From Rhizoctonia solani (lineage: Eukaryota; Basidiomycota; Agaricomycetes; Cantharellales; Ceratobasidiaceae): a stretch of 64,000 nucleotides of DNA. A program made the position numbers and the translations under genes. Below the pieces are notes generated by a model. The model was given only the letters and a program-made list of their open reading frames with translations, had not been told where the DNA came from and made no database searches. Below are positions 1 through 64,000 of this stretch, piece by piece; position 1 is the first letter of the stretch, and each line of letters starts with the position of its first letter. Location of the stretch: the NCBI RefSeq assembly GCF_016906535.1, contig NC_057377.1, positions 124,001-188,000 on the forward strand. The letters run 5' to 3'.

Positions 1-657
1 GCGCAATTGAAAAAGAAATGAAGAAAGAAAAAATTAGAGGGAATTGCGACCAATCATAATGGATGCGTAAATGCTGACTACTTCTTGGCCTTTTGCTTCC
101 GATTCTGATAGAAAAGATATTAGTTTATTTGTGGGCGTTCACGTAGCAGAAAGATATATACCTTAGGCTTACTGGACTTGTTAGCTGACGCTATATCTGA
201 CGCGGCTAGCCCATCGAGCTTGGCTAGCTTAGTGGTTGGCAGATGTACGGTAGCTGGACCGTAGCTAGCTGGCGCTAAGCACGGGTTATCACGTAGCCGA
301 CTACTTTGCCGCAAGGGAGTTGAGGTGGCTGGATCCGGCTGCAACTAATATTGGTAAAATACTTGATACAGAAGCAACGTACTTACCGCATCAAGGTTCT
401 TTTCGAGGGGGCGTCGTCCTGGGATTGTTGGCAGCCGCGCCTGAATAAACAGTGAGCGCAATTCACCTTAAGTAGACGGAATAAACGTACTCCCAGCACC
501 ATTCGGGCCCTCTTGGGCAACAATTGATTAGTGGTACTAATAGATGGCGCTGACCCGGTGATTAGCTCATCTCCCCGTTTACGCTTGGTGTTCTTGATCT
601 GCGGGCCAGTTGGTTGAGCGAGCCTTGACTTGGGGTCTATGGCGCTGGTGGGATCGG
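1..657. other. left-edge stretch without a supportable gene
   Basis: Open frames here are short and lack an ATG start. A minus-strand frame around 120-344 is Ser/Thr/Pro/Leu-rich and has no recognisable domain. It may be a decayed downstream part of the neighbouring low-complexity gene remnant, but I cannot support a gene, RNA or repeat in this interval. Confidence 0.3.
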
Positions 658-2427
658 TTACGTTTTCAGCCAGAATGTCGCCGCTTGAATTGTGACCGGT
701 AGTTGTACTAAACGTGTCGGCTTGGTTGCAACTTGCTTCCCTTTCTTCTTTTCTTTTCTTGCCTTCTTCTGCGCCTTGTTCTTTGCTAGTAACGCTAAAA
801 CCATTATTTTGACCTCTTCGCTTACATCTTCACCCAAATAGATCTTGTTGCTGTCTGAATTGTCTTCCGAGTCGCCCGAGCTGCAACTCTGGCCATGAAA
901 TGGCGTGACTAGAGGAGACGACATGTCAATATTGACCAGGACATGCACCTCTGCGGCTGAAAAAAGGTCCCCGGTCAGGCCCAAATGTCCCTGGGTTGGC
1001 CAGCTTGGGGATCCAATCACTGGAAGCAAGTCATTGGAAACCAGGTTAGAAACCATGGATGGGGGGGTTGAGATGATAGTAGAGCCTGAACTTGGGTTGG
1101 TGACCATATCCAGGGGCAGTGAAGCACACATAGAAGTAAGGGACCCAAGATGTTCATCTCCATCAGGTAAGTTGTTGTAATCATTGTATATAATAGCGTT
1201 GTCTTGACTTGAAGCCCCTTGCAGGCTTGTTCCAGCAACCACAACAGACAAATGTAGAGCTGCCTGCAACAGTAATTGTGGATCAGGGTCATGTGTTGCC
1301 TGTGGCTCAAGTGGCAAAAGCGCAGGCATGAGCATGGATGTGGACATGGACGCAGGCATGGGCATAGACCCAAGGTCAAGCCTAGGCCTTGGTTGCACAT
1401 GCACCTGCATTGGAGTAGGCCTTAGTGTGGGAGTGGGAGTGGGAGTGGGAGTGGGAGTGGGAGTGGGAGTGGGAGTGGGAGTGGGAGTGGGAGTGGGAGT
1501 GGGAGTGGGAGTGGGAGTGGGAGTGGGAGTGGGAGTGGGAGTGGGAGTGGGAGTGGGAGTGGGAGTGGGAGTGGGAGTGGGTGTGGGTGTGGGTGTGGGT
1601 GTGGGCACGGGTGTGGGTGCAGGTGTGGGCATGTGTGTCTGTGTCTGCATCTGCGTCTGCAATCCCAATGGGTTGGATTAGTGCCATCAGGATAATTTTA
1701 GTGGTAGATGAGTTGTTAACATACCCTTCTTGCCCTTTTGGATGCCCCAATTGTCCTGCTATCCCTACAAGCACTGTCAGAAGAGCTCTTAAGTACCATC
1801 CGAATCACTTGACAATACAGCCAATCTGGGTCAGAGGTGTTTTGGAGCTTGGGCCATTCCTCATTGAGCTAGAGAAGCAAGGTTCAGAACTCAAACAAAG
1901 TGAGAGATGGCACCCAATCTTTGAGATGGTCCTTGTAACAGCTCCTGGCAATTGTTTTGTCATACATTTGGAGACATCCAAGTTTTCCCCAATAATACAT
2001 TTGCATGCCCTCTGGAATAATCCATTGTGTCATTTTCTGAGCAAGTAAGACAAGAGAAACATACCCAAAAAGCCCCTTTCTCTGTTTTGGTGATCCCAAG
2101 TACTGCAGGGAGGTCAACCTTCTTACCTGGACTTGTGCACACCCAATTCAGATTGAAGTTTGGGCAAGTTGCTACAGAGGTGTGCCTGAGCAAGTACAAG
2201 TAAGGTATATTTGGTTACTTACTATCTATAAGGTTGTTGTTACCATCCCTGTTTGCACCATTTGTACCATTTGCACTGTTTGTGCCATTTGTACCAATGT
2301 TGCTGTTGCTACTGTTCTCAGTAGTCATAGCATTTGCCTGGATTTCCAAATTGTTCTGATTTGGTGGCTTGGCTCCAGTAGTTGTTGGTAGCACAGATGA
2401 AGTTGTTGATGGTGAACCTGTAGCCAT
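658..2427 (-). pseudogene. remnant of an uncharacterised spliced gene with a Pro-Thr repeat region
   Basis: I do not recognise this protein family. On the minus strand an ATG at 2427 opens a Ser/Thr/Asn/Gly-rich exon that runs to a good donor at 2222 (GTAAGT). The acceptor near 2172 would give a 51-nt intron, usual for a basidiomycete. Downstream codons (about 2171-1890) encode a Trp/Cys/Tyr-rich segment whose reading continues only with a frame change near 2050. A long frame then follows from about 1668 to 658, with roughly 60 residues of alternating Pro-Thr, an acidic patch and a Lys-rich basic tail. The longest frame opens on TTG, not ATG. The frame change and missing start suggest decay. 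It could also be a transposon-associated accessory gene. Confidence 0.35.
1427..1604 (+). repeat. hexanucleotide microsatellite (GTGGGA)n passing into (GTGGGT)n
   Basis: About 25 uninterrupted GTGGGA units run from 1427 to about 1578, followed by four or five GTGGGT units. As the unit is six bases, all frames stay open: Pro-Thr on the minus strand, Val-Gly or Trp-Glu on the plus strand. The open plus-strand frames across it are therefore repeat artefacts. The purity of the array suggests recent expansion or slippage. The G-runs every six bases could favour quadruplex formation. Confidence 0.95.
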
Positions 2428-2753
2428 GTGGACTTAAACTGGGTGAACAGCAATGCTTGGATTACTATATTTGGGCAAAGACATACTGGCAATCTGTTGT
2501 TGGAGCAGTTGAGCCTGCTGCATTATGTTGGTATATGCTGTCTGTAAATTGAATATGGACATGCTGGCTATGAATAACAATGTTGAATAATACTGTGAGG
2601 TTGTGGTGAAACTCAACAAGACTAGGAACCAACAAACCAACATGTAAAAGCAAAAACAAGCTGAGAGACCCTGTGCTGAAAGAAAGCTGTCAACAAGCAT
2701 CTGGACCAATGTACCAAACAAACCACGCAGTTACATTTGAGCTGTTGGCCTAA

Positions 2754-3200
2754 TGTCACGACTAAGCTCGGACCTATGATACAAGTGGGCTTAAAGTCCG
2801 TGGCCCTATCACCAATGGACTATGAGACAGAGAGGGGCAACAAAGGCCCAAGGGGTATGGTATGGGTAGAGGGCAACAAGGCCTGGGTTAAGGGTTTTAT
2901 AGTAAAGTGCACTTGTGGCCAACTAGGGGCCTGGGCAATGGATAAAGGTAGGCTTAGGATGAATTGACAAAGAGGTCAAGTCTTGCTGTTATAGCGGCAA
3001 CTTGACCTGGTTTAAATACATGAGAAGAGCCACATCAAAAACAACAATACAAAGCAGTGAGTCATTTACAATTTCACATCATATATCAAATATGTCACGT
3101 GATCTTGATGAGTCACAAATATATACCAAAAAAGGAAACTATCTCGGAAAAAAGGTAAAAAATAGTAAAAAATCATGTCATGCCAATGAAGGTCATGACA
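2754..3200 (-). mobile_element. solo LTR of the E3 family, inverted, TSD CCTAA
   Basis: This 447-bp copy is the reverse complement of the 445-bp LTRs of element E3 (20609-21053 and 26890-27334). It begins TGTCACGACT and ends GGTCATGACA. The five bases before it (2749-2753) and after it (3201-3205) are both CCTAA, a perfect 5-bp target-site duplication. The copy therefore arose as a full insertion that later recombined between its LTRs. It retains the ATCACGTGA motif and TATA-bearing region of the family on the minus strand. Confidence 0.95.
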
Positions 3201-3445
3201 CCTAATAGTATACCTGTCCTGCAATTGACTGTTGCCAGGATCTGGGACCCAGAAGGAAACTCAACCCAAGCCTCAATGCCTGCATGTGCTACACACTATA
3301 TCCCATATGTAAAAATATTTCAATGCAATAACTAACAAATGCACAATTGTGGGAATTGTTTAGTCACAAGTAACCAGGGTCCACCCATAAGCACCAAATT
3401 AGCAAACCATGGTATCAATGACACCAACCCAACCAATGAAAAATG

Positions 3446-3562
3446 ATTGGGGGGACTTATACAGCTCTAAGAGCTTATTAGGGCCTTAGAACTGGGAAAG
3501 GCAGTCCCCATTCCCCCATGGCTCCTGGAGCATCTAGGAGCTGCAGGCAACCAAAGGCCCCT
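3446..3562 (+). repeat. left arm of a ~117-bp inverted repeat pair (partner 6353-6468)
   Basis: The segment starting ATTGGGGGGACTT reappears inverted at 6353-6468, ending CCCCCCAAT, at roughly 88% identity by eye. The GGGGGG ends face outward, so the pair could be terminal inverted repeats of a 3.0-kb element filled with later insertions. I found no convincing target-site duplication. Two independent fragments in opposite orientation remain possible. Confidence 0.6.
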
Positions 3563-3689
3563 AAGGCTTTGGTTGTTGTAGATACTTAGTTGGTTGTTGT
3601 AGGTAGCCTCCTCACCACCTTACACAGTTTCTCTTGCTAGTCCATACAGCTGCAAGCGCCTGCTGCCTCAATGCCCCTTAAGGATGTCT

Positions 3690-4163
3690 AGGATGCTTGG
3701 CACTTACCAAGCCAAGATGCCATGCCAAGGGTGCCTAGATAAGAAACACACTTCTGTGCAGTCTGCAGCACACTTCTCATTTTGTATCTTACTTCTTTCT
3801 CCCATGTCTTATCAATCTGTATTTAGTGATTCTTGTGTATATATACAGCAGGAAAATTGCTTGGAGACACCAAGTTGATTTTACCTTGTCTACTCATCAG
3901 ACAGGTTACAGAAGTCCAGTCAGTAGTTCAGGGCCTTAAGCCTTTTTACTAACAGTAGTCACTTGGGCCTTACAGCCCTTCACTTGTCAGTAGTATAGCT
4001 CATCACTGGCCTTAGGCCTCTTACCATTGTAGATACATACTCCCATGCTGCCTTAAGCAGTTTTCTCAGTAGATAGCCTTACTTAGTCAGCAGTGTTCTG
4101 TAGTAGTACAGCCTTAAGCACCTGCCCTATTAGCAAGTACCCACCTTACAGTGGTGTACAACA
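3690..4163 (+). mobile_element. 5'-truncated LTR fragment of the E5 family
   Basis: The stretch from the GCCAAGATGCCATGCCAAGG region through the TATATATACAGCAGGAAAATT box to the terminal GTGGTGTACAACA matches, in plus orientation, the E5 LTR (reverse complement of 45137-45701) and the LTR starting at 63682. The 5' part of U3 is missing or too diverged to recognise. It ends with the canonical CA at 4163, directly against the small foldback element. Confidence 0.7.
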
Positions 4164-4308
4164 CAAATTGAACATGTCCTAACTCTGAGATTATCAATCA
4201 GGAAGCAACCAATTTCTCATCATCAGGTCTGTCTTAGAGATACCTTCTACTGTATGAGTTTCAACCTCTTCCAATTCACAATCTCAGAGTTAGAACATGT
4301 TCAATTTG
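4164..4308. mobile_element. 145-bp MITE-like foldback element with 29-bp terminal inverted repeats
   Basis: The first 29 bases (4164-4192, starting CAAATTGAACATGT) are the reverse complement of the last 29 (4280-4308) with a single mismatch. The 87-bp centre has no coding potential. No clear target-site duplication was found. The left end sits exactly at the CA end of the neighbouring LTR fragment, so the insertion may have used that junction. Terminal sequence does not let me assign a superfamily. Confidence 0.7.
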
Positions 4309-5016
4309 AGACCCCACCTATTGGCTGCAATCTCTGTGTACTGCATGCTATCTTTGTGTACACATCACTGCTGCCTTAGATAATCAATCTCAGCATACCC
4401 TTGACCTGTGTCTACTACTGCTAGAAGTCATATGTCATTTGGCTTGGATTCTGGCTTATGAGTGGCATTTCAATTTTCAGCTCATACAGCCTAACCCACT
4501 TCAATCTCTTATATTACCAGTCCCAGGTGTGGGAATGTCATGGAAACTGTCTCACTGGGCACCAGCAGTCACCTGAAATACCCCAAAGCATTTCCAGCCC
4601 ACACAGTGGCTTGAGTGCAATGCAACTGCAATTTTGAGTTTCTTTTACTGGCCCTGAGAAGACAGTTCTGTTACACAGTCCCTAATGGATGAAACAAGCT
4701 GATACTCTGTCCAGCAATGGCCCATATAACTGAGAATGTGTGTGCAAAAAACCAGGACTTATACTGAACTGCATAATCAGTTATGTGCAGATTTTTAAGA
4801 TGCATAACACAATTTGCAAAAGTTTTGCAGGTTGCATTACAGCAAAAGTGGGGTTGTGACCTTAGTTCTTGATGGATTTGTAAAATTCTGTGCTAAAACA
4901 TAGTGTTACAATGGCCACATATGTCAGTATAATTTGGATTGGATTCACTGATTGGCTGCTCAGCAATGGAGATTAACATTTGACCTCTCCTGACCTGCAA
5001 TACTTTTGCTGCTCAG

Positions 5017-6075
5017 TGTATCACTCAATCACAACAATCCTTACAGTATTGTTGCACTATACTCAATATTGGACTCAACAACTGTCATGGTCAAGGGGTA
5101 CAGGGTTGCAGTAAGCACACTAATAGGTTACCCTGTGTCTGTTGGCACTGGCCTATGGTCTTAGTGCACCATATAACCTCCTATGCTATTTACAGTGAGT
5201 CAATCACTAAAGTAAATGTGCAGATAAGCTGTTAAAGGCTTGTGTGTATATGTCAATATATAAGAGTGGATAAATGGATGCATTAGAAGCGTCTTCACAG
5301 GGTCCTTTTATACCCTGAGAAGGCGCACAAACAAGTATATACATGATTGATACCAATAGGGGGTACAGGAGGTACATGTGGCAACTGAAACACTTGAGGG
5401 AGCCAATACTTTGGTACATAGTAAACAATAACAGATCCTAATATTTGCCCCAAGGCAGTATTTACCTGTGTGGGTCCTTAGATGTCCCAAGGCTAAGTGT
5501 TTCATCCTTGGAGTAAACAGTCCCAAAGGTAGGATACCACTGCATTGGGTACTTACAGTAAATGGGGCATAACTCTGCCAAATTTTGTCCGTTTTGGGTG
5601 TTCAACCCAGCGTTCTGGAGCGCACAGACATGCACACCTAAGCGCAAGCAGTTCGGCAGTGTGAGATGCCCAGGTGATGGAGAAAAGGCGCATTAAGCGT
5701 GTTGGCGCTTAAGCGCTGATTAAGCACTGGACCACTTGCCTATGCAACAAGGGGGACCCTGAATATTTCTGTGTGTAGCCACAAGATAGAATCTTGAATA
5801 ATAGATACTACAAACAGGAGAAATATTACTTGTTACTGTTTATCTACTCAGCTGAATTTATATATATTTAAATGAGTGAGAAAACAGCATATATGCAAAA
5901 GATATTGCATATTGAGGGTATTACTGAAGCTTTTAGGTTTTGTAGAGGTTGCAATTGGATAGAGGGACCTTGAAAACCTTAGTTTGCATCTTTATCTCAT
6001 TTTGCTTACTGTAGTATTACTTGTGTAATTAATAAAATAAGTACAGATTATTGGGGAAATGTTGTATCCATAACA
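5017..6075 (-). mobile_element. diverged LTR copy of the E2 family
   Basis: From ATCACTCAATC (5020) to CCATAACA (6075) this matches about 1070 bp of the E2 LTR (27864-28936), in the same orientation with scattered differences. It lacks about 450 bp present at the other end of the E2 LTR. The left border reads TGTATCACTC, so it could be a complete shorter LTR with TG...CA ends, or a truncated copy. Flanks CTCAG and GTACC do not form a duplication. It carries the shared GGCGCTTA/TAAGCG motif seen in other LTRs here. Confidence 0.8.
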
Positions 6076-6104
6076 GTACCCAACCTTACAGTTGGTGTAC
6101 AACA
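6076..6104 (+). mobile_element. 29-bp tail of an E5-family LTR
   Basis: GTACCCAACCTTACAG followed by TTGGTGTACAACA matches the terminal bases of the E5-family LTR ending at 4163. It abuts the right end of the E2-family LTR copy. No matching remainder of this LTR is seen to the left, so the locus has been rearranged or eroded. Confidence 0.5.
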
Positions 6105-6352
6105 ATGTGGATGTGAGATAATAGTAAATGCAGAAAGATTGATATTATTAGTTTAAGGTCAACCAGACATGGGGTGACTATTTGGCAAATGCTCACCAGG
6201 AACTCACTGGCAAACTGCAGTGCAGCCAGTATGGCAATGAGTTGCAAAGCTGACTAGAATGCAGAGGTGTTGCTGACTGATCCAGGGTTTGCAAACTCTT
6301 GAAACCAATGTGTCAAGAGTGTGTGTCTAAATTTTGAATTATGTGGGCTTGT

Positions 6353-6468
6353 TTAGCCCTTTGGTTCCCTGCAGTTCCTAGATGCTCCAGGAGCCATGGG
6401 GAATGGGGACTGCTTTTCCCAGTTCTAAGGCCCTAATAAGCTCTTAGAGCCATAAAAATCCCCCCAAT
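6353..6468 (-). repeat. right arm of the ~117-bp inverted repeat pair
   Basis: Inverted partner of 3446-3562. It contains the same CTCCAGGAGCCATGGGGAAT core and ends CCCCCCAAT. The interval 6105-6352 to its left holds no gene that I can support. Confidence 0.6.
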
Positions 6469-6769
6469 GCAGGAGCACCTTTGACCTAGGTTATTCAAAG
6501 GTATAGACAAAATAATCTGTATCAAATTGATATTTATGTTTGGCAAGTTTAAGCAGATACTTACTGATTAGGGGTATTGAAGATTCATCTTGTAAGAAAC
6601 ATTGCCAAGTGGGCAGTTGGCCCTTGTGTAGGATGGAATTTGAAATGGATAGTTTGTTTGCAACATGTCCCTTGACAAACCTGTTGGGTACTTGGTACAA
6701 CAATAACTTGATCCACCATACACATCAACTTGAGTTGGCCAACCATTTGAGTTATCTTTAGGTGTAACC

Positions 6770-9700
6770 ATGCCATGTAATTGGCAGGAAATATGTCCTT
6801 GTTGCCAAAAAGCACTTCACTACAGAACAGTAAGACAACACCTCAAGAAAACAGGCACTAGACAACCTGAAAGGGCAAGTCAGAGAAACTTGGATAATGG
6901 CAACCCATGTAACTCAAACATTGACCTTTCTACCATAATCTCACAACTGGATGAACTGGATGTTGGGGCAGACAAGGGTGCCAACAGAGGTGCCTTTTTA
7001 GGTATGTATAGCTACCAGTTATACACAAGCTCACTCAGCAACCACACGGTCTTTGCTTTTTTTTTTCATGGCATTCTTCCCACATACACATAAATCTACC
7101 ATATCTTTTCTTTAACTAGATTCAGTCAACCTGGCTTGGAATGACAATGTCAGATCCAGATGAGTTTCAAACCCCCATGAGATTTTGAGTATGTCCAATT
7201 GCCATATTTTGTGGTAAAATTTCTAACCTATGGGCCATAGATAACCCTGCTCCAATTTGCCAAAACCCACTGGTTACAATTGAAGACTGGCCTGAGCCAG
7301 GGGATGAAGACCCCAACAACTCTGAAATTGACCAAGCTATTCCAGAGGACTGTTATAGAGTAGGGTTTTAGGGACTATGTAATTAAGTACAAAATATAAT
7401 AAAGTGATTAATAGATCAGTTATCTATGGATATAAAAGGCAATAGACTAGCTATATAAGGGTGAATTAGGTTAGTAATCAGGGTGATCCCTACACTTAAC
7501 AAGTAATCAAGCGATTACTGCAGATACAGGTGGTTGGTTATGCTTATACCTATAGTATGAAAGTTAGTATTGAGTCTTAGTTACCTACTACAATTTATCT
7601 GGATTTGCTGGTAATTTATTTGACTGAGATTGCACTCAGTTAAGGTGTATATGCCGCTCTCAAGGCCTTAAACTCTCCCAACTGACTTACTCAAGAGGTT
7701 CAGGGTCGCCCTAGAGCCTTTCCTAGCTACCCAGTATCTGTTGGGACCTTGCTAGAGGCTATATGCGCCGAGATACCTTACAGGTTAAGTTCAGTGAGCT
7801 TAAGAGGCTAAGAAAGCGAAATAAGACACTCTAAACTAAGTAAAGAAGATCCAATAGATCTCCAAGTTCATACAAGGGGTAAGAATGGGATGAAAAGAAG
7901 GTTGTATTCAAAGGGTCTCCCTCAGGGGGTTTATATACCCCAGAGGGAGAACAAATAACTATATACATGATGTACAAAAGAGGAAGTTACATGAGAGGTA
8001 CAGTCTGAGCTATTTGATACATAAAGACCAATTAGTCCCAATAAGTCCTAGTGGGATAGACTCAAGGCTATTTACAGAATGTTCTAGAGCATACATGACT
8101 AAATTACATTAGTGTGAATGCTAAAAATAACCTTGAGGCAAGGTAGGATCTCATAGAAAAAGCTGGAAACTTAAATGGTTAGTATCTCCATCAATTTGGC
8201 TCAGAATCAGACGATTCCTTTTTAGGAGCTGAGATGCCGGAGCCTCCGACCTATTGGTATTTGTCCGCATAGTAATATGCCTATTTCCCGCCGAGATATC
8301 GGCGTCGGCGCGCCCCGCCGACCTTTGGCGCTTATTTGCAATTACTAAGCGCCGGCGCTTGCATGCTTACTTGCACTTGTTCTATGGTCTATAAGTACCG
8401 TTCCTACATATAAATGCATGATACAAAAAATGCTATAAATCATAGAAATAATATTATGACCACTTCGCATAATCAGACGTGTATATATGCAAGCGCAATG
8501 AGGAAATAAAGTATAAAAGGTCTTGTAGCACCGCCAGTTTCCAAATATAGTAATATTCATGCCCATATTTGGATAGAGCAAGTATGATTACCCCAGTTCG
8601 CACTATTCACTATTGGCAATTAGGGGCGCATATGTCTAAATTAGTCATTCCATAACAAGGACTCTCCCAACCAAGGTCCCAATTTTGTTGAACAATGCAA
8701 GCCTCAAAACCTTGACCCTGATTTTGAAGGGGAATTCACTGACCAGGAACTATGCAATCTGATGGAATTGAATGGAACTTTTGACAAAGGGGAATGAATT
8801 GATTTATGTTTGCCTAAGAGTACTTCTGCGTACTTTCCCAACTTACTTTTGTTGTGATATTAGATGATTGCTTGTTGGGTCAAAGAGATCTCAATACATT
8901 TAACTTGCTAGCAGCTTGATTGCAAACTCATTTTTCATGTAAGACATACAAGGACTTACGCCAGGGAATCTGTGGAGACCTAGGAGTTCCCAGCAAGTTT
9001 ATGGCTTGGCGCCACCTTTGAATTTTGTCAGGACTTGAAACACGGGTGTACAATTGCTGCATAAACTCATGCTGCTGTTTCCTAGGGAAACACAAGGACC
9101 TAACTTCATGCCCATATTGCAAGGAACCTTGCCTCAATTCAAGTGGCAAGCCTTGTTGTGTTTTCCACTACACCCCTCTCATTCTCCAACTACAGGGGCT
9201 ATTCCAAAATGTGGATATGGTCAAGAAGCTCCAGTACTGTGTGGAGGTTGAAAAGGAGCATGAACCTGGTATAATTCAGGATGTTTTTAATGGCGCTCAT
9301 TATTGCTCCCTATGCACAAAACAAGTTGCTCCCAACAACCCATACCATTTTTTTGATAACCCTGAGGACATTGCATTAAGCCTATCAACCAATGGGTTCA
9401 CACTCTTCAAGCAACAAAGACAGGGGCTCTCAACTGTGTGGCCAATCATTCTGATTAACAATAATCTCAGCCCAAAAATTTGCACTTGCCTGGATAATGT
9501 AATTTGCACTGGTGTAATTCCTGGACCATGGCAGTGCAAGGATCTCAATTTGTTCCTTGTCCCACTCTTGGATGAATTGCTTGAACTTGAACAAGGCATA
9601 GAGCACACTGGGCTCTCACCTGCAGGAGAGCAATATATATTTTCCTTGCAAGCTTGTTTTATCCATATTTTTGGCAATATTCCAGCGGTCAGCAAACTAT

Positions 9701-11640
9701 TACTCTTGAAAGGACACAATGCATTTTCCCCATGCTGTACTTGTTAAATCAAGGGATGCCTCTTTTCTTACCCCAGAGTTTCTGTTCATTATCTCCCTCT
9801 CACCCACCCAGGTCTTGAAGCCAAGTGGGATTGCAAAAACCTACCAATGCACTTGCATAAAGGATTTCTGGCCCATTATGGTGAACTTGACGCTGCCCAT
9901 ACACAGACAGCACATAACAACCTTGCCCAGCATTATGGAGTTAACAGTCAGCCTATATTCTTGTTCCTCAAGTCCTTTGATCTTGCCTCCTGTGCTCCTT
10001 ACAACATCATGCATTTACTTTTCAAAAATATGGTTCCAAATATGCTCCTGCACTGGACTGGGAAGTTCAAAGGTTTGGATCAAGGTACCAGGAACTACAA
10101 GCTCCTCCCAGCAATTTTTGCAGTTATTGGATTGGAAACCGCTAGCTGTATTCAATATATGCCATACAGCTATGTTGGCACACTTCCCAACATTGCTCAA
10201 GACGGACACTTGTACAAAGCTGAGGCATATTTGTTCTGGATTCAGTATATTGCACCAATTGTGCTCAAGGATTGGTTGCCTGTCTGGTATTACAAGTAAC
10301 AATACATTGGCCTTTGGCAGTTCTGAACTCAAGATGCAGAATGCTGACACCCCTGTTTATATAGGCATATGCTCCTCCTGCATGAGATTGTCATAATGTG
10401 CCTCAAGTTCAAGCTCACTTCTGATGATGTTGAACATTTGGATAAAATGGTTAAACTCTGGGTGACCCAATACAAGAAGTATGTATTACATCCTCACAAT
10501 TCTGAACTTATATGTATACATTTATGTTACAGGTATTACTATCAATACTTGGCTGATTGTCTGCCTGTCTGCCCCTTAACCATCCACGCAATCCTTCATA
10601 TCCCATCCTACATTTGGCAAACTGGCCCTCTCTGGGCATCCTGGGTGTTTGTAATGGAACAATTTTGTGGCCACCTTTTACCTGCTGTAAAGAATTGAGT
10701 TCAACTGTACAAAAATATCAACAACTATATTCAGCGCTGTATGCAAATGCAAATAGTTTCAATGATTCACAACCTTCCCACGCTTACGCACACTTCCGTT
10801 CCCAAGTGTTGGGCTGACAATAGGACAGAGATATCCTCAAAAGATACAATCTATCCTGAATGTATGTTTAACCCAGGCACAATGCTCCCCAGACTCATAC
10901 TAACACCAATTCTTAGTTCCATCACTTATTCTTGGAATGCCAGTCATTAAGAAGGTAGCCATGACCAACTCATTATACAACCAACTCACTAAGTACTTTG
11001 GTATTGTTTATTGGTCTAATAACGCACAGTATCTTTGGTCTTGCATTGACTGTAACTCACTGGTTTGGTATGGATGGTTTTGCATGTTGGGCAATGGTGA
11101 TTGAATTTGTATGGCCAAATTGATAGATGGTGATCCAGGGGCATGCAACAATTCATTTGTGCAGGTAAGGCAACTATATATTCTGGCTTCACTGTAAAGA
11201 TCTTGTTTCATTCCTTCCCCTTTGAATTAGTACACATTACTACCCAATGCAAATTCCGCTTTCTGGAACCAGCACAATCAACCAGTCCGTGAAAATCAGT
11301 ATGGTTGGCTCCTTGATATTTACTATGTTGTGTATACAGAGGGGTGAGTACTGCTGGCTTGATTGTGCTTCAGCAACTGACTGCTATTTAGCAATGGCAC
11401 TTGCAAGCCTTATTTATTGGCATTCATTCAGCCATGCAATACCCATGGAATGGATGCAACACACCCTGATACTCCCATGGTAACTTATGAACACATGCTA
11501 ACCCCCCATATGGTACATCTTGAGACAGTTGAAGCCATGATTGGGCAAGTACAATGCAGGAATAGCTGGGCAATAGTTGATTGGAATCAAAGTGGAATCT
11601 GCACTCAATTTCTAGATGACAACAATGATTGTGCATAGCT
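6770..11640 (+). pseudogene. Plavaka/CACTA-type (Tnp2-like) transposase, broken and split by a solo LTR
   Basis: The N-terminus (ATG 6770) carries a CxxC...H-type motif (CPCCQKALHYRTVRQHLKK). A probable intron at 7002-7119 follows, then the gene is interrupted at 7350 by a solo LTR and resumes at 8658. The central part (9025-9747) matches the Tnp2 pattern: a VYNCCINSC start, CPYC, FHYTPLI, a DIALSLSTNGF segment, GVIPGPW and a KGHN/CCTC end. It continues after a 1-nt frame change near 9747 into LFKNMVPNMLLHWTGKFKGLD (9847-10299) and, past a likely 55-nt intron (about 10477-10531), into CPLTIHAILHIPSYIWQTGP. The C-terminal MVHLETVEAMIGQV...WAIVDW segment ends at about 11638. Frame changes and the LTR insertion make it non-functional. 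The superfamily rests on motif order recalled from fungal Plavaka proteins. Confidence 0.8.
7351..8657 (-). mobile_element. 1307-bp solo LTR, distant relative of the E2 LTR, TSD AGGAC
   Basis: It starts TGTTATAGAG and ends CCATAACA, with AGGAC directly before (7346-7350) and after (8658-8662). Shared landmarks with the E2 LTR are the CAGGTGGTTGGTTATG box, the GGGTTTATATACCCC-type box, the TATATACATGAT stretch and the GGCGCTTA motifs, all in matching order, so it lies on the minus strand. It is diverged enough to be another subfamily. It interrupts the Plavaka transposase, so it is younger than that element. Confidence 0.9.
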
Positions 11641-11915
11641 TTCACTTGCGTTTCCACCTATCCTAGTTGGCTGTTTTTGTTAATTTCATTTTCTTATGTA
11701 TTTACATCATGGTATGATTTTGTGTGATTTGTTTGCTACTCTATAAGAAAGGCGCCCAGACACTGACCTTGGGATCTGGCAGCGTCAAAGGCGTTTTGAT
11801 CAGGTCAAGAACGCACCCAAGACGCTCTTGAGTGCTGACGCCAATCACAACAGCACTTTGGAGAGCCCTCAAGCGTCTTCTCAGCTGGTGGTCAGCGCTC
11901 AAGGGTCCTCAGCGC
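11641..11915. other. gap between transposase remnant and LINE
   Basis: It contains AT-rich sequence followed by a GC-richer stretch with repeated GGCGCCC/CGTC/GCGCT words from about 11750. It may be the 3' untranslated part of the adjacent minus-strand LINE. No coding frame is supportable. Confidence 0.3.
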
Positions 11916-12860
11916 CTATGTCCAGTGCCCATACTTTCCACAGTGTTTTACAGCAGACTGGTTGTTGCAGTATATACAAATCTTGCAATAACCTTGATTT
12001 TCAGCTATTTGTTTTGCTTTCATGAATGCTAGCAATATGCCCAGCATTTCTGCATTGTAGATGTTTGCTTGCAGTCCAATACCAACCAACAACAACAGAG
12101 TCCTTTTTTCAGCATGTATAATGTAGCCAACGCCAACTTTCCAAATGCCATTGGACACTGCTGCATGCCCATCTGAGTAGCCAAGAACGCTGGCATGGCA
12201 TTCTTTGAGTATGCTGATTTTGGATAGGATTTTGTTGCAGTATATGTTGCGTTTGAGGCCATTGGTGGTATCCTTGATTTTGATTTGATCTGGGAACAGT
12301 ATGGATGGGTTTGACAGGTGATTGAGGTATGGGGAGACAAACTCTATCTGTGGGTTGCTATGTGATGCAATGAAATGGATGGGTGACTGTATGCTTTTGG
12401 AGTTGTTGCATCTGTTGCTATTAAGGGTGTGTGTATGCATGTCCCATGATATAGGGAGCCATTTAGTAACCTCAGACAGTTTGGGGATGGTTCTTAGTTT
12501 AGCCAAGTAATTCATGACAAGCTTTTTGCATGTGATGTGCAAAGGTGGGATAGAAGCTAGGTGTTCAAGACAGGAGATAGGTGTGGTCTTGAAGGCTCCA
12601 AGGAGCCATCTCAATCCTTGGTTCTGGACCTTCCTAAGTGGTTCAAGCAATGACTTCTGCCTGCGCCCCAGAAACCACAGAGGGGATCCATTTGTGAGGA
12701 TTGGGATGACACAGGTAAGGTATAGGATGCGCGCATGCTTGATGGTCAGACCATGCTGTGTGTTGGCTAGCATGTTTAAACCAGCTATGACTGCCTTGGC
12801 TTTGTTGGCAGAGTTGGAAATATGCTCTTTGAATGAGAGCTTTCACATGTTTGTAACATG
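11916..12860 (-). pseudogene. 5'-truncated LINE (Tad1/I-like): end of reverse transcriptase plus RNase H
   Basis: Reading the minus strand from about 12850, the segment FKEHISNSANKAKAVIAGLNML is the thumb-side region typical of fungal LINE reverse transcriptases. After it come ARILYLTCVIPILTNGSPLW and, near 12190-11930, an RNase H-like stretch with YSDGHAAVSNG and YNAEMLGILLAFMKA. The first catalytic Asp (YSDG) and the Glu (NAE) are present. The polymerase core and the upstream endonuclease are absent, as expected of 5' truncation during target-primed reverse transcription. The frame is open for 285 codons from an internal ATG at 12773. No poly(A) or duplication was identified. Confidence 0.75.
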
Positions 12861-12931
12861 ATGTTTTTAACACAGGTTGTTAACAAAGATGGAAATAAAA
12901 ATGTAATATATTGTTATATCTCTGTATACAT

Positions 12932-15115
12932 CTAATATGAGTCAAGGTCCACACTGCTGGTGTCCTTCTTAGCCAAAGCCTTTGAGCTTTTAGACATGGG
13001 TGGCTCTGACTTCTTCAGAACAACAGAGTCTGTTGCTTGAGATGTTGGAATATCTGCCAGTAGATCCAGGAGTGCTGGATTTGTAGTATTGATACTGTAT
13101 AAATCTGTATCATTGCCTAGCAAGTTCATAACCCCCAGTTCAATTGCATCTGGAATGTCTTTGTACTCCTCATCCAAAGCATTGTTGGCATCAGAGTTGT
13201 TCTCCACCCCCAGAGTTGGTAGATATCTGTAGTTTTGGCTTCAGCATTGTCAATTGACCACCCCTTGATAAGATGGGTTTCAGCATTATGGGCCAGGGAA
13301 ACAGCTGCGCTGGGCGGATTCTGTTCAAGGACAGACTTGCTTAAATCACAGTACCGTAAAACAGGCTTGTGAACCTGTAATACATGATGATTTTTAGCTC
13401 TGTAGAGCGCTTACAGACATATAGAACACTTACCTTTTTGTCAAGTTGACGCTTCCAAATCAAATGTTGACAAATCTGAGTCATATGAGCTAGGGTTGAA
13501 ACCTTTTGAAGGGAGCGCTCTTTGGTGTTGATGGCCATAAAGCAGGAAACTGATTGCTCCTCACCCATGGAATTAGGGATAAGCAAGAACAGTTTCCTAG
13601 CTAAATACTGAAAATGTTTGTAGTTAAGTAAAGACTGATATTGATTGCATCCAAAAGGCATCATATAGGCTACTTACTGCAAGAAAGCAAGCGTTGGGAT
13701 CCCTCAATAATTTCCCCCAAAATTTATATGGGCTGAAATCGACTGCAATTGGCAAGGGAAGGGTGAAAGGGTATTCACCATGTGCATATGCAGCTAACTG
13801 TGATTTGAACACATTGATTGTAGAATGAACCCCTTTGCTAGTGCTTGGGAAGTTTCTTGCAGCTGGTATTGTCCCAGCATTCAGCTCAACAAAAAGCAAC
13901 TTCTTCAAGTATAATGCAACCTTAATAAACAACAGGAAAGCTTTAGTGAGATCATCAGCACTGCCAGGGGCTGATCTCTGGGCTGGTCAGAGTATCAAAG
14001 TTCCAGTGGAAAGTGGATTGAGATTATTGCGCCAAAGGATATCAGTGTCTCAATAGTCTATTTGTAAATATATCAAATCTGGTAATCTTCTGGCCAACGT
14101 ATAGAATGAATTAACATACTTGGGTGAAGGAAGAATCTGGCAAGATAGACTTCATTCCTGGCTGCAAGGACCATATCATAGTAATGGGACTTGGAGATGG
14201 AACAAATGCTGTCAATAACATCAACAGGAAGTGCAAGTTCTGATTTGTTATTTTTGAATAGTTTTCAAAGCAATGCCACAATGCTCAAGTTGAACAGAAA
14301 GACATTGCTTGCAGTTGAGTGTCCAGACTCTAAGCACTTGGTAGCCTTTGCAAATGGTACAGTAACTTTCTTGAGTTGGCCCAACTGTTGTTTAAAACAA
14401 TCATACTGTTGAAAGACACACAGAGTTGTCAACGCAGAGGGGCCAAAATGTATTCAAAGTCAGACAAAAATTTTAAGTACATGGGGAGAAGTCTTTGGAA
14501 GATCTCTTCCAGTCCTGTACAGTACATGCAGAATAGATGCCAAATACACAATATTCCAACACATACTGTTCCAGATTTCTAACAAATCCAAGCTTATGGT
14601 TCTACAATTTGATAGGAGTCAGAGAACAGACACACCAACAGAATATACTTAGACTTGCATACCTTCATCTTTTCAGGGTCTAAAACCCTGTTGACCACAT
14701 ACTCAATAGCAGGTAAGCACTGCCTAATGCTTGCAGCACAGTAATACCAGCCTGCAAATCAAGTTTTCCCTGGCTTTTCTGTCCCCCAAGTGATCTTCTG
14801 TTGAACACAATAGTTGTTGAAATGTGTGGCTGCAAAAGTTGATTTACTGAGATATGAGCAAACCACATGGAGCTGGATCTTTAACTAATAGAAGGTTACA
14901 TTAAGCCATAGAAATGGTGGAGAAGAATCACTTACCTCTTTAAAGTACTCTAATTGACAGATATTGTTGATTGCATTATGAAGTTGATGGCATGGGTCTG
15001 GAAGGATAATGATACACGGGTATATCTGGTTAATGAGTTCCCAAGCCAATTGTGTGTTCCCAGTGCTATTGCAACTAATTCCAGAAAACATGGGAGCACC
15101 AATCTCTTCAATGAC
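12932..15115 (-). pseudogene. hAT transposase, 3' half (continues the half at 43602-45041)
   Basis: The exon starts at 15115 (acceptor AG at 15116-15117) with VIEEIGAPMFSGISCNSTGN, the hAT core around the second catalytic Asp position, here Asn (SCNSTGN where SDSTGN is usual). LPDPCHQLHNAI follows. A probable intron of about 52 nt lies near 14887-14938. The next exon has LSKSTFAATHFN and a GKT-stop-FAGWYYCAASIRQCLPAIEYV segment with an in-frame TGA at 14759-14761, where Arg is expected. The C-terminal dimerisation region follows (13932-13341: YPFTLPLPIAVDFSPYKFW, then FLLIPNSMGEEQSVSCFMAI). A tail with TTDIYQLWGW and an acidic stretch ends near 12932. Frame changes lie between pieces. Confidence 0.8.
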
Positions 15116-15162
15116 CTTGGAGTCCAGTTAGCTTAGTGAAGTTGGTTAAATGAGCACATATA

Positions 15163-15291
15163 CACTTGCACCCAAAAAGATTGAGCCACATGAGCTCAAA
15201 TCAATGACGCTCACACGTCACCCACACAATTGAGAATTCATTTACAATGTAATAGTAAATTACATAGATACAGTAGTATAGAACATATATA
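15163..15291 (+). mobile_element. left arm of a foldback MITE inserted in the hAT intron
   Basis: This 129-bp arm starts CACTTGCACCCAAAAAG after TA. Its partner is the inverted arm 43465-43593. Joined at the centre, they would form a head-to-head palindrome with essentially no spacer (centre GAACATATATATATATGTTC). TA target duplications and the terminal bases suggest a mariner-like nonautonomous element of about 258 bp. The arms differ at only eight places, seven of them CA/TG/CG alternatives. Confidence 0.85.
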
Positions 15292-16649
15292 CAAAGTTTT
15301 AGATTGAAACTAAGTCTCCTTGTGGAGATACATGTGAGCAAAATTTTTGGGCTGACTCATTCTTTTTGATCACTTTATATAAGCTACTTGGTCCTCCCTC
15401 ATTGACTGCCATTTACCACCCCTTTTTACGCTCAAACACCTGCCAAAAGTGCGCAAATGGCTTGATACACTAGTCCCAAGACTAAGACTCAGATAATTGC
15501 ACTGAAAAAGCTCAAATACTCAGATTGGGCTATTGTTCAGCTTTTGCAACCTCTGACCAAGGTCTCTCACACTACTGTTGGTTGTATCTGGGCCAAGTAT
15601 GGACTTACTGACTGCCCACTTGATTGACACAATCCCATTCCTGGGAGCCCACAAAAATTAACCCCCAGCAACGTCAGATTTGCTGCTTTGGCCCTAGCTT
15701 GGAGTAGAGTACCAACAGCAGCAAATATTAGATGGCAGTACTTCCCTGCTGTTGGGTCCTCTACCCTCTGCCGCTACCTCCAAGAGCTGGGTTTACAGCC
15801 ATACAAATGCTGCCAAGTACCCCTGCTCACTTATTGGCATAGAAAAGCCTGTTGCGTGTGGGCCCACAGTTGATTATTCTGGCCACAATCACGCTGGGAC
15901 AACATTGTCTTCTTGGACAAAGTCCAAATCAAGTTATTTGGGGCTGACAGTGACCAATATTACTGGAGGCAACCTAGTGAGTCCCTGTATAATCCCTGAT
16001 ACACCAAAAAGACAATATCTCATGGTGGCAGGGGCATCTTCATTTGGGGGTGCATTACCCAAGAGGGAGTTGGGTGATTGTGCCTTATACAATGCAAGCT
16101 GAACACCCCAGGATACATTGAAATCCTTGGGGATACCTTCTTTGGAACCCTTGCAAACTATAAAATCACCCCATTTGACATTATATTCCAGCACAACCAA
16201 GATCCAAAGCATACAGCCAGGCTGACACAATGTTGGCTCACCAGTTGGGGCATAAGCATCCTCCCATGGCCATCAAAAAGCCTGGATTTGAATATAATTG
16301 AGAACATCTGGTTGCATCTGAAGGAGTGCATGAGTACTCACCAACCTCCCACTTCAAATAAGGAAGATTTATGGAAAATAGTGAAGGACAAATGGAAACA
16401 AATTTCCCCAATATATATTGGCAATTTGTATGATTCATTACCGCATCAAGTACAAGCTGTGTATTTAGCTAAAGGTGGAAACACCAAATACTAAGATTTG
16501 TATCCAAATTATTCAGTTTTGCATGTCATTTTGGGTGCATGCATGCAGTTGCAGGTGCAATATGAAAATGCTCAAAAAGAATGAGCCAGCCCAAAAATTT
16601 TGCTCATGCGTATCTCCACAAGGAAACTTAGTTTCAATCTAAAACTTTG
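15292..16649 (+). mobile_element. Tc1/mariner-family transposon, 1358 bp, TA target duplication
   Basis: Terminal inverted repeats of about 78 bp begin CAAAGTTTTAGATTGAAAC on the left and end GTTTCAATCTAAAACTTTG on the right, differing at a few positions. TA flanks both sides (15290-15291 and 16650-16651). The interior holds a degenerate DDE transposase on the plus strand. The element sits exactly at the symmetric centre of the MITE palindrome, a (TA)n run that supplies its TA target. Confidence 0.95.
15465..16494 (+). pseudogene. Tc1-type transposase, disrupted
   Basis: An N-terminal helix-turn-helix-like part (KTQIIALKKLKYSDWAIVQL, then SHTTVGCIWAKYGL) is followed by an in-frame TGA at about 15625-15627. 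A PRKLT-like linker equivalent (GSPQKLTPSNVRFAALA) comes next. The catalytic core has FLDKVQIKLFG (first Asp), FQHNQDPKHTARLTQ (second Asp) and LDLNIIENIW (Glu of a DD34E-type triad), and the end is VQAVYLAKGGNTKY-stop at 16494, as in many fungal Tc1 proteins. Several stops and frame changes occur between 15620 and 16080, so it is inactive, though the catalytic acids themselves remain. Confidence 0.85.
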
Positions 16650-16653
16650 TATA

Positions 16654-17228
16654 TGTCCTAGACGTCTGTAAGGACGTTGAGGGTGCGGGCGCTTGTGGCT
16701 GTGTGGCTAATACAGTAAAACCGCTTAAGGCAGTGACAAGGTACCCTACAACAACAAACTAGCTAACTACGGTGACCGCGCGCTTTAAGGCGGCGGCAAG
16801 CTACGTATGTGCGGCAAGACAACGCTTAAGGCATGTATCTAAGTAATCTTTACTGGGCTGTAAGGCCCTTGTACAATTATGGGATGCAACAAGAGGTAAT
16901 TGACCTGGGTGTTACCATGGTCAGTTGGCCTCCTTATATATTACAGAGCTACCTAATTACAAATACAACTATATGCAATACTGTATCAAATAAGAACCCC
17001 AATCCGCAGTCAGCCTTACTCATGCATACGTGTCACTGACGTGTCATTGTGATGTCATTGGGTGGAGGTGGCTACGTGTGCTGAGGTAAGCGTGGATGGG
17101 GACGTGGCTTGGCGCTTAGCGTATGATTTAAGCGCCGAAGTCATGTGATCGAAAATGTTGTCCGTTTGCCTTTGTTTAAAATCAAGAAAATGGGAATAAA
17201 TTCCCTGGTATCAATTGTGTCTACAACA
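16654..17228 (-). repeat. E1 3' LTR
   Basis: 575 bp with TG...CA ends (plus-strand TGTCCTAGAC...CTACAACA). Compared with the other E1 LTR, most visible differences are CG versus TG or CA. It contains the minus-strand TATATAAGG box, a GGCGCTTA...TAAGCGCC inverted pair (17111-17136) and TCATGTGAT (17141-17149). The pol stop codon lies just inside it. Confidence 0.95.
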
Positions 17229-20200
17229 CTGCCCCCCCTCTAAGGGCCTTGGCAGCGCCAAGGGCCTTTTTCTTCATGTCTTCTTTGTACTTTTTCAAAA
17301 ATTTTTCTGCGTTTTTCAGGTTTTCTTGGGGTTCCCACGTATTTTCTTCCAAGCCGTATCCCTTCCATTTGACTTGGAAGAACCATTTCCCTCCCCTCTC
17401 CTCTGCGTCCGTGATTCCTTCTACCTCATACTCTTCCTCTCCATCTATGGTGACTGGTGGAGGACGGCTTTCAAAGTTACGCTTTTTGTCCCTCCTGACT
17501 TTGGACAGTAGTCCTACATAGAAGACATTGTGGATCCTCATTGTTGGCGGGAGTTCTAGGCAGTATGCCCGGTCAGAGATCTTCTTGGTTATTTTGAAGG
17601 GTCCTAGCCATTGTTTGGTTAGCTTGGGACTCAGGGTTTTCAATTTCACATTTCTGGCGTCTAGCCAGACTTCTTCCCCTATTTCAAACTCAAGTGGCTC
17701 TCCTGTTTCTCCAGCTACCATGCGTATCTTTGATTGCCGGAGCGCAGCCTCTATTTCCTGCCATTGTGCTTCCATCTGGGTTGCCAAGTTGTCTGCCTCA
17801 GGGACATCTGTTGGTACGTTGCTTGGGGTCAAGGAAGGTTCCCAGCCGTATAGTGCTTTGAATGGGGTTTTGCCTGTTGAACTATGTACTGCGTTGTTGT
17901 AGGCAAACTCCGCCATTGGTAACCATTTGACCCAGTCCTTCTGATTTGTTCCTGAGTAAGCCCTTAAGAAATGTTCAACCGTGGGATTCACGTGCTCTGT
18001 CTGTCCACTGCTTTGGGGGTGGTAGGCCAAGGAGAAGTGGGGGTCTATCCCCAGGCGTTGGTACAGAGCTTTCAGGAATTTATTATTGAAAACCCGTCCT
18101 CAATCCAATACTGTCTTCTCAGGCATGCCATAACGTTTCCATACGTGGCGTAGGAATAGGTCTGCCAGTTCTGGGGCTTTGAGCTTCTTGGAACATTCTA
18201 CCAGGATGACATATTTGGTAAAGCTGTCCACAATGACTAGTATAGAGTTGTTGCTCCCGTCCTTTGGCAGGTCTACTATCATATTGTACAATACATGTTG
18301 CCAAGGGCGTGATGGGAGTTCCAGAGGTTGAGGTGGGATGGACGCGTACTTGGGTTTCTGGATCTGTTGGCAGGTTTTGCATGAGTCAATGTGCCAGTAC
18401 GTGTCAGCACGGATGCCAGGCCAGTAGTAGTTCCTGGATACCAACTCTAAAGTCCGCTGTCTGCCTGGGTGGCCCGCCAATGGGCTGTTGTGGAAGATCC
18501 AAAGTAGGTCTGTCCTTAGGGTCCCTACATCTGGTACTACAATTTGTCCTTGGTAAAACAATAGGCCAGCCTCCATTTTGTAATCTTTAAATGCGCGTTT
18601 AATGGAGGGTGGTGCCTTGGACTTGTTTTGTAGGAACAGGAGGATTTCCTCCAGCAATTTGTCTTGGTCCAGGGATGACTCAATCTGGCGTTGTAGCTCT
18701 TTCTCCAGCGTAACTAAGGCAACGTTGGCAAATACTGGGTCTGGCAACATAGACTGGGGTTTTGGAGGAATGTCTGCGTGATCCAATTGTTGTGACAGGG
18801 CATCTGGTTTCCCCAATTGTTTTCCTGGCCTGTATACGATTTGGAAGTTATACCTGGCAAGGAGCAGGTGCCATTGTGCGTGGCGTTGGTTGAATGTGCG
18901 GGATTCCTTCCAGTATTCCAAGTTGCGGTGATTGGTAAACACGGTGATTGGGTGCTTGGTTCCTTCTAAGAAGATCCGCCAGTACTCAAAGGAGCGTATG
19001 ATTGCAAGGAGTTCCTTATTGTGGGTGTTGTAGTTCTGTTTGGCACCTTTGAAGGATTCTGATAGGAACCCTAGGGGATGCAAGCGGCCGTCTTCCTGTC
19101 ATTGGCTGAGTATGGAACCTAAGGCTGCGCTGGAAGCATCTGTTTCCAGGAAGTAGGGTTTGGCTGGATCAGCATGGCAAAGGACCAGGGCGTTGGTGAT
19201 GGCATCCTTTAGTCCTTGGAAGGCTTCTTGTTCCTTGGTATTCCACCCCCATGGCGTGTCTTTCTTGACCAGGTTATGTAACAGCCTAGCCATGTGGCTG
19301 AAGTTGGCAACAAAGCAACAAAGGAAGTTGGCAAACCCTAGAAACAATTGGACTTCTTTAACCTTAGTAGGTACCGGCCATTCTTGTACCACCTGGATTT
19401 TGAGTTTATCCAGGCTGAAACCCTTATCTGAGACAATGATCCCCAGGTATTCCACAGAAGTGACGTGAAACGTGCACTTAGACACCTTGCAGAACAGTTG
19501 GTTCTCCATTAGTCATTTCAGGACCTCATGAACCTGTTGTGTATGTGATGCATTGTCCTTAGAGTATATCAGGATGTTGTCAAGGTAAATAATGATGCAT
19601 ACATCCAGCAAATCCTTGAATAGTTTGTTCATGAAATGCTGAAAGGCAGCCGGGGCGTTTTTTAAGCCAAAGGTCATAACCAGGGATTTGTAGAGGCCAT
19701 ACTTAGTTTGGAACGCGGTCTTCCATTTGTCACCTTCCTTTACCCGTACGTTGTTGTAACCCCAGCGTAAGTCCAGCTTAGTAAAGATCTTGGCACTGTG
19801 GAGCTGGGCCATGAGGTTGTCTGGACGGGGAAGCAGGTAAATGTTCTTCTTGGTGCGGTTGTTAAGGCGGCAATAATCAACAACTAAACGGCGGGAACCA
19901 TCCTTTTTGGGTATAAACATTACGGGGGAGCTGATCAAAGATTTACTGGGGCGGATCTTGCCTGCCTTGAGCTTGTCCCTGAGCCAATCTTTGAGTGTGG
20001 CGGATTTGGTGTCAGTCATGCTATATAATGGAGAATTCAAGGGGCCTTCTTCTGTCAGCTCAATCCCAATGTTGTAGTGCCGGTGCAGGGGAAGCTTATT
20101 GAACTCTTCCTCTCCAAATACCTTGGCGTATTGATGGTATTTGGTAGGGACTCCTTCAAGCAGGTTTTGATCAGCTTCCTCCTCTTTGGCAATGGCTACA

Positions 20201-20571
20201 TGTTCTGGTGGCGCGTGGGGAAAGGAGAGGGTGCGTTGATTCCAATCAATCTCTGGATTATGGTTGTCTAACCATTTCAATCCCAAGATGGTGGCGTGGG
20301 ACCCTGTGTTGCAAATTAAGAAGGTCTCAGTCATACGTTTGCCATTGAAGGAGAAGGTTAGATTAGCCTTTTTCCAAATTTTGCCAGCCTGGGGGCTTGA
20401 CCCATCAAGCATAGTAATGGTGCGGGGTGAAGGAAGATCTATGAGAGGGAGGCAGAGTGCTTCCGCGGTACAGGGGTGGAGAAAAGATGAGGTGGCGCCT
20501 GAGTCTATCAGGACTTCTAGTGATTCCGCTTTTTTCTCTGGTGTGATCAAAATGGTGAAGAGGGGTGACAT
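17221..20571 (-). pseudogene. pol: E1 Pol: protease, RT, RNase H, integrase, chromodomain, with three in-frame TGA
   Basis: From ATG 20571 one frame of about 1117 codons runs to 17221, broken only by TGA at 19513-19515, 19099-19101 and 18100-18102. Related elements have Arg at these positions. Domains in order: aspartic protease (DSGATSSF, about residue 23), RT (DYCRLNNRTKKN, then YLDN at 19576-19584), RNase H (LETDASSAALGSIL), zinc-binding HHCC and integrase core (LYNMIVDLP with Asn for the first catalytic Asp at 18283-18285; YHPQSSGQTEH), and a C-terminal chromodomain (EYEVEGITDAEERGGKWFFQ then VKWKGYGLEENTWEP). E3 sits just upstream of the ATG, in the stretch that would be read after a -1 shift from gag. 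Non-functional. Confidence 0.92.
17229..17241 (-). other. E1 polypurine tract
   Basis: On the minus strand GAGGGGGGGCAG directly precedes the 3' LTR (TGTTGTAGAC). This is the usual position and composition of the plus-strand primer of a Ty3 element. It is read through as the last codons of pol. Confidence 0.85.
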
Positions 20572-20608
20572 TTTATTACTAGATATGTTACAAATTTTGA
20601 TACAAGAG

Positions 20609-21053
20609 TGTCATGACCTTAATTGGCATGACATAATTTTCTACTATTTTCTACCTTTTTTCTGAGACAGTTTCCTTTCTTGGTATATATTTATGACTCA
20701 TCAAGATCACGTGACATATTTGATATATGATGTGAAATTGTAATTGACTCATTGTTTTGTAATGTTGTTTTTGATGTGGCTTCTCTCTTGTATATAAGCT
20801 AGGTCAAGTTGCCGCTAGAACAGCAAGACTTGACCTCTTTGTCAATTCATCCTAAGTCTTACCTACCCATTGCCCTGCTCCCTTGTTGAGCACAGTGCAC
20901 TTTACTTAAGCATCACTCACCAGGCCTTTGTTGCCCTCTACCTTAAACCACACCCCCTGGGCCCTTGTCGCCCCTCTTGTTTCATAGTCCATTGGTGATA
21001 GGGCCACGGACTCTAAACCTACTTGTATCATAGGTCCGAGCTTAGTCGTGACA
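20609..21053 (+). repeat. E3 5' LTR with promoter and RNA-start hairpin
   Basis: TGTCATGACC...GTCGTGACA. It contains ATCACGTGA (about 20703-20711) and a TATATAA box at 20791-20797. Behind the box, AGGTCAAGT (20801-20809) can pair with ACTTGACCT (20828-20836). AAGACTTGACCT at 20825-20836 is 34 nt after the TATA box and is exactly complementary to 21056-21067, just inside the element. Confidence 0.95.
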
Positions 21054-21055
21054 CT

Positions 21056-21067
21056 AGGTCAAGTCTT
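21056..21067 (+). promoter_or_regulatory. E3 self-priming primer-binding sequence
   Basis: AGGTCAAGTCTT starts two bases after the 5' LTR and is the exact reverse complement of 20825-20836 in the LTR. That is the layout of Tf1-type elements, where the RNA 5' end folds back and primes minus-strand synthesis. A tRNA-type site starting TGG is absent. Confidence 0.7.
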
Positions 21068-21397
21068 TCTTGTATTCCTGTCGACAAACAAGACCTACGC
21101 TTGGATAAGCACCAAAGCTTGAAAAGTCATCACATTGTAGCCCCTGTGTAATAGTCAAAGACAGGAATACGAGTGGCAGTAAAGCCGCGGGATAGCCCCT
21201 TGCTAGCAATTGTCCGCATACCAGGGTGTCCGCACCTTTAGCCATACGCTGTTAGTCAGCCAACCTTCTGCTTACTAAAAACCTGATTGTTAATCACGCT
21301 TGTACACAGCTGTTGATATCAATATAAGGATAGTCTAACGCTAGTAGGAAAGCAAACAGTTAGTATTTTAGCGCTATAAACCCGTTTGTCTATCTGA

Positions 21398-21925
21398 TCA
21401 AGTACCAATTTGCATCGGGAACGCATCCTAGTGTTCGATTTTCTAGACCTTGTCCTCTTCATCATCTTCTGGCCTTATTCTGTCGTCACCCAATACCTCT
21501 ATCTCAAAAAAACCCTCAACAATATTGACCATATATTAGTGGGTCGTATCAACAATCTTGAAGAACACATTGCTTGCATTGAAGAACCAGGGCTACTCCA
21601 AACTATTGCCCACATTAAACATCACAAGTCTTTTGCCAAGCGCCTCAACAATATCTACAAGGCCGATCTTCAAGAACAAAAAAATCTGATCTCAAACCTC
21701 AAAGCTCATAACCGCGACCTAGCTCTTACCATCGAAGAGCAAGAGAGGCTTATTGAGGAAAAAGACAGATTACTAGTCGAGAAAGAACTGGAATTGGACA
21801 ATTTCCACTGTTCCATCCAGGACATTACCCAAGACAGAAAGGGTTGGATTCACCGCTACAAGGAATATGAATTCTTTGCAGTCTCATATGATAACGCCTG
21901 GTTTGGGCGAGATGGGAGAAATTAG
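21398..21925 (+). other. ATG-less open frame upstream of E3 gag
   Basis: The frame opens after a TGA at 21395-21397 and stays open for about 175 codons, overlapping gag by 59 nt in another phase. It contains no ATG at all; the first possible near-cognate start is TTG at 21410. Conceptually it encodes a hydrophobic segment (FLDLVLFIIFWPYSVV) and then a charged, heptad-like coiled coil (LTIEEQERLIEEKDRLLVEK). It could be the former N-terminal part of gag cut off by a frameshift and start loss, a non-AUG-initiated product, or chance. Function unknown. Confidence 0.45.
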
Positions 21926-23438
21926 TCTAGTAACTCCCCAAATTCCATCAGGATGGTCTGCCCCATCCTCTCGAACCCATACTCCTGCTCCTGCGGCTGT
22001 GCCGCCTCATGTATACTCCCCTATGTCGTTTGATCAGATGTCAGATTGTGAACTTCTGGATATGGTAGCTCAAAATATGATTATCCTAAAAAAAGAATTT
22101 TCACAGTTGCAAGGGGCTTACAAAGCCCAAGGAGATCAATTAGCCCTACTAAGGGCAGAATTGGAGGAACATTGTGATCAGTCGCAAAACCAACATATTT
22201 TTTACTCCAATCAGATCCAAGGAGCCGCTGCGTCCATCCAAGCTGTGCAAGATCAGCTAAATCACATGTCCCTCACTCGTTCCACAGCTCCACCTCCACC
22301 TCCTCCTCCTGTCACTGCCACTGCCACCAATCCTCCACCTGCTCCCATCTCTTTGAATTCTGATTTAAAATTTGCCAAGCCTAATAAGTTCAATGGTAAA
22401 AAAGAAGACGCCCTTAATTTTATCATTGCTTGTCAGGCTTATATCAGGGCAAAAGGAGCAAATCGTTCTCATGAGGAAAAAATTCTGTGGGTTACATCAT
22501 ACTTTGAGGGAGCAGCCGAGGATTGGGTTCGCCCATACAAGGAAAGGAAGGTGTTCAGGGGAGAGGCAGTGCCCCTTTTGGAAGACGTCGATACATTTTG
22601 GGCTGAATTCACTAAGCATTATGTGGATACAAATTGGGATGAAAAATATCGACAGAAATGGAACAACTTGCGTCAGAAGGGTTCGGTCCAGGAATACACT
22701 CGTGAATTCCAACAATACTCCGTCTCTCTGGGCTATAGTGATGAGACCTTGCGCGATAAATATTATGATGGCCTTAAGAATGAAATCAAGGATATAATGC
22801 TATCGACTATGTTCCAATGGCGTTGTGCCACAGCCCAACAAGTATATGACAAGGCAGAGGAAATAGCGAACCATATTGAATCTACTCGTTTATCTCATCC
22901 ATCTGTTCCTTCCTCTACTACTCGGGTCCCTTCCAACAGTACCTCCCAATCCACTCCCATTTCCAGCCCTACTCGCACTCGCCTCAATGTGGGAGATAAT
23001 GTTTATATGATTGACCCCACCACTTGCCGCGCTAAAAAGGGCGCCATCACTTCAATTGTACGCACAACCTCCGGTAATATGCCGAACGTTAGGTGGAATG
23101 GCGAATCTAAAGACACAATGATTCCGTTCCCCTCCCTCAAAAAAGACAAGCGTCCTGCCGCGGCTGCCCCTGTCAAACCCATCATTGCCCCTACTCCGGT
23201 CCTAGCCTCAAGTTCCAAAGGTCCAGGCCCCATGGATCTCGATGGAAGAGGGTTTGCCAATCTTACTTGCCATGTATGCGGTGGTAAGGGTCATTTTGCG
23301 CGCAATTGCCCATCTAAGCCCATGTCAGGCCATGTGGCCAACGTAGAATGGTCTTGGGAAAGGCCTAAAGAGGAGAATCGGATTGAAGTAGTGTCTGACG
23401 AGGAGGAGTTGGGAAAAGGGAAAGCCAAGGCCAATTAA
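21867..23438 (+). CDS. gag: E3 Gag with CCHC zinc knuckle
   Basis: ATG 21867, 523 residues. The N-terminal third is Pro/Ser-rich with a coiled-coil-like helix (LQGAYKAQGDQLALLRAELE) and a poly-Pro stretch. The capsid-like region starts near residue 165 (KFAKPNKFNGKKEDALNFII) and includes FEGAAEDWVRPY and VQEYTREFQQYSVSLGYSDE. A basic linker with a tudor-like strand (VGDNVYMIDPTTCRAKKGAI) precedes the knuckle CHVCGGKGHFARNC near residue 470. The frame ends at TAA 23436-23438. GGGAAAA at 23411-23417 lies in phase for a -1 shift into pol. The frame itself is intact. Confidence 0.92.
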   Translation: MNSLQSHMITPGLGEMGEISLVTPQIPSGWSAPSSRTHTPAPAAVPPHVYSPMSFDQMSDCELLDMVAQNMIILKKEFSQLQGAYKAQGDQLALLRAELEEHCDQSQNQHIFYSNQIQGAAASIQAVQDQLNHMSLTRSTAPPPPPPPVTATATNPPPAPISLNSDLKFAKPNKFNGKKEDALNFIIACQAYIRAKGANRSHEEKILWVTSYFEGAAEDWVRPYKERKVFRGEAVPLLEDVDTFWAEFTKHYVDTNWDEKYRQKWNNLRQKGSVQEYTREFQQYSVSLGYSDETLRDKYYDGLKNEIKDIMLSTMFQWRCATAQQVYDKAEEIANHIESTRLSHPSVPSSTTRVPSNSTSQSTPISSPTRTRLNVGDNVYMIDPTTCRAKKGAITSIVRTTSGNMPNVRWNGESKDTMIPFPSLKKDKRPAAAAPVKPIIAPTPVLASSSKGPGPMDLDGRGFANLTCHVCGGKGHFARNCPSKPMSGHVANVEWSWERPKEENRIEVVSDEEELGKGKAKAN

Positions 23439-26400
23439 GGAGTAAGGCACTTGGCTGTATGTTAGCGGATTTGCATCATGTAAACGACAACCTAGAAATA
23501 TTCTCTCTATGTAACTCATCTCAAATATATGCGTCATTTACTGCAAACCCGTGTGATACTCCTAAATCCCAAAAATCAAGTTTTCTGGCTAAACCTTTCC
23601 AAGGAAAAGCCATGATCGACTCTGGAGCAATGTCCTGTTTTATCCACCCTCTTTTAGTAGAAACCTACCAACTCCCAACTTATATACACCCAATTCCTAA
23701 AAAACTGCGCGTTATTGATGGCCGAGAAATTGATTCTGGCCAGATTACTCACTTTACTTGGTTCAAATGTACTATTGGCAACCACACCGAAGAACTAGAA
23801 TGCCACATTTCCAATATTGGCAATCATCAATTAGTTTTAGGAATGTTGTGGTTAAAAAAGCACAACCCCCAAATCTTGTGGGAAAAACATACACTTGTTT
23901 TCAATTCCTTATATTGTTCCAACAATTGCCTAGCCACGCCTGCTGTTTTAGAACTTAATGCAGTAGAAGAAATCCCTACCCCTTATCAAGAATTTGCTAG
24001 AGTATTTTCGGAGGAAGAATTGTCAAAGTTACCACCTCACCGTCCTTATGATATCGCCATTGAATTACTCCCTGATGCAAAACCCCAACATGGTCCCATT
24101 TATAGCCTAGGTCCAAGGGAGGATGCGGAACTCAGGGAAACTCTCAAAAAGCAACTCAAGGCAGGACTGATTCGACCCTCAAAGTCGCCTATGGCTTCTC
24201 CAATCTTATTCGTTAAGAAAAAGAATGGTAAATTGCGCATGTGCGTGGACTACCGGCGCTTAAATAGCATGACCAAGAAAAATGTGTACCCGTTACCCCT
24301 GCCACAGAATCTTATTGAGAAACTACAAGGCGCAAAAATCTTTAGTAAATTTGACCTTAAGGCAGGATACAATTTAGTCAGAATCAGAGAAGGTGACGAG
24401 TGGAAAACAGCTTTCAAGACAAAGTACGGATTATTTGAATACTTGGTTATGCCCTTTGGATTAACAAATGCACCGGCGGTCTTTCAAGACATGATGAATG
24501 AAATATTCCAAGACCTTCTGGACGTCTATGTCATTATCTACTTAGACAACATTTTAGTATTTTCTTTGAACAAAAAAGATCACGAGGCCCACGTGCAAGA
24601 AGTACTGAAGAGACTACAGGACAATAATCTCTTCTGTAACATTGAAAAATGTCATTTCCACGTCAAGAAAATTGATTACCTAGGGTTCATCATATCGGAG
24701 TCTGGCATAGAAGTTGACCAGTCAAAAGTCACGGATGCAATGAATTGGTCGACACCTAGGAATGTCAAAAATATTCAGGAATTCTTAGGATTTGTGAATT
24801 TTTATAGACGATTCATCCCCAACTTTGGCAATATGGCGCGACCTTTGTACAATCTACTCAAGAAAGACAACCCTTGGAAGTGGGAATCAACAGAACAGCA
24901 CTCTTTTGACAGTCTCAAAAAATGTCTTACGTCAGCACCTTTACTATTACAACCGGATACCACAAGACAATTTTATGTGGAATGCAATGCGTCGGATTAC
25001 GCCACTGGAGCTATATTATCCCAACACAATTCAGAAGGGAAATTAGCACCGGTAGCCTATCTATCCAAATCCTTATCCCCAGCTGAAAAAAATTACAACA
25101 TTTTTGACAAGGAATTGCTAGCCGTTATTAGGGCATTCAAGGAATGGCGTCATTTGTTAGAAGGGTCAGAGTTACCGGTCCAAGTTCTGACGGATCATAA
25201 GAACTTGGAGTACTTCTCCACATCACAGTCCCTAAATAAACAACAAATCAGATGGGCAAACTTCTTAGTCGATTATAATTTCCAAATCATCTATAGGCCT
25301 GGGGCACAGAATAAGAAGGCGGACATACTTTCACGGCGCTATGATCTGGTACCCCTTGAAGGGGGGGTAGAGAACCAGGTTCTCCTAAAACCGGAACTTT
25401 TTATTTCATCAATTACTCCAGATCAGGAAATCAATGACTTAATTGGTGAAGCAATCTACAAGGACGACCGCCTTAAGGAAATTTTACATAAGCTTCAGAA
25501 CAAAGAAAAGGTCACAGATTGGGAGTTAAAAGAAGGACTGTTATGGCATCAGGGAAAGATCTTTGTACCTAGAGACAACACCATTAGGAACCTTGTTCTA
25601 GAATCTAGGCATGATGCGTTAGCCGCAGGACACCCAGGACAAGCAAGAACACTAGAACTTGTTTCAAGGAGTTACTATTGGCCGTCCATGAAAAAATTTG
25701 TCAATTCTTACGTCAGCCACTGCGAAACCTGCATTAGATCAAAACCCACAAACCAAGTACCTACAGGTCTACTAAAACCCTTACAAATTCCGGAACAACC
25801 TTGGGAAGACATAGCATATGACATGATCGTAGGATTACCAACCTCAGAAGGCTTCGACGCGATCCTAACAGTGATTGATTGATTTTCAAAAATGGTCCAT
25901 TTCATCCCTACTCAGTCCACAGCATCCGCCATTGATATTGCCAACTTATTCATCACCTATATATGGAAATTACATGGTCTCCCCAGAAGCACGGTTTCAG
26001 ACAGAGGCCCCACATTTAATGCCAAGTTTATTCAACATTTGTACAAAAGGCTGGATATCAAACCAACCTACTCTACGGCCTACCATCCACAAACGGATGG
26101 ACAAACAGAACAAATACAAAGGGAAGCTGAAATCTTCATCCGCATGTTTGGAAACCACCAACAATCTGATTGGGTATCACTACTACCCCTGGCTGAGTTT
26201 GCCCTTAATAACCTGAAACAAACCTCTACGGGCAAATCTCCATTTCAGATCTGTTATGGGTTGAATCCTTGTTTCTCTGTAGGACAAAAATCAGACGAAT
26301 CAGTTCCCAACGCAGATGAGCATGCGGAATTCCTAGAAAAAGGCTACGATGAAGTCAAGGCCACATTGTCATTATCACAGGAAAGAATGAAACACTTCTA

Positions 26401-26878
26401 TGATCAACGCCATAGGGAAGAAGAAGAAATTCAAGTAGGGGACAAGGTCTGGTTGAGTCACCAAAATATAACCACCAACAGACCATCCATCAAACTTAGT
26501 CATAAGAAACTAGGCCCCTATCTTGTGATTGAAAAAATTGGATCACACGCATATAAATTGCAACTACCTCACACAATGCGCATACACCCCGTTTTTCATA
26601 TTAATCTTCTAACAAAATTCCATCCCAACCCTCATGGACGAGATCCTCCTCAACCTGCACCTATCATCACAGAAGAAGGAGAAGAGGAGTATGAAGTAGA
26701 GAAAATCCTGGATAGCAAATGGAAGGGACAAGGAAAGGCAAGGAAGTTATGGTATCTAGTGAAATGGAAAGGATACGATGAGGGAAGCAACTCCTGGGAA
26801 CCGGTTGACAATGTGGGAAATGCACAAGAAGCTCTAGAAGAATTTCACAAGGAACACCCTGACGCAGTTGGAGCTTGA
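23399..26878 (+). pseudogene. pol: E3 Pol: protease, RT, RNase H, integrase, chromodomain, with one in-frame TGA
   Basis: Open in the -1 frame from 23399 (first ATG 23459) to 26878 with one TGA at 25880-25882, inside the integrase motif VID-[R]-FSKMVHF, where relatives have Arg. Domains: protease AMIDSGAMSCFIHP; RT MCVDYRRLNSMTKKNVYPL and YLDN (second Asp is Asn at 24548-24550); RNase H YVECNASDYATGAILSQ (Asn for the first catalytic Asp at 24986-24988); integrase zinc region HPGQARTLELVSRSYYWP...CETC; core YDMIVGLP, VSDRGPTFN and YHPQTDGQTEQ; chromodomain EYEVEKILDSKW...YLVKWKGYDEGSNSWEP. It would produce the replication and integration enzymes of E3, but the TGA and both Asp losses argue against activity. 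Confidence 0.93.
23411..23417 (+). promoter_or_regulatory. GGGAAAA, probable -1 ribosomal frameshift site of E3
   Basis: Gag codons read TTG GGA AAA GGG, so the heptamer is G GGA AAA in the zero frame. The pol frame is -1 relative to gag and is open from 23399, overlapping gag by 40 nt around the site. E1 has the same TTGGGAAAAG at the end of its gag. Confidence 0.65.
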
Positions 26879-26889
26879 AGAGGGGGTAA
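26876..26889 (+). other. E3 polypurine tract
   Basis: GAAGAGGGGGTAA lies immediately before the 3' LTR start (TGTCATGACC) and overlaps the pol stop codon. Confidence 0.85.
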
Positions 26890-27334
26890 TGTCATGACCT
26901 TAATCAGCATGACATAATTTTCTACTATTTTCTACCTTTTTTCTGAGACAGTTTCCTTTCTTGGTATATATTTATGACTCATCAAGATCACGTGACATAT
27001 TTGATATATGATGTGAAATTGTAATTGACTCATTGTTTTGTAATGTTGTTTTTGATGTGGCTTCTCTCTTGTATATAAGCTAGGTCAAGTTGCCGCTAGA
27101 ACAGCAAGACTTGACCTCTTTGTCAATTCATCCTAAGTCTTACCTACCCATTGCCCTGCTCCCTTGTTGAGCACAGTGCACTTTACTTAAGCATCACTCA
27201 CCAGGCCTTTGTTGCCCTCTACCTTAAACCACACCCCCTGGGCCCTTGTCGCCCCTCTTGTTTCATAGTCCATTGGTGATAGGGCCACGGACTCTAAACC
27301 TACTTGTATCATAGGTCCAAGCTTAGTTGTGACA
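26890..27334 (+). repeat. E3 3' LTR
   Basis: 445 bp, the same length as the 5' LTR. Differences noticed: CA versus TG near the start, and CA and TG where the 5' copy keeps CG near the end. All are CpG-type transitions. Confidence 0.96.
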
Positions 27335-27379
27335 AAGAGCCAGAGTCCTTGGGGTTCTTGCGCGTGACAGCAAGTCCCC

Positions 27380-27413
27380 TCAGTCTTTTCCCAATTTGGG
27401 TCCAGACTCTTTG
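27380..27413 (-). pseudogene. gag: last codons of E1 gag, with GGGAAAA slip site
   Basis: This 34-nt piece, cut off by E2, continues the gag frame of 41052-42375 to a TGA at 27380-27382. In gag phase it contains G GGA AAA (27386-27392), a canonical X XXY YYZ heptamer. The -1 frame after it stays open through 27334, across the E3 insertion point and into the pol ATG at 20571. Confidence 0.8.
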
Positions 27414-28936
27414 TGTTAAGAGTCGTGTAAGTACAGGAGTAAGAAAGAATTACTATATACAAAATGTATATGGGAATAACTAAGAACTAGTATTAAGAAT
27501 CAGAATATATGCACAGAATATATGCACAATATAGGCTAGGTTATCAGGAATAACAACTCCTAACAAATAGTCTAGCAACTATGAAGTGCAGGTGGTTGGT
27601 TATGTATAGTACCTTAGACTAATGTTACTTAAGCCTAAGTGACTAAGGGTATGTATACTTAAGGTCTCTAGGATAGTACCTTAAGTAAGAGGGTTACCTG
27701 ACTAATGTACAGGATTTATAGGATTTGCCTAATAAGTATAGGACTTATATATGCTTAAGTAAGACTTAAGACTTATGGGGTTTACCTAAAATATATCTAG
27801 GATTTATGAGATATTGTAGATAAAGCTATCTACAATATAAGGGGTATGGTGGATTGAAACACTATCACTCAATCACAACAATCCTTACAGTATCGTCGCA
27901 CTATACTCAATGTTGAACTCAACAACTGTGACAGTCAAGGGGCACAGGGTCGCAGTAAGTACACTAATAGGTTACCCTGTGTCTGTTGGGACTGGCCTAT
28001 GGTCTTAGTGCGCCGAATAACCTCCTATGCTATTTACAGTGAGTCAATCACTAAAGTAAATGCGCAGATAAGCTGTTAAAGGCTTGTGTGTATATGTCAA
28101 TATATAAGAGTGGATAAATGGATGCATTAGAAGCGTCTTCACAGGGTCCTTTTATACCCTGAGAAGGCGCACAAACAAGTATATACATGATTGATACCAA
28201 GAGGGGGTACAGGAGGTACAGGTGGCAACTGAAACACTTGAGGGAGCCGATACTTTGGTACATAGTAAACAAACAACAGATCCTAATATTTGCCCCAAGG
28301 CAATGTTTGCCCCAAGGCATTATTTACCTGTGTGGGTCCTTAGATGTCCCAAGGCTAAGTGTTTCATCCTTGGAGTAAACAGTCCCAAAGGTAGGATACC
28401 TCTGCATTGGGTACTTACAGTAAATGGGGCATAACTCAGCCAAATGTTGTCCGTTTTGGGAGTTTGACCCAGCGTTCTGGAGCGCACAAACACGCGCACC
28501 TAAGCGCAAGCGATTCGGCAGTGTGGGATGCCCGGGTGATGGAGAAAAGGCGCATTTAGTGCGTCGGCGCTTAAGGGCTGATTAAGCGCCGGAGCACTTG
28601 CCTATGCGACAGGGGGGACCCTGAATATTTCTGTGTGTAGCCACAAGATAGAATCTTGAATAATAAATACTACAAACAAGAGAAATATTACTTGTTACTG
28701 TTTATCTACTCAGCTGAATTTATATATATTTAAATGAGTGAGAAAACAGCATATATGCAAAAGGCATCGCATATTAAGGGCATTCCTGAGCTCTGTAGGT
28801 TTTGTAAAGGTCACTATTGGATAGAGGGACCTTGAGAACCTTAGTTCGCATCTTTATCTCATTTATTTACTGTGAGATTACTAGTGTAATTAATAAAATA
28901 AGTACAGATTAAAGAAGAAATGTCATATCCATAACA
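27414..28936 (-). repeat. E2 3' LTR
   Basis: 1523 bp, plus-strand ends TGTTAAGAGT...CCATAACA. It is unusually long for a fungal Ty3 element. It includes the CAGGTGGTTGGTTATG box shared with the 7351-8657 LTR, and GGCGCTTAAGGGCTGATTAAGC-type inverted words. Confidence 0.97.
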
Positions 28937-28950
28937 TATCCCCCCCAATC
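28937..28950 (-). other. E2 polypurine tract
   Basis: The minus strand reads AGATTGGGGGGGATA immediately before the 3' LTR (TGTTATGGAT), the expected plus-strand primer. Confidence 0.85.
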
Positions 28951-29387
28951 TGGACTTATCCTATCAAGAGATGGCTTCCTAATTAAAGGTTTGATGCTAA
29001 TTGATTATACCCCTTGAAATTGGAATTTAAATTCCTTGACTTTATTGCTAAGTCTTAGAGTCGGAGCCATGGGCGCTTAAGGCTTAGTCACCCGCTCTGA
29101 GTCTTCAGCTGGTGCAAGGTATTTACTTGTTGTAATTATTGCGAGGTCAAATCCGAGGCTTTTGACTTAGTTAAAAATGCTATCGATATCTATCGAATCG
29201 TGGCTATCGATTGATACTAAGTGTGGTGGGACGTTCACACGGATAAGGGTTGAATTCTTAGCGACGATTATTTAGACGAGTCAAAAACAATCGGATTTGC
29301 GAGTAGAGTATTAATGGTCGCAGAATACAGGAAAGAGGTGCTAAAAGCACGGATTGGAAGTTACAAGGCTGAAGGAGACACTGACTA
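28951..29387 (-). other. E2 3' untranslated region
   Basis: 437 bp between the end of the accessory gene and the polypurine tract. Short near-repeats of ATCGATATCTATCGAATCG-like words occur around 29175-29215. No coding frame is supported. Confidence 0.5.
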
Positions 29388-30732
29388 CTAGTTAGAGGCT
29401 ACAGGACGAGTTTGAATGACATGGTTAGCGTTGATTTCGATTCCTCCGCCAATGTCGAAGTCCATATCCCCTTCGGTCCTTAAGTCGCGGGCGCGAACCT
29501 CGTGCCAATGGTCTTCCCATGAAAACGGAGGCGTGTGCTGCTGCGGTACGGAGGGCCACTCAGGAGGTCCCAGGTCGGCAACGGGCTGAGGTTCTCCTGG
29601 CCATTCCCAAACAGATTCGACAAAGTCGGCGCTGAAGGACGGTGGTGCGGGATCGGCGTCCTGTACAACGGCCACTTGCGCAAGTTGCTTGGTAAGAGCG
29701 CTGACGTCGAGCTCGTAGTTGCTGCTGTTGGGGGGTGCAGGGTACTCGCCTGCATTGCTTGCGGCGTGCAGGGGCTCAAACTCCGGCGCAGTGAATGAAT
29801 TGCTGTATTGCTGTCCCAGCCAGTGGATTCCGTGGGACTCGGGGATGACAGGAGGCTCGAGTCCCCAAGCGGCGTAGTCAAAGATTTGTTCCGCAAATTC
29901 TTCCAACGCAGGCGGCGGAGAAACTTCAGTGGGCGGCGTAAGCGGGCCCAAGGACTCGTCGTCGGCGTTGTAGCCATTGATAGGGAATCCTGTGACACAT
30001 ATCCTTGTATATTTAGTGCACATTATTAATTCTATGCTAATTCTGCTTACCCGCGTCTGATAAATCGTCTTCAGAGCAATCAATGACAGGGTGCCCGTGT
30101 AGACGACACCAGAAGCGGTGTGCTGATACGCAAGCAGGGGAACCACGAATGTACCCAACATGAGCCAGGTTGCTGTAATGGTTCTGCTTGGTAGCATTAA
30201 TAATGATGGAAAGCGCGTTGAGACAGATGACATAGAAATTGTTGTGGTGGACTTGGCGCTGTAATTCATGGAAGGTGTCAAAGGGGAAGTGGTAGAGATC
30301 GCGAGTGAAGCAGATAGGACAAGGGATGTATGGGAAGTTGATCTCTTCTAGCTTAGAGGCATAATCATAATTGCCCCAAGGATCATGGCGATTCCATCCT
30401 GTGGGTTGAACAGCATCCCCAAAGACCTGGAGAGCATGGTAGTAGGCCCCATGGAGAGCATGGGCAAGGTCAACACCTAGGAACCACTGGGGAGGGTGAT
30501 CATCAGCCATGAGGAACACCTCAACATCTGGCATAGCATGAATGCGCCGCTCCAGAGGGTCAGGATGGTTTTCTGAGTAGGGTGAAGGGTGATCATTGTG
30601 GCGGTTAGCATAAATGTAGTATAAGTCGCGGACATGATTAGCCTCAATAATACCTGTCTCAGGGGAGAGAGGCACATCATTGCGATAGGTGGTGAAGATA
30701 GGGAAGCAGTAGAAGCTTTGAGCAAAAGACAT
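29388..30732 (-). CDS. E2 accessory gene, two exons, unknown function
   Basis: Start ATG 30732. Exon 1 is 30732-30051; a 61-nt GT-AG intron (29990-30050, donor GTAAGC, acceptor CACAG) joins codon phase correctly to exon 2, 29989-29388. The spliced product would be 427 residues. The N-terminal part is His/Tyr/Asp-rich with a CPICFTRDLYHFPFDTFHEL segment and conserved-looking Cys/His residues. The exon 2 part is Pro/Glu/Asp-rich and acidic, without hydrophobic segments. I recognise no family. It is not visibly envelope-like: no signal peptide or transmembrane helix is apparent. It lies in sense orientation about 200 bp after gag-pol and before the 3' LTR, with exon 2 more GC-rich than the rest of E2, which hints at capture of a host gene. 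An open frame continues 5' of ATG 30732 to 31044, overlapping the end of pol. Confidence 0.6.
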
Positions 30733-30935
30733 ATTGATAGAGTACTGAGTAGACGTATTCAGTGTGAGTGGGATGGCAATGGAGAGAGTTGAGTGATAGC
30801 ATTTATACAAAATCCATCCTCCATAAGATAGGTTTGACTTAGAGATTTGAATGTTGAGTATGTTGTTATTTCCTATCTTGGAGGATATGACCGGTTTAGT
30901 TACACCTGTGGTACATGGAAGAAGCCATGTGGAGC

Positions 30936-33900
30936 TTAGAACTCCTTCTTCTTCCTGTGATTGGGATGGATAGTGGAGCCAGAGGTTCGCTTCCATTCTT
31001 TGATTACTTCTGGAGCATTCCTTAATTCTTTCTCTGTCCTCCATCTATCATGTTCTGAGCTGTACCCAAGCCAACGGATTTTGTACTGCCTAATTCTCTT
31101 GTTGCCTTTCTTTATTGTCCTTTCTTCTACTATCCTTTCCACCTCATATTCAGGCATCTGTTGGAAGTCTTCTCTAGGTATATTCTGAGTGGGTCGGCTT
31201 CCAAACTCTGGGGGTGATGCCTTGTAAGATTCCAAGTGGGCTATGTTAATGATTGGGTGTATGCGATAGCTAGCAGGTAATCTTATCCTATATGCTACTG
31301 GTGATATGCTTTCCATAACTTCAAATGGTCCTTCATAACGCATATTTAGCTTATTCCCTTTCCCTGACTGATGTTTGAGTAAGTTTAAGGAATGGGGATT
31401 GATTAAGACTAAATCTCCTGGCTCAAAGGTAACATGTGTCTTGTCAGAATTATAGTATTTCTGTTGATAATTCTGAGCTACTTTGAGAGCGTCCTTAGCT
31501 AATGATCGTGCTAATTCCATGGATTCCTTGAATTCTTCAGCTGTTTGACTTTCTTGGGCTGGTCTTGGAATGTTCTCAGAAGTGAGAGCCAGTAAGTCGG
31601 CTGATGTTAGAGGCTGAAATCCGCGGAGTAGGAAGGCTGGTGTCTGTTGTGTGGATGTATGCACACTTGTATTGTATGAGTGCGCAAATCCTGATAGAAG
31701 CTTACTCCAATTGTCCTTAGCTGGGTTAGTGAATACTCTAATAGCCACTTCTGTAGTTTGATTAAGTATCTCTGTTTGCCCATCACTCTGAGGATGATGT
31801 GCAGTGGTGAGTGCTCGCCTAATTCCTAACATACTAACTAAGTGACCCCAAAAGGCTCCTGTCCATCTAGCATCTCTATCAGTGATTACTTGCCGAGGTA
31901 AACCATAGTGACACCATATGTGATCATGGAACAGTTGCGCTGTTTGTACTTCATCTATCTGAGTAGTACATGGGATGAAATGTCCATACTTAGTTAGTTT
32001 GTCCACAATAACTAGGATAGCGTTGTAGTTGTTACTTGGTGGAAGATCCATGATGAAGTCCATTGATACTACTTCAAAGGGTTGCTGTGGAATAGGTAAA
32101 GGTTGAAGGAATCCTCTGGGTCCATGCCGTCGATGTCCTGCTTTCTGACAGATATCACAAGTGTGTACATACTTCTGAATGCTTCTAGCCATCTTAGGCC
32201 AATAGTAAACAGAAGCAATTCGATGATATGTCTTAGCATAACCAGCATGTGCTCCTTGATTGAGGTTATCATGATTTTCCTTCAAAATATCTACTTGTAG
32301 ATCCCTAGGTACACATAGCCGATACTTTTCCTGGGAATCTATAAAGTAGATCAATCCATTATCTCCTATCTGGTATTGATGGAAGGGTGGATTGAGTGGA
32401 TTGTGGTGCGACTTAAACTCTTCCATCACTTGCTTAAAATGGGAGTCCTTCTTGTATGCTTCTATGAACCTTGTGATTTCTTCTGAGTTTATTGATATTT
32501 CCACAGAGTATGAGGTAGTTGTTTGATAAGATATAGCTTCTGCCGGTGTGGGTATCCACTTCTTGATGGGCTTCTGGCTATTTCCAATTTTGTAACTCTG
32601 GGTGAATGCGCTTGCAACTCTAAGAAGTTTCTCTTCAAAACGTTCATTTATCTCCTTGTAGAGGTTTCTTAATGGGTCTTCCTCCATATTGAGCTTGAGT
32701 GGAGTCGATTGATCTGCCAGAGGGCTGGTATGATATGGGGTTCTCCTCCTAAGTCTTGAGATAGGATCTGCATTGTCATGTACTCTTCCTGCGCGGTGCA
32801 CAATCTGCATTCCTGGGTAGGCTGAGAATACTAAGCCCCATGTCATGAGTCTTCTGTTGACATTATTGTAAGTCTTGCTCCAGGTGAGAGCGGCGTGATC
32901 TGTAATAGCAACAAATTCAGCTCCTTCCAAGTATACCTGAAATTTCACAAGTGCTTCCTTGAGGGCTAATGCTTTGCGCTCTGTTGGGGAGTAGTTTCTT
33001 TCTGCTTCTTTTAGAATCCTTGACCAATAAGCAATGACTTGCTCCACTTGTACAGTTGTTTCTTCAAAGTCTTGCTTATCCCATGTATCCCCCCCAGTCA
33101 CGTCGTCTCTCTGCTTGGAAGCAGGAATTGTCATTCTGGGAACTGGGTTTCCTTTATCATATTCCCCCTTTAGGTACTTGTATGCCTTTGTCCCTTTTAA
33201 GTCTTTTATCTTGATTAATTGGACTTGCTGTAATATTCCTCCAAGGCCATAGTCGCATGCATCTGTATATAATCTGTAAGGTTTTCCAATAATAGGATAA
33301 GCCATTACTGGAGCAGATGCAAGGGCCTCTTTGGCAAGTTCAAACGCTTGTTGTTCCTTTTCCTCCCAAGACCAAGCTGTTCCTTTCTTGAGAAGCTTAA
33401 ACAAAGGCGCTACAATCCATGAGTAGAAGGGAATATAGCTAGAGAAATAAGTCATCATCCCTAGGAAAGTCTGTAAGGTAGGAACATTTTTAGGGGGTTC
33501 CAACTCTAAGATAGCATCAACTTTTTCCTTGTGGGTTGATAGACCTAATCTTGATACCTTCTGTCCTAGCAATAGTAGTGATTGGTATCCAATGTGACAT
33601 TTCTTTGGAGATAGGGTGATTTCAGCTTCTTCAATAGCTCCTAAGACTTGATCTAAGTGATTGCAATGGTCTTCAAACTTAACACTATAGATCACTATGT
33701 CATCAATATATACTAGGGCAAATTGCCATAGAAATCTTGAAAGTATCCTATTCATGACACGCTGGAACTCTGCTGGTCCATTCCTATATCCAAAGAGTAG
33801 TTTGGTAGGTTGCCAATGGCCGTTGTGACATCTGAAAGCAAGTTTCTCTCTGTCTTCTTCTTTGATGGTTAGCTGAGTGAAACCAGCTAGCGCATCTAAG

Positions 33901-36900
33901 GTAGTAAGCCATTGAGCTCCTTCCAAGGCATGCAAGATGTCAGTTTGTTTTGGTAAGGGATACTCATCTGGTACAGCTACTTCATTGAGACGTCTATAAT
34001 CTACACATAATCTGGGTTTACTGTTGCGATAGACTACTATGACAGGAAATCCCCAAGCACTCTTGGATGGCTCAATGACTCCAAGTTTAAGCCATTCCTC
34101 AATCTGCTTGTCAATGACTTCTCTTTTAGCTGGAGAAGCATGGTAAGGGGTTAGAGATATTTCTTTAGTTCCTGGCCTTAGTCTAATTTCCAGTTGAGTG
34201 TTATGAGTACCAAGTCTACCATCTAATCCAAAGGCTAACTCATGCTTGCGCAAAACCTTTTCTAGTTTAGTCCTTTGATTAGGGGTGAGATGTTCTGAGA
34301 AATTAACTTCTTGAAGAAATCTATCTGAAGGGACAGGTTCTGGGTCAGGTACTTCAGCAGTCTTAGGTCCTCCTTCAGGTGACTTCATTAATTCCTCTTC
34401 TTGCACAGTAGGCTTTTCTTCAGCTTTCCTCTGCACCATGGCTTGTACTAAGGTAGCATACTTGATAATGCTGTCTTTTTCTTCCTTAGTAATGTCCTTT
34501 TCCTTTGCAAGGTATTCGTTGGGATCATGCATATATCCAAGAATCTCTCCTCCTTGCAATCTTAAAGGATGTTCTGATAGGTTAGAAACCTGAATCTTAG
34601 GATTGTTCCTATCTATCAGGCAGTCTGTTATTGCAAACAGATGTTCTTCTTGTCGATGGGAATTGAAAGATCTGTCCATAAAACCAGAGGCTTGACCTTC
34701 CTTCCATATTGTCTTGACTTTGATGAGCTTGATGGTATGCGCTGGGATAGTAACTGTCTCATAGACTTTTACTTTGACAGTATTGGGAGGTAATTTCCTA
34801 TGTTGGAGTCGCTTCTTGTAGGCTTTCTTAGAGATCTTGATTTTCTCAGAATTCTTGATGAATCCTTGCGCAACTTCAACCATAAAGGTATTACCTTGTT
34901 GGTCAATTCTTGGGCTGGAATCTGATTCTTCCACAGGAATAGAACGTCCTGTATCCCCAAAAACTATCCTTGTTCCTTCTCCATTCCTAACTAATGACAG
35001 TTGATACTGAGATGCAAAGTCTGTTCCTAAGATAAAAGGTGTGTTCATGTTAGGAACTATGTAGGCTTCTACAATCATTTTAACTAATCCTTGTTCAGTA
35101 TCAAAGATGATAGGAAGGGAAATATACTGTGATAAGCTACTATTCCCAGTAACTTGAATTAACTTGAGTTTTTGTCCAATGCGCACTCTAGGTGATGGAT
35201 CTAGAGTTTTAAGTATTGACTCATTAATGAGAGTGATCTCTGATCCTGAGTCAAAGGTGATGCGCTTCTTAGGTCCATTATTTGTCTGAAGCCAACCTTT
35301 GATGATGGTGGCTTTAGATCCAAAGAAGGCAGTTCCTGGTGGTCTTGACATTAATCGCTTGAGAGTGATTTCTTCTCCATTCTTGGCAGTAGCTGTATGA
35401 CTACTAGCCATTTTCAGTTTCTTATTAAGGCTCTTCCTAGTGGGGAGCTTGGGTTGTACATATCCAGAGAATACAGATGAATCAGATTCCTTACTGCCCT
35501 GGTCAGCAGAGTTAGTACCCTGGCTGACAGTGGTCCCCTCCAGACCATGCTGTTCCTCCTGGGATCCAGAGCTGGGCTTAGCGCTGGAGGTAGAGACAGC
35601 TAATGACTGAAGGGGCTTATGAAAATCCTGCTCTTCCTCAGAAACAGACTCTTCTCCTTCAGTGTCATATTCTGTTTCATCAAGGTAGGCTTCATCACAG
35701 AGATCTTCATAAGCTTCCTGAGCTTCCCATTCATCATCATCTGCTTGTGCCATATGTGATCGCACAAATCTGGAGTTCTTCTTGGCATGCTTACAGTCTC
35801 TATCCCAGTGCATCATACTTCCACAGTGTCTACAAGGTCTAGCTTTCTTGTCTTTAGGAGTTTTACCTTTAGATACTGTAGAGTCATCCTTAGGGTATTT
35901 TGGTGGAGGATTATTTTGATGCCATCCTACTGGTTTAGATCCTGCTAAGTGTGAGCGCGCACTTGGCCTAGAGTGCCTGTTTCCTTCTAGTCTCTTGAGA
36001 GTAGATTGCATCTGGTGTAGTTGACGCTGTATGTCAGAGTTATGAGAAGAATCTTTTCCCAAAAGGTCCTCCTCATGCCATGCAATCTTGTCAAGGAAGT
36101 CTTCCCAAGTGACTATTCTTGAGGTGTCTATATGCGTGGTCCAGGACTTAGGAGCACCATTCATGATTTCAAAGATTAATTCAGAGTCAGTCCAGTCACT
36201 GACAATAGTGAGAGCTTCCATCTTCCTGATGACATAGTCTTCTGGAGTCTCTTCTGAATGATCTTTATCCCTGAACCTGATGCGCATGGCTTCATTCTTG
36301 CTTCTGTTCAGGAAGGTCCTATTCATGAAGTGGATAGTGATAGCTTGCCTAAGTGCTGGCCAGTCTTCAGTTATAGTTCGCCTATAGTCCTTATCTAATG
36401 CATTGAACCATCTAAGAGCTCTTCCTGTGAACCTGAGAGGAATCTGCTGTCCAAGCTGAATTCTAGTGTAGCTACTATACTCAGCTATGTTGTTGATGGA
36501 TGTCATCCAGCGCGACAGCTTCTTAGTGTCTCCATCCCACTCTGGGATTATGTCAGGTTTCAGCTTAGTATCAAAATGTACAGGAGCTGGATTGAAAGGT
36601 CTAGCTCTAGCTGCATTTGCTTGAGCATATGGTTCATTTCCTGGATCTTCTGGGTCGTTGGGAGGTCCTCCTCCATTTCTTCTAGGTGGATTGTTCCTTC
36701 TTCTACCAGAGTTATCAAAATCTCCCTCATTGCTATCATATGGTGGGTCATTTCCTCCTCCTCCTTCAGCTAAGGGAGCTAGTCTATCTCTAAGTTGATC
36801 CCTAGGAGGTGGATCATTAAACAGCTCACTAAACCTTCTAGAGGAGACCATACGTCCTATAATATGAGGAGGTAACCTAGTCCTGTCAATGGGTGGTGCT

Positions 36901-39410
36901 GGAGGTACTTGAAGTTGTGGGACAGGTGCTAGTAGAGGGGCTAAGAAGTTTCCTCTCCTACTCATATTAGCTTCTTCCCTAGTAACTGGTGCTGGCTGCT
37001 CCTGTAAGTAAGGTAAATTGGTATGGATACTTAGAGGAGTTCTTCTTGATTCAGGAGAGGAGGTAGGTCTCCTGTGGGCACTTTCAGCTAGTCTAGAGGA
37101 GCGCTCTTCTGGGATTGTAGATACTCTGGTAAAGGATTCAGCTGGTATAGCTGGTCTTCCTGAGGATCGCCGATTTGCTCCCAAGGAAGATCTGCGATTA
37201 ATGAAGTCAGCATGTGGAGGTGGATCTCTAAGAGGAATACTTGGGCCTGCAAGGCTAACTCTTCTAGCAGCGTTGCTTAAAGGTGGATTATAAGGTATAT
37301 TCCTAACATGATCCTCTTCTACTTGGCTCCTAATCCTGGGAGTAGACTGTGCTACTGGAATTTGCATGGTATGAGTAGCAGCACTTGAGACAGAAGTAAT
37401 AGAATCAGCAGGAGTAGCTGGGGCTATTAGTTCTGGGGCTACTTGGTCTCTTCCAGTTGATGATTCAGAAGAACTTAAGCCATCTATACTTCCATCTGAA
37501 AGATTGTTGATGTAGTCTTCAAGGGCTTGTATATTGAAAGGAGGTATAGCTGAAGGTTGTGCAATAGGAACACTTGCATTACCTCTAGGTGATGATGGTA
37601 AGGTTTCTTCTGAACTAGTGGAAGGGACTATGGTGGGCCTAGGAGTAGGTGGTCTAGGTCCTATAGATCTAGCAGCTTCTCTCCTAAGTCTCTCAGTCCT
37701 CTCTAAGGTAGATGGGACTTGTAATGTTACATGGGGTGACTCTTCTGGTATTCTTCCTAAGGGTATAGATCTAGAGGAAGAAGTAGCAATAGAGCTAGGA
37801 GGTGGTGGTAAAGGTTCTGAGGGAATAAGTGTGGTTCCATTATCAGGTCCTAAATACCTTGGTTGCATAGTAACAGTAAGAGAGGCTTTGGATGAATGAA
37901 GACTACTAGGAGGTTGTCCTGGAGGAGTGCTACTGGAGGTGTGCAGGGTTACAGTTGGAGGAGAAACTTGAGGATCTGGAAGTAAAGGACTAGCAATAGT
38001 AACTTGACTAGTGGGTTTGATAAGACTCCTTAGTAAGTTTTCTTGAGCCGCCTCCTGTGGAGTGACAGAAGAGGCTCTAGAACTTTTGGGCACTAAAAGG
38101 GTCATATCTTGCTTGAGTTGTAGGGTCCTATCCCTAAGGTGTTCTTGTCCAGGTTCTACCTCACTGAGATGTCCTGCAGAGATGACTGGGGAAGGTGGTC
38201 CAGTCTGAAGTTGTCTACCAAGGATCTCATATAGCTTCTGAATGAAACGCTCCATCTGATCCCTATAAGTGACAGCAGCTACCTCAAAGGAATGAGAGGT
38301 AAATAAACAGTCATGTTCTGGCCATTCAGGAATGGGCAATAGCTCCTCCATGTCATAGACGCTATGAACAGTTCTCTTGATTAGTTTATTCAGGTCTATG
38401 TGTAACTTACCATATTCAGGCCAATGGTTGATTTCTTGAGCAGGAACTAGCTTGGTAGTAATGCGACATGTAGGTCTAAAGGTTACTACAGTATCTAGTA
38501 GTTTGAAGTAGTGAGAAGCCCATTGCTCACAAGAAGGTGAGGGGTAGCGATTCTCATGGGCTGGAGGTATCTCCACATGATAGAATACTCTTCCTAGCTG
38601 CCTGTAGACTTTCCTAAAGCTATTAGCTTGAGGGTTCTTCCTACACCAAGAGGTCATTTGGGTACAGTCAGGCTGATAGTTGAATTCTCCTGGAGATTCT
38701 TCATTTAAAGGGTATAAGGTAGTGGAAGGAGAATAGGGTAGGTACTTCTGGATAGCTGGGTCATTAGTAAAAGACCTATCATTAGGATCCAGTAAGGCAG
38801 CTTGAGTTTCCCTATGCTTAGATATGTGGGCTTCAGAAGTCTTTCCTTTAGATCTCTTAAGCTCATGAGAGTTCATAGGCTCAGAGGGCTGAGGTTTACT
38901 AGAGGAAGGTTCCAACATCTCTATATCAGGGAGTCCAAATACAGGTATCATCCTCTGGAAGGTAGCTGAGCTAGCCTTATGACCAAAAGGTGAAGGCTTC
39001 CTTATAGAAGAACTTGGCTTAGCTAGCTTGTTTGCTTCCTGAATAGCCTCATATTCCAAAGGAGACAATCTTGGAGAGTGTCTGGATGATGACTTATGAG
39101 AGTGGGGTGATATTCTTCTTGAGCTACTAGGTCCTGCTTGAGGGTCTTCCAAGGCTGGCATGGAAGCATGTGGCTTGATGGGTGATTCATAGGGTTTGAT
39201 AGGTTGGGGAATCACTAGCTCCTCAGGAGAGGATTGCTCAATAGAGTACCTAGTAGGTCCAAAAGGGTTGCTGGGACTATCTGTAGGTATGCTGTCTCTA
39301 GGAAGCACAGAGCTTCTAGGGGTACTATGTCTAGGCATACCTTCTCTTGAAAGTCTTGTGTCCCAAGGGGTCCTATTAGAGGATGCAGGTCTACTTGATC
39401 TTCTAGACAT
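30936..39410 (-). CDS. gag-pol: E2 Gag-Pol polyprotein, 2824 residues, intact
   Basis: ATG 39410, single frame to 30936. Residues 1-900 are a Ser/Pro-rich, low-complexity extension not typical of Ty3 Gag. A capsid-like domain follows (about 940-1120; IPEWDGDTKKLSRWM, LRFTGRALRWFNAL), then the knuckle CRHCGSMMHWDRDC near 1195. Protease: FDSGSEITLINE near 1385. RT: LCVDYRRLNEVAVPDEYPLP and YIDD (codons near 33699-33707, about residue 1902). RNase H: YTDACDYGLGGIL near 2052. Integrase: HAGYAKTYHRI...CDIC near 2395, MDFIMDLPP, ITDRDARWTG and HHPQSDGQTEILN. Chromodomain: EYEVERIVEERT...YKIRWLGYSSEHDRW near 2755. All catalytic acids that I can see are present. Gag and Pol are fused, so no frameshift is needed. 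It is probably functional. Confidence 0.95.
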   Translation of the reverse strand: MSRRSSRPASSNRTPWDTRLSREGMPRHSTPRSSVLPRDSIPTDSPSNPFGPTRYSIEQSSPEELVIPQPIKPYESPIKPHASMPALEDPQAGPSSSRRISPHSHKSSSRHSPRLSPLEYEAIQEANKLAKPSSSIRKPSPFGHKASSATFQRMIPVFGLPDIEMLEPSSSKPQPSEPMNSHELKRSKGKTSEAHISKHRETQAALLDPNDRSFTNDPAIQKYLPYSPSTTLYPLNEESPGEFNYQPDCTQMTSWCRKNPQANSFRKVYRQLGRVFYHVEIPPAHENRYPSPSCEQWASHYFKLLDTVVTFRPTCRITTKLVPAQEINHWPEYGKLHIDLNKLIKRTVHSVYDMEELLPIPEWPEHDCLFTSHSFEVAAVTYRDQMERFIQKLYEILGRQLQTGPPSPVISAGHLSEVEPGQEHLRDRTLQLKQDMTLLVPKSSRASSVTPQEAAQENLLRSLIKPTSQVTIASPLLPDPQVSPPTVTLHTSSSTPPGQPPSSLHSSKASLTVTMQPRYLGPDNGTTLIPSEPLPPPPSSIATSSSRSIPLGRIPEESPHVTLQVPSTLERTERLRREAARSIGPRPPTPRPTIVPSTSSEETLPSSPRGNASVPIAQPSAIPPFNIQALEDYINNLSDGSIDGLSSSESSTGRDQVAPELIAPATPADSITSVSSAATHTMQIPVAQSTPRIRSQVEEDHVRNIPYNPPLSNAARRVSLAGPSIPLRDPPPHADFINRRSSLGANRRSSGRPAIPAESFTRVSTIPEERSSRLAESAHRRPTSSPESRRTPLSIHTNLPYLQEQPAPVTREEANMSRRGNFLAPLLAPVPQLQVPPAPPIDRTRLPPHIIGRMVSSRRFSELFNDPPPRDQLRDRLAPLAEGGGGNDPPYDSNEGDFDNSGRRRNNPPRRNGGGPPNDPEDPGNEPYAQANAARARPFNPAPVHFDTKLKPDIIPEWDGDTKKLSRWMTSINNIAEYSSYTRIQLGQQIPLRFTGRALRWFNALDKDYRRTITEDWPALRQAITIHFMNRTFLNRSKNEAMRIRFRDKDHSEETPEDYVIRKMEALTIVSDWTDSELIFEIMNGAPKSWTTHIDTSRIVTWEDFLDKIAWHEEDLLGKDSSHNSDIQRQLHQMQSTLKRLEGNRHSRPSARSHLAGSKPVGWHQNNPPPKYPKDDSTVSKGKTPKDKKARPCRHCGSMMHWDRDCKHAKKNSRFVRSHMAQADDDEWEAQEAYEDLCDEAYLDETEYDTEGEESVSEEEQDFHKPLQSLAVSTSSAKPSSGSQEEQHGLEGTTVSQGTNSADQGSKESDSSVFSGYVQPKLPTRKSLNKKLKMASSHTATAKNGEEITLKRLMSRPPGTAFFGSKATIIKGWLQTNNGPKKRITFDSGSEITLINESILKTLDPSPRVRIGQKLKLIQVTGNSSLSQYISLPIIFDTEQGLVKMIVEAYIVPNMNTPFILGTDFASQYQLSLVRNGEGTRIVFGDTGRSIPVEESDSSPRIDQQGNTFMVEVAQGFIKNSEKIKISKKAYKKRLQHRKLPPNTVKVKVYETVTIPAHTIKLIKVKTIWKEGQASGFMDRSFNSHRQEEHLFAITDCLIDRNNPKIQVSNLSEHPLRLQGGEILGYMHDPNEYLAKEKDITKEEKDSIIKYATLVQAMVQRKAEEKPTVQEEELMKSPEGGPKTAEVPDPEPVPSDRFLQEVNFSEHLTPNQRTKLEKVLRKHELAFGLDGRLGTHNTQLEIRLRPGTKEISLTPYHASPAKREVIDKQIEEWLKLGVIEPSKSAWGFPVIVVYRNSKPRLCVDYRRLNEVAVPDEYPLPKQTDILHALEGAQWLTTLDALAGFTQLTIKEEDREKLAFRCHNGHWQPTKLLFGYRNGPAEFQRVMNRILSRFLWQFALVYIDDIVIYSVKFEDHCNHLDQVLGAIEEAEITLSPKKCHIGYQSLLLLGQKVSRLGLSTHKEKVDAILELEPPKNVPTLQTFLGMMTYFSSYIPFYSWIVAPLFKLLKKGTAWSWEEKEQQAFELAKEALASAPVMAYPIIGKPYRLYTDACDYGLGGILQQVQLIKIKDLKGTKAYKYLKGEYDKGNPVPRMTIPASKQRDDVTGGDTWDKQDFEETTVQVEQVIAYWSRILKEAERNYSPTERKALALKEALVKFQVYLEGAEFVAITDHAALTWSKTYNNVNRRLMTWGLVFSAYPGMQIVHRAGRVHDNADPISRLRRRTPYHTSPLADQSTPLKLNMEEDPLRNLYKEINERFEEKLLRVASAFTQSYKIGNSQKPIKKWIPTPAEAISYQTTTSYSVEISINSEEITRFIEAYKKDSHFKQVMEEFKSHHNPLNPPFHQYQIGDNGLIYFIDSQEKYRLCVPRDLQVDILKENHDNLNQGAHAGYAKTYHRIASVYYWPKMARSIQKYVHTCDICQKAGHRRHGPRGFLQPLPIPQQPFEVVSMDFIMDLPPSNNYNAILVIVDKLTKYGHFIPCTTQIDEVQTAQLFHDHIWCHYGLPRQVITDRDARWTGAFWGHLVSMLGIRRALTTAHHPQSDGQTEILNQTTEVAIRVFTNPAKDNWSKLLSGFAHSYNTSVHTSTQQTPAFLLRGFQPLTSADLLALTSENIPRPAQESQTAEEFKESMELARSLAKDALKVAQNYQQKYYNSDKTHVTFEPGDLVLINPHSLNLLKHQSGKGNKLNMRYEGPFEVMESISPVAYRIRLPASYRIHPIINIAHLESYKASPPEFGSRPTQNIPREDFQQMPEYEVERIVEERTIKKGNKRIRQYKIRWLGYSSEHDRWRTEKELRNAPEVIKEWKRTSGSTIHPNHRKKKEF

Positions 39411-39510
39411 AAAAGAATGTTAGTAGAGTACCACAGTTAGAATGTATATACAAAGTATGAAAGCTTGTACAAAAGATTACAGGTAAGAATTAAAGATAAC
39501 CAACACTATG

Positions 39511-39528
39511 CCCTGCGGTGGTCACCAA
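39511..39528 (-). promoter_or_regulatory. E2 primer-binding site, tRNA type
   Basis: Directly inside the 5' LTR the minus strand reads T then TGGTGACCACCGCAGGG. It starts with TGG as expected for pairing with a tRNA CCA end, unlike E1, E3 and E4. I do not assign the tRNA. Confidence 0.65.
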
Positions 39529-41051
39529 TGTTAAGAGTCGTGTAAGTACAGGAGTAAGAAAGAATTACTATATACAAAATGTATATGGGAATAACTAAGA
39601 ACTAGTATTAAGAATCAGAATATATGCACAGAATATATGCACAATATAGGCTAGGTTATCAGGAATAACAACTCCTAACAAATAGTCTAGCAACTATGAA
39701 GTGCAGGTGGTTGGTTATGTATAGTACCTTAGACTAATGTTACTTAAGCCTAAGTGACTAAGGGTATGTATACTTAAGGTCTCTAGGATAGTACCTTAAG
39801 TAAGAGGGTTACCTGACTAATGTACAGGATTTATAGGATTTGCCTAATAAGTATAGGACTTATATATGCTTAAGTAAGACTTAAGACTTATGGGGTTTAC
39901 CTAAAATATATCTAGGATTTATGAGATATTGTAGATAAAGCTATCTACAATATAAGGGGTATGGTGGATTGAAACACTATCACTCAATCACAACAATCCT
40001 TACAGTATCGTCGCACTATACTCAATGTTGAACTCAACAACTGTGACAGTCAAGGGGCACAGGGTCGCAGTAAGTACACTAATAGGTTACCCTGTGTCTG
40101 TTGGGACTGGCCTATGGTCTTAGTGCGCCGAATAACCTCCTATGCTATTTACAGTGAGTCAATCACTAAAGTAAATGCGCAGATAAGCTGTTAAAGGCTT
40201 GTGTGTATATGTCAATATATAAGAGTGGATAAATGGATGCATTAGAAGCGTCTTCACAGGGTCCTTTTATACCCTGAGAAGGCGCACAAACAAGTATATA
40301 CATGATTGATACCAAGAGGGGGTACAGGAGGTACAGGTGGCAACTGAAACACTTGAGGGAGCCGATACTTTGGTACATAGTAAACAAACAACAGATCCTA
40401 ATATTTGCCCCAAGGCAATGTTTGCCCCAAGGCATTATTTACCTGTGTGGGTCCTTAGATGTCCCAAGGCTAAGTGTTTCATCCTTGGAGTAAACAGTCC
40501 CAAAGGTAGGATACCTCTGCATTGGGTACTTACAGTAAATGGGGCATAACTCAGCCAAATGTTGTCCGTTTTGGGAGTTTGACCCAGCGTTCTGGAGCGC
40601 ACAAACACGCGCACCTAAGCGCAAGCGATTCGGCAGTGTGGGATGCCCGGGTGATGGAGAAAAGGCGCATTTAGTGCGTCGGCGCTTAAGGGCTGATTAA
40701 GCGCCGGAGCACTTGCCTATGCGACAGGGGGGACCCTGAATATTTCTGTGTGTAGCCACAAGATAGAATCTTGAATAATAAATACTACAAACAAGAGAAA
40801 TATTACTTGTTACTGTTTATCTACTCAGCTGAATTTATATATATTTAAATGAGTGAGAAAACAGCATATATGCAAAAGGCATCGCATATTAAGGGCATTC
40901 CTGAGCTCTGTAGGTTTTGTAAAGGTCACTATTGGATAGAGGGACCTTGAAAACCTTAGTTCGCATCTTTATCTCATTTATTTACTGTGAGATTACTAGT
41001 GTAATTAATAAAATAAGTACAGATTAAAGAAGAAATGTCATATCCATAACA
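39529..41051 (-). repeat. E2 5' LTR
   Basis: 1523 bp, virtually identical to the 3' LTR. The leader between it and ATG 39410 is only about 118 bp. Confidence 0.97.
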
Positions 41052-42375
41052 CTTTGCCAACCTTGGTGGCTTCTTTTTTGACACCTTCCTCCTTAGACGT
41101 GGCTTTCCAGCCAGTGCGGCATTCCGCAAATTTGTGCCCTGTTTTACCGCACTTGATGCATAGGCCTTCAGCCCTGCAGCGGTTCTGCTCCTCCTTGGAG
41201 ACAAAGTTGGGGTTGCTGGAGAGGCAACCTGGTCTTGTGGCTTGTTGGCTGGTACTTGCCCCCCTGTTGGGGGTAGTGGTAAAGGTGCCAGGCTTATTAC
41301 CCCTTGGGTGGCTGGCGCGCTCTTCTTGGAGGGCGTTATCAATGACCAGGGCCGCGTTCTGCAGCTTGAGGAGTGTTGTGGGGCGCCGTTCCCAAGTAGC
41401 AATGAGGCGGCTTACCTCCCAGTGGAGGCCTTGTGCAAATTGCCCACAAAGGGCGGTGTTGTTCCAGTCTAGGTCCATGGCAATGGTCCTAAACTTTGTG
41501 ATGTACTCAGCACAGGTCCCTGTCTGAGTAAGTTGGGTGATTTGCCGCTTGGCGGCTTGCATGGCATTGGGATCCCCAAATGCAGCCAAAAACTCTGTCT
41601 TAAACTTGCCAACTGTTTGGATGAGGGCCCTGTGAGACCCAAGTTGATCAAGGTGGGGGTGAGCCCAGGCTCCTGCTACGTCCTTCATGTTCATCAGGAG
41701 GAACAACAGGGTTTCCTGATCCGTGGGGAACATCTGTTGATTTAGATGCACCCATGCCAACATTTGTGTGAGCCATTGACGGGCCTTGTTCCCTATCTTC
41801 CCTGTATAGGCGTCAGGGTGGTCCACCTTGACCGGGGCTTGATAAGCGGCTACAGGGGCCACTGGTTGTGGGACTTGGGGGGAGCGGAGTCGGATAGGCA
41901 AAGACGGAGGGGGAGTATAGCCTCTTGGGGGAGCCTGGACTGGGGTTGGCTGAGCAAAGGTAGGGGGGGCTTTGGTGGGATTGGCCCAGGCAACAAGGGG
42001 CGCACTAGGCGCTGGAAGAGGGTTGGTTTTTGGTAAGGGCCTGGGCGTGGCCTTGACTGCCGGAGGTTTCCGGTCTTCTGGGGTATGCGGGGCTCCACCC
42101 CTAGCCTCAATGCAAGTGAGGGCTTGATTGACTGCTCCCATCCAGTCTTGGACTTCCTTTGTTGCTTCCTTGGTTTCTTTGAGTTCCCGCTCAAGCCGGA
42201 GGACTTGATTTTGCAATCCCAGGATAAGGGAGATTGCTTGGCTGAGGGAGACTTCCCCATAGACCTCTGGTTCAAGGCTTGTTGACTCAACGGCAGTTGC
42301 CGGAAGAGTGGGTCCCAACTCTCCTTGATTGAGAGGGGATTGGGGACAAGCGGAGCTCCAGGAACAGGTTGCCAT
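41052..42375 (-). pseudogene. gag: E1 Gag, cut at its C-terminus by E2
   Basis: The first in-frame ATG is 42375; the open frame reaches further upstream to 42558 without an ATG. A coiled-coil-like segment (LQNQVLRLERELKETKEAT) and a Pro-rich linker precede the capsid-like part (ARQWLTQMLAWVHLNQQMFP, then CAEYITKFRTIAMDLDWN). One CCHC zinc knuckle is present: CIKCGKTGHKFAEC. E2 interrupts the frame at 41051 a few codons after a Lys-rich tail; the remaining codons are at 27380-27413. The product would be the nucleocapsid/capsid precursor of E1. Confidence 0.88.
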
Positions 42376-42888
42376 CTCATGGGGATAAGAGAGGCCTTGG
42401 TGGGAAGTGGTGCGCTGGGAGGCGCGGGAGGAAGCGCAAGAGGGGGTACGGGAGGTAATGGTGGGCAAGATGGGGAAAATGGGGGCTGTGTAGCCAAGGG
42501 TGCCTGTATCAGGACTTATGGGGCGCTTTATTGTGCTGGCGCTAAGAGCTTGCGTCAACCGCCTAGCGTTGGACAGTCCCTATTGACCAATCAACTGCTG
42601 TGTTTGGGCATGATGTGGAATGGGTTTTCTGCAAGCGGGTGGATCTGCTGACTAGCTCCGCTGACAAAGGGTGCGGTGACCGGTGGTACGCGGACAATTA
42701 GAATCTGTCTGCCTTATAGCAATTTGGTACTACCTGGGGCCAACGCTAGTTTGATTATTGATAGCAAAAGGCAAGCCCAATCAGGTGATTTCCCTTGTGC
42801 TAGTACAGGGGACCTTCTTGTTTGTTGATACTGAGTGGGGTGTGCTTGGTGGTTATGGTTTGCAACCAACTTAAGGTTGATTACCTAG
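42376..42888 (-). other. E1 5' leader with Tf1-like primer-binding sequence
   Basis: Directly inside the 5' LTR the minus strand reads CTAGGTAATCAACCT (plus coordinates about 42874-42888). Thirteen bases of it are complementary, with two mismatches, to LTR sequence at 43129-43141, which lies 33-35 nt after the TATATAAGG box. No TGG-starting tRNA primer site is seen. The remainder carries the ATG-less upstream part of the gag frame. Confidence 0.6.
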
Positions 42889-43463
42889 TGTCCTAGACGT
42901 CTGTAAGGACGTTGAGGGTGCGGGCGCTTGTGGCCGTGTGGCTAATACAGTAAAACCGCTTAAGGCGGTGACAAGGTACCCTACAACAACAAACTAGCTA
43001 ACTATGGTGACCGCGCGCTTTAAGGCGGCGGCAAGCTACATATGTACGGGAAGACAACGCTTAAGGCGTGTATCTAAGTAATCTTTACTGGGCTGTAAGG
43101 CCCTTGTACAATTATGGGATGCAACAAGAGGTAATTGACCTGGGTGTTACCATGGTTGGTTGGCCTCCTTATATATTACAGAGCTACCTAATTACAAATA
43201 CAACTATATGCAATACCGTATCAAATAAGAACCCCAATCCGCAGTCAGCCTTACTCATGCATACGTGTCACTGACGTGTCATTGTGATGTCATTGGGTGG
43301 AGGTGGCTACGTGTGCTGAGGTAAGCGTGGATGGGGACGTGGCTTGGCGCTTAGCGTATGATTTAAGCGCCGAAGTCATGTGATCGAAAATGTTGTCCAT
43401 TTGCCTTTGTTTAAAATCAAGAAAATGGGAATAAATTCCCTGGTATTGATTGTGTCTACAACA
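42889..43463 (-). repeat. E1 5' LTR with promoter
   Basis: 575 bp, the same length as the other E1 LTR. The minus-strand TATATAAGG box is at about 43167-43175, and the presumed RNA start follows about 33 nt downstream at the sequence complementary to the primer-binding site. It contains the same GGCGCTTA...TAAGCGCC pair and TCATGTGAT as the partner LTR. Confidence 0.95.
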
Positions 43464-43464
43464 G

Positions 43465-43593
43465 TATATATGTTCTATACTACTGTATCTACATAATTTA
43501 CTATTAAATTGTAAACAAATTCTCAATTGTGCAGGTGATGTGTGAGCATCATTGATTTGAGCTCACATGGCTCAATCTTTTTGGGCACAAGTG
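43465..43593 (-). mobile_element. right arm of the foldback MITE
   Basis: This 129-bp arm is inverted relative to 15163-15291 and followed by TA at 43594-43595. It was separated from the left arm by Tc1 and then E1. Seven of the eight differences from the left arm are TG or CA where the other arm has CA, TG or CG. Confidence 0.85.
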
Positions 43594-43601
43594 TATCTAA
43601 C

Positions 43602-45041
43602 CTTCTTCAGCTCTTCACAATTATACTGCCCAGTACAAGATATGCCAGACGCTTCAACTGCCTTCATCAAGTGGGCTTCCCAAGTATCTGGTGTTGTAAT
43701 ATGAATGGTGGTGAAGCTTTGTGGACAAATTGCTGTCCCCCTGTCAAAAGATATTGTGAGGTCCTTGTATAGTTGTAGTTCTTTGACTGTGCTGCAACAA
43801 ATCCTAGCTGATTCCATTGGAAGTTGACACTGAGCAAGGTAGGAGCCAGACTTATGTGTAGTATAGGAGTCAGCTGTTTGAATCATTTTGCCAAACTCAG
43901 GGAGATTAACTTTGCTAGGGAGAATCTGTGCTGTGCAGACATAGTTAACATCTGATAGGTCAAAGCAAAGTTGCTTGGCTTGTTGGCCCGCAGCAGGAGC
44001 AGCAGAAAATACTGAGGGCTGAGAGGTTGATTTAGTCAAAGCTGATGTACCAGAAGCTTTAGACAATGTAGAATTGGCTAATTAAGTTACCTGGGAGTCA
44101 AGTTCTGCAACTTTGGATCCAAGTGCAATTTTACTAGCCACCATAGAAATCTCAGTGAGCATATTAGGGTCAATAAAACAAGATTCTTCAATTGCATGAG
44201 CAAATTGGCACTGAGGCTGACAATTGGTCCAGGACTTTTGGCAACCAGCTGCAGAACATTGAAATTGGATTTTGTTTGTTGTCTTGCTTTTACACTTGAT
44301 AACTAACTTGTCAACTTTGGAATAGTCATGTTGTCCTGTTGTGTACAGGGTTGCTTCCTCTGGTACATCCTCTAGGTCATCAATTCCATGTCTCCAGTTA
44401 CACTAGTTATTGTGGGTTAGCTATCTACAGTCAAAAAAGAAATTGCATATACCCACCCCTTGTGCTGTTTTAGCCATTTCTGTAGCACACTTGTTTGCTT
44501 TTTTGGTTGCTTCAAGTGTAAGTCACTTTTGGTCTGCTACCTTACTGGCCTCAAGTTCCAGGTACTTGTTGGTTTGTTTCTGTACCACTGACAACTTGGA
44601 AGTTTGCTTAAGCTTGTATATAAAGTATTTAAGTCAGTGTTGTTGATACCAGTAGCTCTAACCCTCCCTTACCTGGATAGAAGTTGGATTGCCCTTTGAG
44701 ACTTCTTCTGCAGCAGTAGTCAGGTCTTCAAGCCACTTGGCCAGCACAGGCTTCTCTTTATAGTTGCGTAGTAGATATTTGGACACTAGGTCAGCAAGCA
44801 ATTCAATTCCTGGGCCCTGTTCCTTGAATACAAGAGGTGATGGTGCTTGTAGCCCAAATATATTCTCCAGCTCAGCACTTAGCATGCCACATTCTGAGCC
44901 AAACCTGTCAAGAAGCTTGAGATTGGGGCACCAGCCTTGAAAGTTATACAATGAGCTTCTGGCTGGCAAGTTGGGTGGAAGCAGGTGAAGCGCTGCACAA
45001 AGCCAACTTATGTGGGCAGTATAGAGCAGATTGGAAGTCAT
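43602..45041 (-). pseudogene. hAT transposase, 5' half (continues at 15115)
   Basis: Minus-strand pieces in order: ATG 45041 with a Leu/Pro-rich N-terminus (KYLLRNYKEKPVLAKWLEDL); a BED-like zinc-binding stretch near 44290-44150 (QFQCSAAGCQKSW then FAHAIEESC); then from about 44066 FDLSDVNYVC, LYKDLTISFDRGTAICPQSF (first catalytic Asp, SFD) and VHITTPD-like IHITTPDTWEAHLMKAVEASG. The exon ends at 43602 with EELKK before a GTTAGATA donor. Short non-coding gaps between pieces may be introns or decay. The 5' end approaches the LTR of E5 at 45137, which may have removed the promoter. With 12932-15115 it forms one gene. Confidence 0.8.
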
Positions 45042-45136
45042 TAAAGAGGATACAAAAGATAGTGAACTTTATGCACTCTATCCAGTGTATTTATAGCCCT
45101 GTTCTTGTTTACTGTCCTTTGAAGCAAGTAATATTG

Positions 45137-45701
45137 TGTTGTACACCACTGTAATGTGGGTACTTGCTAGTGGAATGGGCGCTTACGGCTGTACTACTAC
45201 AGATATTGCTTATGTAATCTAATCTAAAGGCTATGCTACTAGCGCTTAAGGCGCTCTACTGCTAACTTCTATCAGCAAGGGGGGGCCTTAGGCCTGGGAG
45301 GTGTGGTGAGTAAGGTAAAGGAGTTTAGCTTCTGAGAACTACTGGGGGCCAGCTACTCAGCTGGCTGACTAATCCTCCTCAATGAGTATGAGACAAGGTA
45401 AAATTGACTTGGGGTTTCCAAGCAATTTCCCTGCTGTATATATAGAAGTACGCGCACTATCTACATGGTCTGTGCACGCATGAAAAGAAGTACATGTGTG
45501 AAATGAGAAGCATGCTGTGGGCTGCGCAGAAGCGTGGATTTTCCCTAAGCGCCCTTGACACGGCATCTTGGCGCGGCATCTTGGCATAATAAGCGCCGAG
45601 ATCACGTGATTAAAAAAGTAAAGATATTGAGTCCGTAAAAAATAGTAAAAATATTAGAAAAATCAGGCAAATCCAATGGTATAGTTAAGGAGGTTATGAC
45701 A
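45137..45701 (-). repeat. E5 3' LTR, 565 bp
   Basis: Plus-strand TGTTGTACACC...GGTTATGACA, with TG...CA ends. The same family occurs at 3690-4163, 63568-63681 and from 63682. It holds AATAAGCGCCGAGATCACGTGA (about 45588-45609), two GCGCGGCATCTTGGC-type repeats and a TATATATA box. The matching 5' LTR is not in the window, so no duplication can be tested. Confidence 0.85.
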
Positions 45702-45715
45702 TTGCCCCCCCCTTA
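45702..45715 (-). other. E5 polypurine tract
   Basis: The minus strand reads TAAGGGGGGGGCAA directly before TGTCATAACC. The TAA is the pol stop. Confidence 0.8.
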
Positions 45716-48625
45716 AAGGCTCTTGGTGGAGTCACAAGCCTTTTTCAGTTGTGACTTATTGAAGCAGCTGATTTCCTCTTGACTGTGTTCCAGTAGTTCC
45801 TTGGGTTCCCATGAGTTGTCTTCTGGGCCATAGCCCTTCCATTTGATCAGATAGAACCACTTCCCTTGTTGCCTTTTGGAATCAATAATTTGTTCCACCT
45901 TGTACTCCTCTTCTCCCTTGATTGTTTCTGGAGGGGGGCGTTCTGGGAATGGTTGGTTTGGGGATTGATGGACTTTGGATAGTAACCCCACGTAGAACAC
46001 GTCATGGATTTTCAGTGTTTCCAGGAGTTTTAGGCGGTACGCATGGCTGGAGATTTTTTCTGTGATTTTGAATGGGCCTAGTCTTTTAGGATCTAATTTA
46101 TTAGAATCAGACCTTAGTTCCATGTTTCTTCCGTCTAGCCAGACTTTTTTGCCAATCAAGTACTCTGGTATGGTTCCTTTATCCTGGGTCATCTTCTCCT
46201 TGCTCATTCTGAGGGCTGCTTTGGCTTCTTTCCATTTGTTGGCTAGGTTGTCTGCCACCCAGTCTGCCTCAGGAACATTAGATGGTATGTTGGAGGGGTT
46301 CATTACTGGGTTTCTTCCATAGACCAATTCACAAGGTGTTTTTCCAATGGATGCGTGTCTGGCATTATTGTACATGTATTCTGCCAGAGGCAACCATGTG
46401 GCCCAATCTGAGTGGTCCATGGCTACATAAGATTGGAGGTAGAACTCAATAAATTGGTTTACTTGTTCTGTCTGACCATCTGATTCCAGATGGTAGGCTG
46501 ATGAGAATGATGGTTTGACACCTAGTCTCTGGTAAAGAGCCCTGAGGAATTTCCCTGTGAACGTGGTTCCTCTATCCAAAATGGTTCTAACCGGCAGTCT
46601 GTGGAGTTTCCACATGTGGGTGATAAACAGATCTGCCAATCCTCTTGCAGTGACCTTTTTGGTGGTGGGAATGAAATGGCCAAACTTGGAGAATGAGTCA
46701 ATCACAACTAGAATAGCATTGCATCCCTGGGACTTTGGAAATCCTGTGATGCAGTTGTAGGAAATGGTGTGGAATGGAAATGGGGGGACTTCTAGAGGTT
46801 TCAAGGCAATTACTGGGGCATGTGGGCAGCAGTTTGCTTGACAAGTAGGACAGCATTCTACCCATTCTTTGGCTGAGGACTTCATCCCTGGCCACCAATA
46901 GTTTCTACTCAGCAATTCCAAGGTGCGCTGTTGTCCTGGATGTCCCACTAGTGGGGAGTTGTGGAATTCCCTTAGCAATCTTTCCTTCAGTGGTTCTGAG
47001 TCAGGGACCACCAGTTTCCCTCAGTACCAAAGGAGCTCTTCTTCCCAATCATAGTCCTTGTAAGCCTTGCGGATAGAAGGAGGTGCATTGTCTGCATCTT
47101 TGGTCAGAAATTGGACAATTGGTTCTAGTGATGGGTCCTCTTTCAGTTTGGCACAGATTTCCGCAACAATGTCTGTTTCTACCCCTGAGGAGTTGGCAAA
47201 GACTTCAGCTGGGAGCATAACCTCTGGTTCTTGAGGCGCGTCCATGTAATCCAAGCATCTTGATAAGGCACCTGGCTTCCCTGATTGCTTCCCTGGTTGG
47301 TAGTGGATTTCAAAATTGAAGTTGCTCAGGAATATGCGCCATTGGGCGTGTTGTTGGTTGAATGTCCTTGCCTGCATCCAATATTCTAGGTTGAAATGGT
47401 CTGTGAACACCTGGATGGGTTTGTCTGTTGCCTCTAGGAAAATTTGCCATTCCTCCAATGCCTTGATTATTGCCAGGAGTTCCTTATCATGGGTGTCATA
47501 ATTGACCTCCACGCCTGAGAAGGATTTTGACACATAAGCTACTGGGTGTAGACGGTTATCTTCTCCCCGCTGACTAAGAATTGCTCCCATGGCTACTCCT
47601 GATGCATCCGTTTCCAGGTAATAGGGCAGGTTGGGGTTCAAGTGAATTAAAACCAGTGCCTTGGTAACCAATGCCTTGAGTTCCTGGAAAGCCTGTTCTT
47701 CCAATGTGTTCCATAACCAAGGGGTTTCCTTCTTGGTAAGGTTGTGAAGGGGGCGCGCAACCAAGCTGAAATTGGGGATGAAGTGTCTGAGGTAGTTGAC
47801 AAATCCTAGAAAGGCCTGGACCTGCTTGACTGTTTTAGGTTGGGGCCATGTTGTAACGGCCTTGATCTTCTTCTGATCCATGGAGAACCCAGTGGGGGAG
47901 ATGCCAATACCAAGGTAGTCAACTGTGGTGATGTGGAAGTGGCACTTAGACAGTTTGCAGAATAGTTGATTTTTCATCAAACAAGACAAAACTTCTCTGA
48001 CGTGATCTGGGTGTTTGGCTGGGTCTTCTGAGAAGATGAGGATGTTGTCCAAATAGATTACCACTGTGATGTTGATGAGGTCCCTAAATAGGTTGTTCAT
48101 AAAATGCTGGAAGGTGGCTGGGGTGTTGGTGAGTCCAAATGGCATAACTAAGTACTCAAATAGGCCATATTTGGTTCTAAAAGCCGTTTTCCATTCATTG
48201 CCTTCCCTGATCCGTACATTGTTGTAACCCCAACATAAGTCTACTTTGGTGAACAACTTAGCATTTCTGAGTTTAGCCATGCAGTTGTCTTGTCTGGGAA
48301 GCAGATAAATGTTCTTGTGGGTTATGTCATTGAGTTTCCAATAATCCACAACCAACCTAAGGGAGCTGTCTGCTTTTTTGACAAACATAACTGGTGCACC
48401 TGTCAAGGAAGTACTGGGGCGGATCTTGCCTGTTGCTAATTCCTCCTCAATATGTTGTTTGAGGGCCCTTGATTCTGCGTCAGTCATACCATAGATGGGA
48501 CCTGGGGAGAGCTTGGCATCTGGAACAAGGTTGATTGCAATATCATATTCCCAGTGTGGGGGTAGGACCTTAAATTCTTCTTTGCCAAATACTCTAGCAA
48601 ATTCATGGTATTGAAAGGGGAGATC
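45713..48625 (-). pseudogene. pol: E5 Pol fragment: RT, RNase H, integrase, chromodomain
   Basis: One frame from the E4 border (48625) to 45713 with a single TGA at 47021-47023. It begins in the region just before RT (YHEFARVFGKEEFKVLPPH); protease and gag are missing. RT: RLVVDYWKLNDITHKNIYLLP and YLDN (Asn at 48044-48046). RNase H: YLETDASGVAMGAILSQ. Integrase: HPGQQRTLELLSRNYWWP...CPTC; YNCITGFP with Asn for the first catalytic Asp (46754-46756); ILDRGTTFTGKF; ESDGQTEQVN. Chromodomain: YKVEQIIDSKRQQGKWFYLI then KWKGYGPEDNSWEP. An apparent ATG at 48631 lies in the E4 LTR and is not the native start. Confidence 0.9.
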
Positions 48626-49164
48626 TGTCATGCCCTAGAGGCGTGACCATCTTAGAATCCACTAAGTCAAAGAAATAGTGAATATATGCGCTATTTTCAT
48701 GAAGATTTATGGATATATGCATCTTTATGCTATTTAGGCGCTGAGCGCTTATTATGTAATCTCATCACATGACCTTTAGTCATGTGATCTTGTTTTCTTA
48801 TCTCTGGTCATGTGACCTTATCTTTCTTATTGTGTTTGTCACTGTATATACTATTCCCCTTGCTTGTTGAATATATAAGGAGGGTTCTGAGAGCCTTAAG
48901 CCTCAGAACTCAACCTCTTATCCCTTCCAACACCTACTACCCTAAGACATACAATTAAGAGTATTGCCTGAGAGCATAACAGTCACTGTCAAAGGTCCTT
49001 TGCCCAGCTATCTTTATAGCATAGTGCACTCTTACTCAATTGGTCTTGTCCAACCCCTCATCTGGCAATTGCCTTAGAGCATTGTTAGATCCCACTTGCT
49101 GATAAGTCCTATATTAGGCAATAGCTTGTTGGGCTTTACCTCTTGGTAGTTGTTGGCTCTGACA
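48626..49164 (+). repeat. E4 5' LTR
   Basis: TGTCATGCCC...GGCTCTGACA. It contains GGCGCTGAGCGCTTATTATG (48737 on), a TCATCACATGACC and GTCATGTGATC pair, and a TATATAAGG box near 48872. The sequence complementary to the primer-binding site starts at 48905, 33 nt later, with a two-base CA/TG mismatch. Confidence 0.93.
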
Positions 49165-49166
49165 TT

Positions 49167-49178
49167 AGGTCAAGTTCT
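49167..49178 (+). promoter_or_regulatory. E4 self-priming primer-binding sequence
   Basis: AGGTCAAGTTCT, two bases after the 5' LTR. It is exactly complementary to AGAACTTGACCT in the family solo LTR and matches the E4 5' LTR copy (48905-48916) except for CA in place of TG. Confidence 0.6.
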
Positions 49179-49597
49179 TTGTCACCAACCCTTGTGGGCT
49201 ATTAGGGTGTTAGTACTGGCACAACCCATCAACAACCAGTGATCCAGCATAACCAGATAATAATCAAAACTGGTGATTGTTGCACTAGGGGGTTATTGTT
49301 ACACGGCTAGCATTGCAAACATCCACCCAAAAGTCTGCCACAACTTCTTCTGCGTCACAGACAGTCAAAGACCTGCTTGTGCAAAACCTGCCTCTGTATC
49401 ACGCCCACCCAAGGCTTGTTGATCAGTTGTAAGGAGCATTCAATGCTAGGTATTGAGACAGTGATTAGCGTAAAGAATAAACTGTGAGCTTAGTGGGGCC
49501 AATCATCTAGCCTCCCCTTATTCCTAAACTAGTAGTGAAGTTGCCTTATTTAGCAAGGACACTATTTTAGTATCTTCCACATTCCTATTTCTCCACT

Positions 49598-51480
49598 ATG
49601 TTGACCCAACCTTCCACCTATGTGCATGCTGATCCCAATGCGCTGTCTGTCCCCACCAATATCCAGGAGATACCTGCGTGGGCCCAGGAGATCAAAAACC
49701 TCCTCCTGGCTATGAATCAGAACCTATCTCTGGTCATAGGACAAGCAGCTGCCCATCATACAGATATTGGCACCACACAGGCCACCCTCAACAACCACAA
49801 CAGCAGCATCACCAATCTTGATGCCCTCATTGTTAAACTTGGGGCTTGTCAGAGCCAACAACTACCAAGAGGTAAAACCTAACAAGCTATTGCCTAATAT
49901 AGGACTTATCAGCTAGTAGGGCCTAACAGTGCTCAAGGCAATGCCAGGAAGGGGTAGGACAAGACCTAATATAGTTAAGTGCACTAATGCTATTAAGATA
50001 GCTGGGCAAGGAACCTTTGACAGGGACAGGTATGCTCTCAGGCAATACTCAAAGTGTATGTCTTAGGGTAGGTAGATGTAGGAAGGGGATAAGAGGTCAA
50101 GTTCTGAGGCTTAAGGCTCTCAGAACCCTCCTTATATATTCACAGAGAAGGGGAAGAGTAATTACAAGTACAAACATCATAACAGAGATAAGGTCACATG
50201 ACCAGAGATAAGAAAACAAGATCACATGACTAAAGGTCATGTGATGAGATTACATAATAAGCGCTCAGCGCCTAAATAGCATAAAGATGCATATATCCAT
50301 AAATCTTCATGAAAATAGCGCATATATTCACTATTTCTTTGACTTAGTGGATTTTAAGGTGGTCACGCCTCTAGGGCATGACAGGGCTGACATTGCCAAA
50401 ATAGGCACTGCAGCTGCGTCTGGTTCCTCTCTTGCCTTGGCTACCAAGGCTCCCAAACTTGCAACGCCAGACAAATTTGATGGGTCTGACAAAAACAAGG
50501 CAATCTCTTTTAGGGTTGCTGTTTCTCATTATCTCAGGATCTCATATCCTGGCTCAACAGTGGATGAGCAAATTGCATTTATCATTTCCTGCCTGGATGG
50601 CAAGGCCCATGAGTGGCTTGAGCCCTATCTAGAAGAGGACGTTGTGAAAGGGAACCCAGTTTCTTGGCTCCACAATCTGGATGCCTTCTGGCTGCAATTC
50701 AATGCACGCTGGAATGTCCAAAATAGGACAGAGAACTTCCGCGCCAAGCTGCGCACCCTCAAACAAACCAAGGGAGTCCAAGATTATTACAAGGACTTCC
50801 AGACCTACTCTCAAGGTCTTGGTTACAATGACCCCTCTCTTAGGGACATGTTCTATGATGGCCTATCCCACAAGATTAAGGAAACTCTCATGGTTCAAGA
50901 CTATGACCATGCAGATGCCTCTGTCACTCTTGCAACTCTTGCAGAGAAGGCCCTTAAGGTGGATCAGCGCCTAGAGCAATTTGCAGCCCAGCACAAGGGT
51001 TCTTCCTCCTCCTCCTCTTCAAACCAATCTGGAAGCAAATCCAGCACCTCTACGTCAGCAGCAGCCCAGGGAGCGCCCAGGGATAAACTGTCTGTTGGGG
51101 AACAGGTGTATGCAATTGTGGATGGAAAGGCTAAGAAGGGGGTTCTTCAAAAAATTGGCCAAAATGCCAAAGGGATAGCAGTTCCAATTGTTAAGTGGAA
51201 TGATGGCACCACCATGGATGTTACCTTTAAATCTCTTAAAAAGGATAACCACCCTGCCACTGCCACCTCTTCCACTGCTCCCAAGGCTTCCTCCTCCTCC
51301 TTGCGCAACTCTGGTCCTTCACCAATGGACTTAGACTCTGCCTTATCTAAAGGCAAAAAACCAATTATATGCGCAACATGTGGAGGTAGGGGACACTATG
51401 CCAACCAATGCCCCTCCAAATCCTATTCTGGCCATGAGGCTCATATCTCTGAGGATGAGTCAGAAAATGGGGACCTCTGA
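49598..51480 (+). pseudogene. gag: E4 Gag, split by an inverted solo LTR
   Basis: ATG 49598 opens IPAWAQEIKNLLLAMNQNLS and stays open to the insertion at 49847. After the LTR the frame resumes at 50384 in the correct phase once the 537-bp LTR and one 5-bp duplication are discounted. The second part has the capsid-like region (DKFDGSDKNKAISFRVAV, LDGKAHEWLEPYLEED, QDYYKDFQTYSQGLGYND), a Ser-rich linker, a tudor-like strand (SVGEQVYAIVDGKAKKGVL) and the knuckle CATCGGRGHYANQC. It ends at TGA 51478-51480. It has no GGGAAAA site, although pol is again in the -1 frame and overlaps the end of gag by about 20 nt. Confidence 0.9.
49847..50383 (-). mobile_element. inverted solo LTR of the E4 family inside E4 gag, TSD GGGCT
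   Basis: The 537-bp reverse complement of the E4 LTR starts TGTCAGAGCC and ends GGGCATGACA. GGGCT lies on both sides (49842-49846, 50384-50388). Its RNA-start region keeps AGAACTTGACCT, the exact complement of the E4 primer-binding sequence. Confidence 0.97.
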
Positions 51481-54400
51481 ACACTAATGGGAACAGTGTA
51501 TCAGAGGGAAACAATGGACTTTTAGATAGCTTGGAAATCTTCTCTGTAAATAATATATCTCCTCTCAATTTATATTTTCAAGCATCTTGTGTTCAAAATG
51601 TTCCCAACCCTAAGGTTACCAAGAAAATGAAGCCCTTCTTTGGATGGGCTATGATTGATTCAGGTGCATCATCTTGCTTTATACACAAGGACCTGATCAA
51701 ACAATATGGTATACCTACTACAAAAAAGTCTGTACCATGTTGCCTTAAAGTGATTGATGGAAGAGACATTAGTTCTGGTTTGGTAGATTCAGAATGTATA
51801 TTTACTTTAGAATTAGGTAGTCATAAAGAGGTTCTGAAATGTAACATAGCTGATATAGGTAAACATAGCATAGTCCTTGGAATGTCCTGGCTCAAGTTAC
51901 ACAACCCTACTATAGACTGGCCTAATAAGCGTATTACTTTTAATTCTCAATATTGTAACAACACTTGTCTTTCTTTTTCTAATTCTGTCCTGGGAAATGT
52001 TGGTGGGACTCCTAACCACCTTGAAGGCATACCAGAAGACTTAGGAGGTGTCAAGGTAATTGAACCTCTCAAAGGCATCCCTAGGGAAACTGGAGGTACT
52101 GTGGATTATCCACTTGAAAGTATCCCAGTAGAACTGCGCAATTTTGCAGAGGTATTTTCTGAGGACATGAAGGTGATGGAACTGCTGCTGCACTGTCCTT
52201 TTGATTTAGGGATTGATTTAATCAATCCTGATAAACCTGTTAAGGCTATGGTATACCCCTTGAAGGCATCTGATGATGAGGAACTTAGAAAACTCCTTAA
52301 AGAACAATTGGACAAAGGATTGATTTGTCCTTCCAAATCCAAATATGGTTCCCCAGTTCACTTTGTCAACAAGAAAAATGGGAAAAGGCGTATGGTTGTG
52401 GATTATAGATCCCTAAATGCAAATACAGTCAAGAATGCGTACCCTCTACCTCTAATACAGTCTCTCATTGAGAAACTAAGAGGCGCAAAATACTTTTCCA
52501 CCATTGACCTGAAATCTGGATACAACTTGGTCCGGATAAAGGAAGGTGATGAATGGAAGACTGCGTTTAAAACCAAATATGGCCTGTTTGAATACCTAGT
52601 CATGCCCTTTGGGTTATGCAATGCTCCTGCTGCATTCCAGCACTTCATGAATGAGATATTTAGGGACATACTGGACGTCTATGTAGTAGTATATCTAGAC
52701 AACATCCTAATATTCTCAGAAAGCAGGGAATTACACACAAAACATCTCCAAGAGGTACTGAAAAGACTGCAAGACAATGCATGCTATTGTAACCTGGAGA
52801 AGTGTAATTTCTATGCGTCTGAAGTTGATTACCTTGGTGTTATTGCCAATGGTGAAGGAGTAAAAGCTGATCCTAAGAAAATCACTCAAGCGGTTGATTG
52901 GGCAACACTGCGCTCTGTCAAAGGGGTCCAAGAGTTTTTGGGCTTTATAAATTTCTACAGACGCTTCATACATAACTTCTCAAAATTGGCACAACCCTTA
53001 TACCAACTACTCCAAAAGAATATACCTTGGGAGTGGGGTGAACACCAAGAAGTGTCTTTTAAAGCTCTCAAACAAGCTCTAATTGAATCCCCTGTTTTGA
53101 TCCAACCTGATCCATACAAGGAGTTTTTCCTTGAGTGTGACGCCTCTGATTTTGCAACGGGTGCTGTCCTTAATCAAAAGGGCAGTGATGATAAATTACA
53201 CCCGGTTGCATTCCTATCAAAATCCCTAGCACCTGCTGAAAGAAACTATGATATTTTTGATAAAGAGTTACTAGCAGTAGTAAGGGCTTTAAAGGAATGG
53301 CGTCACCTGCTGGAAGGAACAGTAATCCCTGTTAAAATATTGACAGACCATAAAAATCTGGAGTATTTCCAGACAAAAAGGGATCTGAACCAAAGGCAGT
53401 TAAGGTGGATAGGATTTTTGGCAGATTACAACTATAGGATTGTGTATAGGCTGGGTGCACAGAATAGAAAAGCAGATATTCTCTCTTGCCGTGAAGACCA
53501 CAAGTCTGCAGTAAAAGGGGGGGGTGAAACCCCTGTGCTCATAAGCCCAGAGCTTTTTATTGCAGCTATTCAAACAGATAGTGACCTTAATGATTTAATA
53601 AGGGATGCTCTGCATGATGATAAAGCTGTACACAAAATCCTTAAATCCTTGGAAGAGGATATACCTGTTAAAGGATGGAAGATTGATAATGGCCTACTTT
53701 ACTATCATGATTGGATCTATGTCCCCAATGAGCCAGAAATCAGGAAAGCCATCTTAGAAAGCAGGCATGATAACCCTTCCACTGGGCATCCAGGACAGTT
53801 CAGAACCTTAGACCTCCTTTCAAGGGATTACTATTGGTCAGGGATGAAACAGTCTGTAACAAAATATGTCCAAGCATGCAATTCATGCATACGTAGCAAA
53901 CACTCCAACCAGGCTCCTGAAGGTCTCCTTCAAAACATAGATTTACCCAATAAGCCCTGGGAGGAAATAACATATGACTTGATTGTTGGACTCCTCACCT
54001 CAGAAGGATATGATGCAATATTAACAGTAGTGGACCGTTTATCCAAAATGGTTCATTTTATACCAACGCACTCTGATGCTACTGCTGTTGATGTTGCAAA
54101 CCTCTTTGTATCCTTTGTGTGGAAGTTACATGGGTTACCCAGGAAAACCATTTTGGACCAAGGCCCCCAATTTAATGCAAAATTCCTGAGACAAGTCTAC
54201 AAGTGGTTGGGGATAGAACCACACATTTCCACTGCATACAGACCACAAGTTGATGGACAAAGTGAACGCTTAAACCAGTTTGTGGAAATCTACCTATGCC
54301 ACTACATCAATTATAGACAAACAGACTGGGTTGCATCACTACCACTTGCGGAATTTGCATACAATAATGGGAAACACTCAGGCTCCAAACACTCTCCTTT

Positions 54401-55022
54401 CTACATGCGCTATGGTTATAATCCAGATTTCACAGTTGGAAACACCAAGGAAAGCCATGTCCCCCAAGCCAATGAACTAGCAGACTTCCTGAAAGAGATC
54501 CAAACTGAAGCTAAAGCTGCTTTAGAAATTGCTGCAAGACAAAATGCGCAATATTATGATCTAAACAGAAGGGAAGCAACCAAGCTGGAAGTTGGTGATA
54601 AAGTCTATTTGAGTAGTGCCAACATCAAAACTTCAAGGCCTTCCCATAAGCTAGAGCATAAGCAATTGGGGCCCTATAAGGTCTTGGAGAAAATTGGCAG
54701 GAACTCCTATAAACTGGATCTCCCTAAATCCATGAAAGTCCATCCTGTCTTCAACATTGCCCTTTTACACAAAAAGCCAGTAGACAAATATGACCGTGAT
54801 CCAGTACCACTCCCCCCAGTTGTCACAGCTGATGGAGAAGAGGAATATACTGTTGAAAGGATCCTAGACTCCAAGAAAGTGGGTCAACAAGTCAAATACT
54901 TGGTCAAATGGAAAGGGTATGGACCAGAGGATAACACATGGGAACCCAAGGCCCACTTAGCCAATGCCCCTGAGAAATTGGCTAAGTTTCACTGTGAACA
55001 TCCAGAGGCAGCTGGACCTTAA
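51459..55022 (+). CDS. pol: E4 Pol: protease, RT, RNase H, integrase, chromodomain; no stop
   Basis: Open from 51459 in the -1 frame relative to gag to TAA at 55020-55022. No ATG occurs before 51627 (MKPFFGWAMIDSG), so expression requires a frameshift or reinitiation. Protease AMIDSGASSCFIHK; RT RRMVVDYRSLNANTVKNAYPL and YLDN (Asn at 52701-52703); RNase H LECDASDFATGAVLNQ; integrase HPGQFRTLDLLSRDYYWSGM...CNSC, YDLIVGLL, ILDQGPQFNAKF (Gln where Arg is usual) and VDGQSERLN; chromodomain EYTVERILDSKKVGQQVKYL then VKWKGYGPEDNTWEP. The length, over 1160 residues, is normal for a chromovirus Pol. The YLDN motif and the interrupted gag argue that it is not autonomous. Confidence 0.93.
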   Translation, partial: VRKWGPLNTNGNSVSEGNNGLLDSLEIFSVNNISPLNLYFQASCVQNVPNPKVTKKMKPFFGWAMIDSGASSCFIHKDLIKQYGIPTTKKSVPCCLKVIDGRDISSGLVDSECIFTLELGSHKEVLKCNIADIGKHSIVLGMSWLKLHNPTIDWPNKRITFNSQYCNNTCLSFSNSVLGNVGGTPNHLEGIPEDLGGVKVIEPLKGIPRETGGTVDYPLESIPVELRNFAEVFSEDMKVMELLLHCPFDLGIDLINPDKPVKAMVYPLKASDDEELRKLLKEQLDKGLICPSKSKYGSPVHFVNKKNGKRRMVVDYRSLNANTVKNAYPLPLIQSLIEKLRGAKYFSTIDLKSGYNLVRIKEGDEWKTAFKTKYGLFEYLVMPFGLCNAPAAFQHFMNEIFRDILDVYVVVYLDNILIFSESRELHTKHLQEVLKRLQDNACYCNLEKCNFYASEVDYLGVIANGEGVKADPKKITQAVDWATLRSVKGVQEFLGFINFYRRFIHNFSKLAQPLYQLLQKNIPWEWGEHQEVSFKALKQALIESPVLIQPDPYKEFFLECDASDFATGAVLNQKGSDDKLHPVAFLSKSLAPAERNYDIFDKELLAVVRALKEWRHLLEGTVIPVKILTDHKNLEYFQTKRDLNQRQLRWIGFLADYNYRIVYRLGAQNRKADILSCREDHKSAVKGGGETPVLISPELFIAAIQTDSDLNDLIRDALHDDKAVHKILKSLEEDIPVKGWKIDNGLLYYHDWIYVPNEPEIRKAILESRHDNPSTGHPGQFRTLDLLSRDYYWSGMKQSVTKYVQACNSCIRSKHSNQAPEGLLQNIDLPNKPWEEITYDLIVGLLTSEGYDAILTVVDRLSKMVHFIPTHSDATAVDVANLFVSFVWKLHGLPRKTILDQGPQFNAKFLRQVYKWLGIEPHISTAYRPQVDGQSERLNQFVEIYLCHYINYRQTDWVASLPLAEFAYNNGKHSGSKHSPFYMRYGYNPDFTVGNTKESHVPQANELADFLKEIQTEAKAALEIAARQNAQYYDLNRREATKLEVGDKVYLSSANIKTSRPSHKLEHKQLGPYKVLEKIGRNSYKLDLPKSMKVHPVFNIALLHKKPVDKYDRDPVPLPPVVTADGEEEYTVERILDSKKVGQQVKYLVKWKGYGPEDNTWEPKAHLANAPEKLAKFHCEHPEAAGP

Positions 55023-55032
55023 TGGGGGGAAG
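55022..55032 (+). other. E4 polypurine tract
   Basis: AATGGGGGGAAG precedes the 3' LTR start at 55033. Confidence 0.8.
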
Positions 55033-55560
55033 TGTCATGCCCTAGAGGCGTGACCCCCTTAGAATCCACTAAGTCAAAGAAATAGTGAATATATGCGCTA
55101 TTTTCATGAAGATTTATGGATATATGCATCTTTATGCTATTTAGGCGCTGAGCGCTTATTATGTAATCTCATCACATGACCTTTAGTCATGTGATCTTGT
55201 TTTCTTATCTCTGGTCATGTGACCTTATCTTTCTTATTGTGTTTGTCACTGTATATACTATTCCCCTTGCTTGTTGAATATATAAGGAGGGTTCTGAGAG
55301 CCTTAAGCCTCAGAACTCAACCTCTTATCCCTTCCACACTACCTACCCTTGGCATACAATCAGGTGCACCTTGAGTGTAATAGTCCCTGCCTTGGTTCTA
55401 GCCCTGCTATCTTAATAGCATAGTGCATTTTACTCAAATAGGTCTTGTCCTACCCTTCCCTGGCATTGCCTTGAGCTTTGTTAGGTCCTACTAGTTGATA
55501 AGTCCTATATTAGGCAATAACTAGTTAGGTTTTACCTCTTGATAGTTGTTGGCTCTGACA
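55033..55560 (+). repeat. E4 3' LTR
   Basis: 528 bp. It is nearly identical to the 5' LTR up to the CTCTTATCCCTTCC region (about 55330). Beyond that it has many substitutions and small indels. Confidence 0.92.
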
Positions 55561-57692
55561 CTATGTGCTTTGTTGTAGCCTTGTTCTTTTGCCCTATGCA
55601 AACAGTGTTCACTTTGATTTTGTCTCTCAGCTGAGTAAGTTTGTCTAATTCCTTGAGCATGACCAACAAGACTTGGACTTTTTCTTTGGGTCTGACTTTA
55701 ACCACATTTGCACATATATGCAACAGTTTTGCCTTGTGGAACTTTGGGCAATCCTAGGCCAGGTGTCCCAACCTCTGCCACATGTAGCATAACCCAGCAG
55801 CCTTTAGCCTGTCTTGTTCTTTATTTGTGAGCTTCTCTCAATCTACAGTGGAGCCTAGCTGGTTTGGCAAAGTAGTCCTGAACACTCAGGTCCCCTTGCT
55901 GTTTTTGGTTATACTGGCATTGTACCTCCTCCTTGAAGTCTGGGGGAAAGCAGTACTCATAGAGTCCAATGTATATGGTTTCCATTGTGTACACTTCAGG
56001 GTCTGGCGCTACATTCATCATGTACCATGTTGCCACCTTGTCCTCAAGGAATTGGCTCATGGTGAGGATGGCGTTGCAATTGCTAAGCTTGGTATCTGAC
56101 AAGTATAGTTTGTAGTTAAGGATAAACATGTTGTATTTATTGATGTCTGCCTTGCCCTTGTAAGCTTTAGGTGTCTGAGCTTTGTACCCTGATCTTGCCT
56201 GTGTAACAATCTTCTTCTCCAGCCTTTTGTTCTGTTTCCTGAGTTTTCTGACAGTATCTTCCAGTTCACAGCTTGTTTGGTGTCTCATTGTCCCTGTGGA
56301 TTGTGAGGGGGTAGACTCATTGGTTGAGCTGTAGTCACTGTTGGACAAGTTAGAGTTGGAGGGTTCCAAGTCACTCCCAGAGTTGCTTGTATAAGGGTGT
56401 TCCCTGTCACCACCTTGCCTGTGCAATGGATTGATTCATCTGCTTTGGGTTGTAGGCTTGTTTCTAGCCCTGCCCCTACTACCCCTTGGAATGTTTTCTT
56501 GATTGTTCTCAGTGTTCACTGTAGGTTGAACTGGTAAGGGACTGAGAAGTCCTTCCAGGTATCCACCTCCCTGGTACATGACTGAAGGTTCCCTGCTATC
56601 TGTAGGTCCACCTTTTTCTCCTTGCAACCCCCCTAGGTCATTGAGTGCCCTCCCAAGGCTTGGTTGCTTGCGTTTTCTGCTCCTTTCCCTAGGCTTCCTC
56701 TTGCCCTTTCCCTTACCAACATATGAGTGTGTCTGGCTGGTCTCAGTTGCTTCAGTCTCTTTGATGATCTCCTCCACTGTGACTTGGTGCATTTGGCTGG
56801 CCTGCAATGGGCCAGCTCTTTAGGACTGGCTATGTGTGCTCTTGGATCAGTCCTGATTGCATAAATTGCACAGCACTTCTGCATATTTGTTGTTGTTGTA
56901 TATGTAGTTCTCATCAACCTCAAAGATGAGTGTGTTGACCTGTACACTCTCTCTGTTGGTCTCTGCACTCTGCTCATTGCTCTCAGGGATTTAGTCCAAC
57001 CATGACCAGTTGGGGTTCACCCATTTGCTAATGTCTGGGAGACTGGCATTTGAACCACCTGGGTCCTCACCATTGACATGTTGGACCTCTTCATCCCAGG
57101 TAAGTCCTTCATAATTAGCCATTGACTTTGACTCATTACTGGGACTTTTGATTGGGTCTCTTGTGTCCCCCTTGGACTTATGGCACCTGCACTTCTTTTG
57201 CTTGCTGCCAATGTAGGGTGTCTTACTGGTGTTGTCATTCACTACATACTGCACTAACAGCAGTTCACCCCTACTATCCAGAACAATACTCTTGTTGCAT
57301 ACCCAACTTGTTCTGGCAGTTACGTACACATTGTTGTCCAAGGATGTGTCCTTCCTCCTTGCTGTTGTTGAGGGTGTCTTTGGTGCTCTAACAGCAGCCA
57401 GCGCTTGGTTGGTTCTTCCAGGAGTGGGTTCCTGCTCTCCCAGGACTCTGACAGCTGCCTCAGCATTCCTAGGAGCCACTACTTCCCTTTCCTTGGGGGC
57501 ATCTGCTATCATGCAGGTCTTGATTGCTGGTGTTGGCCAGCTCAGCACCCTCTGGGTGGGTGGGGCCCTATTTGTTTGAGCCATGTAGGCTGACAGGGTG
57601 TCATGAGCCTTACCTCCTGACATGATTATGTGTTGCCTGTCACTTCCTTCCTCCCCCCAGTGTATTTGTTTGGGGAACTCATCTGTATCCAT
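55561..57692 (-). pseudogene. gag: degenerate Gag of a different Ty3 family (E6), cut by E4
   Basis: Four open pieces share one minus-strand phase from ATG 57692: 57692-56991, 56807-56436 and 56426-55821, separated by TAA at 56991-56993, further stops near 56820 and TGA at 56436-56438. A frame change then leads to a zinc-knuckle relic near 55790-55740 in which the second Cys is Trp and a stop codon replaces a residue (GLCYMWQRLGHLA-stop-DC). The capsid-like part is NYKLYLSDTKLSNCNAIL, then VATWYMMNVAPDPEVYT and YEYCFPPDFKEEVQCQYNQK. Basic and Pro-rich regions lie upstream. A linker with KDKIKVNTV-like sequence runs into the E4 border at 55560. The pol of this element is absent. Confidence 0.75.
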
Positions 57693-58504
57693 CTCATCTG
57701 TTTGCAAAGTTCCATCTTCCCTGTTTATGTTTTTCCCTCTTCCTTGTTCCCTTCTTGCACTTAGTCTGGACTTATTCTGCTGTAAGTGCTTCTATCTTGC
57801 TTATCCTGCTGCGCACTGGCCTGGTTCAATGTGTAGAGCTTCTGAGCCATATGCTCTATCTTGCTCCCAAGTTGTGCGGCCTGGACGCCATCCCTTGTCC
57901 TTGTATCTACCCCTTTTCACTTTGTTATAAAAGAAGACTGTGAATTGGCTTGGAAACCCCAAGAACAATTCACCTTGTCAATTTCCCACTCTCTCATCTG
58001 TCTGAATTGTCTCAATATCTCACAGCAATCATTTCATTCTAGGTTGTGACACAGGGATAACTTGACTGCATTGTTTCCAATGAGTGCCACTCCTTGGCAC
58101 TTCCCAGTGCCTACAATGTGTATGCTCTCTCCAGGGGTTTCTTCCCCAGGAGTCATCCCAAATGTAAGCTGTTCCTCCTCTTTAGGTACTATCAATTGCT
58201 TACTATTTGTCTCCAATGCCTGTTTGTTAGCATTGGTCTTTGCCCCAGTGGTCTTGCATTGCCATGTTTTTTGTTTAGGAACTTGGGGTTCCTTCAAGGT
58301 GTTGTAGCTGTGCCCACTGCATAGCTGTCTGCTCATTCTGTATGTACTTTCAGTCCTAGATTGATCTATAAGGTTTTGAATAGAAGAAAGGTGACAGTGC
58401 TATGGAGTCCAACCCATGCTACTGTTGTTCAGAAATTTTGTGAGTTGTAAACTCTAAGGTGTGGTATTGAATATGTTAAAAATGTAAGGTATCTACTTAT
58501 TGGA
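57693..58504. other. stretch with one uncharacterised minus-strand frame
   Basis: ATG 58336 opens 100 codons to 58034, Lys/Thr/Gly/Glu-rich with no recognisable domain, perhaps an upstream part of the E6 gag region or its leader. Nothing else is supportable here. Confidence 0.3.
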
Positions 58505-58690
58505 TGTATATATGTGACTTGGTTGGCAACTGTGCCACCTAAATAACAAGTTGTAACACACACTTGATATTGATGATAAGAGTAAAGACAGGGGGAGTGG
58601 GTAGAAGTCCCCAGGACCTTATAAGGTGCCTGGGTTGATACATGCATAAACAGAAGAAACCAAATGAACATATATAGTTAGCAATTGGTC
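58505..58690 (+). repeat. left arm of a ~190-bp inverted repeat pair (partner 59490-59690)
   Basis: Landmarks in order: TTGGTTGGCAACTGTG, ACACACTTGAT, AGTAAAGACAG, AGTCCCCAGGACCTTATAAGG, ATACATGCATAAACAG and ATATATAGTTAG. All recur inverted at 59490-59690 with moderate divergence. This could be two opposed solo LTRs or long terminal repeats of one element; no duplication was found. Confidence 0.6.
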
Positions 58691-59489
58691 TGAACAGAGC
58701 ACTGGGTACAAGTGTAACACTGAGAGGGGTAATAGTATCTTGTAATGGTAACGCATACACCCAAGCTAGACCTACAGTGATTGTGTAAGCCTTGCACTGC
58801 CGTAGCTTTCTCCAGACTACACATTTGGTGTTTTCTCTTTCTACTGGCTGTCATTGGAGCAGAGTGACTGTAAATTGTGTTGGGTGAAGACCCCATACTC
58901 CTTTAGTCAATATATATGTGGCTGCTTGGTTTTTCCTCATGTGCCAGCCTAAATGCCAACAATCAAATGGGTGCAGGAGCACAACAAAGAGGTGTATAAC
59001 AATACAATTTATATGTATGTATACATGGACAAAAATAAGGAGAACTGTCTTTCCCAATTGCTCAAATTTGCTCTATGAGGCAAGAAAACTAGCATTTTGT
59101 ACAAGAAACAGCCTAAGTGCCAAAAAAAAGCAATAGCCCCCACCCAGGTGGTGGCCAATGGATGATGCCTCCTCTAGATCTCCATATGGTTTACAGTGCA
59201 GCCTGGTGGATCACAAAAGGCTTCCAGAAGATTCTGCCTTTGTACCACATTGGGACCTTGGGGCCACTCCAGTTCCACTGGAGTCCTGTCTGCTATGCCC
59301 GTCCCCAGTGTGAGCCCTGAATTTTCAAATGTTTGTTCATTCAAACCAAGAACATAATTTTGAATCTCACGCCTATCTGTAAGGAATGCACAATATTTGT
59401 ATATTAACTATATGCAACCCCCTTACATAATCAAGTTGGCAACACTCACCCAACTTACCACCTTGGCCCACCTTTGTCTCTGTTATTGT

Positions 59490-59690
59490 TTGTATCTGAT
59501 TTCTAACTATATAATCTTGTTTGGATTATTCTGCTTACTCATGTACAAACCCTGTTGACCTTATAAGGTCCCAGGGGGACTCTCTGAAAACTGTCTTTAC
59601 TTTGGAACCACAACAATCAAGTGTTTTTACGGATTGTCATTACCTTGGCAACACGGTTGCCATTGACGTTCGTATTTACAGTAGTGGATG
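59490..59690 (-). repeat. right arm of the ~190-bp inverted repeat pair
   Basis: Inverted partner of 58505-58690. The interval between them (58691-59489) holds only short frames. The end toward 59690 (GTTGCCATTGACG) borders the host-gene promoter region. Confidence 0.6.
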
Positions 59691-59839
59691 ATAAGTGAAC
59701 CCTTACACTATCGTAGTCTCTTTTGCACGCAAGAAAAGGTCTCAAATGGTCTGTGTCGTGAGATGAAGCATTTTGAAGAAACTGCTTCCATCAGGGATTT
59801 TGGAGGCGGTGCAGTGTCGGGAATGTAATGAGATGACGT

Positions 59840-59950
59840 GGCCATGACGTGTACCTTGTTTAGCGCCTTTGAACTCCGGGCGGATCTGGGCTCAAGTCAT
59901 CTGATCTGCTCACATCATCAGGTCCTGCCAACTTCGAGTCCCTCCTCCTG
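59840..59950 (+). promoter_or_regulatory. probable promoter region of the small host gene
   Basis: GATGACGTGGCCATGACGTG carries two TGACGTG words in direct repeat about 120 bp before the ATG. This is the core recognised by ATF/CREB-type bZIP factors. No TATA box was seen. The function is inferred from motif and position only. Confidence 0.35.
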
Positions 59951-59957
59951 ATACAAA

Positions 59958-60342
59958 ATGGATGCGTCCGAAACAGCCTGCACGTACCTCGTAAGTACCC
60001 ACGCTCTGGCAACAAACCGTCTCCACACATGCTAATCAATGAGCTCCCTCAAGGTGAACATAAGACCAAAAAATAAACTTGAAACTCACTTGCAGTGGTT
60101 GCGGCGGGAGATAATCGAAGCAGATAACAATCCGCTTCGGTGTGAAATTGTTGGCGAGCTACCGGGTGAGTACACACACGACTGGGAGAGAAGGCCTTGC
60201 ATGCTAATACCTGAAAATCAAACGTGTAGCTATTGGGGCATATCTGGCAAAGCTCCGCGATACTCAACTTCGTCGTGTCCGTGACCGGGGTGAAGTGTCT
60301 TCCGTCAGACCCGACCAGTCGGGCGCGCTTGAGAACAAATGA
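59958..60342 (+). CDS. small three-exon host gene, 85 residues, unknown function
   Basis: Exon 1 is 59958-59990 (start context ACAAAATGG). Intron 1 is 59991-60053 (GTAAGT donor, GCTAATC branch-like box, AAG acceptor). Exon 2 is 60054-60165. Intron 2 is 60166-60229 (GTGAGT donor, TGCTAATACC box, TAG acceptor). Exon 3 is 60230-60342, ending TGA. Exon lengths 33, 112 and 113 sum to 86 codons. The product is basic and probably helical (MDASETACTYL, then LQWLRREIIEADNNPLRCEI, then GAYLAKLRDTQLRRVRDRGE), with no signal peptide or transmembrane segment. I do not recognise the family. Splice sites far better than chance, and no frame damage amid decayed transposons, indicate a gene under selection. 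Confidence 0.72.
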
Positions 60343-60534
60343 GCACTGGTTTCGTGTCCAATATACTTCCCACCTTGTATCAAATGTCAAATTTGACAGA
60401 AAAAAACCCACAACACGTCTCATGTTCCATACAGGATATGAATTACAGTAGTATCCCTTGACTTGCATATTGATGATTGTGAAACTGGCATTTTTGACAC
60501 CGGATTTTGGGCTGTCCGAGCACCGCCCTCCAAA
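60343..60534. other. 3' flank of the host gene
   Basis: Contains no gene I can support. An antisense frame covers exons 2 and 3 but opens on TTG and has no domain. Confidence 0.3.
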
Positions 60535-60536
60535 TA

Positions 60537-61467
60537 CAGTCGGGACTCTTGACCTGTAGGTTGACAAGACAAATCACATTGAAAGCGAGGGGGTTTCCTC
60601 ACCATATGTACATACAAATGGCCGGAGCTGTTTTTTTTGCCCACTGTCACGTGTTCTGCCCAAAATGTAGTGCCTGGATGAGTCTTAACGCACTGTTATG
60701 ACGCGCTCACATAGCCAAAGCCCGATAACATTGAGTAAACTATTGAATACGTTGCTAAAGTGTAAGAGTTGTATACATACAACAGTAAGACAAGCAAGAG
60801 TCATGAAAATCGCGGCTATTCAAGCTGCAATCTATCCATACCCTAAGCTAATTCGCTCGTCAGTAAGTTCCTGTTTGGTTGGAACAGGCTCGGCAAGACA
60901 ACTCACCATTATGCGTACATCTGGATGAGTTTATGCGTCGCCTAAGGTCAGATCTTTGTAGTTGATGTCCTCAAGCTTGGTGTTGGGTATAGGTATACGT
61001 ACTGGGGGCAGATGATTAGGCTCGACGTTGGGCGACAAGGGGTCAGACTCAGCTGAGACTATTCCCATGTGTCTCCAGAAAGACTGATTTCCATGCCGCA
61101 GCTGCCAGCTCTATCGCTTCCAACTGGCTAATTTTGTAAATGTTTGCAATTCCTGTGTTGTCATAACAAATTGCAAGGCGTGCAAATTGCCTTCAATATT
61201 GAGATTTAAACGAATCAATGACTGCATGAAGAGAGGTATATGATAGTTTATGTTGAATATCCTTGAATTTTGAGTCGCATATATACATAATTTAGGGTGA
61301 TTTTCTGGGAGATACGAGCCTCCCAGTGCAGAATGTCTGGATGAGTAATTCATTAAAAAGCTACACAGCCACAGCATACACAGCCACAATATCAAGTGAG
61401 TGGCGGGAGAAAAGCGTCCGGCCCTCCAATGTTTTGTGTGTTTCCTGCAGGTCAAGAGTCCTGACTG
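60537..61467 (-). mobile_element. pogo/Fot1-like element, 931 bp, with transposase C-terminal relic
   Basis: The ends match as inverted repeats, TA then CAGTCGGGACTCTTGACCTG on the left and the inverted CAGTCAGGACTCTTGACCTG then TA on the right. They extend weakly about 75 bp (ACATTGGAGG/ACATTGAAAG, then a CCTCACC/CCCGCC end). TA flanks both sides. On the minus strand near 61110-60935 are QLEAIELAAAAWKSV and, after a frame change, SFWRHMGIVSAESDPLSPN, the AW...NCWRHTGI signature at the end of pogo/Tigger DDE domains. The catalytic core is missing, so this is a deletion derivative. Confidence 0.65.
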
Positions 61468-61748
61468 TATGTACATTGCAAGAGCACAAAGAGCTTCCAT
61501 AATTGTAAGCTAGGGTGGTTTTTTAGCTTCTGGGACACACAGGGATTTGGCCACCCAAGGGCATATATCTATGATATACGGGAAAATATATACACAGAAT
61601 AAGAATACATGCAAGTGAAAATTTTCTAATACTGCCAACCAGCCTGGTATGGTGAAAAATTTAAGCATTGGAAATCATCAGCGCCCCAGGTGTTGATGTC
61701 TTCATCTTTGACATGGTTTCCCATTTGGTACTCATGGTCAGCAATGAT
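61468..61748. other. gap between pogo-like remnants
   Basis: AT-rich, with a TATATCTATGATATACG-like stretch near 61565. No gene or repeat unit is supportable. Confidence 0.3.
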
Positions 61749-63063
61749 CTACTCCACAATTTCTAGATCTGTCCACTTGTGCTTGGTTGGTGGGGTTTTG
61801 TCAAACACCAAGAGCATTTTGTGAAACAGACTGTGAGCAAGGTGAGGAAGGCCAGCAACCTGTTCCAGAAGCGCTGTCTCAAGCTCCAGCGTTGTGTCTG
61901 GGTGATCATCCAACACTCCTGGGCTATAGTATTCAATAAACAAAAGGTGTTGGGGGAGGACAAATCCCTGTATGTTGCCAGCAATTGCCTATTGTTTGAG
62001 GAGTCACCATGGCCCACGCTCTATCCGTTAGTTCCATTGCTTGTAGTTGACTGATATTATGAATATCAGCAATCAAGTGTTTGTCACAAGCAATGGCAAG
62101 ACAAATAAACTCTTGTTTGTACGTTGCCTTGAAGCATTGAATAATACCTGCATCCATTGGCTGAACCCATGCCATCAGATTTGGTGCAAGGAATTTGATG
62201 CAGATATTTGAGTAGTGTGTTACATTGTGTTTGTGCAATGGCGCATTGTTGCATAATAACAAAATATGCCGCACCTGGTGTTGCATATCAGCGTTAAGCT
62301 TGGTTGAGAATCTGCACAGTTAAAGTGAGAAGGATAATTGCAAATTGCATCAAGTATGCACTTACATGTTCCCAACTGGGCTGGTCATCCAAGCCTTGGT
62401 ATTCCAGAAGTGATTGTACCCTGTATCAGAGCTCTGGGAGCCATGGAGGCATCAAGGACAACATACATGACCAATGATCAAAAGAACTTGTTTGCCTGAG
62501 CCATCCATATTTGCACAAAATGTGTAGGTAATTCAAGTCTTGTCTGACTTGACTCCCAACATTTGATGGGTAGCATAACCATGGCTTGAAACAAGACAAA
62601 AGAACAGGCCAGTCTCATTGATATTGTGGATATCCTATGGGGCATAGAGGGAAAAAGTTTCACATAAGTAAGTTCTTTCACCCTCAATATGTACTGGAGA
62701 TGCAGAGGCAGCATCTCTGTGGCATGTAAACAAGGAAAGCCCCAATCAAGTTTTGAAATGGTCCAACCAGCCATGAGAAAAGTCTGGCTGAGTATCTGAA
62801 TAGCCTAGCATCTGACAAAAATAGCACCCCTTGGCGCATATGACCTCCCCAGTAAGACAAATGTTCTGATGTAACCTTGGAATGATCCACTGCATAAGCA
62901 CCAAATCAACCTCCAGGAGGGTAACAACAGATGACTGCTTTTGAGACATCCTATTACCATCAGTGGCTACATATGCCCAAATATATGTCTCCTGCTGGAG
63001 CAGACATGGGATAGTTGATTGGTGGAGAGTTGAGTATCCACATTGATGGAGATACAAGACCAT
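61749..63063 (-). pseudogene. pogo/Tigger-type DDE transposase, decayed
   Basis: From ATG 63063 the minus strand shows, in broken frames, a CENP-B-type helix-turn-helix part (SSVVTLLEVDLVLMQWI, DFSHGWLDHFKT). The DDE core follows, with IHNINETGLFF (first catalytic Asp is Asn at 62617-62619), KQMSGVKSDK-like HQMLGVKSDKTRITYTF, RHILLLCNNAPLHKHN (second Asp is Asn at 62248-62250), APNLMAWVQPMDAGIIQCFKA and MVTPQTIGNCWQHTGI. A C-terminal tail with LLEQVAGLPHLAHSL reaches about 61749. Both Asp losses fit CG to CA changes. No terminal repeats were identified, and the relation to the 60537-61467 derivative is unclear. Confidence 0.8.
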
Positions 63064-63358
63064 AGACTGTTGGGTATGCTTAGATTTGTTTAGATGATAA
63101 AATCTAGTATATTACTCACTGTACAAGGCTATAATGCTGAAAATCAATGTGTGTGTTTAAGTGAGAATTGAGCTAGAATCAAGGTCAATACATACCAATT
63201 TTAGGTATCAATTCTTCCATACTCTGATTCATGCTGATGGAGGCATATTAACATTGTAGTTTTCAGGCCATGTCCTACTGAAAAAAGGAATCTTTTACTG
63301 ATGTACTGATTTTCAGGATCTTATCACACCACAGTAAATCTTGTCATAATAAGTGAGG
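63064..63358. other. gap before the LTR cluster
   Basis: AT-rich sequence without a supportable gene; it may be the terminal non-coding part of the pogo-like element. Confidence 0.3.
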
Positions 63359-63567
63359 TGTTGTAGACACACTTGATACAACAGAATGTATTCCAATTTT
63401 CTCAAATTTAAACAAAGTTAATTGGACAACATTTTCAATCACGTGACTTTGGCGCTTATATCATACGCTAAGCGCCAAGTCATGTCCCCACCTGCGCTTA
63501 CTCAGCACATGTAGCCACTGCCACCTGATGACATCATTATGACATGCCAGTGACACGTATGCATGAG
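63359..63567 (+). mobile_element. U3 fragment of an E1-family LTR
   Basis: TGTTGTAGACACACTTGATA through the ATCACGTGACTTTGGCGC region to ACACGTATGCATGAG matches the first 210 bp of the E1 LTR in plus orientation with moderate divergence. It is cut at 63567 by an inverted E5-family LTR end. Confidence 0.8.
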
Positions 63568-63681
63568 TGTTGTAACCACACTGTAAGGCAGGTTACACAT
63601 TGATGAAGTGGGTGCTTAAGGCTGTACTAAACAATGCAATCTCAAGTCAAAGGCTATACTACTGAAACTAAGTTGCTTAAG
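63568..63681 (-). mobile_element. terminal fragment of an inverted E5-family LTR
   Basis: TGTTGTAACCACACTGTAAG to AAGTTGCTTAA matches the start of 45137-45701 on the same strand. It is cut at 63681 by another LTR. Confidence 0.75.
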
Positions 63682-64000
63682 TGTTATAACCTCCTTACAT
63701 ATACCACTGGAATCAGACGATTTTTCTGATATTTTTACTATTTTTTACGAACCCTTTATCTTATGTTTTTCAATCACGTGATCTCGGCGCTTATTATGCC
63801 GAGATGCCGCGCCGAGATGCCGTGCCAAGGGCGCTTAGGGGAAATCCACGCTTCCGCGCAGCCCGCAGCACCCTTCTTTTTTCACACCTGTACTTCCTTT
63901 CTCACGTGCACAGACCATGTAGATAGTGCGTTCACTTTTATATATACAGCAGGAAAATTGCTTGGAGATCCCAAGTTGATTTTACCTTGTCTCATATTCA
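63682..64000 (+). mobile_element. E5-family LTR, truncated by the window edge
   Basis: TGTTATAACCTCCTTACATA, the AATCACGTGATCTCGGCGC box, the repeated GCCGAGATGCC words and the TATATATACAGCAGG box match the reverse complement of 45137-45701. It keeps several CG dinucleotides that the E5 copy lost (CCGAGATGCCGCGCCGAG versus CCAAGATGCCGCGCCAAG), so it is a younger or less decayed copy. It may be the 5' LTR of an element continuing past the window. Confidence 0.85.

Follow-up and report, generated by a model that had tools for sequence, protein, structure and literature searches.

The window, a 64,000-nucleotide stretch of Rhizoctonia solani DNA (host genome 40.7 Mb, 16 contigs), contains a Ty3 element on the minus strand, which runs from 41051 to 27414 (Table 1). 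A first-pass annotation of the window had described near-identical LTRs and an intact Gag-Pol, and both descriptions are borne out: the LTR pair differs at 1 of 1523 positions, and gag and pol share one open frame. The target duplication, CAAAG, lies outside both LTRs, and Pfam assigns RT, RNase H, integrase, SH3 and chromodomain segments to the gag-pol product. The element combines the order RT-RNase H-integrase and a C-terminal chromodomain with LTRs, a primer-binding site, a polypurine tract and a target duplication, and is a Ty3 chromodomain element (chromovirus), an assignment made from the pol order and the element features. The primer-binding motif TTGGTGACCACCGCAGGG is also present at seven of the eight other 5' ends fetched, the eighth (L012) being without an LTR match. 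Between the pol stop at 30936 and the 3' LTR sits an additional gene, to which we refer as the accessory gene.

Table 1. Features of the Ty3 element and its accessory gene (positions in the window)
Feature	Position	Strand	Details
5' LTR	39529..41051	-	1523 bp; 99.93% identity to 27414-28936 (self-BLAST)
Primer-binding-site position	39511..39528	-	TTGGTGACCACCGCAGGG, abuts 5' LTR
gag-pol	30936..39410	-	single frame, 2824 aa (ORF + Pfam)
TATAAA, candidate internal promoter	30802..30807	-	75 nt 5' of accessory ATG
Exchangeable cassette	29334..30768	-	contains all 314 A/B-fixed columns
Accessory exon 1	30051..30732 (30732-30051)	-	682 nt
Accessory intron	29990..30050	-	61 nt, GT-AG, GTAAGC...CACAG, phase 1
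Accessory exon 2	29388..29989	-	602 nt including stop; acidic tail, low model confidence, conserved short motifs
Polypurine tract	28937..28949	-	ATTGGGGGGGATA, directly at 3' LTR
3' LTR	27414..28936	-	1523 bp (self-BLAST)

The surroundings of the element are also repetitive. A second Ty3-like element occupies 20609-27334 on the plus strand, with terminal repeats that are 99.1% identical; its pol frame is stopped at 25880-25882 and the remainder is open downstream. Both Ty3 elements are enclosed by a pair of direct repeats of 97.7% identity (16654-17228 and 42889-43463), which may be the LTRs of an outer element that received nested insertions. A simple repeat at 658-2048 gives rise to long frames on the two strands that are rich in TP and WE repeats.

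The coordinates, the intron, the splice phase and the 427-residue length first proposed for the accessory gene were all found to be correct on re-derivation, and the spliced product of the window copy is 427 aa long. With the exon-1 frame as a query, the genome of R. solani gives 36 matches, several of which are pieces of one copy. We fetched 28 stretches and aligned 26 of them with the window over the gene, yielding 27 copies; the two remaining stretches (L035 and L036) are broken up and were left out. The copies comprise two types, A and B, and a related family C, which are described below. The GT...AG ends of the intron are kept in 26 of the 27 copies, the exception being L025, and the intron is 59-63 nt long among the aligned copies. 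After splicing, 14 of the 27 copies encode exactly 427 aa in a fully open frame; L029 yields 426 aa, L032 415 aa and the frameshifted L013 395 aa, and ten copies are broken.

Intron length is informative about splicing. Introns of 60, 61 and 62 nt occur among the eight intact type-A copies, which all read alike once spliced; retention of the intron would place exon 2 in three different frames. The introns of types B and C, 60 and 63 nt in length, are devoid of in-frame stops except in the broken copy L030, and retention would therefore merely lengthen the protein. The intron is 0.98 identical among A copies, 0.92 identical among B copies and 0.52 identical between the types. The stop-free introns of B and C would be compatible with an unspliced gene, in which two frames are joined by frameshift or read-through, but the three intron lengths in type A, the low identity between the A and B introns and the exact loss of the intron in L025 make such an arrangement extremely improbable. 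Judged by these patterns, the intron is very probably spliced, and the accessory gene is almost certainly a real third gene of the Ty3 element.

In L025 (G000:C16, gene at 167555), the intron is missing exactly at the splice sites. The letters GCAG are present at both of its splice sites, so that deletion could explain the loss as well as reverse transcription of a spliced RNA could. Exon 2 of this copy is frameshifted, its 5' LTR is incomplete in the fetched stretch, and it looks recombinant itself, with a pol nearest to an A copy and a gene nearest to a B copy. Since the intron distinguishes genomic RNA from message, packaging of spliced RNA would be readable in genomic copies, for which L025 is a candidate case. 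Intron retention in B and C copies, for example L022 and L032, would give proteins of 447 and 436 aa, an exitron-like possibility.

The predicted protein has two dissimilar parts. An AlphaFold2 model of the homolog P0001, computed with 14 sequences, has a mean pLDDT of 49, with blocks of residues ~71-180, encoded by exon 1, at 73-90, and a tail of low pLDDT that contains three short helices. The product of exon 1 has a pI of 5.7, and that of exon 2 a pI of 4.1 with 14% proline. Across an alignment of 22 homologs, two leucines, L326 and L330, are invariant and fall in a predicted helix, and a C-terminal W-E-W-P ... S-W-E-D-H-W stretch is retained in most, not all, of the sequences. The model suggests that the protein probably consists of a folded N-terminal domain followed by an acidic, disordered tail with short motifs; the intron is positioned near the border between the two. 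The first-pass annotation had recognized no protein family, and HMM and structure searches gave no weighty Pfam, PDB or viral-fold match.

That annotation had likewise seen no envelope features. Transmembrane segments usually have a hydropathy of ~1.6, and the maximum over 19 residues is lower in all three proteins (0.98 in A, 1.25 in B and 1.47 in C), none of which has a segment of transmembrane strength by this measure. By eye, the first residues of the protein are polar. An envelope-like protein would fit the location between pol and the 3' LTR, and swapping of env is known in retroviruses (PMC10536682), but the hydropathy values and the acidic C terminus of low model confidence render this identity highly implausible.

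The candidate promoter motif TATAAA upstream of the gene is the only one in sense orientation between the LTRs. In its longer form, TATAAAT, it is kept in 21 of the 22 displayed A and B copies, L028 being different. Family C has TATAAAT in one of three copies and CATAAAT in the other two, in a spacer that is otherwise hardly alignable. By chance, TATAAAT occurred in 217 of 5000 simulated spacers, and the weight of the motif therefore rests on its conservation. No GTRAG donor was found in the leader or in the first 310 nt of gag. The position of the sole sense TATAAA ahead of the ATG and the lack of such a donor in this 5' region favor one of the two options offered earlier, namely that the gene has its own transcript, and we consider it likely that transcription starts from an internal promoter.

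We used the last 399 residues of pol as a query and scored 104 of 901 candidates; among these, 21 matches extend to the query end at 92% identity or more, and every one of them is followed by the accessory gene. Family C, with three copies whose pol is 72% identical and whose 3' LTR is not alike, also has the gene, at ~40% identity, so that the gene is an old part of the element. Among the same 104 scored candidates, the next-best pol is 36% identical, pieces of decayed copies aside, and the range from 72% to 92% identity is empty but for one piece of the broken copy L031, at 88%. A truncated pol piece at C2:85255 is without an accessory gene match, and the surroundings of two truncated gag-pol pieces, at C3:244146 and C12:1355943, which were compared upstream of their 3' ends, gave no match to the gene. 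The other genomic copies neither lack nor scramble the gene (21 of 21 pol ends, 27 aligned copies), and by this distribution the gene counts as a built-in component of the element lineage. At two loci that resemble a duplicated stretch, L017 (G000:C13:844768) and L018 (G000:C11:1245450), an LTR directly precedes a decayed accessory gene, with no pol between them.

The comparison of dN/dS across copies that the first-pass annotation had called for gives values of 0.05-0.27 in intact copies (L013 left out). Computed from medians, dN/dS is 0.15 in A (28 pairs) and 0.05 in B (15 pairs) for exon 1, and 0.23 in A and 0.27 in B for exon 2. Differences between intact copies concentrate at third codon positions of the spliced frame, and the substitution pattern indicates that the gene is under purifying selection in these copies.

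In protein searches, named homologs came solely from Rhizoctonia and one Ceratobasidium source, together with four nameless ENA entries; one homolog, P0005 (tagged RhiXN_03526), matches the translated L021 copy without a difference over 427 aa. The first-pass annotation had proposed that the gene was captured from a host, and had noted that exon 2 is GC-richer than the element. The compositional difference is confirmed (58.3% in exon 2 versus 42.9% in gag-pol). A recently captured host gene, carried as a passenger, would account for a GC3 of 0.52-0.62 against 0.35 in gag-pol, and the intron and the putative TATA box resemble those of a host gene. The proposal found no support, however: the protein searches revealed no outside source, no donor was found in the genome itself, within the reach of both searches, each of the 36 matches in the genome is located within or next to one of these elements, family C has the gene too, and the protein appears to be under selection. 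We therefore consider recent capture quite improbable; capture may be old as opposed to recent.

The main feature of the gene, beyond what the reading of a single window could show, is a two-allele cassette. Alignment of the copies resolves the gene into two alleles, A and B, that have diverged deeply and are represented by 11 copies each among the 22 classed; the window element is of type A. Proteins of full-length intact copies are ~66-72% identical between the types, and pol and LTR differ by 3-4% between copies. Both alleles occur in young copies, with 2 differences in 1523 LTR positions in L011 (A) and 2 in 1522 in L022 (B), and both are found among proteins tagged RhiXN, RhiTH, RHS01 and RHS03. 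At third codon positions, transversions in exon 1 amount to 0.016 among A copies, 0.040 among B copies and 0.17 between the types, those in exon 2 to 0.22 between the types, and those in pol to 0.007-0.008. As the values for exon 1 within each type exceed that for pol, the gene holds old variation even among copies of one type.

The divergence has sharp borders. With 9 A and 10 B copies compared, 314 columns are fixed for different letters in the two types, and all of them lie between -36 and +1398 relative to the ATG; without L015, which has a broken LTR, there are 315 such columns in the same span. In the 3' portion of the element, compared in 7 A and 6 B copies, the mean A-B identity equals that within each type for both pol, at 0.96-0.995 per 100 nt, and the LTR, at 0.96-0.99. 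Across the gene, the mean A-B identity drops to 0.54-0.83. Shuffling of the type labels gives p values of 0.74 for pol and 0.36 for the LTR, versus 0.0005 for the spacer, exons, intron and 3' UTR. The border at -36 is located between the TATA box and the ATG, and the exchanged block may correspond approximately to one transcription unit.

Phylogenies lead to the same picture. The gene tree separates A and B once, with support 100/100, whereas the pol tree requires 7 changes of the A/B label and the LTR tree 6. A clade of A copies is rejected by the AU test with p values of 0.0016 for pol and 3.3e-5 for the LTR (9 A and 9 B copies), or 2.2e-6 and 7.2e-5 without L015. At 232 diagnostic columns, seven held-out copies, one of which (L020) is a near-duplicate of L019, carry at most 4 letters of the other type. 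These copies are pure A or pure B, and we conclude with high confidence from the alignments and trees that the gene cassette moves as one block between otherwise interchangeable backbones. The decayed copies L017 and L018 have 147 A letters, 39 B letters and 35 other letters at diagnostic sites, which may mean that they are mixed, belong to a third type or align poorly. Exchange is not seen in family C, where the gene has diverged in step with pol.

The backbones carry almost no trace of the allele. Of the 136 informative backbone sites in 14 copies (8 A and 6 B), 115 are variable within A as well as within B; the same holds for 13 of the 18 transversions among them. Transitions make up the other 118 sites, many of which perhaps stem from repeated C-to-T decay of repeats. 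Over 6 kb of gag-pol, with the middle compared by percent identity to the window copy, B copies are no more distant from that copy than other A copies are (95-99%). A 1380-nt piece of gag has identities of 0.979 (A-A), 0.978 (B-B) and 0.976 (A-B), with 3 fixed A/B differences among 4 A and 3 B copies; given these differences, an allele-specific partner may reside in gag.

We hypothesize that a short spliced mRNA, transcribed from its own TATA promoter, makes the accessory protein, and that the full-length genomic RNA can remain unspliced, given a separate accessory transcript. Exchange of the block would most likely occur by template switching between co-packaged RNAs, or else by conversion between genomic copies, with exchange points in the conserved spacer and the 3' UTR. 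The protein would act in trans, with an allele-specific partner that would be a host factor or the protein itself rather than Gag, Pol or the LTR. A host or self partner is probable because almost no part of the backbone changes together with the allele. If a host block or a self-limiting effect were directed against the common allele, a rare one could escape it, so that two alleles would persist. A spliced third gene with block-exchanged alleles that encodes a trans-acting host- or self-recognition protein is, in our judgment, the best explanation overall, and we hold it with confidence and doubt in equal measure. Taken separately, a host-facing or self-recognition role of the protein can be suggested only tentatively from the sequences. 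We are still more hesitant about an idiomorph-like recognition locus, in which balancing selection maintains two ancient alleles in a freely recombining element population and which specifies whether an element is compatible with the host defence or with other elements. Should selection maintain the alleles, the gene would mark a point of element-host or element-element recognition. A single genome here offers a natural experiment: either version of the gene can be found on interchangeable backbones and in recently inserted copies.

The persistence of two alleles can also be neutral. Two related families may have met and recombined outside a gene that was too diverged for exchange, with both versions drifting unselected since, a scenario that we take seriously while thinking it less probable than the overall explanation above. 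The divergence between the A and B genes would itself hinder internal exchange, no clear internal A/B mosaic is present in the seven held-out copies, and transitions dominate the backbone sites. Against a merger, the second backbone is not seen among the 104 scored of 901 candidates, where pol identities leave a gap between 72% and 92% apart from the L031 piece; the types are even in number (11 and 11 of 22), both have young copies and both occur under four locus-tag prefixes; and exon-1 diversity within types exceeds that of pol, also when transversions are considered.

Two other readings assign the protein a function within the element, and we consider each of them unlikely. By analogy with CERV, the protein could be a regulator that lets intron-containing genomic RNA exit the nucleus unspliced. 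Exon 1 is not basic, however, and an RNA-binding site would be expected to co-vary with the allele, but hardly any linked change exists outside the cassette, although an RNA site within the cassette is conceivable. Alternatively, the gene could encode a copy-number control or exclusion factor with allele specificity, similar in effect to Ty1 p22. Such a factor would agree with the divergent module on a shared backbone that constitutes the Ty1/Ty1' pattern (PMC7055915), and internal initiation fits as well. Yet p22 derives from gag and targets Gag, whereas the accessory gene is separate and downstream of pol, and gag is almost without allele-linked change.

In foamy viruses, an internal promoter drives downstream accessory genes. 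The accessory gene, with its candidate TATAAA, may resemble this arrangement in organization, and a foamy virus is a retrovirus with env, unlike the element described here. No paper on this accessory gene was among those listed in our literature searches. Extra sense genes at this position are a known kind in plant elements, and what makes retrotransposons retain additional genes is an open question (PMC7264820, with respect to plants). The plant aORF-3S of Bagy2 and Athila are similar in position and orientation, and that of Bagy2 is also spliced (PMC7264820); some aORF-3S have transmembrane features and are called env-like, whereas none of that strength are present here. In retroviral env exchange, too, a gene between pol and the 3' LTR is swapped as a block (PMC10536682), but the accessory protein is without envelope features.

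By analogy, the nearest precedents may be Cer1 CERV and the gag of Ty1/Ty1'. Cer1, a Ty3-like element of C. elegans, has gag and pol without a stop between them, as here, and CERV has no homology outside its own genus in the published description, comparable to the restriction of named accessory homologs to Rhizoctonia and Ceratobasidium; the two proteins are likened by description, not by sequence. In contrast to the accessory gene, with a small intron inside the gene and a separate promoter likely, cerv mRNA arises by splicing of genomic RNA, and that description of Cer1 contains no A/B cassette such as the one in the Rhizoctonia element. We regard Ty1/Ty1' of Saccharomyces as the best evolutionary precedent by analogy: a diverged module resides on a recombining backbone, and the module and pol cluster differently (PMC7055915). 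There, the module is gag in a Ty1/copia-type element, whereas here it is a separate third gene on elements whose gag is nearly alike in A and B.
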